Positions 1 through 41,315 of a DNA stretch of 41,315 nucleotides are shown here, one piece after another. Made by a program: the position numbers and the translations under genes. This DNA comes from a virus, in the IMG/VR virus record IMGVR_UViG_3300009081_000006, positions 1 through 41,315 of that record, one strand, 5' to 3'. The notes beneath the pieces were generated by a model. The model ran no database searches and was not told the DNA's origin. It was given only the letters and a program-made list of their open reading frames with translations. How positions within the stretch are numbered: position 1 is the first letter of the stretch; the number at the start of each line of letters is the position of its first letter.

Positions 1-82
1 GAGCGAGGTCAACGGCGACGAGCCAGTCCCCGAGCGCGAATCTGGAACCCCCGGTCGCGTCCGCGAAGTGACTGACGAACAA
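1..82. repeat. Terminal direct repeat, left copy
   Basis: Bases 1-82 are identical to bases 41234-41315. The reading frame that enters the right copy from 40536 continues without a break through the left copy to a stop at 193. This shows the window is one genome length plus an 82-base overlap. It may be a circular-assembly overlap (terminally redundant or permuted genome) or a short natural terminal repeat; the sequence alone cannot say which. Confidence 0.97.
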
Positions 83-193
83 ATCGAGGCGATGACCATC
101 AAGGAATATGACGCCTTGTTCGACGAGAACGGGCGACCAAAACCGGGGGTCCGCCATCGAGCGACGCGAGGCATCCCCCTGACACAACACTAG
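1..193 (+). CDS. Scaffold-like protein, 3' part (continues from 40536)
   Basis: This is the C-terminal end of the gene that starts at 40536. Frame 2 is open from base 2 (Ser-Glu-Val-Asn-Gly-Asp...) to TAG at 191-193 and joins the right end of the window exactly through the 82-base repeat. Joined, the gene has 891 nt and codes for 296 residues. The tail is basic and ends Gly-Ile-Pro-Leu-Thr-Gln-His. The coat protein gene starts 11 bases after the stop, and the stop itself lies in the coat gene's ribosome binding site (AGGGGG at 192-197). See the entry at 40536 for function. Confidence 0.9.
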   Translation, partial: SEVNGDEPVPERESGTPGRVREVTDEQIEAMTIKEYDALFDENGRPKPGVRHRATRGIPLTQH

Positions 194-204
194 GGGGTTA
201 GCCA

Positions 205-1059
205 GTGGCTACTGGTGCAACGGAATTTGTAGACAAGACGATCGCGGACGGCGTCTTCAGCCCGGATATCTGGAGCAAGCAGGTACTCCGCGCGACCGAG
301 TCGAACCTGGTCATCGCCAAGCTCGTTAACCGCGGCTTCGAGGCGGACGCGACCGTCGGCAAGGCGGTCAAGGTCGCGTCGATCGGCAACCTGGCCGCGC
401 GGGCGAAGGCGGAGAACACCGCCATCACCTACGAGACGGTCGCTGAGAACACAACGACCATCACCTTGAATTTGTGGAGTTACGCTGCGCTCGGCATTGA
501 GGACATCGTCAAGGTGCAGGCCGCGGTTGACGTGCAGAACGAGTACCAGCGCAAGCTCGGGTACGCCGTCGCACGCGACATCGACACCAAGCTGGCGGCG
601 GACTTCGCTGGCTTCAGCCAGACTGTCGGCACGCTCGGCACCGCGGTGTCAGACGCCAACGTCCTGGCGGCGATCAAGCTGCTGGACGACCAGGACGTGC
701 CGCAGAACGAACGCTACTTTGTGATGACTCCGGCAGAAAAGGTGTCGAAGCTGGCGCTCGATCGCTGGAGCAACGCGTTGTATATCGGGGACCGCAACCT
801 GCCGGCCAAGACGGGCGAGCTCGGCAACATGTACGGGCTCGATCTGTACGTGACGACCAACCTGGTCAAGCCCGCCGCGGGGCAAGCGCACAACGCGATC
901 TTCCACCGCGACGCGATCGCGCTGGTGCAGCAGAGGTCGCCCAAGTCGCATCTCTTCTACGACATCGACGTGTTCACCTGGAAGATGGCAGTGGAGACGA
1001 TCTACGGCCACCAGGAGATGCGCGACAACTTCGGTGTCCTGGTTCTCGGCGCGAGCTAA
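205..1059 (+). CDS. Major capsid (coat) protein
   Basis: This 284-residue protein is the probable shell subunit of the head. It starts at GTG 205, seven bases after a strong ribosome binding site (AGGGGG). The N-terminus has an N-arm-like helix (FVDKTIADGVFSPDIW), followed by a beta-rich core with alternating A/T/V segments and long helices (around residues 110-135), and a C-terminus with TIYGHQEMRDNFGVLVL. This layout fits HK97-fold coat proteins of the P22/podovirus environmental type, which are usually 280-430 residues. No delta-domain is needed because a separate scaffold-like gene precedes it. The identification rests on size, composition and position straight after the scaffold; no catalytic motif exists to confirm it. 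Confidence 0.85.
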   Translation: MATGATEFVDKTIADGVFSPDIWSKQVLRATESNLVIAKLVNRGFEADATVGKAVKVASIGNLAARAKAENTAITYETVAENTTTITLNLWSYAALGIEDIVKVQAAVDVQNEYQRKLGYAVARDIDTKLAADFAGFSQTVGTLGTAVSDANVLAAIKLLDDQDVPQNERYFVMTPAEKVSKLALDRWSNALYIGDRNLPAKTGELGNMYGLDLYVTTNLVKPAAGQAHNAIFHRDAIALVQQRSPKSHLFYDIDVFTWKMAVETIYGHQEMRDNFGVLVLGAS

Positions 1060-1064
1060 CGGCC

Positions 1065-1637
1065 ATGCCAGAGACGATTACAGGCAACGAGTTCCTGGAC
1101 GGGCTGCTCGAGCGGACGCCGGTGGCGCCGTCTCAGCCGCGGCGGGGTCAGAACTACAACTACCCCGAGCGTCTGTACCTGCTGCCCGACGGGCGGGTGG
1201 AGTACCTCCAGGGCGACCCTCACAACCGCGCGTACTACGAGGACAAGGGCTATCACCTGATGTCCGACGCGCCCGGGCGTGACGGTCGCCCCTCAGAGGT
1301 CGATCAGTACCTGAAAGTTGAATATCCCAAGATCCTGGCCGAGCAGCGCGAGAAGGCGACGATCATCAACGCCATCCGCAAGGCGGGCGAGAAGGATCGC
1401 AACCTGAATTTCGAGGACGACTTCGACTCGCTGAGCCTGGAAGAGATGCGGGCCGAGCTCAAGCGCATCCAGGACGACTACGGCAAGCCGATCAGGATCT
1501 CGAAGTCGCGAGCGGCGACGCGCGCCGAAGAAAACCGCGATCGCATGCTGCAGGGCGTCGAGACGACCGAGCAGACGTCGATCGAAGCAGTCGAGGCGCG
1601 TCGCATGGCACGCCCTCCGCGAGGGAGTGCGACATGA
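1065..1637 (+). CDS. Hypothetical virion-region protein
   Basis: This 190-residue protein begins at ATG 1065, five bases after the coat protein stop. I do not recognise its family. Residues 30-70 are rich in Tyr, Asp and Gly (NYNYPERLYLLPDGRVEYL). Residues 80-150 are charged and helical, including KAGEKDRNLNFEDDFDSLSL and an EEMRAELKRI stretch. The tail is basic. Position after the coat gene suggests a head-associated or decoration role, but that is only inferred from context. It overlaps the next gene by four bases (ATGA), so the two are probably translationally coupled. Confidence 0.7.
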   Translation: MPETITGNEFLDGLLERTPVAPSQPRRGQNYNYPERLYLLPDGRVEYLQGDPHNRAYYEDKGYHLMSDAPGRDGRPSEVDQYLKVEYPKILAEQREKATIINAIRKAGEKDRNLNFEDDFDSLSLEEMRAELKRIQDDYGKPIRISKSRAATRAEENRDRMLQGVETTEQTSIEAVEARRMARPPRGSAT

Positions 1638-2308
1638 CCGAGCAGAACGAGGGCGCCGCGGCAACGGAGCGCCAGCGCGAGCAGTACCGCCAGGATCGCG
1701 AGCGTCGGGACGAATGGGATAAGCAGCCGTTCCCCAAATCCCGCGAGCGGGAACGTGAGGCGAACGAACGCGCGTACTGGCGCGCCGTGGCGGAGATCCC
1801 GAATCCTGGGCCCGTCGAACCGTTGACCGAGCTCCAGGCGTTTCACGCTGAACAGACCGACCCGCCACCCGGCCCGTACCCCGATCCGCCGCTCGGGCCG
1901 TATCCCGACCCCGTCATCAAAGAGCGCCCATCGGAGGAAGCCGTTTATGGCAGCACAAGAAAACGACGAGAAGAACGACAAGGAGCAGCGGGAACGCGAG
2001 AAGTCCGACAAGGAGAGGGAAGCTCAGGAAGCGCGCGACGAGAAGGCGGAGAAAGCGGAGCAGCGGGCCGAGCAGCGGGCGGCGGAGCGGGAGAAGGACG
2101 AGAGTACGACGAGCCAAACTTCGACGGGTACGACGAGGACGTCCGAGAACGGGCCGAAGGCGCCCCAAGCGCAGCCGCCCCCGAGCGGCAATCTGCCAAC
2201 GTCCGAAAGCCATCCAACGCAAGGTCATCCAACGTTTCCCGGGCCGCAGCCGCCGAGCACAAAGCCGACGGCGGCAACGACAAGCGGGCAGCAGACCGCG
2301 GCGCCTGA
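1634..2308 (+). CDS. Charged hypothetical protein; 3' half overlaps next gene
   Basis: The start at ATG 1634 is supported by GAGGGAG seven bases upstream and by overlap with the previous stop. The first ~105 residues are charged and then proline-rich (repeated GPYPDPP), with codon use typical of this genome. From 1947 to the stop at 2308 the gene overlaps the next gene in another frame for 362 bases. There it reads as low-complexity Arg/Gly/Ala, apart from an acidic island near residue 160 (DEPNFDGYDEDV). The full 224-residue product may be real overprinting; otherwise the functional protein may be only the N-terminal part. No known domain is seen. Confidence 0.55.
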   Translation: MTEQNEGAAATERQREQYRQDRERRDEWDKQPFPKSREREREANERAYWRAVAEIPNPGPVEPLTELQAFHAEQTDPPPGPYPDPPLGPYPDPVIKERPSEEAVYGSTRKRREERQGAAGTREVRQGEGSSGSARREGGESGAAGRAAGGGAGEGREYDEPNFDGYDEDVRERAEGAPSAAAPERQSANVRKPSNARSSNVSRAAAAEHKADGGNDKRAADRGA

Positions 2309-2762
2309 CGAGAAGCTGGACCCCAAGAGCGGCGACATGCTGGTCGATCCGCGCCCGACGGCGCCGCCGATCATGCTCGGGGACGCCGATTACGTCTTTC
2401 CGCCCGCGGCGGCGAGTTCGGAGGAAGTCCTGGCGCTGGAGCCGAATCGGTACGAAGACGCCGTCGACGGCCCCGACGAGCAGATCGCGCAGACCACGTA
2501 CGTTCACTGGACCCGCCCCGATGGCGGCGACTTCATCGCGCCTCTGAGCACCGTGGAGGTCTACGAGCGCAAGGGCTACAAGCGCGGGGAGGATGAAGAG
2601 ATTCCTGATCTGGTGGCGTACATGGCCGAGAACGCCAAGAGCGACGAGCAGCGCGAGCGTGACAAGCGGTCGAAGGAACGCATCGAGCAGCATGATCGCG
2701 ACCGTAGGGAGCTGCTGAAGCAACAGGACGATCGACGGCGGGAGCAGGCGCGTGCCGGTTGA
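1947..2762 (+). CDS. Charged, coiled-coil virion-region protein
   Basis: This 271-residue protein starts at ATG 1947 with GGAGGA eight bases upstream, one of the best ribosome binding sites in the region. Residues 1-50 are almost entirely Glu, Lys, Arg, Gln and Ala (likely a long helix). Residues 50-120 are a disordered Ser/Thr/Pro linker. Residues 130-225 form the only ordered-looking part, with a Tyr-containing beta segment (TYVHWTRPDGGDFIAPLSTV). The tail is again a charged helix (residues 225-271). The segment TVEVYERKGYKRGED resembles the YYEDKGYHLM stretch of the protein at 1065, hinting at a shared small motif. Function is unknown; a head or connector accessory protein is a guess from position. 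Confidence 0.75.
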   Translation: MAAQENDEKNDKEQREREKSDKEREAQEARDEKAEKAEQRAEQRAAEREKDESTTSQTSTGTTRTSENGPKAPQAQPPPSGNLPTSESHPTQGHPTFPGPQPPSTKPTAATTSGQQTAAPDEKLDPKSGDMLVDPRPTAPPIMLGDADYVFPPAAASSEEVLALEPNRYEDAVDGPDEQIAQTTYVHWTRPDGGDFIAPLSTVEVYERKGYKRGEDEEIPDLVAYMAENAKSDEQRERDKRSKERIEQHDRDRRELLKQQDDRRREQARAG

Positions 2763-3225
2763 CGGGACGTCGATCGAGTCGCAGATCGGTGCCGCGCAGG
2801 GGCTGTGGACGCACACGCCCGTCGATTGGGCGGGTAACGAGGGTCCGGCGAAGCCGGGCTCCTGGCCCAACAATGCGATCGCCGGCCAGTTCAGCACGGC
2901 GACTGGCACTCGGCCTGGCAACCCGGGCGCACCGGGTAGTGCGACCGCGGCAGGCATTACTTTGGGGACGCCGACGGGCGTTACCAGCACAACGGCGACC
3001 ATCAACTGGACGGTCGCCGCTGGTGCCGGCACGGTGTCGAATGTCGAGTGGGGGCTGACAACGAATTACGGAACATCTGGCGCCAATCAGAACGGCGCTG
3101 GCGCGAAGACCACGCCGCTGACGGGTCTGACGCCATCGACCACGTACCACTACCGCATCAGAGCGACGCTCAACGCCGTGACGAACTACACCGAAGACGA
3201 CGTCTTCAGCACACCGGCGACCTAG
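2752..3225 (+). CDS. Fibronectin type III-like virion protein
   Basis: This 157-residue protein starts at GTG 2752, overlapping the previous stop by 11 bases, with GGAG about seven bases upstream. After a Gly/Pro-rich N-terminus (residues 1-65), residues 68-157 look like one Fn3 sandwich. The signs are the TGVTSTTATINWTV strand pair, GLTTNYG, and the characteristic LTGLTPSTTYHYRIRA core followed by a final FSTPAT strand. Fn3 and other Ig-like domains are common on phage head and tail surfaces, where they are thought to bind cell-surface carbohydrates weakly. The domain call is by motif reading; the virion location is inferred from neighbours. Confidence 0.75.
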   Translation: MPVDGTSIESQIGAAQGLWTHTPVDWAGNEGPAKPGSWPNNAIAGQFSTATGTRPGNPGAPGSATAAGITLGTPTGVTSTTATINWTVAAGAGTVSNVEWGLTTNYGTSGANQNGAGAKTTPLTGLTPSTTYHYRIRATLNAVTNYTEDDVFSTPAT

Positions 3226-3248
3226 CCGCCGAAAAAGGAGCGCCATCC

Positions 3249-3485
3249 ATGTCTCAGCCGAATCCACCACGCCCGCCGGGTCCGCCCGACCACCCGCACG
3301 GCGGACCACCAGGCCAGACCGGCGACCATCCGCAGGGCGGGCCACCGGGTCAGGAGAAGCCCCGCCCCGAACAGGATCTGCCTGAGTCGCCACCGCGCCC
3401 GGAGCAAACGCCAGGTCCGCAGCCGCCCGATCCGGGTGAGCTCGATGACGACGACCAGCCCGAGGCGCCCGAGCGACCGCGATGA
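3249..3485 (+). CDS. Proline-rich small protein
   Basis: This 78-residue protein is about one-third proline, with repeated PPG, GGPPGQ and PEQ units and an acidic patch (DDDDQPE) before a short basic end. It is probably unstructured. The start is ATG 3249 because AAGGAG lies eight bases upstream; longer in-frame starts would run into the Fn3 gene. It overlaps the next gene by ATGA. No family is recognised. Its repeats resemble the Gly-Pro-rich leader of the collagen-like fibre at 3820. Confidence 0.7.
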   Translation: MSQPNPPRPPGPPDHPHGGPPGQTGDHPQGGPPGQEKPRPEQDLPESPPRPEQTPGPQPPDPGELDDDDQPEAPERPR

Positions 3486-3706
3486 GCGACGAGCGGACGC
3501 CGGACGTCATCGACGGCGCTCGGTTCCTGGGCATGTCGCGGGCCGAGGGCATGCATGAGCTCGGCATCAGCGACGAGCGGGCGTACGCCAGGGCGTACCG
3601 CGACGTCGAGGCGGCGGTGAACGCTCGCGACAACCGTGAATCGCAGGGGGGCGTTCGTGCCCCCATCGTCATCAAGCGTGCAGGACGGGAGGTTACCGAT
3701 GCCTAA
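3482..3706 (+). CDS. Small hypothetical protein
   Basis: This 74-residue protein begins in the ATGA overlap with the previous stop. It reads as a short helical protein with an [19 protein letters not shown] helix and a basic C-terminus. The next gene starts inside its last codons at 3699. No domain is recognised and nothing beyond co-transcription with head genes suggests a role. Confidence 0.6.
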
Positions 3707-3818
3707 GGTCGGCAAACAGATCTTCGCCTACGGTAAGAAGGGCGAGCAGCAGGCCGCGGCGACGGCACGGAGAACCGGCCAGAAGGTAACGGTTACGAAG
3801 GTCAAGAAGAGCAAGTAG
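3699..3818 (+). CDS. Small basic protein (39 aa)
   Basis: I place the start at ATG 3699, with GGGAGG six bases upstream, rather than at an in-frame ATG at 3636 that would lie inside the previous gene. The 39-residue product has ten lysines and an [20 protein letters not shown]-type tail. Such short basic proteins are common beside phage structural genes; nucleic-acid contact is plausible but unproven. The gene overlaps the end of its upstream neighbour by eight bases. Confidence 0.6.
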
Positions 3819-3819
3819 G

Positions 3820-4938
3820 GTGGTAAGCGCACCCCCGCTGCTGCCGCTGTCGAGTTCGCCGCCGTCGTATTCACCGCCGCTGGTTCCGCCAAATACGGTT
3901 CCACCGCTGCAGCCGACGCCGCCTCCGCTCGAGCCGAGTCCGCCAGCACCGTGGACCGGTCCGCCAGGACCACCAGGACCACAGGGCGAGCAGGGTCCGA
4001 CGGGGGCCACCGGTCCGCAGGGCGAACAGGGTGATACCGGCCCGCAGGGGGCGCAGGGCGAACAGGGCGAGCAGGGAATCCAGGGTCCGCCAGGTGGCGC
4101 TCCGTCCTGGCAGGGCGAGTGGTCGGCGGCGGTCGACTACGCCAGCAACGACGCGGTCAGCCTGGACGGTTCGAGCTTCTATGCTGCGGGCGATCCGTCA
4201 CTCGGCACCGCGCCACCATCGGCACCGTGGCAGCAGATCGCGGCCAAAGGCGACACCGGCCCGCAGGGCGTCCAGGGGCCGCAAGGTATCCAGGGACCGG
4301 TTGGCCCGCAGGGCGACCAGGGGCCGACCGGCGCGCAGGGCGCAACGGGTGCCACAGGGGCGCAAGGTATTCAGGGTCCAGCAGGCGCGACTGGTCCAGA
4401 GGGACCGCAGGGTGATCCTGGTCCGCAGGGCGCTACAGGCACAACGGGCGCGCAGGGTCCGAAGGGGGACACTGGCGATACCGGCGCGCAAGGCATTCAG
4501 GGTCCGCAGGGCATTCAGGGCGTACCAGGAACGCCAGGTGCCGCGGGCGAGAAGTGGTTCACCCAGGCCGGCGCACCGGCAGGTGGCACTGGCGTCGTCG
4601 GTGACTGGTCGCTTAACTCAACGAACGGCGACTACTACGAGAAGACGGGTGCCTCAGCCTGGACGCTGCGCGGGAACCTGCGCGGCCCGCAAGGGATTCA
4701 AGGCATCCAGGGACCAGCGGGTACGACGGGCTCGCAGGGGCCAGCCGGTCCTGGCGTCCCGACAGGCGGCACCACCGGCCAGATTTTGGCGAAGACCAGC
4801 GCGACGGACTTCGCGACGGCGTGGCAGAACGTCATCGTGACGCAGACGATGTGGGATGCGCTGGTCGCGCGGGTGGCGGCGCTCGAGGCGCGGCCAGTTA
4901 TCAATTCCATTGACGACCTGGTGTACGGGCCAGCCTGA
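3820..4938 (+). CDS. Collagen-like tail fibre or appendage protein
   Basis: This 372-residue protein starts at GTG 3820, two bases after the previous stop, without a clear ribosome binding site. Residues 1-45 are a Pro/Ser leader. Residues 48-90, 145-245 and 290-315 are Gly-X-Y triplets rich in GPQG, GPTG and GIQG, which form a collagen-type triple helix. Between the triplet blocks, residues 92-138 ([20 protein letters not shown], then FYAA) look like a small carbohydrate-binding module of the CBM5/12 kind. Residues 248-285 repeat the idea with a [14 protein letters not shown] strand pair. The C-terminus has a [18 protein letters not shown] coiled coil that could trimerise the chains. A host-binding fibre is likely. 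Confidence 0.85.
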
Positions 4939-5978
4939 TGCCTTCACTTGCTCAGTACCGCCGCGCGGTCGCAGTTGAGAGTGGCCCGTACATCGGGCCC
5001 GAGAGCTACGTCGTCCGCGCGACCAGTGGCTCGGATACGACCAAGATCGTGTGCTCGGCGTACCCGATTCGATCAGGCATCCCGCAGGCCGACATGTACG
5101 TCGAGCGACCGCTGTACCGTCCGGACGCGCAGCGTCTTGAGGATCGCAACCGTTACGTGATGATGTACGACCCGCCGACGGGAACGCTCGAGCCCGATCT
5201 GCCGTGGACCTTGCCGCCGATCGCGCCACCGGGCGGGTCGACGTACGAGAACATGGAGGCGTACCAGTACGGCGGCTCGGACATGCCGCCATTTGGCGGG
5301 CTGGAGATGTTCCAGTACGAAGAGCTCGAAGACCTGGGCGCGACCGGCGTGGGCGAGCGGTTCGAGATCCTGGGCCCGTTCGACGTCCCGACGCTGCACC
5401 AGTTGATCAACGATGGGCTGAAGCAGTGCTGGATGGTAGTCGAGGTCGCGTGTGTGACGACGCCAGGTGCCTCACGTCACTCGCTGGAGATCGTCTCACC
5501 ATGGCTGCAAGACGCCAACCATGTGCGGCAGGCCGGCGTTTTGACCTACGGTGAGGATCGTAACCAGGCTGATCCGTTCGATCGGATCGTGCATGGCGCC
5601 GTCGAGCGTGACGGCGGCACTTTCTACTTCAACACCGATCGGCGCACGTTCGCGGAAGGCGACATTCTGTTCCTGCGCTGCTACAAGCGCGCATACGACC
5701 ACTGCCGCCCCGCGGGCGGCGTGTACGGCGACAAGTCGGGGCTGGAGCTCGATACCGATGAGGCGCCGATCGAGCGGGATTGGCTAGCGTCGAGCGCGCT
5801 TACGGTGGGTTGGCGGCGTTTCGCGCACATTCTCGAACCGCAGGCGAACCAGCGCCTGATCCGCGACCAGGTAAGCGCCGCGGCGTGGTTCACCGATCGC
5901 AGTCGGCAGCACTTCACCGCGGTCGCACCGACGCTGACGTTCCGCCCCGCGCGGCGGTTCGGGCCGGTCCACGTATGA
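4938..5978 (+). CDS. Structural protein of unknown family
   Basis: This 346-residue protein starts at ATG 4938 in a TGATG overlap with the fibre stop, so translation is probably coupled. It has no recognised motif but reads as a well-folded mixed protein, with many Tyr/Asp/Pro segments (YVMMYDPPTGTLEPDLPW), a region around residues 150-175 with two cysteines (QCWMVVEVACV), and a beta-rich C-terminal third. Its place between fibre and a large tail-type protein suggests a tail hub, tube or connector component. That is inference only. Confidence 0.7.
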   Translation: MPSLAQYRRAVAVESGPYIGPESYVVRATSGSDTTKIVCSAYPIRSGIPQADMYVERPLYRPDAQRLEDRNRYVMMYDPPTGTLEPDLPWTLPPIAPPGGSTYENMEAYQYGGSDMPPFGGLEMFQYEELEDLGATGVGERFEILGPFDVPTLHQLINDGLKQCWMVVEVACVTTPGASRHSLEIVSPWLQDANHVRQAGVLTYGEDRNQADPFDRIVHGAVERDGGTFYFNTDRRTFAEGDILFLRCYKRAYDHCRPAGGVYGDKSGLELDTDEAPIERDWLASSALTVGWRRFAHILEPQANQRLIRDQVSAAAWFTDRSRQHFTAVAPTLTFRPARRFGPVHV

Positions 5979-7885
5979 GCATCTATTCGGCTAGGAAAAG
6001 TCCATTTCCCTATCACCTGAAGATCGGTGCGACCGGACTGTTGCTCGGTTCGGCGGGACCAAACAAGCCGATGCTGGTGTCGAGCAAGACGCAGGACATC
6101 AGTCAGGTGTCGCCGCCGGACTTCAGCTATGCGGGCACCAGTCCTATCAGCGATCGCGATCAGCCGTACGAGTCGCTCGTTTTGGGCTACGGGCTGAAGA
6201 CGCAGGAGAAGTGGCAGGACTCCCGTTATGCCTACGCCAGCGCGGTCGACCTGTCGGTCTGGCCCTGGTGCAAGGGGCCGGAGATCCCGACGGTCACGCC
6301 AGCGACGTTTGACCCAACGGGGTACGCGTTCTTCTTCGAGCTCGGTGGCGTGCTGTACTGCGCGCAAGGTCGTTACGTACTGCGCCGCGACAGCGACACC
6401 GTCTGGACGATGGTCAAGGACTTCGGCGCCGCGGCCAGCGTGCTTAACGTGGCGGTGTTCGCCAGTAACTTCGACGGCATCCAACGGGCCTGGGTCGCAC
6501 TGTCCAGCGGGCCGGCGCAGTATTCGAGCAACGGAACGACCTGGACGGCAATGACGACGTTTGCTGCTCTGGCGTTCGTGTCAGTTGGTCGTGAATGGTG
6601 GTGGGCCGACGATGTCAATCGTCTGCGGAAGTGCGACACCAATGCCGATCCGACGCTGGAGGCGAACTACACCAGTTTGATTTTCAGGGCGGGCGACAAA
6701 CTCGCGCCGATTACGGCGCTGATGGTAACGGCGTCGGGCACGCTGATCATTGCCAAGACGGATGGTCTGTACACCCTGAATCAGGCTGGCGACGATCGCC
6801 AGTTATTCCCGTTCCTGCGGTTCGGAACGCACAGTGGCAACGGCAAGGCGTGGGGCCAGTTCGAGAACGACCTGTACACGGCGTACACCAACAACCTGAT
6901 CAAGATCGGACCCGACCTGTCGGGCAATGAGATCGGGCCGGAGAAGCTGGTTAACAACGACTCGCCGGTGCGCGGCGCCGTCTCGGCCTTTGCCGCGGTC
7001 GGGACGCGCTTTGCGTACGTCGGCATCCACAACCAGGACACGAACACCGGCTACCTGATGAAGTATGGCGGGTACGTTGAGAAGGACGGTCAGACCGAGC
7101 ACCTGGATGCCTGGCACGGCTCGTTGTGCGTTCCGTTCAGCGGCTACATCAACCACATGTTCGTGTCGACCATCGGCGCGCCGCAGTTTCACACGCGTAC
7201 CTGGCTAGTGTTCCGAGACGGCAGGATCGGCTACATGATCAATCCGTGCGTCTCGAATCCCGCGGCGTGCTCGCAGTACCGATTCCACGTCGGGACGGGC
7301 TTTGTCGAACTGCCGCTGTGGCATGGCGGTTATCACGCTAGCGTCAAGAGCCTGCGGCACTTCTCGGTCACCGGCATGCGGCTGGACGGGCAGAACTACG
7401 TCACCCTGGACTACAAGCTCGATCCCAAGGCGGTCCTGTTCACGGCGTTCGGCAACACGTTCGATTCTGCGACCTACGAGAGCGCGCCGTTCCCCACCGA
7501 CGCCAGCGCGACGCTGGCAGTGTTCCGCGTCAACCTGACGAACACCGTCAATACGGCGTCGCCGCTGGTGTCGGCGGTGTCGATCGGGCATGCGCTGCGG
7601 CCCACGCGCTTCATGCAGGTAGAGCTCACGATCCTGTGCAGCGACGGCCTGGTGCGCCGCGACGGGGTGCCGCTGCGAATCGGGCGGCGCCAGATCCAGC
7701 GTGTGGTCGAGGAAGCGGTCGATAATCCTGGTGCGGTGACGTGCGTGCTGCCCGACGAGAGCACCCAGGATCTGTCGTTTACCGACTACGCGATCGCGCA
7801 ATCGTTCGATGAGATCGGGCGTCAGTGGCGTGGGTCGCTGACGGTTAAAGCAGTGCAGTGGAACACGGTTCTGACGGAGGTCTAA
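5975..7885 (+). CDS. Large beta-rich tail or head-tail structural protein
   Basis: I use ATG 5975, which overlaps the previous stop (ATGA), giving 636 residues; the in-frame extension to 5780 would lie inside the upstream gene. The protein has repeated short strands with Trp/Tyr/Gly turns, such as YVLRRDSDTVWTMVKDF, QRAWVALSSGPAQYSSNGTT, ITALMVTASGTLIIAKTDGL and FAYVGIHNQDTNTGYLMKY. Spaced about 45-50 residues apart, they resemble propeller blades. The last 130 residues are a separate beta domain. This pattern is seen in podovirus tube or adsorption-apparatus proteins, but I cannot name a family. Confidence 0.7.
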   Translation: MSIYSARKSPFPYHLKIGATGLLLGSAGPNKPMLVSSKTQDISQVSPPDFSYAGTSPISDRDQPYESLVLGYGLKTQEKWQDSRYAYASAVDLSVWPWCKGPEIPTVTPATFDPTGYAFFFELGGVLYCAQGRYVLRRDSDTVWTMVKDFGAAASVLNVAVFASNFDGIQRAWVALSSGPAQYSSNGTTWTAMTTFAALAFVSVGREWWWADDVNRLRKCDTNADPTLEANYTSLIFRAGDKLAPITALMVTASGTLIIAKTDGLYTLNQAGDDRQLFPFLRFGTHSGNGKAWGQFENDLYTAYTNNLIKIGPDLSGNEIGPEKLVNNDSPVRGAVSAFAAVGTRFAYVGIHNQDTNTGYLMKYGGYVEKDGQTEHLDAWHGSLCVPFSGYINHMFVSTIGAPQFHTRTWLVFRDGRIGYMINPCVSNPAACSQYRFHVGTGFVELPLWHGGYHASVKSLRHFSVTGMRLDGQNYVTLDYKLDPKAVLFTAFGNTFDSATYESAPFPTDASATLAVFRVNLTNTVNTASPLVSAVSIGHALRPTRFMQVELTILCSDGLVRRDGVPLRIGRRQIQRVVEEAVDNPGAVTCVLPDESTQDLSFTDYAIAQSFDEIGRQWRGSLTVKAVQWNTVLTEV

Positions 7886-8584
7886 ATGGCGCGAATCGAA
7901 ACTGATCCGAACTACACCATCCCGACGTTTTCGCGGGCAACTGCGCCTACGGACCTGTTCAAGGCGACCGACGTCCAGGGGCTGGCGGCGGCGATGAGCA
8001 CGCATAACCATGATGGAGCCGGGAAAGGGCTGGTCCTCGCCGCCGGCACCATCACTGGCAGCATGATCGCCGCGGGCACGATCACCGCCACCAACATCCT
8101 GACTGGCACGATCGACAACTCGAAGCTCCAGGACGGCACGATCGAGTCGAACAAGATCAAGGACGGCACGATCGTTACGGGAGATATGGCCGACGGGTCG
8201 GTCACGTCATTCGTCAACGCAGGGGGGTTCATCAGTCCTTCGACTACAAGCACAAGCCCGGTACTCATTCCGAGCCTGGTGACCCCGTCGATGTCCGTTC
8301 AAGGCGGGCGCGCCATATTGGTCAGCGGGCACATAACGGTGCAGTATTCCTCAGTCTCGAACTGCAATCTGTTCCTGTACCGCGATTCGACGCAGCTTGG
8401 TGCGCTGGCGATCGCGCAATCGGCGTCCGCTTCGCAGATCCTGCCGCTGGCGTTTACGTACATGGACAACGGAGCCACCGCCGGTGCGCATACGTGGAGT
8501 CTGTACTGGTCGACCAGCGGTCCGTCTATCTCCCTGGTGGGTGCGGCCTACTCCGAAATATGGGCGATGGATATCAAGCGATGA
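7886..8584 (+). CDS. Repeat-containing tail fibre/tip protein
   Basis: This 232-residue protein starts at ATG 7886 after GGAGGTCTAA. Residues 50-108 hold short repeats centred on GTI (AAGTITGSMIAAGTITATNI, GTIDNSKLQDGTI, and so on), typical of fibrous beta-prism or beta-helix shafts in phage tail fibres. Residues 115-232 form a Ser/Thr-rich beta domain that ends YSEIWAMDIKR and may be the receptor-binding tip. No chaperone-type cleavage motif is visible. It overlaps the next gene by ATGA. Confidence 0.75.
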   Translation: MARIETDPNYTIPTFSRATAPTDLFKATDVQGLAAAMSTHNHDGAGKGLVLAAGTITGSMIAAGTITATNILTGTIDNSKLQDGTIESNKIKDGTIVTGDMADGSVTSFVNAGGFISPSTTSTSPVLIPSLVTPSMSVQGGRAILVSGHITVQYSSVSNCNLFLYRDSTQLGALAIAQSASASQILPLAFTYMDNGATAGAHTWSLYWSTSGPSISLVGAAYSEIWAMDIKR

Positions 8585-8931
8585 CGACACTCGAAACCAT
8601 CGGGCGATCGACGGGCGGCAAGCCGATCAATTTGAGCCAGCTACAGGACGAGCTCGTCGCGGGCGGCGTGGCTACCGGCGACGGGCTTGGCATGAGCGGC
8701 GAGTACGTGTATGCGTACGACGCCAGCGGTCTGCCGTCGGACTTTGACGAGGCGCAGCGGGCGACCGCCGACCAGGTCATTGCCGACCATGTCGGCATGC
8801 GCGACAAGACGACCGAAGAATACGCCGACGAGTTTCAAGCTGAAGGCACAACCGCGGCGCGCAAACAGGAGATCCGCGACATTCAAAGTGGGCTGCTGCC
8901 GCCCGAACAGGTGCCGATGGAGACGACATGA
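8581..8931 (+). CDS. Small acidic hypothetical protein
   Basis: The start at ATG 8581 overlaps the fibre stop (ATGA) and gives 116 residues; the longer frame to 8494 would sit inside the fibre gene. The protein is acidic and mostly helical, with KPINLSQLQDELVAGGV near the N-terminus and DKTTEEYADEFQAEGTTAAR later. The next gene starts in its final codons (ATGA). A tail-fibre assembly or attachment role is possible because of position, but no family is recognised. Confidence 0.6.
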   Translation: MTTLETIGRSTGGKPINLSQLQDELVAGGVATGDGLGMSGEYVYAYDASGLPSDFDEAQRATADQVIADHVGMRDKTTEEYADEFQAEGTTAARKQEIRDIQSGLLPPEQVPMETT

Positions 8932-9107
8932 ACGAGGACGAGATCAACCTCAAGCTCGACCAGCTATCGCAGCAGCAGAGTTTCCAGACAAACGCCATTC
9001 GCGCGGCGCTCGAAGCACGCTGGTCAGGCGGCGCCGACACGGTCGACGGGTGGGTCAAAGCCCTCGATCCGTCGATCGAGACGAACCCGCAAACGCCGCT
9101 GTACTGA
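8928..9107 (+). CDS. 59-aa protein, paralogue of the endolysin N-terminal module
   Basis: ATG 8928 overlaps the preceding stop, and the TGA at 9105-9107 overlaps the endolysin ATG. The 59 residues align with residues 5-62 of the endolysin that follows. LDQLSQQQSFQTNAIRAAL pairs with IGQLSEQQGCITRALACM, GADTVDGWVKALDP pairs with GADSVEGWLLALNP, and both end in a PLY segment. It is therefore a free-standing copy of that module and probably arose by tandem duplication. Its role is unknown; it could help the amidase assemble, or be a virion anchor that the amidase shares. Confidence 0.7.
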   Translation: MNEDEINLKLDQLSQQQSFQTNAIRAALEARWSGGADTVDGWVKALDPSIETNPQTPLY

Positions 9108-9841
9108 TGCCGACGATCGAGCAGCGCATCGGCCAGTTGTCCGAGCAGCAGGGCTGTATCACGCGTGCGCTGGCGTGCATGGGCGATGGTCGCTGGACGT
9201 GCGCCCAGGCCGGTGCCGACAGTGTCGAGGGCTGGCTCCTGGCGCTGAATCCGACCTGGCAGGGGCAGCTTCTGCCGACGGCGCCGCTGTACACCATGCC
9301 CGACCCGCCGCTGATCCTGCCCGCCGACGTCGAATGGATCGGTTCTCCGAACCACTACAACGGCAGGGCGGGCCACCAGGTGGTGGCGATTGTGATTCAC
9401 ACGATGGCCGGCAGTCTGGAAAGCTGCGATAGCTGGTTTCAGAACCCTGCGAGCCAGGTGAGCTCGCACTACGGCATCGGGCTGGCAGGCGAGATTCACC
9501 AGTACGTCAGTCTGTGGGACGGCTCCTGGGCGAACGGCGTGCTCGAGCCGGGCAACGATTGGACGCCGCTGGTCGGCAATAGCTCCAATCCCAACTATCA
9601 GACCGTCACGATCGAGACGGAAGACAACGGCCACGGCTGGACGGAGGTCACCGAAGCGCAGTACCAGGGCACGCTGGCGGCGTGTCGATTGGCGATGCAG
9701 AGTTATCCGCAGGTGTTCTACCTGTTCGGCCACCGCATCATTTCGCCGCAGTCGCGGCCACAGTGCTGCGGCGATCGCTGGTGGGAGAGCGGCAGCTTTC
9801 AGCGTCTGGCCGACGAGCTCGATCTGGAGGCGCATTTCTGA
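9107..9841 (+). CDS. Endolysin: N-acetylmuramoyl-L-alanine amidase (Amidase_2/PGRP fold)
   Basis: This 244-residue enzyme would cut the bond between muramic acid and the peptide stem to release progeny. I chose ATG 9107 (TGATG overlap) over the in-frame start at 8711, which lies in upstream genes. Residues 1-62 are a helical module shared with the 59-aa protein just upstream. Residues 75-235 are the amidase: AIVIHTMAG gives zinc ligand H98, SSHYGIGLAGEIHQYV is the family's central strand pair, TVTIETED carries E170, and FGHRIISPQSRPQCCGD gives H209 and a third ligand at C220 or C221. All expected ligands are present. Small membrane proteins follow directly, as in a lysis cassette. Confidence 0.88.
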   Translation: MPTIEQRIGQLSEQQGCITRALACMGDGRWTCAQAGADSVEGWLLALNPTWQGQLLPTAPLYTMPDPPLILPADVEWIGSPNHYNGRAGHQVVAIVIHTMAGSLESCDSWFQNPASQVSSHYGIGLAGEIHQYVSLWDGSWANGVLEPGNDWTPLVGNSSNPNYQTVTIETEDNGHGWTEVTEAQYQGTLAACRLAMQSYPQVFYLFGHRIISPQSRPQCCGDRWWESGSFQRLADELDLEAHF

Positions 9842-10014
9842 TGTCCACGCTCGCCATCATCCTGATCATCCTGCTGGTGCTCTTGCTGTTCGGCGGCTAT
9901 GTGGGCCGCGGCAGCTACGGCAGCAATGCGTACTACGGACCTGGCCTGGGCCTGATCGGGCTGGTGATCATCATCGTGCTCATCCTGGTGCTGACCGGCA
10001 ACCTCAGCCTCTAG
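9841..10014 (+). CDS. DUF3309-like small membrane protein, holin candidate
   Basis: This 57-residue protein starts at ATG 9841, overlapping the endolysin stop by one base. It has two hydrophobic helices (residues 3-20 and 38-55) separated by a Gly/Tyr-rich loop (GGYVGRGSYGSNAYYGPG). This architecture and sequence resemble DUF3309 proteins, whose function is unknown. Its place right after the amidase makes it a candidate holin or pinholin. The extended in-frame start at 9682 lies within the endolysin and is unlikely. Confidence 0.7.
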   Translation: MSTLAIILIILLVLLLFGGYVGRGSYGSNAYYGPGLGLIGLVIIIVLILVLTGNLSL

Positions 10015-10020
10015 TCGGCG

Positions 10021-10257
10021 GTGAACATGGTCCACGCGCTGTGGGCGGCGGTCCAGGGCGACCCGCGCGCGATGCGGATTCTCCACGGCTGGCTGACCGT
10101 CGCGTGGTTCGCCGCGGCGTTTCCGATCATGATCTTCTGGAGCGAGAACATCCAGTTCCTGGTCTTCGTCAGCGTGTACGCCGTTGTCACCGGTCACTGG
10201 TCAAGCTGGCAGGCGGCGCGGGTCGAAGAGAAGCAGGACGAGAGCAGTGGCACGTAG
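10021..10257 (+). CDS. Small two-helix membrane protein, holin candidate
   Basis: This 78-residue protein starts at GTG 10021 (ATG 10027 is an alternative). It has hydrophobic segments at about residues 23-41 and 45-61 and a charged cytoplasmic-type tail (ARVEEKQDESSGT). That topology fits holins such as those of class II. No ribosome binding site is clear, so translation may depend on the gene before. Which of the lysis-region membrane proteins forms the hole cannot be decided from sequence. Confidence 0.65.
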   Translation: MNMVHALWAAVQGDPRAMRILHGWLTVAWFAAAFPIMIFWSENIQFLVFVSVYAVVTGHWSSWQAARVEEKQDESSGT

Positions 10258-10259
10258 GC

Positions 10260-10451
10260 GTGGAGGACGCTGACGGCGCCGATCCGCGGCACTCCAGCTT
10301 CAGGCTCGAGGTAGCGATTTCGATTGGCTACCAGCGGCGACGGACGACGCTGGCCGGTAAGTGGGAGGGACCGCTGGTGACCGCGGTCCTCCTTGTCGCA
10401 AGCATCGCTATTGTGGCGTTCATCGTGCTTCAGGTGTTTCGGTGGGTGTGA
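10260..10451 (+). CDS. Small single-helix membrane protein
   Basis: I place the start at GTG 10260, three bases after the previous stop, giving 63 residues. The N-terminal 35 residues are polar and then basic (GYQRRRTTLAGKW). Residues 38-60 are one strong transmembrane helix (LVTAVLLVASIAIVAFIVL). It may be a holin partner or antiholin; I recognise no family. A longer in-frame reading to 10041 would overlap the whole previous gene and has poor codon use. Confidence 0.5.
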   Translation: MEDADGADPRHSSFRLEVAISIGYQRRRTTLAGKWEGPLVTAVLLVASIAIVAFIVLQVFRWV

Positions 10452-10452
10452 C

Positions 10453-10596
10453 GTGCGCCAGCGGGGCCAGGAATCGGTCGAGTATGCGCTCCTGGTCGCG
10501 ACGGTCGCACTACTGGTGCTGATCGGCGTTCCTGTGTTCGGCGGGGTAGTTCGCGCCTGGTTCGATGCACTCCTGCAGCGCATCATCTCTAGCTAG
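10453..10596 (+). CDS. Flp/type IVb pilin-like peptide
   Basis: This 47-residue product starts at GTG 10453, one base after the previous stop. Its N-terminus, RQRGQESVEYALLVATVALL, matches the class III signal of Flp/Fap pilins: a short basic leader, a Gly at the cleavage site, Glu five residues after it, the V-E-Y-A sequence, then a ~20-residue hydrophobic helix. Actinobacterial and other Flp pilins are 45-70 residues long. A pilin-like peptide in a phage lysis cassette is unexpected. It could act as a membrane-inserting lysis factor, or be a host-derived gene that meets the prepilin peptidase. The similarity is visible; the function is inference. Its TAG overlaps the TAG of a convergent gene in the palindrome CTAG. 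Confidence 0.6.
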   Translation: MRQRGQESVEYALLVATVALLVLIGVPVFGGVVRAWFDALLQRIISS

Positions 10597-10670
10597 TGGC
10601 GATAGTGTGCCCAGGCGCCGATGGCGACGATGCACGCCAGCAGCACCAGGACAACGACGGAGTCAGGCAC
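10593..10670 (-). CDS. 25-aa single-helix membrane peptide
   Basis: This is a minus-strand frame from GTG (10670-10668) to TAG (10595-10593). The product begins MPDSVVVLVLLACIVAIGAW and ends AHYRH, so it is essentially one transmembrane helix. The GTG overlaps the stop of the 42-aa membrane gene upstream, which supports translation by coupling. It is the last gene of the leftward operon, and its stop interlocks with the stop of the convergent pilin-like gene. Being so short, it could be spurious. Confidence 0.45.
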   Translation of the reverse strand: MPDSVVVLVLLACIVAIGAWAHYRH

Positions 10671-10791
10671 GGAACACCATCGCGATCGCCATGTAGATCG
10701 CCCATAGCTGGTGCGCCACGGTCGAGACGGTCAGGAGGACGAGGCAGGCCAGCATGGCGTACGCGACCAGGGGGTGGACTTCACCGTCCAT
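10663..10791 (-). CDS. 42-aa membrane protein
   Basis: ATG 10791 lies in a TGATG overlap with the stop of the DUF3846-like gene. The product starts MDGEVHPLVAYAMLACLVLL and continues with a second hydrophobic half (LWAIYMAIAMVF), so one long or two short membrane helices. Coupled starts on both sides and the hydrophobic code support a real gene. The function is unknown; a superinfection or membrane-modifying role is only a guess. Confidence 0.5.
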   Translation of the reverse strand: MDGEVHPLVAYAMLACLVLLTVSTVAHQLWAIYMAIAMVFRA

Positions 10792-11240
10792 CAGAGGTCC
10801 GTCCAGCCGCGGTCGGGGGTCCAGACCGCCGTTCCGCTCGGGTGGGCCTGCCAGAAGATCTCTTCCTCGAGCGCCATCTTCAGCGCGTCCCTCGGCGGCT
10901 CCTGGACGAAGTACATCTCCAGCGCGGCGACGTCTGCGGGCCGCAGGCTACGCGTTTCGCCGGTGTCGTCGGTACGGACGATGACGATCGGGCCGGCGAG
11001 GCGGCTGTGGCCCAGGTGCGCCGCGAAGCGGTTCGGCTCGGGCCGATCCTCGCGGATCAGCGCGTCGTCGTCGCAGAAGGCGTAGAAGCCCTGGCGGCGC
11101 AGGCTCGGCGGCAGGCCGCAGGTGCCGAGGTTCCCGCCGACCAGGCGCAGCAGTTCGCGGTAGTCGTCGCCGTCGATCTTCTCGGAGCGCAGCGGTGCTG
11201 CCCCTCCAGGCAGCACCAGCACAGTCACCGGGCGGGTCAT
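10791..11240 (-). CDS. DUF3846-like protein
   Basis: I start this at ATG 11240, which overlaps the upstream stop (ATGA), giving 149 residues; the frame open to 11360 lies inside the upstream gene. Residues 1-115 fit the DUF3846 pattern found in actinobacterial phages and plasmids. The N-terminus is VTVLVLPGGAAPLRSEKI, then a GDDYRELLRLVGG segment, then a Cys-containing middle (YAFCDDDALIRED) and PNRFAAHLG. A short strand, GPIVIVRTDD, follows. The function of the family is not established. The C-terminal 35 residues are acidic and helical. It is part of the leftward operon from promoter A. Confidence 0.75.
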   Translation of the reverse strand: MTRPVTVLVLPGGAAPLRSEKIDGDDYRELLRLVGGNLGTCGLPPSLRRQGFYAFCDDDALIREDRPEPNRFAAHLGHSRLAGPIVIVRTDDTGETRSLRPADVAALEMYFVQEPPRDALKMALEEEIFWQAHPSGTAVWTPDRGWTDL

Positions 11241-11437
11241 GGCAGTTTTTTGGCGACGCTGATGACGTCGCCGTCGGTGACCGACGCCGCGGCAGCATTG
11301 AAGTCTTTGGCGGCGACGATCGTCGTTTCGGTCCTGGTGACCGTGTAGGTGACCACCCATTCGATCAACCCGGAAACCACCCCGTTAGCGGGTGTTTCCG
11401 CAACCTTGGGCGGAGAAACTGGCACCGTGCTAGGCAT
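11237..11437 (-). CDS. Possible in-frame internal product (66 aa) of the HTH gene
   Basis: Inside the HTH gene an ATG at 11437-11435 is preceded on the minus strand by AAAAAAGGAG, with GGAG nine bases before the ATG. This is one of the strongest ribosome binding sites in the whole leftward region, stronger than that of the full-length gene. The 66-residue product would be the C-terminal domain alone: a PSTVPVSPPKVAETP linker, a VVTYTVTRTETTIV strand pair and a short helix. A free C-terminal domain could modulate the full-length protein. The site is seen; its use is inferred. Confidence 0.45.
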   Translation of the reverse strand: MPSTVPVSPPKVAETPANGVVSGLIEWVVTYTVTRTETTIVAAKDFNAAAASVTDGDVISVAKKLP

Positions 11438-12094
11438 CTGAAATTGCTCCTTTTTTGGCTCTCTGTTGGGGCCGCGGTTCGTCCCGCGGCGGGGCACGCC
11501 AGCGGCGTCGAGCGTCTCGTACAGGCGGGTCGTACCGATGTTGTAGGCGCGCATGATCTCGGCAATCGTCTCGCCGGCGACGTACGCGTCGATGACTTCC
11601 TGGCGCTCTTCGAGCGACAGCGGCGGTCGAAAATTGGGCGGGGCGTCGGAAACGGGAGTTTCCTCCTTTGGTGGCGGAACGACGGCGTCGTAGTGGGGTA
11701 AACCGCGGGGCATTACCGACTTGAGAATCATCTCGTCTGCGATCTGCGCGGGCGTTTTGCCGGCATCGATCCCTTTCTCAATTTCGCGATCGAACTCGGC
11801 GTCGATGACGACGTCCAGGACGGCATCGCGAACACTGATTGGCTTGATCAACGGGTCAGGTCGTTCCACGATCTGCGGTTCTTTGAGGTCGACTTCGTTG
11901 ATCAGCGCGCGGTTCGACGGTGATAGGTGCAGGCGCTTGAGCTCTTTGCGCCGTTTCACTTCGGCCCTTTCTGCCTGCAGCGCAGGCTTGATGTACTGGA
12001 AGTAGCAGTGCGCGCACTGGTCGTGGCCGGCGTGCGCGGTGCCCATGCAGCCCTCTCCGCGGTACTGGCACTTGCGGTGAGAGGACGAGGCCAC
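11237..12094 (-). CDS. DNA-binding protein with Cys/His cluster and helix-turn-helix
   Basis: This 285-residue protein starts at GTG 12094, one base after the upstream stop. Residues 8-30 hold a Cys/His cluster (C8, C16, H21, H24, C27, C30) that probably binds zinc. Residues 155-200 read as a helix-turn-helix of the resolvase/sigma-like kind: LSLEERQEVIDAYVAGETIA, then EIMRAYNIGTTRLYETLDAAGVPRR. The C-terminal ~65 residues are a separate small domain with Thr-rich strands. It is the most obvious candidate regulator in the genome and could bind the operator-like repeats at the early promoters, though nothing shows this directly. An internal start for the last domain is listed separately. Confidence 0.7.
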   Translation of the reverse strand: MASSSHRKCQYRGEGCMGTAHAGHDQCAHCYFQYIKPALQAERAEVKRRKELKRLHLSPSNRALINEVDLKEPQIVERPDPLIKPISVRDAVLDVVIDAEFDREIEKGIDAGKTPAQIADEMILKSVMPRGLPHYDAVVPPPKEETPVSDAPPNFRPPLSLEERQEVIDAYVAGETIAEIMRAYNIGTTRLYETLDAAGVPRRGTNRGPNREPKKEQFQMPSTVPVSPPKVAETPANGVVSGLIEWVVTYTVTRTETTIVAAKDFNAAAASVTDGDVISVAKKLP

Positions 12095-12095
12095 G

Positions 12096-12428
12096 TCAGT
12101 GGCCTGTCCTACTAGCTGCGCGCTCTTTCTCGGCTGCGGCCTGGAGCTTGGGGACGACCTGGTCGCGCCATCCCTGCTTCGTCTCGTCGGTCCAGGAGCG
12201 CACCGCGGGATTCTTCACGAGCTCTCCGAGCATGTTCAGCAGCGCGCCGAGCGGGGCGTAGGTGCGAACCGTGGCATGCGCGCCTTCGACGCCCCATCCG
12301 CGGATCTCGACTTTGCTCTGCCCGTCGTAATCCGCGAGCAGGGTGACGATGTCAGCGGTGTTGACGTACAGCGACGGTATCTCGCGCCCGTCAAACTGAA
12401 GGCGCGGCAGTTCAAGGAATGAGTTCAT
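12096..12428 (-). CDS. Small hypothetical early protein
   Basis: This 110-residue protein starts at ATG 12428. The first half is beta-rich (RLQFDGREIPSLYVNTADIV, then KVEIRGWG); the second half is helical with GALLNMLGELVKNPAV and a charged end. The beta-rich half resembles small phage proteins of unknown role that present a two-layer sheet. No ribosome binding site is clear; a strong hairpin lies between the upstream stop and this start (see 12437). No family is recognised. Confidence 0.65.
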   Translation of the reverse strand: MNSFLELPRLQFDGREIPSLYVNTADIVTLLADYDGQSKVEIRGWGVEGAHATVRTYAPLGALLNMLGELVKNPAVRSWTDETKQGWRDQVVPKLQAAAEKERAASRTGH

Positions 12429-12436
12429 GCGAGATC

Positions 12437-12452
12437 GGGGGCTTACGCCCCC
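12437..12452 (-). promoter_or_regulatory. GC hairpin with GUAA tetraloop between two early genes
   Basis: On the transcribed (minus) strand, GGGGGC-GTAA-GCCCCC forms a perfect six-pair stem closed by a GNRA-type tetraloop. The stop codon of the upstream gene (12445-12443) lies in the loop, and the next ATG is nine bases downstream. No U-run follows, so a terminator is unlikely; control of translation or mRNA stability of the downstream gene is more plausible. Confidence 0.55.
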
Positions 12453-12691
12453 GCCTCCTTTCCCAAGGTGTCGAGTACACGGCTGATTTCGGCCAGCCCA
12501 TCGTCCGCGCGCAGGTAGGCAAGGTGGTAGAGGGCTTCGCTGCCGTTGTCCTGGCGAACGACCACGTACGCGCCGTTGTCGACGTTGTTGCGGTCGCGCT
12601 GATCGGGCTTGCGGTTATCCAAAGTGCGTACGTCGGCAAGAGTGCCGATCCGCAGCAGTTCAACGGGATCTCCCCATCGTCCGTAGATCAT
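12443..12691 (-). CDS. Small hypothetical early protein
   Basis: I use ATG 12691, which has GGAGGAAG just upstream and overlaps the previous stop (TGATG), giving 82 residues. The frame open to 12778 would overlap the zinc-protein gene. The product has a beta hairpin core (YVVVRQDNGSEALYHLAYL) flanked by polar segments (DNRKPDQRDRNNVDN) and a helical C-terminus. No known domain is visible. Confidence 0.65.
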   Translation of the reverse strand: MIYGRWGDPVELLRIGTLADVRTLDNRKPDQRDRNNVDNGAYVVVRQDNGSEALYHLAYLRADDGLAEISRVLDTLGKEAGA

Positions 12692-12852
12692 CAGTCTTCC
12701 TCCGGGCACTCTTCGTGGCGCGGGTTGGCGTTGACGCAGTCGCCGCACACGGTGATGTCGCCGTCGCAGTTCGAGCACTCGACGGTGAAGCGGCGGGCAG
12801 TCTCCTGCCCACAGTTCTCACACGCGCGGAGCGTGTTCTCCAGGTAAGCCAT
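12691..12852 (-). CDS. Small Cys-rich zinc-binding protein (53 aa)
   Basis: This gene runs from ATG 12852 to TGA 12691, overlapping its neighbours at both ends (TAATG and TGATG). The 53 residues contain four close Cys pairs or singles: ACENCG, ECSNCDG, VCGDC and HEEC. This gives a treble-clef or zinc-ribbon pattern able to bind two zinc ions. Small zinc proteins are frequent in the early operons of actinobacterial phages, where they often modify host functions. The exact target is unknown. Confidence 0.65.
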   Translation of the reverse strand: MAYLENTLRACENCGQETARRFTVECSNCDGDITVCGDCVNANPRHEECPEED

Positions 12853-13850
12853 TAGTCGTCCTTTCCGAAGATCTCTTCGTATGTGCGGCTGTAGCCGCGG
12901 GCCTTAGCCTCAGCGAGGCTCACAGGTGGCTTCCATGCGGCTGACGGGGCCGCGGCTGGAGCGGGCGCCGTAGCGGCGACCAGGTCCAGCAGTTCGTCGG
13001 CGGATTCCTCCACGCCTGTCTCGGGGTCGATCTGCGCCGAAGGCGTCGGCGCGGCGCTGGCGGCGGTCGCTTGCGCGAGCCGCACGCTCATCGGGATGGC
13101 TTTCGCGCCCCACGGCAGACCGTACTTGTCGGCGCAGGTGGGGCCGTAGCCGGCGGTCAGGGACTCGCGGGTGTCCAGGTCGCGACCGCAGATGAAACAT
13201 TGCGAGCCTTCCTGGGCGAAGGCCAGACCAGCGATCAGCCACTCGTCCTGCCGCTCGGCGGCGTCCAGGATGTTGATGGCGTCGCGGACACGGTCGCGGA
13301 GGCCACCCTGCGCGGAGCGCCAGATGCGGAGGTCGCCTTGCGGGGCGATGTGCGCCACTCCCATCCACTCGTCCCCACCCGACCGTGTCGAGATGACACG
13401 CGAGCCTGCCAGCTTTGAGTCCTGGCCGGCCAGCTTGATGTACAGGGCGATCGACTCGCCATCGGGAAGGGTGATGCGGTAGCGCCCGTCGGGCACGATC
13501 GCCAGCGTGACGTGAATCTGCGGCGCTGCCGCGGCGGGGACGTTGCCAGCGTACGCGGGCTTTTGCGCCTTGGCCGCGAGGCGCCTGCGGGCGTCGGCCA
13601 TCAGTACGTTCAGGACACCCTTGCTCTGACCGTCGGTCAGGAAGCCAGGAATCGCGACGCGATTCTGCATGTCGCGCATGAAGTCGTCGCCTTCGTCGCG
13701 GCACTGGTAGTTGGCGGCGTACAGGCTCGCGGCCTGACGGAGCTCGATCGTCATATCCGACGCCTCGAATTTGCGCCCAAGCGCGGCGCCAATTTTGAAG
13801 GCGGCGTTGAAGACGGAGCGGAGGTCGTCGCGGACTGGTGAGTTCTGCAT
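12852..13850 (-). CDS. Early protein with DUF6011-like zinc motif
   Basis: This 332-residue protein starts at ATG 13850, seven bases after the -10 element of promoter A, with no ribosome binding site; the frame open to 13994 runs through that promoter and is unlikely. Residues 1-110 are helical. Residues 120-215 are beta-rich (IHVTLAIVPDGRYRITLPDG). Residues 218-245 carry the DUF6011-type cluster QCFICGRDLDTRESLTAGYG followed by PTCADKYGLPWG, a likely zinc site seen in many phage proteins. The C-terminal 75 residues are an Ala/Pro linker and a short helix (GYSRTYEEIFGKDD). It may bind or modify DNA-processing proteins; the function is unknown. Confidence 0.7.
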   Translation of the reverse strand: MQNSPVRDDLRSVFNAAFKIGAALGRKFEASDMTIELRQAASLYAANYQCRDEGDDFMRDMQNRVAIPGFLTDGQSKGVLNVLMADARRRLAAKAQKPAYAGNVPAAAAPQIHVTLAIVPDGRYRITLPDGESIALYIKLAGQDSKLAGSRVISTRSGGDEWMGVAHIAPQGDLRIWRSAQGGLRDRVRDAINILDAAERQDEWLIAGLAFAQEGSQCFICGRDLDTRESLTAGYGPTCADKYGLPWGAKAIPMSVRLAQATAASAAPTPSAQIDPETGVEESADELLDLVAATAPAPAAAPSAAWKPPVSLAEAKARGYSRTYEEIFGKDD

Positions 13851-13888
13851 AGCACCTACTATAGGGCACCTACTGGAGGGGCTGTCAA
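13851..13888 (-). promoter_or_regulatory. Early promoter A (leaderless type)
   Basis: On the minus strand a perfect TTGACA (13888-13883) is followed after 19 bp by TATAGT (13863-13858), then seven bases, then the ATG at 13850. AGTAGG occurs twice, 14 bp apart, the second copy overlapping the -10. The same arrangement is found at 14583 and 23976. The short distance to the ATG implies a leaderless transcript, or one with only a few leader bases. It would drive the operon 13850 to 10593. Confidence 0.8.
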
Positions 13889-13907
13889 GTTTCCCTCCAG
13901 TAAGTGC
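13866..13907. repeat. 15-bp inverted repeat over promoter A
   Basis: The arm 13866-13880 (GCACCTACTGGAGGG) and the arm 13893-13907 are inverted copies with one mismatch, separated by 12 bases that contain the -35 box. It could be the terminator of the gene ending at 13913 on the same strand, although no T-run follows, or an operator whose occupancy blocks promoter A. The palindrome reuses the AGTAGG promoter repeat as part of its arm. Confidence 0.7.
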
Positions 13908-13912
13908 CGGCA

Positions 13913-14098
13913 TTAGCGATTCGGCTCGTCGTCCGACTCGAGGACGGTGATCTCGCGCACCGCGGTCCAGCGCAGTGACAGATCGATGGCCCACGCTTCT
14001 GCCTCTTCGTAGGTCGCGAAGCGGAGAGCGTTCTCCCCCCAGGGGGCGTCAGGTCGGTCGCCGCCGGTGCGGACGCCGACCTTGTAGCTGCGGCTCAT
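13913..14098 (-). CDS. Small hypothetical early protein (61 aa)
   Basis: ATG 14098 overlaps the upstream stop (ATGA). The product has an N-terminal strand (SRSYKVGVRTGG), an RFATYEEAEAWAIDLSLRW helix and an EITVLESDDEP strand with an acidic end. This beta-alpha-beta layout, with 'FATYEEAEAWA', is common among small phage proteins of unknown role. It is the last gene of the operon from promoter B. Confidence 0.65.
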   Translation of the reverse strand: MSRSYKVGVRTGGDRPDAPWGENALRFATYEEAEAWAIDLSLRWTAVREITVLESDDEPNR

Positions 14099-14367
14099 GA
14101 CGGCAGCACCGCTTCCGGGTGCTCCTTGAGGTATGCCTCGAGCGCATCCTTCTCCGCGACCAGGGTCGCGCGGGCGGACTGCAGTGCCGCGATCATGGCG
14201 TCGATGTCGCGCACGCCGTACAGGTTCAGGACGGCGATGCGGCGCTGGTCGACCTGGATGTCGACACGCGCGAGGGCGATGTTCTGGACACCGACGAAGA
14301 CGTCGGAGCGGACCTTAACCTCCCCGGTGAGGGGGAGGCGGGCCTGACGGCGGGATGTGATGGTCAT
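14095..14367 (-). CDS. Small hypothetical early protein (90 aa)
   Basis: I start at ATG 14367, with AGGAG nine bases upstream and in overlap with the previous stop, rather than using the open frame to 14532, which is Arg/Pro-rich out-of-frame code. The product has beta strands (VFVGVQNIALARVDIQVD, RIAVLNLYGV) followed by one long helix with Asp/Ala/Glu (IDAMIAALQSARATLVAEKD). It has no recognised family. The fold would suit a small dimeric regulator or inhibitor, but this is speculative. Confidence 0.65.
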   Translation of the reverse strand: MTITSRRQARLPLTGEVKVRSDVFVGVQNIALARVDIQVDQRRIAVLNLYGVRDIDAMIAALQSARATLVAEKDALEAYLKEHPEAVLPS

Positions 14368-14582
14368 CGGGTGTAGCTCCTGGTGAGTGGGTCGTAGGCG
14401 TGCAGGAGAGGGCACCGCTCGGTAACGTGCTCCGGTCCTGGCGCGTGGTCGCAGCAGACGTAGTAGTCGGGATAGTTGCCCCAACCCTGGGCGCGACCGC
14501 CGCGGACACGGTGAGGGGCTGGCTGGCTGCACGCGGGGCCGTTACGTCCACCGAGCGGGACGGGGCAGGTTCGTTCTGTCAT
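14364..14582 (-). CDS. Small Cys/His-containing early protein (72 aa)
   Basis: ATG 14582 lies seven bases after the -10 of promoter B, without a ribosome binding site, as in the other two promoter-proximal genes; the open frame to 14678 passes through the promoter. The 72 residues have cysteines near positions 6 and 18, then YYVCCDHAPGPEHVTERCP with C, C, H, H, C close together, so zinc binding is likely. The N-terminal MTERTCPVPLGGRNGPACSQ resembles short zinc-finger headers seen in actinophage early genes. The function is unknown. Confidence 0.65.
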   Translation of the reverse strand: MTERTCPVPLGGRNGPACSQPAPHRVRGGRAQGWGNYPDYYVCCDHAPGPEHVTERCPLLHAYDPLTRSYTR

Positions 14583-14620
14583 GCCGCCTACTGTAGCATG
14601 CCTACTCAAGGCGGTGTCAA
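14583..14620 (-). promoter_or_regulatory. Early promoter B (leaderless type)
   Basis: On the minus strand TTGACA (14620-14615), a 19-bp spacer and TACAGT (14595-14590) precede the ATG at 14582 by seven bases. Two AGTAGG copies, 14 bp apart, sit at the same positions as in promoters A and C. It would drive the three genes 14582-13913. A rightward operon begins at 14672, so this is a divergent control region. Confidence 0.8.
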
Positions 14621-14639
14621 GTCCGAGTAGGATGGTTGC

Positions 14640-14671
14640 AGCAGCCGACCTGGCCGGAGTAAGGTAACGGC
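14640..14671 (+). promoter_or_regulatory. Possible rightward early promoter
   Basis: TTGCAG near 14636, an 18-bp spacer and TAAGGT (about 14660-14665) precede the ATG at 14672 by six bases. This is similar in spacing to the leftward leaderless promoters, but the boxes are weaker. TAAGGT could also act as a ribosome binding site (AAGG). It lies back to back with promoter B and is the expected place for transcription of the replication module. Confidence 0.4.
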
Positions 14672-14935
14672 ATGCCAACGAAAACCAGGCTCATTGAGCG
14701 GGCGTACGCTGCCTGGCTCAAGTACCGCCCCGGGCACGGCCCACCACCGACGTTCAGCGCGAGTACCGTCGAGGTTTACGACGGTCGCACGTATGTGTTC
14801 CTGCGCCGTGGGGACACGATCGTGGCCGTCTATCGCTACGTACCCGCAACCGCGAATACACGCGACACGTTGAAGCCGCTCGAGCGGTACTGGCCGGGCC
14901 CGTACGGACGGCGCCGCGCCGCGACCGCGGCATGA
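14672..14935 (+). CDS. Small hypothetical protein, first gene of rightward module
   Basis: This 87-residue protein starts at ATG 14672. A basic helical start (TKTRLIERAYAAWLKYRPG) is followed by two beta strands (VEVYDGRTYVFLRRGDTIVAVYRYV) and a basic tail ending in YGRRRAATAA. It may be a small nucleic-acid-binding or regulatory protein, but no family is recognised. It overlaps the next gene by ATGA. Confidence 0.65.
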   Translation: MPTKTRLIERAYAAWLKYRPGHGPPPTFSASTVEVYDGRTYVFLRRGDTIVAVYRYVPATANTRDTLKPLERYWPGPYGRRRAATAA

Positions 14936-15288
14936 GCGATCGCGACACTCGCCGCCCATCGGAGGCGGAGAACAATGCGTGGTTTGCGTACCGCGCGATC
15001 GCGAAGAAACAGGGACGCGAAGCCGATGAAGTCGCGTTCCGTACCGGCTGGCGGCAGGGCTGCGGGTTCACCTTCGGGGCGACCAGCAAGCTGTCGCCGG
15101 CGATTGACGCATTCGTGGCGTGGATGGACTACGTGACGTCTTGGAGCGCGCCACTCCCACCACCCCCAGGAGAACAGGAGGTCGAAGATCCCGGTCCAGC
15201 GGGCAGTTACATGACGACGGCGCACATGGACGGCGCCGACACATTGGGCACAGTAGCTAGGAAGCCTACCCAGGCAGGAGCTCAGTAA
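14932..15288 (+). CDS. Hypothetical protein, replication module
   Basis: This 118-residue protein starts in an ATGA overlap. The first 60 residues are helical and basic (ENNAWFAYRAIAKKQGREAD), with one Cys in RQGCGFTFGA. A proline stretch (PLPPPPGEQEVEDPGP) links to a polar tail. It has no recognised domain. Its stop overlaps the next ATG by one base, so it is probably co-translated with the SSB-like protein. Confidence 0.6.
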   Translation: MSDRDTRRPSEAENNAWFAYRAIAKKQGREADEVAFRTGWRQGCGFTFGATSKLSPAIDAFVAWMDYVTSWSAPLPPPPGEQEVEDPGPAGSYMTTAHMDGADTLGTVARKPTQAGAQ

Positions 15289-15941
15289 TGCCAATCCGCA
15301 TGAACAAGCCGGGCGAGAGCTCGTTCGGCATCAACATCGAAGACACCTTCGACCCGAACGACGATCACACGGTCGAACTGGTCGACATGGACGAGTTCCA
15401 GGGTGTCAGCAAGATTGACGGCAAGCCGTACACCAGCATCGTCTGGAAGTTCGCCATCTACGACACCGACGGCATCGCGTTCACCAACCTGATCGACGGT
15501 GGCGTGTTCGAGACGTGGCAGTTCTCGAGCCTGAGCCTGAGCGAGAAGTCGCAGGGTCGGGCGTGGGCGGCGGCGCTGCTCGGCAAGCCGTCGCTGACCG
15601 ACGCTGAATGCGACGCGATCGCGGAGGCGTTCGACAGTGCGCTGGTCGGCAAGCAGGCGACGGCGTCCTGGAAGGTCGAGGACGTCAACGGCAACAAGCG
15701 GCTCAAGCTGGCGCTGCTGCGTCCGCTGCGCCGTCAACGTCCTGCTCCGCCGTCTACGGCACCGAAGCCGAAGCCTGCGCCGGAAGCGCCACCGGAATTC
15801 GTCACGCCGAATCCTCCGCCGCGGTCGATGCCGACGGCGAACGGCGCTCGAGAAACGGCAGCGGAGCGCCGTGCTCGGCTCCAGGCGGAGCTCGCGGCGA
15901 TGCCCGAGGACGACGCCGATGCCGAACCCTTCAACGACTGA
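15288..15941 (+). CDS. ssb: Putative single-stranded DNA-binding protein
   Basis: This 217-residue protein has a beta-rich N-terminal ~110 residues (DDHTVELVDMDEFQGVSKID, YTSIVWKFAIYDTDGI, ETWQFSSLSLS) that fit an OB-fold. A helix (DAIAEAFDSALVG) and strands ending KRLKLALLRPL follow. Residues 145-190 are a disordered Pro/Ala linker. The C-terminus is acidic and ends EDDADAEPFND, close to the acidic, Pro-Phe-containing tip of bacterial SSB proteins that recruits partner enzymes. Domain order, tail and position in the replication module support the call; no fold search was possible. It overlaps the methyltransferase gene by 23 bases. Confidence 0.6.
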   Translation: MPIRMNKPGESSFGINIEDTFDPNDDHTVELVDMDEFQGVSKIDGKPYTSIVWKFAIYDTDGIAFTNLIDGGVFETWQFSSLSLSEKSQGRAWAAALLGKPSLTDAECDAIAEAFDSALVGKQATASWKVEDVNGNKRLKLALLRPLRRQRPAPPSTAPKPKPAPEAPPEFVTPNPPPRSMPTANGARETAAERRARLQAELAAMPEDDADAEPFND

Positions 15942-16926
15942 GATCGTGCTGGCCGGGGAGACGGGAGTCTCCCTGGCTCAGCCAGACCAGCGTGTCCTGT
16001 ACCTGATCCAGGAGTTCGCGTCGGCGTGGAAACGCACGCTCGAGCTCTCGATCGACCTGGGCGAAGCCCTGATCGACCTGAAGGCTACGCTGCCGCACGG
16101 TCAGTTCGGTCCCTGGCTCGAGCAGCACGCGCCGTTCACCGAGCGGCACGCGCGTCGGTTCATGGATCTGTGGGCAAATCGGACATTAGTGTCCGAATTG
16201 CCGTCGGATACGGGCGTGACCGCAGCGATGCGGTGGGTTCAGGCGCAGCGTCGGACGCCGCGGCCTACGCCCGAGCATGAGCCCGATATAGACGGCGTCG
16301 ACGCAGAGGCCACCAGGGAGCCGCTGTTGCGGTTCTGGCTTCCTGGAGCCCCGACGCACGTCATCGTCAATCAGATGCTGCTGACGTTCTTCCCTGATGC
16401 CTCAACGGCGTTGGACGTGACTTATGGCTCCGGTAACTTCTGGAGTCAAACGACGCATCTCGCGGTCACCGGCCACGATCTGGACGAATACTGTGCGCCG
16501 GACGGTGTGATGGACTTCACCGATCTGAAGTACGACGACGCCAGCTTCGACGTGGTGCTGTTCGATCCGCCGCACATAGCCGACGGCGGAGACGACTCGG
16601 TGATGGCGACCAGGTTCAGCACGGTCGCGACGCAAACGGCGCTCGATGAGCTCATCCTGCAGGGCACGCGCGAGGCGTGGCGGGTGTGCGACAAGGGCAT
16701 CATCGTCAAGGTGACGAACCACGTCCACGGTCGGCTCTTTCAGAACGAGGTCGACCTGGTAGCGGAGGCGCTCGGCTGGAACCAGCCGCTGTACGACCAG
16801 GTGCATCAGGTCCGCGACCATGCGTTCATCGATCCGTCCTGGGGCGAGCAGATGAGCGCGTACAACAACGGCTCGACGTTCCTGGTCTACCGTAAGGGAT
16901 CGCAGATCCACGGCAGGAGGGGCTGA
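15919..16926 (+). CDS. DNA methyltransferase with DUF3102-like N-terminal domain
   Basis: I start at ATG 15919 (GAGGA upstream), giving 335 residues; the open frame to 15637 lies in the SSB-like gene. Residues 40-85 (ALIDLKATLPHGQFGPWLEQ, then HAPFTERHARRFMDL) match the DUF3102 helical module that often precedes phage adenine methyltransferases. The catalytic part has SAM motif I (LDVTYGSGNFW, residues 165-175) and motif IV DPPH (216-219). DPPH, rather than DPPY or NPPY, is a known variant in phage amino-methyltransferases. It probably methylates adenine or cytosine amino groups and may protect the genome from restriction. No partner restriction enzyme is present. Confidence 0.8.
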   Translation: MPNPSTTEIVLAGETGVSLAQPDQRVLYLIQEFASAWKRTLELSIDLGEALIDLKATLPHGQFGPWLEQHAPFTERHARRFMDLWANRTLVSELPSDTGVTAAMRWVQAQRRTPRPTPEHEPDIDGVDAEATREPLLRFWLPGAPTHVIVNQMLLTFFPDASTALDVTYGSGNFWSQTTHLAVTGHDLDEYCAPDGVMDFTDLKYDDASFDVVLFDPPHIADGGDDSVMATRFSTVATQTALDELILQGTREAWRVCDKGIIVKVTNHVHGRLFQNEVDLVAEALGWNQPLYDQVHQVRDHAFIDPSWGEQMSAYNNGSTFLVYRKGSQIHGRRG

Positions 16927-17120
16927 TGATCACGGACGTACAGGTGTCGCGTGCGCTGGAGCGCATGCCGATCGAGATGATGGCGCTGTTCGAGACGATG
17001 CCGGAGGACTTCCAGAGGGCGTACCTGGCGTATTGGGAAGGACGACCTGATCCGCACGGCGCGCATCGTGACACGCTGCCCGCCTTTGTGGCTGGTGTGT
17101 TCACCGGACTGCGTCGCTGA
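16926..17120 (+). CDS. Small hypothetical protein (64 aa)
   Basis: ATG 16926 overlaps the methyltransferase stop (TGATG), and the stop overlaps the next ATG by one base. The product is mostly helical (VSRALERMPIEMMALFETMP, EDFQRAYLAYWEGRP). It has no recognised family. Its tight coupling to methyltransferase and Rpf-like genes is the only clue to expression. Confidence 0.6.
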   Translation: MITDVQVSRALERMPIEMMALFETMPEDFQRAYLAYWEGRPDPHGAHRDTLPAFVAGVFTGLRR

Positions 17121-17605
17121 TGGCGATCGTGCTGGTTGCGGTTATGGCGCTAGCGCAGGTGATCTCAGACGGAGCGGAGTCGTATGAGTGGGCGCCGCCG
17201 GCGCTGCCGATTCCGGAAGAAACGGTCACGCTGGCCGACGAGGTTGGGTTGGATGCCGTTCAGCTACACGGTGCCGTAATGACCACCAGGAGCACGCCAC
17301 GCACGTACCTGGAGCATGAAGGGCTCCTGAAGCCTCCACTGCGGGCGATAGCTCCTGCGGGGCCGTCCTGGGGGCTGTGGGATCGATTGGCCCAATGCGA
17401 GAGCGGCGGCAATTGGGCGTCGAACAGCAACCCGCGCTACAAGGGCGGATTGCAGTTCGATGCGCCGACCTGGCGCAGCTACGGCGGGCTGCAGTACGCG
17501 CCGAGCGCACATCTGGCGACGAAGGCCGAGCAGATCGCCGTCGCAGAGCGACTCCGCGCCGCACGCGGACTGCAGCCGTGGCCGGTGTGCGGTCGGCGTG
17601 TTTGA
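17120..17605 (+). CDS. Secreted Rpf-like (resuscitation-promoting factor) muralytic protein
   Basis: This 161-residue protein begins with a hydrophobic signal or anchor (AIVLVAVMALAQVISDGAES), followed by a linker. Residues 85-159 match the Rpf transglycosylase/lysozyme-like domain. It has WDRLAQCESGGNW with the catalytic Glu (E94) and the first conserved Cys (C93), YKGGLQFDAPTWRSYGG, EQIAVAERLRAARG, and the closing PWPVCG with the second Cys (C157). Rpf enzymes cut peptidoglycan and are best known from Actinobacteria. That it lies among replication genes and not with the endolysin suggests use early in infection or a host-state effect rather than lysis. Those roles are inferred. Confidence 0.85.
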   Translation: MAIVLVAVMALAQVISDGAESYEWAPPALPIPEETVTLADEVGLDAVQLHGAVMTTRSTPRTYLEHEGLLKPPLRAIAPAGPSWGLWDRLAQCESGGNWASNSNPRYKGGLQFDAPTWRSYGGLQYAPSAHLATKAEQIAVAERLRAARGLQPWPVCGRRV

Positions 17606-17765
17606 ACCGGGACCGGTTATCTACATCGAGATTCCGTTGTTCGAGTTTGAGCGTCTGCACGCTGAGATCCGCGAATTGACGTCCCTGGTGCATCGCTTCG
17701 CAGAAGAGAACGCTCGCCTGCGCGCGGAGAACGAACGGCTCAGCCGTGCGCTCAGTCACTCGTAA
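17598..17765 (+). CDS. Small leucine-zipper-like protein (55 aa)
   Basis: GTG 17598 lies inside the end of the Rpf gene (eight-base overlap) and gives 55 residues. The N-terminus is FEPGPVIYIEIPLFEFERL, then a continuous amphipathic helix with heptad Leu (RELTSLVHRFAEENARLRAE, NERLSRALSHS). It is a likely coiled-coil dimer. Overlap with both neighbours (the next GTG is at 17746) supports translation. No family is recognised. Confidence 0.6.
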   Translation: MFEPGPVIYIEIPLFEFERLHAEIRELTSLVHRFAEENARLRAENERLSRALSHS

Positions 17766-18150
17766 CGGGGCGCGCTCCGCGCCGCGGCGTGGTCCGCCGG
17801 CGACGATCAAGCTCGGCGTATCCGAGACGCAGTTCCAGGAGCGCGTCAAGAAGCTGGCGCGCATGTACGGCTGGTGCGGCTGGCACGTTAGTTTCTCGCA
17901 CGGTGCCGTGACCGGCGCGCATACGCTCGGCCTGGGCGACGACCACTACGACTCGAACGGCATGCCGGACTGGATCTTCTGGAAGCCCGGCAGGCACGTT
18001 CTGTTCCGGGAGCTCAAGGCCAAAGGCAAGTATCTGAGTGTCGACCAGCGTCGGTGTCACGCGTCGTTGCGAGCCGCCGGTTGTGACGTGGACGTGTGGC
18101 GACCAGGTGACGAAGACAAGGTGATCGCGACCTTCAGCGGTGTAACGTAG
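17746..18150 (+). CDS. VRR-NUC nuclease (PD-(D/E)XK family)
   Basis: This 134-residue protein starts at GTG 17746. After a basic tail, residues 25-130 are a VRR-NUC domain: SETQFQERVKKLARMYGWCG helix, GMPDWIFW with catalytic Asp (D75), LFRELKAKGKYL with Glu and Lys (E89, K91), and DQRRCHASLRAAGCDVDVWRPGD. All three catalytic residues are present. Stand-alone phage VRR-NUC proteins are thought to cut branched DNA as Holliday-junction resolvases. It is the last gene before a terminator, next to the polymerase. Confidence 0.85.
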   Translation: MRSVTRNGARSAPRRGPPATIKLGVSETQFQERVKKLARMYGWCGWHVSFSHGAVTGAHTLGLGDDHYDSNGMPDWIFWKPGRHVLFRELKAKGKYLSVDQRRCHASLRAAGCDVDVWRPGDEDKVIATFSGVT

Positions 18151-18166
18151 CCGCAACAAAACGAGA

Positions 18167-18206
18167 AACGCCGCCCCTGTTTCTTGACCAACCAGGGCGG
18201 CGTTTT
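18167..18206 (+). terminator. Rho-independent terminator after VRR-NUC gene
   Basis: AACGCCGCCC (18167-18176) and GGGCGGCGTT (18195-18204) form a perfect 10-bp stem with an 18-base loop, followed by TTTC. It lies between the VRR-NUC stop (18150) and the polymerase start (18241). A second small hairpin (GCCCC-GAG-GGGC, around 18222-18232) sits just before the polymerase ATG and may cover its ribosome binding site. Confidence 0.8.
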
Positions 18207-18240
18207 CGGAAAGGACTCTGGCCCCGAGGGGCTTAGTCAC

Positions 18241-21200
18241 ATGAATACTACTACGACCGTTGTGGTGTCGTTCTTCCGTAACGAGACGGACGTTCGGCCC
18301 CAACCGCAAACGTTCACAATCGAAGAGCTTTTCGAGCTCCTGACGAAGCATCAGCCGCGGACGCATAAACGCCGCGGCATGTTGTGGTCGCCGTTCCTGT
18401 TCAACGGTGCGCGCAAGGGCGAGAACCTGATTGAGAGCACGCTGCTCGCCTTCGACATCGATGACGGCACGTCACCCGAGCAGGTGGAGGAATGGCTCGA
18501 GGGACGCAGCTACTTCCTGGCGTCGACGCACTCGAGCACGCCCGAGCACTGGAAGCTGCGCGTCGGGCTGGTCCTGACCGAGCCGATCCCCGCGGCGGAC
18601 TTCGCGAGCGTGTGGCATTCCGCGGTCGCGGAGCTCCTGCACGGCCACGTCGATCCGTCGACGCACGATCTGGCGCGCATGTTCTACCTGCCGACGGCGC
18701 CACCAGGCGCGGAGCCATACGCCGAGATCGCCTGGGGCGAGCCGCTGGACTGGCGATCGTTGCCACGGTGGGAGCCGCCCGAGCGACCAGCGTTGCCCGA
18801 CCTGGACGGCATCGAGGGGCTGGACGCTGGTGTCGAGCGTCGACGGGCGAAGCCGATGCTTCAGAAGTGGTGCCTGGACGTAGCGAACGCGACCCCAGGC
18901 GAGCGGCATGAAGCGATCCTGAGGCTCGGACGGGCCGCGGGCGGGCTGGTCGGGTCAGGCGCGCTGGCGTACGAAGAGGCGTATGCCGAGTTCCTGGACG
19001 CTGCGGAGGCGTGCGGCGAGGTCGCTGACCACGGTCTGCGGGACGTCGACCGCGCGATCCGTGGCGCGCTGCAATACGGCATGGACGAACCCTGGACGCC
19101 GGCACAGTTGGGTGACAGCGACGACTGGCTGACGGCGCCGAAAATCAAGCTCACCGGATCATCTGTTCCTGTTCCGCCTATGGGGATGGGAACAGGGAAC
19201 AGATCGAGTGCTCGAGGGCAACCCCCGGAGGGGGTTGGAATTTTGGACCCCATCAAGTGGCGTTCCCACCGTCAGACCGTGGATCTGCTGCCGCCCGACA
19301 TCGACTGGTTCATCGACGGCATCCTGGGCCGCGGGCTGATCACCGAGCTCGTCGCCAAGGTGAAGATGGGTAAGACGACCTTCATGCTGCAGGGCATCCG
19401 CGCCGGTATCGCCGGCGATGACGAATACTGCGGTCGCGCGGTACATGGCCCGCTGCGCGCGGCGTACGTCACCGAAGAGGGCTGGCAGACCTTCCAGATC
19501 GCGATGATGCGTTACGGGCTGAACGACCTGGTCGACAACGACGCGTTCTTCACGGTCTTCGATTTCGAGACGGAAGACGTCGACGCTAAGAAGCCGAACC
19601 TGCCGTTCGTCATCGACTCGCTGATCCGCCACGCAACCGAAGACAATGTCGACGTCGTCATCCTGGACACGCTGAGCATCATCGCCAGCCTGGACGAGGA
19701 AGACCACTCGGGGCGGGCCGCGGGCGTCATGGCGGAGGTACGGCGTCTGTCGACCGCAGGCTTCGCCGTCGGCATCCTGCGCCACAGTCGAAAGAGCGGC
19801 GGCGACGTGGGTGACGCTGGTCGCGGCTCGTCCGCGATCTCTGGCTACTGCGACATCCTGCTGCAGATCGAGCCGTTCAAGGGTGACGAGGACGCGACCA
19901 GCGCGCGGGTGATGCGGACCAAGTCACGGCTCGGCGTGTACGAGCCGCTGATGCTCGAGTTCGACAAGGCGACCGAGCGGTATTCGAGCAACGGCGCGGT
20001 CCAGTCCAGCCAGGAGCGGCTCGAAGCCGCGGTAATGAAGGCGCTGGCCGACCTGAACGCGACCAGTGAAGAGCAGGGCAAGACGTCGCTGGAGGTCACG
20101 GCGAAGAGCGGCAAGCGCAAGCAGGCGGTGACCGACATGCTCAAGACGCTGGTTGCCGAAGGCAAGGTGGCGTCGGCGTTCCGCGGCAGAACGGTTATCT
20201 ATTGGCTCAAGCTGGTCATTCACCTGACGCATGAGGCGGCGGAAGAATCTGTTCCCGGAACTGCGGAACAGCCGGAACAGGTTGTACAGGAGCCGCCGCG
20301 AAACCCCCTTACGGGGGTTTCGGTTGAAACGCTATCTGTTCCCGAAAATCTTCTCCCGGAGGGAGAGAAACGGGAACAGATAACCAAGCGAAAGGCGCCG
20401 ACGGCGGAGGCGATCGCCAAAGCCGCGGAAAAGAAGGCGGCGCTGGAGCTCGCGCGGCTCGAGGCGGCAGACGCCGCGGCGCCGACGCTGGAGTACCTGA
20501 CGGTGCTGACCGACCAGGATCTCGTCGCGGCGATCGCGCGGCTCAACACGGTCGCATGCGCGCTGGACACAGAGACGACGGGCTTGAACGCGAAGCGCGA
20601 CAAGTTGCGGACGATCAACCTGTCCGACGGGCAGACGCATGTCGTCATCGACGCCTGGGGCATCACCGACTGGACGCTGCTGCAGTCCTACCTGGACCAG
20701 GTCGGCACGGTCAGCATGCACACGTACCTGTTCGACCTGGCGTTCCTGGATGTGATCGGCATCAGGGTTAATCCCGACAAGGTGTATGACGTCCGCACCG
20801 CGGCAATGGTCCTGGAGTCGAAGGAAGACTGGACGGATTACCGTCTGCAGGGCATCGCCAAGCGTCACCTGGCCGAGCACGTCTCGAAGGCCGAGCAGAA
20901 GCGGGGGTGGGACGCGCCGGTGTTGCGCCACGCCAAGCTGGCGTACGCCGCGGAGGACGCGCGGGTGACGCATGCCGCGGCGATCGCCGTCGCATCCAAG
21001 CTCCAGCAGGACGCCGACGTCGACGGGCTGTGGACGTGCCTGGCGCTCGAGCGTGACGTCCAGGCAGCGACCTGGTGGCTTGCCTCCGCGGGAGCGCCCG
21101 CCGATCGCGACGTCATGCGCGAAGCCGTGGCGGAACAGGAGGCGAAGCTGGCCGAGCATCTCGAGATTCTGAATGCGACCGCTGGCGAAGCCACCGTCAA

Positions 21201-22188
21201 CTGGCGCAGTCCGAAGCAGGTGCTGCCTATCCTGATCGAGCGTGGTCTGGATGTTGAGTCGACCAGTGAAGGGGCGCTGATGGATACGGTGATGGGCACG
21301 GAGGCGCCGATCCCGCTGGTCAGTGCGCTGCTGAGTTACCGTTCGGCCAGCGCGTGCCTGGGCCTGCTACGCAGAGCGCAGAGCAGCATCCAGGACGATG
21401 GGCGGATCTATGCGTCGTTCAATCCGATCGGCGCGCAGACGGGCAGGACGTCCTGCTCCGACCCGAACCTGCAGAACCTGCCGCACGATACCCGAGCTCG
21501 CGAGGCGATCCGCCCGCCGACGGGACGCGTCTTCGTCCGTGCCGACTACTCGCAACTGCAGCTTGTCATCGCGGCCTGGATCGCGCAGGACGCCGAGATG
21601 CTGAAGGTGCTCAACGACCCGCACGGCGACGTCCACCAGCGCACCGCGGAAGCGGTCGGCTGCACCAGGCAGCAGGCGAAGGCGGTCAATTTCGGGTTCC
21701 TGTTCGGCGCCGGCTCGGAGACGTTCCAGCGTGAGCAGCGGAAGAACGGCGTGTACCTGACCGAGCAGCAGGCGTGGCGGTATCGCGAGACGTTCATGCG
21801 GACGTACCGCGGCATCCGCTCCTGGCACAAGTCGCTGAGTGATTGGGGCACGGAGGAAGTGATCTACGATCCGTCGGGCTCTGGACGTCGCCGTGCGGCA
21901 GTCTTCAGCAAGAACGTCAAGGCCAACACGCCCGTCCAGATGGTCGAAGCGCACGGTTTCAAGCGTGCCCTGCAGGTGCTCTACAATAGCCGACATGAAG
22001 CACCGTCGGCGCGGCTCGTCATGATGGTTCACGATGAGCTCATCGCTGAGTGCGATGCCGACGACGTGGAGCGGACGCAGAAGTGGCTGTGCAAGGGCAT
22101 GCTCGAGCCGATGCAGGCGCTGCTGCCAGGCGTCACCGTCCGTGTCGACGTCAAGGTGACCAGGAGCTACGCCGACAGTGACAAGTAA
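18241..22188 (+). CDS. Primase/ATPase/3'-5' exonuclease/family A DNA polymerase fusion
   Basis: This single open frame of 1,315 residues combines the core of a replisome. Residues 1-185 look like an archaeo-eukaryotic-type primase: F71-D-I-D-D, STHSS (95-99), and R146 in DLARMFYLP. Residues 345-560 are a RecA-like ATPase of the AAA_25/RepA kind, with Walker A AKVKMGKTT (372-380) and Walker B VVILD (D476). Residues 590-660 are a winged-helix-like tail. Residues 750-930 are a DEDDy exonuclease with D776 and E778, D832, Y902 and D906. Residues 1000-1315 are the family A polymerase: TGRTSCSDPNLQNLP (1067-1081), motif A D1102-YSQLQLV, motif B R1143/K1147/F1151 and motif C H1264-DE. I use ATG 18241. 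The linkers at 300-345 and 660-720 have atypical codons and repeats. Motif A has Gln where Glu is usual. Confidence 0.88.
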   Translation: MNTTTTVVVSFFRNETDVRPQPQTFTIEELFELLTKHQPRTHKRRGMLWSPFLFNGARKGENLIESTLLAFDIDDGTSPEQVEEWLEGRSYFLASTHSSTPEHWKLRVGLVLTEPIPAADFASVWHSAVAELLHGHVDPSTHDLARMFYLPTAPPGAEPYAEIAWGEPLDWRSLPRWEPPERPALPDLDGIEGLDAGVERRRAKPMLQKWCLDVANATPGERHEAILRLGRAAGGLVGSGALAYEEAYAEFLDAAEACGEVADHGLRDVDRAIRGALQYGMDEPWTPAQLGDSDDWLTAPKIKLTGSSVPVPPMGMGTGNRSSARGQPPEGVGILDPIKWRSHRQTVDLLPPDIDWFIDGILGRGLITELVAKVKMGKTTFMLQGIRAGIAGDDEYCGRAVHGPLRAAYVTEEGWQTFQIAMMRYGLNDLVDNDAFFTVFDFETEDVDAKKPNLPFVIDSLIRHATEDNVDVVILDTLSIIASLDEEDHSGRAAGVMAEVRRLSTAGFAVGILRHSRKSGGDVGDAGRGSSAISGYCDILLQIEPFKGDEDATSARVMRTKSRLGVYEPLMLEFDKATERYSSNGAVQSSQERLEAAVMKALADLNATSEEQGKTSLEVTAKSGKRKQAVTDMLKTLVAEGKVASAFRGRTVIYWLKLVIHLTHEAAEESVPGTAEQPEQVVQEPPRNPLTGVSVETLSVPENLLPEGEKREQITKRKAPTAEAIAKAAEKKAALELARLEAADAAAPTLEYLTVLTDQDLVAAIARLNTVACALDTETTGLNAKRDKLRTINLSDGQTHVVIDAWGITDWTLLQSYLDQVGTVSMHTYLFDLAFLDVIGIRVNPDKVYDVRTAAMVLESKEDWTDYRLQGIAKRHLAEHVSKAEQKRGWDAPVLRHAKLAYAAEDARVTHAAAIAVASKLQQDADVDGLWTCLALERDVQAATWWLASAGAPADRDVMREAVAEQEAKLAEHLEILNATAGEATVNWRSPKQVLPILIERGLDVESTSEGALMDTVMGTEAPIPLVSALLSYRSASACLGLLRRAQSSIQDDGRIYASFNPIGAQTGRTSCSDPNLQNLPHDTRAREAIRPPTGRVFVRADYSQLQLVIAAWIAQDAEMLKVLNDPHGDVHQRTAEAVGCTRQQAKAVNFGFLFGAGSETFQREQRKNGVYLTEQQAWRYRETFMRTYRGIRSWHKSLSDWGTEEVIYDPSGSGRRRAAVFSKNVKANTPVQMVEAHGFKRALQVLYNSRHEAPSARLVMMVHDELIAECDADDVERTQKWLCKGMLEPMQALLPGVTVRVDVKVTRSYADSDK
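19161..19237. repeat. Inverted repeats in linker 1 of the polymerase gene
   Basis: ATCTGTTCCTGTTCC (19161-19175) pairs with an inverted copy at 19188-19204 that has one extra G. This gives four copies of CTGTTCC/GGAACAG. It is followed by a perfect hairpin, CAACCCCC-GGA-GGGGGTTG (19219-19237), and AATTTTGG. The segment is in frame and lies between the primase-like and ATPase domains. Its codons (GTT, CCT, AGA, AGT, ATT) differ from those of the flanks. Confidence 0.85.
20247..20382. repeat. Inverted repeats in linker 2 of the polymerase gene
   Basis: Five copies of CTGTTCC/GGAACAG lie at 20249, 20265, 20274, 20336 and 20373. The outer pair TATCTGTTCCCG (20333-20344) and CGGGAACAGATA (20371-20382) is a perfect 12-bp inverted repeat that encloses a TCTCCC-GGA-GGGAGA hairpin. 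A 10-bp hairpin with loop TTAC (20299-20322) lies in the same block. All of it is in frame, between the ATPase/winged-helix part and the exonuclease. Confidence 0.85.
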
Positions 22189-23074
22189 GCCAGCATCGCT
22201 GCGGGAGCCGCACTGGTCTGCCTCCAGGTTCATGCTCTTCGAGCAGTGCCCGAGGTTGTACAAAGACCGCTACATCGACGGCATCGCCACGGAACCGAGT
22301 CTGGCGATGCTGTTTGGATCAGCCGTTCACACTGCTCTGGAGGCACTGCACCAGGGGCAAAGGGGGACGTGTCTTACCGCTGCAAGCAGCGGCGAAGACC
22401 ACTACCGCAGCGCCAGGGCGCTGTACGCAGAGCGGTTCGATGCGATGAACGCGCGGCTCGAAGAGCTCGGACTGTGCGCGCCGGCGTCGCTGTACGCCGA
22501 GGGTCTGCGGATGCTGAACCTGGTCGAAGACCTGAATCTGAATGCCGATGGTCGCAGCGAAGCTGAACGCTGGTTCACGCTGCCGACCAAGTCGACGTGG
22601 GGTCTGCCGACGATCGGCGCGGTTGACCTGTGGTCGCCACCGTGGTCGGCGCATGGCGCGGTGGTGTGGGATTTCAAGACGACGGTCGGCGCCTGGGGCG
22701 CGGAGCGCGCGGCGCGCGAACGCTGGCAACCGATGCTGTACGCGTGGGCCTACAAGCGTGCCTATGACGTCATCCCGACGTTTCGTTACCTGGTCCTGAG
22801 CCGCGCTAGCGGAACGTCCCAAGTCTTCGACCGCGGCTGGTCGCAACGTGAGTGGCGGGAGGACTTCAGCGCGCTGCACTTCCAGGCCGAGGCGATTGCA
22901 GAAGCGATCGACCAGGGGCAGTTCGACTGTTCCCGAGGTCACGGAACGTGTCTCGAATGCGGCGAGCCGTACGGCCACGATCACGTCTGCGATGACGCGC
23001 CGCGGCCATCGAAAATCAGGCTGGTCAAGAAGCACGGTCAGACCTGGGTTCAACCTGCGCTGATCGAGGCGTAA
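22178..23074 (+). CDS. RecB/Cas4-like PD-(D/E)XK exonuclease
   Basis: This 298-residue protein starts at GTG 22178, overlapping the polymerase end by 11 bases. It opens with SASRFMLFEQCPRLYKDRYI, the usual start of RecB-type PDDEXK_1 nucleases. The active site is GAVDLW (D150) and VVWDFKTT (D165, K167), followed by QPMLYAWAYKRAY, where a conserved Gln-Tyr helix is expected. The C-terminal region has cysteines (CSRGHGTCLECG, HDHVCDD) that could bind zinc or, with C24, an iron-sulphur cluster as in Cas4/AddB relatives. It probably resects DNA ends during replication or recombination. The cluster type is uncertain. Confidence 0.8.
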   Translation: MTSKPASLREPHWSASRFMLFEQCPRLYKDRYIDGIATEPSLAMLFGSAVHTALEALHQGQRGTCLTAASSGEDHYRSARALYAERFDAMNARLEELGLCAPASLYAEGLRMLNLVEDLNLNADGRSEAERWFTLPTKSTWGLPTIGAVDLWSPPWSAHGAVVWDFKTTVGAWGAERAARERWQPMLYAWAYKRAYDVIPTFRYLVLSRASGTSQVFDRGWSQREWREDFSALHFQAEAIAEAIDQGQFDCSRGHGTCLECGEPYGHDHVCDDAPRPSKIRLVKKHGQTWVQPALIEA

Positions 23075-23095
23075 GCTACGCTGACCTATCCGCCT

Positions 23096-23527
23096 ATGCC
23101 AGGAACACTCGGTTGGTTGGTTTGCACCGCGCGACGCACGGATGGCTCACCGTGCCGTGCGCCGGTCATGCGCGGTGCGCGGGTCTGTCGAGCTCACGGC
23201 GGAGCCGCGGGGCACGTTCGGGAGGCCGCACGGCTACGGCTCGAGCGGCTGGTCGAACCGTCGATCGGAACGGTGCGCGAGATCATGCTGCGTGGCGAGA
23301 CGCATGCGGTTCGACTCAAGGCGGCGACGGAGATCCTCGATCGTGCCGGCATCGTGGCCGAGCAGAAGGTCGAGGTCGACAACCAGGTGAGCATCACGGT
23401 CAGCTACGAGGACGTCGAGCTCGCGCGGAACGTGATCGAGCACAAGGCGCTGGACGTGGCGGGGAATGGAAAGACCCCGCACGCTGGCGGGGCCGAAGAT
23501 CGGAACGGACGCGAGCCCGAGGACTAG
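23096..23527 (+). CDS. Probable terminase small subunit with Cys/HGG motif
   Basis: This 143-residue protein starts at ATG 23096. Residues 10-36 contain CTARRTDGSPCRAPVMRGAR, then VCRAHGG, the short Cys-Cys-Cys-His motif often found at the N-terminus of phage packaging-associated proteins. Residues 40-90 are helical (RLERLVEPSIGTVREIMLRG, AVRLKAATEILDRAGI). The helix pair with 'LKAATEILDRAG' recurs in small terminases of this type. The C-terminus is acidic. It lies before the large terminase on the same strand, separated by a short convergent pair. DNA recognition at the packaging site would be its role. Its stop interlocks with a convergent stop in CTAG. Confidence 0.65.
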   Translation: MPGTLGWLVCTARRTDGSPCRAPVMRGARVCRAHGGAAGHVREAARLRLERLVEPSIGTVREIMLRGETHAVRLKAATEILDRAGIVAEQKVEVDNQVSITVSYEDVELARNVIEHKALDVAGNGKTPHAGGAEDRNGREPED

Positions 23528-23754
23528 AAGAGCTCGCCTTGCTTGAGCGAACGTTCGGTTTCAATGTCGGCGCGGAGTTCGGCTTGAAGGCGGAGGCGGT
23601 ACAGGTGCTGTTGGTACTCGCCGGCGCTGTTGCAGTCCTGGCAGACCGCCCACCGCTTGGTCACGCGGCGTGAGCCGCACCAGCCGCCCGAGCTCTTCGA
23701 GCCTTCGTAGCCGGGCTTGCCGACGATCTTGTCGCCACAGTGAGAGCAGAACAT
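23524..23754 (-). CDS. Zinc-ribbon protein with C-terminal clamp-motif-like end (76 aa)
   Basis: ATG 23754 overlaps the upstream stop (TGATG) and gives 76 residues; the longer frame to 23994 would pass through promoter C. It has FCSHCGDKI near the N-terminus, WCGSRR, and VCQDCNSAG, a four-Cys zinc ribbon with an extra Cys. A long basic helix follows (EYQQHLYRLRLQAELRADIE). It ends KQGELF, which resembles a sliding-clamp-binding motif (Q-x-x-L-F). The function is unknown; host replication takeover is a speculation. Confidence 0.7.
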   Translation of the reverse strand: MFCSHCGDKIVGKPGYEGSKSSGGWCGSRRVTKRWAVCQDCNSAGEYQQHLYRLRLQAELRADIETERSLKQGELF

Positions 23755-23975
23755 CAGGCGACCACCCGATCGGTGGGGCTGAAGTGGGGGTGGCAGTGGT
23801 CGGTGTGAATCGCCTGGGCCTGACCATTGAACTGGTGGCTGGCAACGTACAGGTTGACGCAGAACCGGCTGCAGAAGTTCTCGGTGCCGATCAGGGGCTG
23901 GAACCAGTGGGTGCCGAGCTTGCCGCATTCGACGCAGATGGGGCGGCGGTCGGCGGAGAAGAGATCGAGTTGCAT
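23754..23975 (-). CDS. Zinc-binding early protein starting with QLDLF (73 aa)
   Basis: ATG 23975 lies seven bases after the -10 of promoter C with no ribosome binding site, as in the other two leaderless early genes. The product begins M-QLDLF, identical to the consensus beta-clamp-binding pentapeptide QL(S/D)LF. It then has CVECGKLG, CSRFCVNLY and HTDHCHPH, enough ligands for one or two zinc ions. Short proteins opening with QLDLF occur in several phages. Binding to the host sliding clamp is plausible but unproven. Confidence 0.7.
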   Translation of the reverse strand: MQLDLFSADRRPICVECGKLGTHWFQPLIGTENFCSRFCVNLYVASHQFNGQAQAIHTDHCHPHFSPTDRVVA

Positions 23976-24012
23976 GCCCCCTACTGTAGGGCACCTACTG
24001 TGGGGTTGTCAA
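23976..24012 (-). promoter_or_regulatory. Early promoter C (leaderless type)
   Basis: On the minus strand TTGACA (24012-24007), an 18-bp spacer and TACAGT (23988-23983) are followed by seven bases and the ATG at 23975. AGTAGG occurs twice, 14 bp apart, as in promoters A and B. It would transcribe the two zinc-protein genes at 23975-23524. Confidence 0.8.
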
Positions 24013-24123
24013 GCAACCAACGCCGCACCTGGCGGGCAGCATCGGATCGTCCAGGGCGGCGATCGCCAGGGTAATCAGGGCCGCGGCGATCACGGCGTAC
24101 AGTACGACCCGCAGTGCCAGCAT
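23995..24123 (-). CDS. Possible 42-aa membrane peptide upstream of promoter C
   Basis: On the minus strand ATG 24123 to TAG 23995 codes for 42 residues. They begin MLALRVVLYAVIAAALITLA, a clear membrane helix, and end with a Cys-containing tail (ARCGVGCLTTPQ). The stop falls within promoter C, and the start overlaps the large terminase start by ten bases on the other strand. It has no good ribosome binding site and could be chance; the hydrophobic code is the only support. Confidence 0.3.
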   Translation of the reverse strand: MLALRVVLYAVIAAALITLAIAALDDPMLPARCGVGCLTTPQ

Positions 24124-25421
24124 TCGAGGTCAGGCTACCTAGACCGCACGCCGCGCAGGCGCAGATTCGGCGCGAAGCGAAGCGCCACAACGTCGTCGCG
24201 CTTGGGCGACGCAGCGGCAAGAGCACGATGGGCCATGAGCTCGTCATCCGTTGTGCGCTCGAGCACCAGCCGGCGGGTTGGTTTGGGCCGACGTACAAGC
24301 TGCTCGAGGAAAGCTGGCGCGAGCTCAAGCGTCTCCTGGGCCCGACGGTGACGCTCAAGAGCGAGCAGGAGCATCGGCTCGAGCTCTACGGCGGCGGCAC
24401 GATCGAGTGCTGGTCGATGGATACCGGCGATCCCGCCCGCGGTCGGAAGTACCGTCGCATCGTGGTCGATGAGGCGGCGATGGTGCCGAATCTGCTGGAC
24501 ATCTGGAACCAGGCGCTGAGGCCGACGCTGGCCGACCTGGAAGGTCAAAGCTGGTGGCTGAGCACGCCGCGCGGGCTGAACGACTTCTACACGCTGTACC
24601 AGCGCGGGCAAGATCCGCTCGAGCCCGAGTGGGCATCGTGGCAGATGCCGACCGCGGTCAACCCGCACATCTCAGCTATCGAGATCGCGGCGGCGAAGCA
24701 TGAGATGCCGGAGCGGGACTACGCCCAGGAGTTCGAGGCGCGGTTCCTCCAGCTTGAAGGTGCGGGCGTCTTCAGGGGCGTAACGGCAGTCGCGCGCCTG
24801 GACCCGCAACGGCCCGAGCCAGGACACCAGTACGTGATCGGCGTCGATTGGGGTAGGACAACGGACTTCACGGCCATATGCGTCTTCGATGCATCGACGT
24901 ACGAGCAGGTTGCGCTCGATCGCTTTAGCGAGATCGACTACGAGCTCCAGACCGAGCGGCTGCATCGGTGGGCCGAAGCGTACAAACCGCTGCTGGTCGT
25001 GGCTGAGGCGAACGCAATGGGCAAGCCGCTGGTCGAACGGCTGCAGACGGGCTACGGGCGCATCCTGCGCGAGCCGCGGAAGGCGCTGCCGGTGTGGGCC
25101 TGGGAGGCGACGAACGCGTCGAAGGCGGCGCTGGTGCAGAGTCTCGGCATCGCTATCGAGCGCGGCGACATCACGCTCCTGGACGACGTGGTGCAGACCG
25201 GTGAGCTCCTGGCGTACGAGTCGAAGGTGCTGCCATCGGGCATGCTGCGCTACGGTGCGCCGTCGGGGCAGCACGATGACACGGTGATCGCGCTCGGGCT
25301 GGCGTGGCTCGGCGCGCAGCGGGAGGGCGCCGTTCAGCGCCGCTCGAGCTACGGGTTCGCGTCACGGACGCGCTACACGCCAGCGACTATCGTTGCTCCG
25401 CGGCAGAGGGGTGAAGGTTGA
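24114..25421 (+). CDS. terL: Terminase large subunit
   Basis: This 435-residue packaging motor starts at GTG 24114. The ATPase domain has Walker A GRRSGKST (31-38), an adenine-contact region near the N-terminus, Walker B IVVDE (D119, E120) and the coupling LSTPRG (149-154). The nuclease domain has the three acidic sites expected of the RNase H-like fold: GVDWG (D245), VVAEAN (E298) and HDDT (D388/D389). Length and motif order are normal for the family. A short intergenic region with a large inverted repeat follows. It translocates DNA into the head through the portal at 25969. Confidence 0.93.
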   Translation: MPAFEVRLPRPHAAQAQIRREAKRHNVVALGRRSGKSTMGHELVIRCALEHQPAGWFGPTYKLLEESWRELKRLLGPTVTLKSEQEHRLELYGGGTIECWSMDTGDPARGRKYRRIVVDEAAMVPNLLDIWNQALRPTLADLEGQSWWLSTPRGLNDFYTLYQRGQDPLEPEWASWQMPTAVNPHISAIEIAAAKHEMPERDYAQEFEARFLQLEGAGVFRGVTAVARLDPQRPEPGHQYVIGVDWGRTTDFTAICVFDASTYEQVALDRFSEIDYELQTERLHRWAEAYKPLLVVAEANAMGKPLVERLQTGYGRILREPRKALPVWAWEATNASKAALVQSLGIAIERGDITLLDDVVQTGELLAYESKVLPSGMLRYGAPSGQHDDTVIALGLAWLGAQREGAVQRRSSYGFASRTRYTPATIVAPRQRGEG

Positions 25422-25500
25422 CCTGGTTGTGCTGGTCGGACTGTGGCTGGCGCTGGCGGTAATGCTGGCGTACACGCTGCTTCGGATCGCGCAGGCGTGA
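25411..25500 (+). CDS. 29-aa single-helix membrane peptide
   Basis: GTG 25411 overlaps the terminase end by 11 bases, and the frame closes at TGA 25500. The product, starting MKVDLVVLVGLWLALAVMLA, is one transmembrane helix with a short basic end. No well-placed ribosome binding site is seen, so translation would be coupled to the terminase. Similar one-helix peptides recur in this genome (for example at 28098). It could be a chance open frame. Confidence 0.4.
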   Translation: MKVDLVVLVGLWLALAVMLAYTLLRIAQA

Positions 25501-25523
25501 TTCGTGCGCTAGCGGCGTCGTCC

Positions 25524-25601
25524 CCGCGCCGGCGACGATCGGCCTAGCCTGAACCTTACCCGGGTATCAGTACGGCGTTTGAGGCCGATCGTCCCGCGCG
25601 G
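25524..25601. repeat. Long imperfect inverted repeat after the large terminase
   Basis: GACGATCGGCCT (25534-25545) and AGGCCGATCGTC (25582-25593) are a perfect 12-bp inverted pair with a 36-base loop. Outside them CCGCGC (25524-25529) and GCGCGG (25596-25601) extend the stem after small unpaired bulges. It fills most of the 119-base gap between genes, the largest gap on this side of the genome. No T-run follows, so a plain terminator is less likely. A structured RNA or a packaging or replication site are alternatives. Confidence 0.75.
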
Positions 25602-25619
25602 CACTGCTAGCCTGGTCGC

Positions 25620-25814
25620 ATGAGCTTCGAGACGACGCTCGAACAGCCGATTCCTGACGGTCGCGCCGAGGGTGACCTGTCCTGCATGCAGGGCGACTGC
25701 GTCGAAGACGCCACTACGTGGTGTCCGCTGTGCGAGAAGCTGCTGTGCGCGGAGCACGATGAGCTCGCGCCGCGGAGGATGCATGACTGCCTGGCGGAAG
25801 CGGCGGATGACTGA
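25620..25814 (+). CDS. Small zinc-finger protein (B-box-like)
   Basis: This 64-residue protein starts at ATG 25620. The Cys/His pattern CMQGDC, WCPLCEKLLCAEHDEL, and MHDC gives two zinc sites in a cross-brace order like a B-box or AN1-type finger. Acidic residues frame both ends. Its role beside terminase and portal genes is unknown. The next gene overlaps it by eight bases. Confidence 0.65.
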   Translation: MSFETTLEQPIPDGRAEGDLSCMQGDCVEDATTWCPLCEKLLCAEHDELAPRRMHDCLAEAADD

Positions 25815-25944
25815 CGTCCTGCAGTGGCTGCTGGTCGCTGGCCTGGGCTGGTTAGCGTCGACTTTGTTCTTTGCGTTCCTGTGGTGGCGCTGGTTCAGCT
25901 ACATGCGCGAGCAGGACGAGCTCGATCATCTGCCGCCGCACTAG
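25807..25944 (+). CDS. Small membrane protein (45 aa)
   Basis: I start at ATG 25807, within the end of the zinc-finger gene, rather than using the open frame to 25672, which is out-of-frame Cys/Arg code. The product has one strong helix (LLVAGLGWLASTLFFAFLWW) and a charged tail (MREQDELDHLPPH). It has no recognised family. Confidence 0.55.
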   Translation: MTDVLQWLLVAGLGWLASTLFFAFLWWRWFSYMREQDELDHLPPH

Positions 25945-25946
25945 CC

Positions 25947-25968
25947 GCTACACTGACGCCACTCCGCG
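25947..25968 (+). promoter_or_regulatory. Possible late promoter -10 before portal
   Basis: CTACACTGACGCC starts 22 bases before the portal GTG; TACACT (25949-25954) would be the -10. Related blocks lie at 32681 (CTACACTGGAGCG, before an internal ATG) and at 37148 (CAACACTAGCGCC, before the 658-aa gene). No good -35 is seen at any of them, so this is a weak call. Confidence 0.3.
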
Positions 25969-27942
25969 GTGGCTATTGATCGTGAGCGCGAGCTCAGGGC
26001 TCCCGACAGTTACTACCTGCTCGATCTGCAGACCGAGTTAGGCGACCTGTACCGCACCCAGGACGAAGACATCGATGAGATGCGCCTGGTGCGCGAGATG
26101 CGCGTGCCGGCGATGCATGGCACCGACCCGTCGTATCAGATGGTTCAGGTCGATCCGCGCGACCCCGACATCACCGAAGAGGCGTTTCAGCAGACCGCCA
26201 TCCTGACGCTGGAGAGGCCGCGGCTGAGCATCGTCGGCGGCGAGGGCGATACTGCTCAGACTGTCGCCAGCAAGCTCGAGCACTGGACGGAAGAGACGCT
26301 GTGGCAGTGCGGCACGCGCGAGCCTGGCATGGACACCATGTCGCAGGTGACCGACGCGTGCCTGAACGACGGCGGCGGGTGGGCCAAGCTGCTGTGGGCG
26401 TCGGATCTGTGGCAGTCGCGGTACGCGCTGTCATCACCCCAATCGGGTGATCCTGCGGATGCCTGGGCGCAGTACGACCGCATGACCGAAGAGGCCAAGA
26501 AGAAAGCCGGTCCGCCGTTCGTGTGGTCGTACGTTGACCCGCGCAACGTCTACCCGCAACGCTCGGGCGGGCGGCTCGAAGAGGTGCTCGAGGTCAGTGA
26601 GATGACCATGCGCCACGCCTTTCGGAAGTACCGGCTCGGGCGTGACAAGCAGGGTGACATCGTGCCCGAAGAGCTCGGGGAGCCGATGAACTACCAGGAG
26701 GCGACGCGTTCACCGCTCAATCGCGTGCAGTTCCTCGAGCATTGGGATCAGACGTTCGTCTCGTACATGATCAGCGGGCGAAACTACAACCAGGAGCGGA
26801 CGGGGCTGATCGTCAAGCAGTTCAAGCACAAGTACCCGTTCGGCGTGCCGTACGACTACGCGCCTGGTCTGAGCATGAGCTACTGGCGCAATCGCAAGGT
26901 GGGGTGGGGCATCGGCAGGACCAAATTGTGGCTGGTCAAGTACAGGCAGTACCTGAGGGCGATGCACGCGCAGTACGTCGCTCGCGATCTTCTAAGCCCA
27001 TTAGTCACGTATGGTGATGCTCCTGCTGCCGCGGTCGGGACCGGTGACGGACTGCCGCGCGAGCAGGAGGATCTCGCTCTTCACCCGGGCGAGATCCTGA
27101 ACCTGCCCCCTGGGCGGCAACTGCAGCGTATTCAGTACGCCGATGCGTCGACGCTGGAGAAGCACATGGGGCTGATCGACCAGGCGATTCGCGACCTGGA
27201 ATCCCCGCGGGTGACCACCCTGTCAGGCATGGAGGGCGCCGGTTTCGCGATCAGCCAGATCCTGAGCTTCACCAGGACCAGGGTCGGGCCCGTTCGGCAT
27301 GGGCTGGAGGCGCTGCTCAACGGCCAGACCGAAAAGCTGTGGGCGCTGGTCAAGGAGCGCGCCGGCGAGAAGGTGTGGGTCTTCTACGGCGGCACCGAGG
27401 TCGGCTCGCAGAAGGCGGCGACAGAGTTCATTGGCTTCGGGCCGAAGGATCTCGAGCGCCCAATGCACCACAAGTGGGAAGTCCAGGCGCAGCTACCGAC
27501 CGACGAGATGATCCAGGCGCGCTACGCGCATGAGCGACTCGCTGCCGGCACCTATGGTCGTGACGAGGCGGTGACGTACCTGGGCGACAACCCCGACGAG
27601 ATCCGCCGCTCGCGAGCGCGAGACGAGATCCGCGACAGCCCGGCCTACAAGAAGTGGCTGTACGCGAGCATCTTCATGGCCGCGGGCCGCGGCGATCTGC
27701 TGCAGAAGGCGCAGGAGGCGGAAGAGCTTGCGTTGGAGGGTCAACTTGGCGGCGCTGGTGCGCCGGGCTTGCCAGGACCGGGTGGCGGCGTGCAGCCGCA
27801 GCCTGGAGTGTTCGAGGGCGGCGGACCTGGTGTGGGCGCCGTCCCCGACCTGGGCGCGCTGGCCGCGGCGCCGAACGGAACAGGCGTGAGCCCGCCACCG
27901 TATCCGCAGGTGATCCAGGGAGCGCAGGGTGGCAACCAATAG
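25969..27942 (+). CDS. Portal protein
   Basis: This 657-residue protein starts at GTG 25969. It is the likely ring at the head vertex through which DNA is packaged. Long helical segments occur at residues 75-120 and 425-520 (ISQILSFTRTRVGPVRHGLE is in the expected stem/crown region), with a beta-rich wing in the middle (SYVDPRNVYPQRSGG, FLEHWDQTFVSYMISGRNYN). The typical DPRNVYP-type segment of podovirus/siphovirus portals is present. The C-terminal 70 residues are a Gly/Pro-rich tail. Length (600-700) and place after the terminase support the call. Confidence 0.85.
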   Translation: MAIDRERELRAPDSYYLLDLQTELGDLYRTQDEDIDEMRLVREMRVPAMHGTDPSYQMVQVDPRDPDITEEAFQQTAILTLERPRLSIVGGEGDTAQTVASKLEHWTEETLWQCGTREPGMDTMSQVTDACLNDGGGWAKLLWASDLWQSRYALSSPQSGDPADAWAQYDRMTEEAKKKAGPPFVWSYVDPRNVYPQRSGGRLEEVLEVSEMTMRHAFRKYRLGRDKQGDIVPEELGEPMNYQEATRSPLNRVQFLEHWDQTFVSYMISGRNYNQERTGLIVKQFKHKYPFGVPYDYAPGLSMSYWRNRKVGWGIGRTKLWLVKYRQYLRAMHAQYVARDLLSPLVTYGDAPAAAVGTGDGLPREQEDLALHPGEILNLPPGRQLQRIQYADASTLEKHMGLIDQAIRDLESPRVTTLSGMEGAGFAISQILSFTRTRVGPVRHGLEALLNGQTEKLWALVKERAGEKVWVFYGGTEVGSQKAATEFIGFGPKDLERPMHHKWEVQAQLPTDEMIQARYAHERLAAGTYGRDEAVTYLGDNPDEIRRSRARDEIRDSPAYKKWLYASIFMAAGRGDLLQKAQEAEELALEGQLGGAGAPGLPGPGGGVQPQPGVFEGGGPGVGAVPDLGALAAAPNGTGVSPPPYPQVIQGAQGGNQ

Positions 27943-28105
27943 CCAGGACATGGTCAGGGACATGCAGCTACGCGAGCTCCGCGACCGTGTGGTGAACCTG
28001 GAGAACGCCGTCCTGCTGTTGACGAGCTATGCGCGTGATCGTGAGGGTTATCACACGCTCGAACGCGTGCTCGATCGTATTCGCAAGGCGCTCGACAGTG
28101 GCTGA
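27929..28105 (+). CDS. Small coiled-coil protein (58 aa)
   Basis: GTG 27929 overlaps the portal end by 14 bases, with GGGAG six bases upstream, and the frame closes at TGA 28105. The product is almost one helix with hydrophobic heptads (MQLRELRDRVVNLENAVLLL, then RDREGYHTLERVLDRIRKAL). A dimeric or trimeric coiled coil is likely. The next GTG (28098) is within its last codons. It has no recognised family. Confidence 0.6.
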   Translation: MATNSQDMVRDMQLRELRDRVVNLENAVLLLTSYARDREGYHTLERVLDRIRKALDSG

Positions 28106-28211
28106 GTACGTGATCGCCGGCGCCGCGGGCGGATTTGTCGGCTCTATCCTGGGCGTCCTGCTGTTGCTGCTGTTCCTGATGTGGCGGGCGGACCCGAATG
28201 CCCACTCGTAA
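28098..28211 (+). CDS. Small membrane protein (37 aa)
   Basis: GTG 28098 overlaps the coiled-coil gene stop; the in-frame extension to 28029 lies inside that gene. One Gly-rich helix (IAGAAGGFVGSILGVLLLLL) is followed by LFLMWRADPNAHS. The GxxxG-type pattern suits helix packing in a membrane. It may belong to the virion ejection apparatus or be a lysis helper. The next gene starts at 28198 within its final codons. Confidence 0.55.
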   Translation: MAEYVIAGAAGGFVGSILGVLLLLLFLMWRADPNAHS

Positions 28212-28674
28212 GACCAGCGAGATCTCGCGCCTTCAGGAAGAGATCTCGAGGGAGATCGCCGTCGATGCGCCAGAGATCGCGGAGATGGTCTTCGGCGGGC
28301 CGCGCGATCAGCCTGACGTCGTCACCGTACGCAACGAGCGGCTGGATCAGATGTACCGCGAGGCGTACCAGCGCGACGACCGCACGTTCCTGCAGCAGGA
28401 GGCGCAGCGCGACCCCGAGCAGTTCCTGAAGGTCGCAGAGCGCATCGGTGTGCAGAAGCCGCCACCCATGCCAGCGCCCATGCCGGGTTTCAAGCCGAGC
28501 TCGGCGCCGCAGATGGCGCCGGTCGCACCGCTGGCACCCGTACCGCTGCCCGCGCCGGTGGCGCCGGTGGCACCCGTTGCGCCGATCGTCTCACCCCCGC
28601 TGCCCCAGGCGCCGCCGGTCATTCTGGGCCCGAACGGGCAACCTTTGCCGCCCGGCGGAACGGTCGGCGTCTAG
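28198..28674 (+). CDS. Hypothetical virion-region protein with Pro/Ala tail
   Basis: This 158-residue protein starts at ATG 28198. Residues 1-85 are charged and helical (EISRLQEEISREIAVDAPEI, LDQMYREAYQRDDRTFLQQE). Residues 88-158 are a Pro/Ala/Val repeat region ([20 protein letters not shown]) ending in a GPNGQPLPPGG turn. It ends directly at the giant gene's ATG. It could be a linker or scaffold-associated protein; no family is recognised. Confidence 0.65.
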   Translation: MPTRKTSEISRLQEEISREIAVDAPEIAEMVFGGPRDQPDVVTVRNERLDQMYREAYQRDDRTFLQQEAQRDPEQFLKVAERIGVQKPPPMPAPMPGFKPSSAPQMAPVAPLAPVPLPAPVAPVAPVAPIVSPPLPQAPPVILGPNGQPLPPGGTVGV

Positions 28675-31600
28675 ATGCCCGGCACCCTGCTCCGCGACGA
28701 CTGGCAGCAGGAGATCGAGAAAGAGCTCCGAGCTCACGCGCGCAACCTGCAGCAGCAGGCGCAGCAGGCCGTAAGCGGCGTCCAGAGCGTCTTCCAGCAG
28801 CCGACGCCGCAGGCGCCAGACATCCAGCAGATACAGCAGGAGCTCCAGCGGCACGCGCAGCAAGTTGCTGAGCCCGTCCTGCAGTTCGGCCAGCAGGCGG
28901 CGACTGCCGCGCCACAAGTCGCACAGCAGGCGCAGCAGGGCGTCGTCCAGTTCGGCCAGCAACAGCAGCAGAACGTAGCCGACGTACAGCGTGAGCTCCA
29001 GGATTACGTCGGCCAGATACAGTTTGGTCAGCCGCCTGTCGTGCCTCAACAGCAGGCGGCGCCCGTCGCTGTTACCGCGGGCGAGCAGCCGCCGTCGGAC
29101 TATGCGGGGCCGACCGTCGCCGCCGCCCCGGTGCAGCCTGGGCCTTACAAGGGCGGCGATCAAAATTCGTTCATCCAGGCGATGGCGCCAGTCGCGCAAG
29201 CCTGGGAGGAACGGACGGGCATTCCCGCCGAGTACCTGTTGGCGGTCAACGGCAGCGAAAGCAATTGGGGCAACGCACCGGGCAACATGCTGTTCGGGAT
29301 CAAGAAGCGCCCGGGCCGCGCGTCGACGGGTCCGCAGGCCACCTGGGAGGCCGGCCAGGGGGCGACGACTGCCGAGTTTTCGGCCTACGCCACGCCCGAC
29401 GAGGCGTACGCCGACTTCGTTGACCTGATCTCGCACGGTCGCTACGCGCCAGCGTGGCAGCAGTTCCAGCAGGACCACAATCCCGATGCGCTGTTCCAGA
29501 ACCTGAACAGGGCGGGTTACGCGACCGACCCGATTTGGGGCAACAAGATCGGCCAGATTGCCTCGCGCATCCGCGGCCAGGTCGAGCAGGCGGTCCAGCC
29601 GTTCGTCAGGGGCGCGCAAGCCGTCGCTGCGGCGTTGCCGCACTCGGAGGAACCCGCCAGCGCGACCGACAACCTGGGCGACAAGTGGAAGACGCAGTTC
29701 GGGTTCAAGTCGATCTATACGGGTTCGTATAGGACCGGTACGCCGCACCGCGGCATCGACATTGTGCCGCAGAAGGGCGGCATCGGCACGCCGATCGAGG
29801 CGTTCCACCCGGGCACGGTGACGTTGATCCAGCGCGACACTGGCGGCGCTGGTGGCCTGATGGTGTACGTCAAGGACGCCGACGGGCTGACGCATGCGTA
29901 CATGCATCTGCAGAAGACCGCGGAGGGGCTGAAGGTCGGAGACACGGTTAACCGTGGGACGCCGATCGCGTACATGGGCGAGTCGGGTACCGAAGGCTCA
30001 CCGCACCTGCACTACGAGGTCCGCCGCGGTCTGAGCGGCGATCCGCTCGATCAACTCATCGATCCGCGCCCGTTCATGATTGGCAGACCAGGCGCGCCGA
30101 CGGACCAGCAAGCGGCGACCGTAGCGGCGCCGACGCCGATCGATGTACCACGTCCCGCGGCGCGGCAACCGCTCATCGCAGACTCGATGCAGCCCACGGT
30201 TTTCGGGGAGCAGGGCCGCAGGCCAGCGTTCGAGGTTGTGCAGGATGTCGCCGGCGAAGCCCGCCGAGCGGCGCAGGAGGCCGCGGAGCGGGTCATCCAG
30301 CAGGCGCAGGAGGTCGGACGCCAGATTGGGCCGAATCTGGGCTTCGATGACGAAGAGCTCCGCCGTCGGCAACAGGCGCTGGTGACCAACCCGCCACCGT
30401 CGATCGCGGCGAAGATGGCCGAAGCGGAGGCGGCGTATGGTGCGCCGATCGAGCAGCGGCGTCAGCCAGGGGTGCTCGATGTCGCCGGCGCCATCCTGGG
30501 CGGGGCGGGCTCGCCAACGACGCCTGGTCCGCTGACGGGGACGCAAGCCGAGGTTCGCGAGCGCATCAACCAGGAGATCGAGCAGCACCCCGCCTTCCAG
30601 AACTGGCCGGTGCCGGTCGCCGCAGGGGTCGGCATCGAAGCGACCAAGATGTTGCTGGACCCGATGACGTATGCGACCTGGGGTCCGCTGCTGCGCGGCG
30701 GACGCATGGCCGGCGCCGCGGTCGAAGCGGCTCTGCCCGGCGGCATCCTGGGCGGTCGGGTGGGCGGTGAGCTCCTGGGCAAGCTGACCGCTTCAGGCGT
30801 CGCCAACGGGCTGCAGAACGCCATGTACGAAATTCAGAAGCCGAATCCCGATCCGTTCGAGGTCGGGCTGCAATTCGCGGCAGGCGCGATCGGCGGACCG
30901 GTGATCGAGCTCGGCGCACCCGCGCTGACGCGAGCGGGGCAGCGCATCCTCCAGGATGCCGAGCCACTGCTCCGCTCGCGGCAGCGTGGTGAGCTCGATC
31001 TCGGGCTGATCACCAGCGGTCAGCCTACGCCGCGTACCGCTGCGGCGGCGCCGACGGCACCCGACGTCCTGCACGGTCAGGCAGTGCCACGCGCGGGCTA
31101 CGAGCCCGGCACGCCAGAGGCGACCGCCGAGGACTTCCTGGCAAACGCGGCTCGAGCGCAGGGCACGCCGCGACCGACGCTCTCGGGCGCCGACATCGGC
31201 AATCTGCCGGGTATGCGGGGGACGCTGTCCGGCGGGCTGGACGAGGTCCGCGAGGCGATCGAGGTCGGCCTACCCGCGGCGCGCTGGTATCAGGAGATGG
31301 TCGGCCAGATCAAGGCCGACACCGGCCAGGACATCAACCCGCGCGAGGCGGCGGTCCTGATGGGCGCCTTTGGCGGCAACGCTGGTGTGCCGCCCAACTA
31401 CCACGCCATGCTGAGCGTGTTCGACGCCATGCGCCGCGCGAATCCCGACCTGACGGGTCTGGAGAACATGACCCAGGCACAGGTACAGGCGACGCAGGCG
31501 TTCAAGGATGTCCAGGCGCTGGTTCGCGCCGACAAGATCTACGGCGACGACGACATGCTGGCGCGCGTGATGCGCGGCTACCGAACGGGCGAGATTCCCG

Positions 31601-34600
31601 TTCCGAGCGGCGCGAAGCTGTCCAGCTACACCCAGGATTTCCTGGCGGCGCTGAATGAGGCGTACGCGCCGTACTCGACGCAGGACGTGTGGCAGGGACG
31701 TCTGTTCGGCGCTCGGCCAGATATCCAGGGCGGCAACGGTCTGCCGAACGTCTCACAGAGCGACCAGGCGTACCGCACCATGCACGCGCTGACGAACTGG
31801 ATCGCACGCGAGATGCATCTGTCGCCCGACCAGGCACAGGCCGCGGGCTGGACTGTGTTTCGCGCGCTGTGGAACGACCCGGTCATCGGGCCCGAGCTCC
31901 GCTTCAACCGCATCTCGCTGAGCGACGCGATCAAGCAGGGGCAGCGGTCGGGCGTCCTGGACCCGCAGAAGATGCGCGCTGGCGGTCTGGCGGAAGTCAC
32001 CGCGCCGCGCGGCAGCGGTAACGCCTGGGTCGACAAGATCCACGATGTTCGCGATCGCATCCGCGCCGACGGCAGCTACAACACGCCCCCGCCGCCGTCC
32101 GCGACCGCGGTCAACGAGTGGGGGCTGTACCACCCGTCGATCCAGTCGGCGGCGCAGCAGCGGGCCACGCTGGACCCGAGCGGTTTCCAGTACGGCACGG
32201 TCAGCGGGCCGAAGACGGGCATCCCGCGACCGGTCGGCAACGTCCAGGCCGCCGGCCTGCGCGAGCTCGCGTTAGGCGACCAGCCGGTTCTGCGGGTGCC
32301 GAGGGGCACCGTGGATGTCGATCCAGCGACGGGCAAGATTCCGTGGCTGGCGCCCGAGCACACGGTGCAGCAGATCGGCGGACGCACGTACGTCAGCGTG
32401 GTCGGTATCGGGGACGAAGCGGCGCAGGTGATCGGACGCCGTCTCGGCGCCGATCGCTTTAACCACGCCGATCCGACGTCGACCACCGCGGGTGGGCTCG
32501 CCATTAAAGGCGCTACCGATCCCGATCGGCTGGTGGGTGCGCTGCAGGCGGCTGGCCTGCCCGTCCTGCGTGCGGGTAGCGACATTCGCGTGCCGCTGAT
32601 CGAGGGCCGTATCGCGGGCTTGACGCGCCAGGTACAGCGGGTGCTCTCGAGCGAAGGCTTGGGCGGCACGCTCAACGACTACACTGGAGCGACCCATGCC
32701 GTTGAATCCGCAAGAGCGGGCCGAACTGGACGCGCTCGGGGTGTCGCCCCTGGCGGAGGACGACCCGATCTACCAGCAGGGGACCGTATTCGTGCTGCCG
32801 TCTTCCGAGACGAGCCCCTCCCCCCAGGCCGAGCCGAACCCCCGGGCACCGGGCTTCGTCGCGCCCGGGGCGAGGCAGACGTCGGATTCGGCGTCGATCT
32901 CGGCGGAGCCGCTCTCGGCGGATACGCAGGCTACGCCGCTACCCCCGAGGACGCCGACTGGTCCGAACGAGCCCGCAACGTCGGACTCGGAGCTACCGCC
33001 GGCCTACTAGGCGCCCGCGGCATCCGCGGCGGAGGCGCTCGTCTCGCTGCGATAGCAGGACGTCCTGGAGCCGAAGGGTTTCGGGCGCCGTCGGCGCGAC
33101 CGACGCTCGAAGACCAGTTGCTGCAGGCGCGGACGCGTGGTCCGCGCGAGCCAGGTCCACCGCGCGAGCCGCGGCGTCTAGGCGAGGTCCACTCGAACAA
33201 CTACCTGTTGAACGAGGCGCGCGAAGGCGAGCCCGCCATGACCGACGACGAGCTCATGGCGTACTACGACGAGCTCGAGCAGCGGCTCGAAGACGTCAAG
33301 GCGCGCGCCGATGCGATCGATGAGTCGCTGCGGAATCCCACGGAGAAGGTGTATCGACCGTCCTGGGCGGCGGGTTACACCAACGAGGCGCTGATCGAAA
33401 TCGCGCGCCGCAACGGCGCCAACGCCTACGACGAAGCGTGGGACCAGGCGATCGGATTCGATCCTGGCTCGGGCGAGGTCAAGTATGGCGTGGGGGAGAG
33501 CGGTTTGCGCGGAGTGGGCCGCAGGCAGCAGTCTCCGACCGAGCTCCGCGCCGAGCTCCGTTCGCTGCAGCAGGAAGAGGCCGACATTCTGGCCGCAGCG
33601 GATCAGCTTGGCTCGTCGCCAGCCGGCGCACGTTACGTGCGCCGTCCAGTCGCCGGCGAGGCGTTCTCGGGTGCGGATCTGCCGTTTGACGCGGGCTCGC
33701 AGGAGGCAAGCCCAAGCGGGCCGTTCGCGACGGAGGCGGGAGGTCCGTCGGGCGTCCTGGCGGACGACATCGTCACCCGCAACGGCACGTCGAAGCGTCC
33801 GAGCGGATTGCGGAACCTGTGGGGCGAGCCCGGCCAGGTGGTTGGTCAGACCGAAGGCCGCATAGGTCGCGCGGTCGCAGACGCCGAGGCGGCGACCAGC
33901 GGTCCGCCGTCGGAGGCGACGCTGCGGGCCATGCCGAACCTGGACGCGCTGTTGAAGGAAGAAGTGCCCGATGAGATTCGCGTGCAAATCCAGCGTGCGG
34001 TCGAAGACAACTCCGAGCTCTTCGAGGCGTACAACCAGGGGCGCATTTCGCATGCGAGCCTGACCGACGATCTGGCGCGCAAGGTCGGCATGTCGACCAA
34101 GGACTGGCTTGCGACCAAGGTCGGCCAGGGCTTCAGTACGCCCGAGCTCGTCGCGCTGCAGGCCGCGGCGGTCGACGCGCAGCACGGCATCTACGACATG
34201 GGGCGCGAAATCCTGGCCCGCCAGGGCGGCGTCGACGGGCTGAGTCCCGAAGAGGTCGCGTTCGCGTTGCGGAACCTGTTCGATACCAACGGACTGCTGG
34301 CTGTCGCCCGCGGTGCTCGCAGCACCCAAGGGCGGAGCCTGAACGCGCTGAAGCAGCGGTTCGATCGCACGCTGGCGAGAGGCATTACCGGCGCCAACGA
34401 GAAGCGTGCCGCGGACAAAGCGGCGGCGCAAGCCCGACGGGCGGCGACCAAGGCGACGCAGTTGCTCAACAAGGGCCGCGACCTGGAGCAGGAAGCGGCG
34501 CAGGCCGTCGGCAAGGCCAAAGAGGCAGGACTGCCCAGGAACATCTGGCAGCAGATCGAAGAGGCGTACGCCGAGCTCGATCGCTACAACGCCATGTCGC

Positions 34601-37143
34601 TGCATGAAAAGGGCGATGAGTTTAATCGGCTGGCGAAGGAACGTGCCGACCGTGCCGCTGCTCGCAAGGCCAAGGTGCGCGAGGCTCCGCAGGAGCTCCT
34701 GAGCGCGCTCAAGGCCGAGCTTGCTGCCGAGCAGAAGATCTTTGCCGGGCGGAAGAACACCTGGGAGACAATGGCGTTTTGGGACTCGAAGGCGGCGGAG
34801 ATCGCGGCTGAGAAACGGGCTGCGTTCCGTGGCGGGCTGTACCTGGAGCAGGCGCGCAAGAGCGCCGCGCTAGCGGCGAAGAACGAAGAGAAACGCGCGG
34901 CGATGGCGTGGGACGAGGCGTCGCGCCGCCAGGGCAAGATGACGCAGCGCGCGACCACGCTGCTGGAATCGATCGGCGGCGTCGAGCCGTCTAAAGAGCT
35001 CCTGAAGTCATTCGTCCAGGCGATCGCATCGGGCGATCCGATGGTCGCGGCCAAGTTCATGAAGGGGCTGCACCCGCAGCGCAGCGGTTTCGCCAACTTT
35101 GTGGAGATCGCGCGCAACTCGAACATCATGCGTCTGGCCGGCATGCTGTCCGCGACGGCGACGCACATCATCAACATGGGCGGCAGCATCGTTCAGGTGC
35201 CGCTCGAAGTCGGTACGCATGCGCTAACCGTGGCTATCGACATCCCGCGCGCGGCTATCACCGGTGGCGAGCGGCAAGCCTATGCAGCCGAGCTCGGGCC
35301 GATGCTGCGGGGCTGGTGGGATAACGCGCCAGATGCCCACGGCAAACGCTTCGGCATGGCGTCGGCGCTGCCCGACATGCTGCGTATCCTGCGCGGCGAC
35401 GTCAAAGGCGCGCTCCAGGATTACGGGCAGACTGACGTCGCGCAAATGATGCGGACGGGCATCAGCCCGCGCGAGACGGCAGACCTGAGCACGATCCGAC
35501 CAGGCTTCCGATCGAGCGACTTGCCAGTGGTCGGCTACCCGCTCGGCAAGCTGCCGGGCAACGTCGCGGAGCGGGTCATCGATCCTGCGATCGAGATGCC
35601 GCTGCGGGCGCTGCAGGCCGAAGACCTGGCCTTCCGCGGTGCGGCGATGGGTATGCACGCGCAGCGTGTGGCGATCCGTCAGGCGACCCGCGAGGGCTTC
35701 CGCGGCGCGCGCCGTACGGGCCGCGCGAACAACATCGTCGCCAATCTCGAGGAATATCCCGAGCTCTACCAGGAAGTAGCTGAAGCAGCGGCGCGCATGG
35801 TCTTCCAGGAGCGGCGGACCGTGCCTGGCATGTCGAACGTGCGCCTGCCTGGTACGGCGGGCGAGGCGGGTGGCGTGCTGGTCAGCCAGGTCATCCCGTT
35901 CCGCAAGACGCCGGTCAACATCACCGCGCAGGGGCTCGGGCTGTCGCCGTTCGGCGTCGCGGGCGTTATGGAAGCCGTAGGCGAGCGCGCCGGTATCAAG
36001 GCCAGGGTCGCCAGCGGGGAGCTTCCAGCCTCGCGGCTCGGCAAGCAGACGCTGCTGGCGCAGGAGCGTGCGTCGAGGGCGGTCATCGGCTCGGCCATCC
36101 TGGGCACGGCGTACCTGTGGGGGACGCAGCAGGACGAGCAGGGCAAGCCGAAAGGCACGCTGACGGCGATGTACGACGAGGACGAAGCGTCGACCTACCC
36201 GCAGGGGTGGCGCGCGTGGTCGATGCGCCAGGAGAACCCGGCCAACGGCGAGATCGTGTACGTGCCGCTGCAGAATTTCGGCGCCGCGGGCGTGCCGATG
36301 GCGATGGCGGCGATCCTGGCCGACGCGGCGCGGCGCGGGAAGACGGTCGTCTCGGACGAAAAGGAGATGGGCCGCGCGATCGCCGGCATCGGACGCTATG
36401 CACTGGACACGCCGTTCCTGCAAGGTCTGTCCGATGCCGTCGAGCTCTTCCACGATCCGGGGCGTGCGGGCACCAAATTCGTGGAGGGGCTGGTCGGCAG
36501 CTACGGTCCGTACTCGGGCATGGGGCGCCAGATCCAGCGTGCCTACGGCGTGGCGAGCAGGAACCCGCGCGAAGGCTGGCTGATGATGCTGGACGCGCTC
36601 GAGGCGAACTACCCGGGTCTGAGCGGCAACGTGCCCGAGGCGACGACGGCGCTAGGCGAGCCGCGCACGCCAGGGGCGACCGGTTTCGGCGCGCTGGTCG
36701 GTCGCTACGACATCGAGCGCGACACGCCGACGCTCGAGGCGCTGCGGCTGGCCGACGTCAACGTGCCGCGCGAGACGCGCGTGCTGTCGACCGGTGGCGG
36801 CTACGGCGTGGAGCTCACCGAGGCGGAGCGCGACACGCTGAAGCGCGCCCGCGGTCAGGCGATCATCGCGGAGGTCGCTAAGGAGCGGGCCCGACCGCGG
36901 ACGGCGAGATCTGAGCGGGTGCTGCGGACTGCCGATCCGGGATCGGCGGAGTACCGTGCGGCGCTCGAAGATTTTAACGCGGCGATGCAGGGGGCGGTCA
37001 GCGACGCCGCTCGATGGGCGAACCAGGATTTCGAGAAGCAGCTTGGCAAGGCCGAGATCAAGCGTCGCGAAAAGCAGACCCGCGAGGTCGAACAGCGGTA
37101 TCTCGGGACGCCGAGTCTGCCAGTGGGGGAGCTCAATCCGTGA
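28675..37143 (+). CDS. Giant internal virion protein with glucosaminidase-like and M23 peptidase domains
   Basis: This 2,822-residue protein starts at ATG 28675. Residues 1-150 are Gln-rich helical repeats. Residues 160-310 look like a FlgJ/lysozyme-type glycoside hydrolase: AEYLLAVNGSESNWGN with candidate catalytic E195, then FGIKK and a YATPDEAYADFVDLI segment. Residues 340-465 are an M23 peptidase: H358-RGID362, HAYMH (407-411), and HLHYE (444-448). Residues 840-1110 resemble domains of large 'polyvalent' phage proteins. Residues 1500-2130 are long coiled coils, and residues 2150-2200 and 2460-2490 have hydrophobic stretches. It should be ejected into the cell and open the wall, like T7 gp16. 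Near residues 1341-1400 codon use moves to another frame (see 32696). Confidence 0.82.
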   Translation: MPGTLLRDDWQQEIEKELRAHARNLQQQAQQAVSGVQSVFQQPTPQAPDIQQIQQELQRHAQQVAEPVLQFGQQAATAAPQVAQQAQQGVVQFGQQQQQNVADVQRELQDYVGQIQFGQPPVVPQQQAAPVAVTAGEQPPSDYAGPTVAAAPVQPGPYKGGDQNSFIQAMAPVAQAWEERTGIPAEYLLAVNGSESNWGNAPGNMLFGIKKRPGRASTGPQATWEAGQGATTAEFSAYATPDEAYADFVDLISHGRYAPAWQQFQQDHNPDALFQNLNRAGYATDPIWGNKIGQIASRIRGQVEQAVQPFVRGAQAVAAALPHSEEPASATDNLGDKWKTQFGFKSIYTGSYRTGTPHRGIDIVPQKGGIGTPIEAFHPGTVTLIQRDTGGAGGLMVYVKDADGLTHAYMHLQKTAEGLKVGDTVNRGTPIAYMGESGTEGSPHLHYEVRRGLSGDPLDQLIDPRPFMIGRPGAPTDQQAATVAAPTPIDVPRPAARQPLIADSMQPTVFGEQGRRPAFEVVQDVAGEARRAAQEAAERVIQQAQEVGRQIGPNLGFDDEELRRRQQALVTNPPPSIAAKMAEAEAAYGAPIEQRRQPGVLDVAGAILGGAGSPTTPGPLTGTQAEVRERINQEIEQHPAFQNWPVPVAAGVGIEATKMLLDPMTYATWGPLLRGGRMAGAAVEAALPGGILGGRVGGELLGKLTASGVANGLQNAMYEIQKPNPDPFEVGLQFAAGAIGGPVIELGAPALTRAGQRILQDAEPLLRSRQRGELDLGLITSGQPTPRTAAAAPTAPDVLHGQAVPRAGYEPGTPEATAEDFLANAARAQGTPRPTLSGADIGNLPGMRGTLSGGLDEVREAIEVGLPAARWYQEMVGQIKADTGQDINPREAAVLMGAFGGNAGVPPNYHAMLSVFDAMRRANPDLTGLENMTQAQVQATQAFKDVQALVRADKIYGDDDMLARVMRGYRTGEIPVPSGAKLSSYTQDFLAALNEAYAPYSTQDVWQGRLFGARPDIQGGNGLPNVSQSDQAYRTMHALTNWIAREMHLSPDQAQAAGWTVFRALWNDPVIGPELRFNRISLSDAIKQGQRSGVLDPQKMRAGGLAEVTAPRGSGNAWVDKIHDVRDRIRADGSYNTPPPPSATAVNEWGLYHPSIQSAAQQRATLDPSGFQYGTVSGPKTGIPRPVGNVQAAGLRELALGDQPVLRVPRGTVDVDPATGKIPWLAPEHTVQQIGGRTYVSVVGIGDEAAQVIGRRLGADRFNHADPTSTTAGGLAIKGATDPDRLVGALQAAGLPVLRAGSDIRVPLIEGRIAGLTRQVQRVLSSEGLGGTLNDYTGATHAVESARAGRTGRARGVAPGGGRPDLPAGDRIRAAVFRDEPLPPGRAEPPGTGLRRARGEADVGFGVDLGGAALGGYAGYAATPEDADWSERARNVGLGATAGLLGARGIRGGGARLAAIAGRPGAEGFRAPSARPTLEDQLLQARTRGPREPGPPREPRRLGEVHSNNYLLNEAREGEPAMTDDELMAYYDELEQRLEDVKARADAIDESLRNPTEKVYRPSWAAGYTNEALIEIARRNGANAYDEAWDQAIGFDPGSGEVKYGVGESGLRGVGRRQQSPTELRAELRSLQQEEADILAAADQLGSSPAGARYVRRPVAGEAFSGADLPFDAGSQEASPSGPFATEAGGPSGVLADDIVTRNGTSKRPSGLRNLWGEPGQVVGQTEGRIGRAVADAEAATSGPPSEATLRAMPNLDALLKEEVPDEIRVQIQRAVEDNSELFEAYNQGRISHASLTDDLARKVGMSTKDWLATKVGQGFSTPELVALQAAAVDAQHGIYDMGREILARQGGVDGLSPEEVAFALRNLFDTNGLLAVARGARSTQGRSLNALKQRFDRTLARGITGANEKRAADKAAAQARRAATKATQLLNKGRDLEQEAAQAVGKAKEAGLPRNIWQQIEEAYAELDRYNAMSLHEKGDEFNRLAKERADRAAARKAKVREAPQELLSALKAELAAEQKIFAGRKNTWETMAFWDSKAAEIAAEKRAAFRGGLYLEQARKSAALAAKNEEKRAAMAWDEASRRQGKMTQRATTLLESIGGVEPSKELLKSFVQAIASGDPMVAAKFMKGLHPQRSGFANFVEIARNSNIMRLAGMLSATATHIINMGGSIVQVPLEVGTHALTVAIDIPRAAITGGERQAYAAELGPMLRGWWDNAPDAHGKRFGMASALPDMLRILRGDVKGALQDYGQTDVAQMMRTGISPRETADLSTIRPGFRSSDLPVVGYPLGKLPGNVAERVIDPAIEMPLRALQAEDLAFRGAAMGMHAQRVAIRQATREGFRGARRTGRANNIVANLEEYPELYQEVAEAAARMVFQERRTVPGMSNVRLPGTAGEAGGVLVSQVIPFRKTPVNITAQGLGLSPFGVAGVMEAVGERAGIKARVASGELPASRLGKQTLLAQERASRAVIGSAILGTAYLWGTQQDEQGKPKGTLTAMYDEDEASTYPQGWRAWSMRQENPANGEIVYVPLQNFGAAGVPMAMAAILADAARRGKTVVSDEKEMGRAIAGIGRYALDTPFLQGLSDAVELFHDPGRAGTKFVEGLVGSYGPYSGMGRQIQRAYGVASRNPREGWLMMLDALEANYPGLSGNVPEATTALGEPRTPGATGFGALVGRYDIERDTPTLEALRLADVNVPRETRVLSTGGGYGVELTEAERDTLKRARGQAIIAEVAKERARPRTARSERVLRTADPGSAEYRAALEDFNAAMQGAVSDAARWANQDFEKQLGKAEIKRREKQTREVEQRYLGTPSLPVGELNP
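32696..33010 (+). CDS. Overlapping +1-frame ORF inside giant gene (104 aa)
   Basis: ATG 32696 has TGGAG seven bases upstream and opens a 104-residue frame. It begins MPLNPQERAELDALGVSPLA, continues YQQGTVFVLPSSETSPSPQA, and closes at 33010. From 32696 to about 32860 this frame has the GC-ending codons usual here, while the giant gene's frame reads Arg/Gly/Pro-rich with rare CGA, GGA, CTA and CCA. After ~32870 the giant frame looks normal again. Either this is a real overlapping gene, or translation begins here and slips -1 (a TCCCCCC run is at 32820-32825) to make a separate C-terminal product. An assembly indel is also possible. Confidence 0.5.
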   Translation: MPLNPQERAELDALGVSPLAEDDPIYQQGTVFVLPSSETSPSPQAEPNPRAPGFVAPGARQTSDSASISAEPLSADTQATPLPPRTPTGPNEPATSDSELPPAY

Positions 37144-37174
37144 TGTGCAACACTAGCGCCGCAGGCGAACGCTA

Positions 37175-39151
37175 ATGGCCGATACCAAGCACTTCGCGAG
37201 CGCGCAGGCCGCGGTCGAAGACATTGTTCCCGGCGCGCGTGTCATCGGCCAGATTCCGTTCTACGTCACCGAGCCGATCCCTGAGGCCGAGCGAACGCGC
37301 GACGGGCCGACGACACGCTCGGTGCAGCGCGGCTACACCGTGTCGTACATCCGCCCCGACGGTCAGCCCGACGAGATCGTCGTCGGCCCGTCGTACGAGG
37401 CGAAGGAAGGCGAGCCGGCGCCGACTGGCGCGACCGTCGTCTGGAATAACGAACCAGGAGCTCCGCTGCCGCCGGCGACGGTCATCCTGAAGGGGCCGAA
37501 GCAGGGTCCGTCAACGACTACGGCGACGGCATCGGCGCCAGAGGCGCTTCAGCGTCTCGACGCGCAGATGAAGCCGATCACGGACCCGAATCAGCCCGCG
37601 GTCTACGTGCGCGATCCCAAGGCGCCGGCCAGTACGCCGCCGTTCAAGCTCGATCCCGACGCCGTTACCAGCAACCCGTCGAAGTGGCAGATTCTGAAGC
37701 ACCCGACGACGCAGGAACCGATGGCGTACGTCGACCCCGCCAACAACAAGGTGATGGCGACGATCGCGCCAACGCCGGACAAGAAGGCGACGGGCACGTA
37801 CGAAAACGTCTACGACCCGAACGACCCGACCAAGAAACGCATCATCGGCATGGTCGACAAGGGTGACCCGTCGATCTACCGCGCCGTCACGCAAGACCCG
37901 AGTACGCAACGGCAAATCGTCACCACGCCGACCGCGGTCTACGCGATCAACCCCGACAACACCCACGTCAAGCTCTTCGACATTGACAAAAACTCGCCGT
38001 TCCAGGCGGTCATAGTCGACGGCAAGCCCTTCCGTTTCGATCCGAATACGGGCGTCTTCACGCCAGGTCCGGTGAACGCGCACCCGGATATCAAGGATCA
38101 GAACGGTCTGACGATGGTCTGGACGGGCTCGGACGAAGACGGCAAGTACGCCTACCCGCCAGGAGTGAGCCCCGCCAAGACGATGACGGGTGCGGGGACC
38201 ACGTCCAAGTACCTCATTTGGTACAACGCGCAAACTGGCGAAGAGATCAGTCGGACTGACAATCCGAATTACGAGCCGACGCCGCCGACGCTGCCGCAGG
38301 TCAACACAACGGCGCCGCAGATCCCGGTCGTAGACCCCGACAAGCCGGGGCAGATCAAGTGGATTCCGAACCCCGCGCGGGTGATGGCGCCGCAGGCGCT
38401 GACCGACCTGGCGGCGCAGCTTTCGGGCGTGGTGGCCGATCCGAGCAACCCGCTGACGCTCGAAGAGGCGAAGGCGATCATCGACGCCGCCAACGCGCAG
38501 ATGACGGCTGCGACCAACGCCGCGACGACGGCAATGCAGACGACGCAGCAGGGCGCGGTGACCGGCGCGGGCATCCTGAACCAGCGAGCAGCGACCGCTC
38601 AGAACCTGGTGCAGCAGGGGCTCGGCATGGTGCAGGGCAACCGCGATATCACCATGCCGCTGCCCGGTATCGGCTCGCAGCTAACGCAGGGCGCAGCAGC
38701 GTTCGCGACCGAGCTCGGTGGAGGCCAGGAGGTTTACGACACCGCCGCGCGCCTGGTGAAGGCCGCGGACCCGCAGGGCGGTAACCCGATGATGTCCGCC
38801 GCGGCAGCGACGCTGACGCAGGTAATGAACCGCTACAAGCAGGCGACCGGCCAGGACCACCCACTGGTGCAGGCAACAAAGGCGGCAAAGCAGTCGCAGA
38901 CCGCGAATGCGATGGTCGCGCCGGGTACGCCGGTGGTATCCCCCGCGGCGGTCGCGCCGACGGTCTTCCAGGCGCAGTTCGACCCGCGACTCAATCCCGC
39001 GGCGCCGCAGCAGCCCGCGGGGACGGTGCTGCCAGCAGGCGTAGCAGGCACGGTCGCTCCCGACGATCCGCGACGGCTGCGGCGAAGTCCGATGGATAGC
39101 TTCGTGGCGCCCGAAACGCTGCTCAGCCTACTTCAGGGGCAGGGAGGGTAA
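37175..39151 (+). CDS. Internal virion/structural protein (658 aa)
   Basis: This protein starts at ATG 37175, 31 bases after the giant gene. Residues 1-110 have beta strands (VIGQIPFYVTEPIP, YTVSYIRPDGQPDEIVVG). Residues 115-330 are Pro/Thr/Asp-rich with repeated short strands (QPMAYVDPANNKVMATIA-like units, VYAINPDNTHVKLFD). Residues 400-580 are Ala/Gln/Thr-rich helices (AIIDAANAQMTAATNAATTA). The rest is a Pro/Ala tail. A role in DNA ejection or as an inner head protein is likely because of location between the lytic protein and the scaffold. No family is recognised. Confidence 0.7.
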   Translation: MADTKHFASAQAAVEDIVPGARVIGQIPFYVTEPIPEAERTRDGPTTRSVQRGYTVSYIRPDGQPDEIVVGPSYEAKEGEPAPTGATVVWNNEPGAPLPPATVILKGPKQGPSTTTATASAPEALQRLDAQMKPITDPNQPAVYVRDPKAPASTPPFKLDPDAVTSNPSKWQILKHPTTQEPMAYVDPANNKVMATIAPTPDKKATGTYENVYDPNDPTKKRIIGMVDKGDPSIYRAVTQDPSTQRQIVTTPTAVYAINPDNTHVKLFDIDKNSPFQAVIVDGKPFRFDPNTGVFTPGPVNAHPDIKDQNGLTMVWTGSDEDGKYAYPPGVSPAKTMTGAGTTSKYLIWYNAQTGEEISRTDNPNYEPTPPTLPQVNTTAPQIPVVDPDKPGQIKWIPNPARVMAPQALTDLAAQLSGVVADPSNPLTLEEAKAIIDAANAQMTAATNAATTAMQTTQQGAVTGAGILNQRAATAQNLVQQGLGMVQGNRDITMPLPGIGSQLTQGAAAFATELGGGQEVYDTAARLVKAADPQGGNPMMSAAAATLTQVMNRYKQATGQDHPLVQATKAAKQSQTANAMVAPGTPVVSPAAVAPTVFQAQFDPRLNPAAPQQPAGTVLPAGVAGTVAPDDPRRLRRSPMDSFVAPETLLSLLQGQGG

Positions 39152-39155
39152 GCGT

Positions 39156-40277
39156 ATGGGCGTCATGATCGACGGCGAGTGGCATGAAGAGCTCGCTGAT
39201 CCCGGTGGCGGCTCGTACGGCAGTGCTGAGGAATACAACCAGGCGTCGGGTTCGACCGATTGGGGCGAGAACCTCAACACCACCGCGGGCGGCAGCAGTG
39301 GCGGCGACGCCATGTCGCAGATCAACCCGCAGGCGATCGGGCAGAACGAGTACGGCGACGATATCTTTAACACGCCGAACGGCCAGAAGACCGGTACGCA
39401 GATCACCCAGGAGCTCGCGGCTGCTGGTTGGGACGGAGTAGGCGATCCGGTCCAGGTCTACAACCGCACGGCAAGCGGCGGCGCCGCTCCCACGCCCACC
39501 GCGGTCAAGGCCGCGACCACGGCACTGAAGACCGGGTCGGGCGCCGAGCAGTACGGGTCCGCCATCGATCGCCTGTACGAGGCGATCATCTCGGGCAACG
39601 CGCAGCGCATCGCGGAAGAGATCCGCCAGTTCAACGCGACGTTCGGCCTGGACACGCGTAAGTTTGAGGAAGACGTCCGCCAGTTCAATCAGACGTTCGG
39701 CATCACCGAGGCGGGCCTGACGGGCACGTACGGCGGTCAGCCCACGCTGCCGGCGCTGACCAGCTACGCGACGCAGTTCGGCCAGTGGGGCGTGCCGACC
39801 GCGGGTCAGGCAACGCTCGCGGCGCAGAACCAGGCGTATACGCAACAGATGGGCGCGATCAACGCCGCGGCGGCACTGCAGGCGAATCCTTTCAGGCAGC
39901 AGCAGGTGATCGGCCAGCTTGGCGGGCTGCTTGGCGGCGGCTCTGTAGCGGGCTTTCAGGCGCCCAACATCGTGCCCGGCGTCGGCACCGCGGGCGGCAA
40001 TACGCGCGGCGGCATGGGTTACCTGCAGCAGTTGATCGATGACATCCGCGACCCGAGTGCCAACACCGCCAGCATGAACAGCATCCTGGACGCGACGCCG
40101 ACGCCCAACAAGCTGAACAGCGTCGATTTCATGCGGGCGGCGCCGTCAACGCAGAGCATGGTCCTGCAGGCGATGCAGGAAAAGTACGGGCTGGACCCGG
40201 GTGATGCGGTCAAGCAGATTCAGAACACGCTGCCGCAATTTCAGGCGCCGAGCACGCTCGGTGGGATTCGGAGGTAG
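39156..40277 (+). CDS. Internal virion/structural protein (373 aa)
   Basis: ATG 39156 has GGGAGGGTAA upstream. The N-terminal 90 residues are Gly/Ser/Asp-rich and acidic. Residues 120-190 are helical with two near-repeats, EEIRQFNATFGLDTRKFEED and VRQFNQTFGITEAGLTG. Residues 190-290 are Gln/Ala/Gly-rich (AALQANPFRQQQVIGQLGGL). The paired RQFN-TFG units suggest a duplicated motif. It probably acts with the 658-aa protein in the ejection apparatus. Its stop overlaps the ribosome binding site of the next gene. Confidence 0.7.
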   Translation: MGVMIDGEWHEELADPGGGSYGSAEEYNQASGSTDWGENLNTTAGGSSGGDAMSQINPQAIGQNEYGDDIFNTPNGQKTGTQITQELAAAGWDGVGDPVQVYNRTASGGAAPTPTAVKAATTALKTGSGAEQYGSAIDRLYEAIISGNAQRIAEEIRQFNATFGLDTRKFEEDVRQFNQTFGITEAGLTGTYGGQPTLPALTSYATQFGQWGVPTAGQATLAAQNQAYTQQMGAINAAAALQANPFRQQQVIGQLGGLLGGGSVAGFQAPNIVPGVGTAGGNTRGGMGYLQQLIDDIRDPSANTASMNSILDATPTPNKLNSVDFMRAAPSTQSMVLQAMQEKYGLDPGDAVKQIQNTLPQFQAPSTLGGIRR

Positions 40278-40279
40278 GC

Positions 40280-40423
40280 ATGCCGCTGCTCGGTGGTAAG
40301 AAAGCTAAGACGAAGGCTGGAATCAGCCAAAACATCCGTACGGAGATGAAGGCGGGCAGGCCGCAAGATCAAGCGATTGCGATCGCCATGCGGAAGGCCG
40401 GCAAGCCCAAGCCGAAGAAGTGA
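40280..40423 (+). CDS. DUF6496-like small basic protein (47 aa)
   Basis: ATG 40280 has GGAGGT just upstream, overlapping the stop of the 373-aa gene. The 47 residues begin MPLLGGKKAKTKAGISQNIR and continue TEMKAGRPQDQAIAIAMRKA with a Lys-rich end. This is the pattern of the short DUF6496-type proteins near structural genes of many phages (a K-rich start, ISxNIRTEMKAG, QAIAIA, AGKPKPKK). The function is unknown; its charge suggests contact with packaged DNA. Confidence 0.75.
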   Translation: MPLLGGKKAKTKAGISQNIRTEMKAGRPQDQAIAIAMRKAGKPKPKK

Positions 40424-40539
40424 CTCCTGGTCGACGCTACCGACGCTGGCGTAAGAGCTCGCACCTGCCGCTGCTCTGGCAGGCGTTTATCGGCTGCATC
40501 AACTTTGAGCGTCATCCGACCTGGAGGTACGCGGCATGA
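40420..40539 (+). CDS. Possible 39-aa coupled peptide
   Basis: GTG 40420 overlaps the preceding stop (GTGA), and the TGA at 40537-40539 overlaps the scaffold ATG (ATGA), so the frame exactly fills the gap between two genes. The product has an Arg-rich start (TPGRRYRRWRKSSH), then LPLLWQAFIGCINFERHPTW. The upstream GAAGAAG is only a weak ribosome binding site. The coupling at both ends is the main support. Confidence 0.45.
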   Translation: MTPGRRYRRWRKSSHLPLLWQAFIGCINFERHPTWRYAA

Positions 40540-41315
40540 CGATGGAAGACCGCGGCATCCATCCCGACCTGGTTGAAGAGACGCTCGCGGAGCAGGCCGC
40601 GCAGGAAAGCGCCGTGGGCGCGCAGCAGGAGGCTCCTGCGCGCGGACGACGCAACGGTCGCTCACGCGCGCCGCAGGCGCCTGAGCCCGCTCCTGATGCG
40701 CCTGCGGAGGCTTCTGACGGCGAAGCGCCAGAGGCGCCGGAATGGTGGACGGCGGCTAAGGCCGCAACAGACCCGAGTGAGGCGTTCAAGCTGCTGGCGA
40801 AGAACCTGCCGCGCGACGTCCTGGAGAAGGACGAAACGCTCAGCGGGCTGGTCGGCCACAAGGCGGACGCGCTGCTGCGGAAGCGCCAGCAGGACGCGAT
40901 CGAGCAGCAGAAGCGCGAAGCCGCGCAGAACAACGATCTGTACACGCTTGGCGAGCTCACACAGCGCGAGCTCCAGGAGCGTGAGGCCGCTGCTCAGCAG
41001 CAACGTCAAGCCGCGGATGGCGGCTTCATGGACGGTGTCGTACTCTTCCAATCGCAATTGCCCGAAGAGATCCAGCGCACGGTCGCTGGTCGCGTCTTCG
41101 GGGAGGGAAAAGGTCAAGCCGCAGGGGTCGCTGAATATCTCCAGTTCCTGTCCGACGAACGGGTCAAGCTCAAGGAAGCGGAGCTCGAGCGCGAGTTCCA
41201 ACGCCGCGAGTCTGCACTCAGGAAGTCGGTCTTGAGCGAGGTCAACGGCGACGAGCCAGTCCCCGAGCGCGAATCTGGAACCCCCGGTCGCGTCCGCGAA
41301 GTGACTGACGAACAA
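40536..41315 (+). CDS. Scaffold-like protein, 5' part (continues at 1-193)
   Basis: ATG 40536 has GGAGGT eight bases upstream. The frame runs off the right end and continues at base 2 to the stop at 193, giving 296 residues in total. The sequence is acidic and mostly helical with an Ala/Pro/Glu-rich disordered start, a short ordered patch (EWWTAAKAATDPSEAFKLLA), long coiled coils (LLRKRQQDAIEQQKREAAQN, ELTQRELQEREAAAQQQRQA) and a basic C-terminal end. This composition, and the position just before the coat gene, are typical of phage scaffolding proteins, which guide shell assembly and leave before packaging. Confidence 0.78.
   Translation, partial: MTMEDRGIHPDLVEETLAEQAAQESAVGAQQEAPARGRRNGRSRAPQAPEPAPDAPAEASDGEAPEAPEWWTAAKAATDPSEAFKLLAKNLPRDVLEKDETLSGLVGHKADALLRKRQQDAIEQQKREAAQNNDLYTLGELTQRELQEREAAAQQQRQAADGGFMDGVVLFQSQLPEEIQRTVAGRVFGEGKGQAAGVAEYLQFLSDERVKLKEAELEREFQRRESALRKSVLSEVNGDEPVPERESGTPGRVREVTDEQ
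41234..41315. repeat. Terminal direct repeat, right copy
   Basis: This is an exact copy of bases 1-82. It lies inside the scaffold-like gene, which is an unusual place for a fixed physical terminus, so an assembly overlap of a circularly permuted genome is the simpler reading. Confidence 0.97.

Follow-up and report, generated by a model that had tools for sequence, protein, structure and literature searches.

A phage gene with AEP primase, RecA-fold ATPase, exonuclease and family A DNA polymerase modules in one frame, and exchange of modules among its relatives

Introduction

Several systems are known in which replication enzymes share one polypeptide. T7 gp4 and the NrS-1 primase-polymerase join a primase and a helicase on one chain, as in the protein described here, but without a fused family A exo-polymerase. 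PREX (plastid replication-repair enzyme complex) of the Plasmodium apicoplast, which carries a primase, a helicase and a polymerase on one chain, is encoded in the nucleus and, after its import, split by proteolysis into three enzymes (PMC9631997). Pyrovirus OS3173/TOSV, a tailed-phage-like virus of about 37-42 kb, encodes a 1,606-aa PolA polyprotein, and the helicase is fused in some Pyrovirus species and separate in others (PMC7689252). Lastly, GP55 of the lactococcal phage 1706 combines helicase, AEP and PolB on one 1,317-aa chain, has four activities in vitro and works uncut in a phage that otherwise encodes only an SSB (PMC12205980).

We analysed a window of 41,315 nucleotides (positions 1 to 41,315 of the IMG/VR virus record IMGVR_UViG_3300009081_000006), in which one gene unites comparable modules. 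As in GP55, these are a helicase (here a candidate), an AEP primase, a 3'-5' exonuclease and a polymerase on a chain of nearly equal length; GP55 has a family B polymerase and its helicase lies ahead of the primase, whereas the window protein has a family A polymerase and an N-terminal AEP domain. It resembles PREX in that one chain carries a primase, a helicase (again a candidate in the window protein) and a family A polymerase with proofreading. PREX, however, carries a DnaG/gp4-type primase-helicase, and neither TOPRIM nor DnaB_C was detected in the window protein with Pfam; it would thus work like PREX but is not a PREX member. In Pyrovirus, too, a 3'-5' exo-PolA is fused to an N-terminal primase/helicase region and a RecB-like nuclease gene adjoins, but that region contains DUF927, for which the window protein gave no Pfam match, and AEP or AAA_25 is not described there (PMC7689252). 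These three precedents limit the novelty of the fusion as such. What the present analysis adds is the modularity of the chain inside a single reading frame.

Results and discussion

A single frame with six modules

Positions 18241-22188 (+) form a single stop-free frame of 1,315 codons, the longest ORF in its region, which translates into 1,315 aa with intact catalytic motifs in all enzymatic modules. The modules follow one another in this order:

18241..18780, + strand: AEP-type primase domain, residues 1-180 (PHROG primase match, invariant residues, predicted fold)
18826..19089, + strand: helical domain, residues 196-283 (predicted helices, moderate pLDDT)
19090..19275, + strand: linker 1, residues 284-345 (hypervariable; left edge of the exchanged cassette)
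19288..19875, + strand: RecA/RepA/KaiC-fold ATPase, helicase candidate, residues 350-545 (Pfam AAA_25, predicted fold, invariant residues)
20008..20220, + strand: winged-helix-like segment, residues 590-660 (secondary structure of the AF2 model, weak PDB profile matches to wH regulators)
20221..20475, + strand: linker 2, residues 661-745 (hypervariable; right edge of the exchanged cassette)
20494..21030, + strand: DEDDy 3'-5' exonuclease, residues 752-930 (PF01612; D776, E778, D832, Y902, D906)
21073..22185, + strand: family A DNA polymerase, residues 945-1315 (PF00476, motifs A-C)

Third-position GC is 0.77-0.92, and every module shows coding-type codon-position GC. ATG 18241 is the better start codon: counted from there, both L002 and AEP proteins of phages align with the N-terminus from its first residues, and the upstream TTG 18184, which sits inside an inverted repeat, is disfavoured. 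One short element lies directly before the start:

18222..18231, no strand: CCCCGAGGGG element, directly 5' of the ATG and also 5' of the L002 start

A separate IMG/VR record (L001) is identical to the window along 12,847 bp that span the gene. In seven further contigs from four to five lineages (L002, L003, L005, L006, L007, L017 and L018) the frame is likewise uninterrupted, measures 1,312-1,348 codons and contains every module; in L004, L008 and L009 the gene is interrupted by contig ends. The earlier note had read the locus as one uninterrupted frame, had proposed to look for relatives with the same fusion and had named a stop or frameshift between the domains as evidence against it. The translation, L001 and the seven contigs confirm the frame, with neither a stop nor a frameshift between domains. 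The residues cited in that note (F71-D-I-D-D, Walker A 372-380, D476, D776/E778, D832, Y902/D906), like the polymerase motifs A-C, are all found where it placed them, and its assignment of primase, ATPase, exonuclease and polymerase is upheld by profile matches and predicted folds. Its remark that phages usually split these functions into several genes agrees with the phage records inspected, in which the parts are separate genes (the fusion is absent from all 50,697 records), but overlooks the one-chain precedents described above.

The N-terminal primase and the C-terminal exo-polymerase

A PHROG primase profile matches residues 40-160 (4.5e-15). In an alignment of 51 sequences D72 and D74 of AEP motif I (hhhDhD/E), S95-T96-H97 of motif II (sxH) and D138 of motif III (hD/E; V137-D138, assigned from order and alignment) are invariant, along with R58, R107 and R146; two Vibrio phage homologues have SSP at motif II, and a Vibrio-type N-terminal query retrieved no additional homologues. 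Since no AEP emerged when PDB sequences were searched with a profile of the N-terminal region, structure prediction was needed here. The AF2 model, built from the 51 sequences, has a pLDDT of 83-96 at residues 61-140 and an overall mean of 68, so that confidence in it is moderate overall. Its best Foldseek match is 6zp9, the AEP domain of the S-2L PrimPol (E 3.1e-6), and VIA-align superimposes 139 residues at 3.7 A (Z 8.8), with Z scores of 7.2 for RepB' and 6.5 for CAPP. The predicted N-terminal fold thus matches that of AEP primase-polymerases, and the conserved motifs suggest that this domain may synthesise primers. The helical domain occupies the place of the PriCT/helix-bundle domains in AEP primases and is assigned to such a family by its position.

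Homologous N-terminal AEP domains with 21-31% identity and invariant motif residues occur in VapE-associated primase-helicases (Brevibacillus Emery gp96, Streptococcus Javan630). In Emery and Adelaide the fusion partner of the AEP is a VapE-like helicase domain (PF05272) and not a RecA-type ATPase, and in phages with such an AEP the polymerase, where seen, is a separate gene. Pseudanabaena phage Pam2, whose PolA is the best phage match to the window polymerase, clusters a primase (gene 126), an AAA_25 ATPase (125) and PolA (120), but as separate genes. The earlier note had reasoned that the primase assignment would suffer if relatives with separate genes had another kind of N-terminal fold; in isolate phages with separate genes, the relative of the N-terminal module is a primase.

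In the C-terminal half, DNA_pol_A_exo1 (PF01612) matches residues 754-912 (3e-17) and DNA_pol_A (PF00476) residues 960-1311 (9e-51). The match to NF011539 (2.3e-98) falls under that model's cut-off. PDB sequence matches of the polymerase include 8jrb (2.6e-42) and, second-best, the apicoplast PREX polymerase (5.8e-33). The DEDDy signature (DxE, D, YxxxD) is represented by D776/E778, D832 and Y902/D906, and the polymerase has motif A (D1102-YSQLQ), motif B (R1143-K1147-F1151-F1155) and motif C (H1264-D1265-E1266), including the two catalytic Asp residues; the catalytic residues of both modules are invariant in the relatives. A Glu in motif A and a Tyr in motif B are common in family A polymerases but are not required for membership. 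Instead of this steric-gate Glu and the Tyr, Q1107 and F1155 are found in all seven aligned members.

Exchange of modules between relatives

In five relatives a Prim-Pol replaces the primase, as seen from PF09250 matches in L005-L007 and L018 (E 1e-21 to 3e-25) and from the alignment for L017. Their motif I reads AxD and not DxD, and the primase of these relatives may therefore be altered. Replacement has affected the ATPase as well. Window and L002 are 96% identical in the AEP domain, 91% in the exonuclease and 90% in the polymerase but 58% in the ATPase, and L005 and L006 are 99, 99 and 97% identical in the AEP-position primase, exonuclease and polymerase but 57% in the ATPase. At third codon positions the flanks are mostly 63-100% identical in both pairs, apart from a brief drop around residue 955 in the window/L002 flank, compared with about 50% in the ATPase cassette. 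In either pair the cassette is bounded at about residues 290-320 and 700-725. The exo-pol tree supports window+L002 (100/100) and L005+L006 (96/99), whereas the ATPase tree rejects these pairings (p 0.015 and 0.026, respectively), formal p values that are weakened by the long branches of L006 and L007. The ATPase cassette has therefore been replaced between the same two linkers in two close pairs, and the gene is a mosaic. Related exo-polymerases are joined in nature to two primase families and several ATPases, which provides a natural set of domain chimaeras for studying how primase, ring motor and polymerase are coupled when tethered.

Palindromes in the linkers

Both linkers contain a DNA palindrome:

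19219..19237, no strand: palindrome CAACCCCCGGAGGGGGTTG in linker 1 (synonymous-codon null P=0.0125)
20299..20322, no strand: palindrome CGAAACCCCCTTACGGGGGTTTCG in linker 2 (synonymous-codon null P=0.0045)

Among the perfect hairpins with a short loop, CGAAACCCCCTTACGGGGGTTTCG is the longest in the genome, with an RNA fold of -20.3 kcal/mol (z -2.2), and most family members have matching palindromes in both linkers. Of 2.9 million viral contigs, 4 contain the exact 19-mer, the only form covered by the collection-wide count, and all 4 belong to the fusion-gene family. Conservation of the linker peptide was rejected as a cause, since the same DNA is read in different frames (SNPLKGVS versus QPPLRGV in L017, ATPFGGR versus QPPTGV in L005) and synonymous redraws seldom yield the palindrome. 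Genome-wide enrichment of GC palindromes was likewise rejected, C4-G4 short-loop motifs being rarer than in shuffles (5 versus 18).

The palindromes may well be RNA or DNA control elements, such as an attenuator, an inter-domain translational pause or a protein site, with the exchanges being rare illegitimate recombination events in tolerant linkers; we regard this reading as evenly balanced. The hairpins are stable as RNA (-16 to -22 kcal/mol) and the similar CCCCGAGGGG lies 5' of the start codon, but the long U-run typical of intrinsic terminators is absent after them. In L006, L004 and L017, moreover, linkers 1 and 2 often have the same palindrome core and loop, which speaks against a control element and suggests exchange between the two sites. 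Tentatively, then, the palindromes could be recombination sites at which the helicase module, and in the case of linker 1 also the primase, is swapped between phages with the frame kept, a dedicated architecture for in-frame cassette exchange. However, C5/G5 palindromes are missing in L002 and L007, although the L002 cassette has been swapped, and divergence in the swapped pairs starts before and stops after the palindromes, which is why they may be passengers. If they did act in recombination, replisome parts would evolve as plug-ins inside a single polypeptide; their position close to the exchange boundaries makes this a specific, testable proposal for domain shuffling within a reading frame.

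The central ATPase

AAA_25 matches residues 351-520 (E 1e-13), and the RepA-type motif set, comprising K378 of Walker A (372-380), E412/E413 (motif 1a), D476 of Walker B and H515 (motif 3), is invariant in eight relatives; R528 is a candidate arginine finger. The AF2 model (pLDDT 79) has a predicted RecA/RepA/DnaB fold, but this fold does not separate helicases from KaiC-like or recombinase-like ATPases, the VIA Z scores being tied: 19.2 for KaiC, 18.5 for RSF1010 RepA and 18.1 for DnaB and the T7 gp4 helicase. The best fold matches are KaiC, in first place, and FlaH, as would be expected of a RecA/KaiC-like clamp, loader or remodeller, in which case strand displacement by the polymerase or a host helicase would unwind the DNA; no separate helicase gene was recognised in the genome, which leaves room for help from the host. 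We consider such a role unlikely, because RepA, DnaB and T7 gp4 fit about equally well, phage proteins that link a primase to a motor of the RecA type are typically primase-helicases (match to phrog_239), and in vitro unwinding of DNA is known for a related phage ATPase of the AAA_25/RepA group that has the same set of motifs (PMC8965321).

A proposed replicase on one tethered chain

We propose that the gene quite probably encodes a phage replicase as one tethered chain of AEP primase, RepA-like ring motor, 3'-5' exonuclease and PolA. In the most likely mechanism, the ATPase would form a ring that moves at the fork along single-stranded DNA, primers would be made by the N-terminal AEP, and the C-terminal exo-polymerase, on its long flexible linker, would extend and proofread them. 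Tethering to a ring would mean that several primases and polymerases are carried per ring. The modules would be semi-independent, recombination at the two linkers having exchanged both the primase (VapE-associated AEP versus Prim-Pol) and, repeatedly, the ATPase cassette among related phages with one frame kept, and the paired palindromes would possibly be sites or by-products of this exchange.

A polyprotein, translated whole and then cut in the two long Pro/Gly-rich linkers so that primase, helicase and exo-polymerase act as individual proteins, seems improbable to us. PREX, with the same activities on one chain, is processed in this way (PMC9631997), the linkers, 60-85 residues long, combine hypervariability with low complexity, and the free swapping of modules is expected if they need no mutual contact; but the linkers showed neither a protease nor a conserved motif for cleavage, PREX cleavage follows plastid import, which has no counterpart in a phage, and GP55 is active uncut (PMC12205980). 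An assembly or annotation artefact that fused separate genes, conceivable for DNA of metagenomic origin, has practically no probability given the identical L001 and the seven unbroken contigs, most from different samples, unless one error were common to all.

The tethered replicase would add a family A example, from a tailed phage, to the one-chain replicases represented by GP55 with its family B polymerase. With both families represented, this organisation probably arose more than once. The fusion family may also be a source of enzymes for primer-free DNA amplification.

Genome context

Pfam searches of the genome gave no match to DnaB_C, Helicase_C or SSB, and the ORFs scanned with Pfam and PHROGs yielded no further recognisable polymerase, primase or helicase. 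The scan of genome contigs returned two polymerase loci, both distant, of which L019 is an ordinary bacterial PolI, and thus no prophage or host link. Three neighbouring genes are of interest:

15288..15941, + strand: candidate ssDNA-binding protein (conserved, acidic C-terminus)
17746..18150, + strand: VRR-NUC-type nuclease gene, just upstream of the replicase gene (PHROG 93 endonuclease, 3.2e-14; PF08774, 1.6e-4, slightly under the curated cut-off)
22178..23074, + strand: PD-(D/E)XK (RecB-like) nuclease gene, which overlaps the replicase gene at the latter's 3' end (PF12705, 2.8e-18)

The product of 15288..15941 found no support as an SSB in Pfam, PHROG and PDB sequence searches. It is 50% identical to its L018 homologue, and the C-termini read ..DDADAEPFND and ..DDDDPPF (L018), so an SSB-like protein is probably encoded near the replicase gene. 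The 'one-protein replisome' of the earlier note is a prediction from the domain set, and the genome probably encodes this further partner. Both genome ends carry a common 82-bp repeat, which indicates that the genome is probably complete.

A proposed replicase on a single chain

Translation of the window showed that all 1,315 codons of the frame at 18241-22188 (+) are open without a stop, in agreement with the earlier note, which had placed primase, ATPase, exonuclease and polymerase on one uninterrupted chain. The same architecture, likewise unbroken, is encoded by the contigs L002, L003, L005, L006, L007, L017 and L018, and no split version of the gene was found among close relatives. L002 and L003 are 99.9% identical over 10.7 kb, and L001, a separate IMG/VR record, is completely identical to the window over 12.8 kb. 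Since L017 and L018 are near relatives of one another, as are L005 and L006, the distinct lineages number four to five. While 2,168 of 50,697 isolate phage records match the window protein, none covers at least 80% of it; the same holds for phage records and the Prim-Pol-type chain P0005 and for plasmids searched with P0003, a coverage test that cannot detect PolA fused to an unrelated primase. The parts are separate genes in Pam2, Quenya, Adelaide and NatCom_991, the phages whose neighbouring genes were inspected. PREX, the Pyrovirus PolA polyproteins and GP55 of phage 1706 are precedents for the idea of a one-chain replicase. In the literature searched, largely titles and abstracts, we found no report of an AEP, a RecA-type ATPase, an exonuclease and PolA on one chain, or of mosaic exchange of modules in such a chain.

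The proposed domain assignments are borne out individually. The N-terminus has a primase match in PHROGs, and D72, D74, S95-T96-H97, R107, D138 and R146 are invariant in an alignment of 51 sequences (two fusion proteins and the N-termini of phage AEP proteins). By sequence, D72, D74, S95-T96-H97 and D138 correspond to the motif definitions given for AEPs in PMC5862659. The AlphaFold2 model of this module is of moderate overall confidence (mean pLDDT 68), with pLDDT >80 in most blocks of the core (residues 60 to 180); its only Foldseek match <0.001 was the AEP domain of the S-2L PrimPol, and further VIA-align matches were RepB', CAPP and mycobacterial Prim-PolC. Residues 196-283 are helical and appear to occupy the position of the PriCT or helix-bundle domains of AEP primases.

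For the central ATPase module, residues 334-666 were modelled with AF2 (pLDDT 79); the model matches KaiC, RSF1010 RepA, DnaB and T7 gp4 at Z 18-19. The nucleotide-binding residues are unchanged across eight relatives; a PDB sequence search gave weak matches only, to FlaH and RepA. A phage ATPase that is related to RepA and belongs to this broad group, GP46 of phage F13, has ATP-dependent 5'-3' helicase activity (PMC8965321). Because of this activity and the RepA/DnaB-type fold match, helicase is the most likely role of the central module, the predicted fold being compatible with it but not proof.

The catalytic residues of the exonuclease and the family A polymerase are intact and invariant in the relatives aligned. 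Among NCBIfam models, the PRK14975 exo/polymerase scores best (2.3e-98; 330 bits, below the model cut-off of 640), and among solved structures 8jrb and the polymerase of apicoplast PREX come closest in sequence. Compared with 8jrb, all seven aligned members carry Q1107 instead of Glu at the end of motif A (DYSQLQ) and F1155 instead of Tyr in motif B; both substitutions lie within window 21538-21708 (residues 1100-1156). Both positions are normally conserved, and the usual residue at the first is the steric-gate Glu. Gln in motif A and Phe in motif B could affect nucleotide discrimination.

Exchange of modules

The chains of L005, L006, L007, L017 and L018 begin instead with a Prim-Pol domain, identified as PF09250 in L005-L007 and in L018, and by alignment in L017. 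It has about 20% identity to the window AEP, whereas the exonuclease and polymerase are still 61-72% identical. In this domain (L005 7155-7800 and the other four relatives) motif I reads VDVAPDS in all five; the family usually has DxD, and with this AxD form catalysis may be altered or may rely on the upstream Asp.

The ATPase cassette, the segment between linker 1 (residues 284-345) and linker 2 (661-745), is by sequence identity replaced in two pairs.

Identity between paired chains
Window/L002: AEP 96%, ATPase 58%, exonuclease 91%, polymerase 90%
L005/L006: AEP 99%, ATPase 57%, exonuclease 99%, polymerase 97%

In both pairs, identity at third codon positions is mostly 63-100% in the flanks of the cassette and around 50% within it, and the boundaries fall near residues 290-320 and 700-725. 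The exo-polymerase tree supports both pairs as clades and the ATPase tree rejects them (p 0.0146 and 0.0257, values tempered by long branches). Of these two lines of evidence for exchange, the contrast in identity weighs more. Recombination behind the cassette replacement is well supported by these comparisons. The window and L002 differ in a second short block (window 21058-21195, residues 940-985), in which third-position identity falls to 23% near residue 955 within a polymerase region otherwise about 90% identical.

The genome contains six perfect hairpins (arms >=8, loops 3-8) versus 8 expected by chance, that is, about chance level, and one of the six lies in each linker. L004, L005, L006, L017 and L018 have similar palindromes in both linkers, and L009 has one in linker 2; one virus often has an identical loop in both linkers, and the palindromes are read in different frames. 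When synonymous codons were redrawn, the probability of a hairpin was 0.0125 for linker 1 and 0.0045 for linker 2 of the window, and 0.0035-0.2 for other members. Single cases are thus modest, and the weight rests on the repeated pattern. In a viral-contig search, CAACCCCCTAYGGGGGTTG was found in only four contigs, all of the fusion-gene family, and AACCCCCN(3-4)GGGGGTT is confined to the fusion gene among 172 collected loci. Arbiol et al. reportedly described, in 2010, how modules of T4-type phages are shuffled at stem-loops; this is the nearest idea, although it concerns whole genes and not domains. The palindromes might be exchange sites, which we keep as a hypothesis because L002 and L007 lack these palindromes and divergence in the swapped pairs begins outside them.

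Genomic context

1-82 and 41234-41315: direct repeat of 82 bp, exact, one copy at each end of the record
15288-15941: conserved gene without family matches, product with an acidic tail
17120-17605: gene for a transglycosylase-like domain (PF06737), within the replication region
18166-18206: GC-rich inverted repeat with a trailing TTTT, directly upstream of the replicase gene
28675-37143: ORF for a 2,822-aa product that has glucosaminidase and M23 peptidase domains toward its N-terminus

Owing to the terminal repeat, the genome is probably complete at about 41.2 kb, either circular or terminally redundant. It carries the tailed-phage genes for major head protein, large terminase, tail fibre and endolysin, and the 2,822-aa product is probably a giant virion protein. 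Replication neighbours of the replicase gene are a VRR-NUC nuclease, a PD-(D/E)XK nuclease and the acidic-tailed protein of 15288-15941. Pfam gave no matches to DnaB_C, Helicase_C or SSB in the genome. The scan covered the larger ORFs with Pfam and/or PHROGs, and some large products (346, 701, 657, 658 and 373 aa) are unnamed; the replicase is therefore the only replication enzyme in the sense of the only recognised one. The product of 15288-15941 may be an SSB, its L018 homologue ending in DDDDPPF, which resembles bacterial SSB tails. The inverted repeat is likely the terminator of the preceding gene. The PF06737 domain occurs in resuscitation-promoting factors of actinobacteria, and its presence hints at a possible host in that group.
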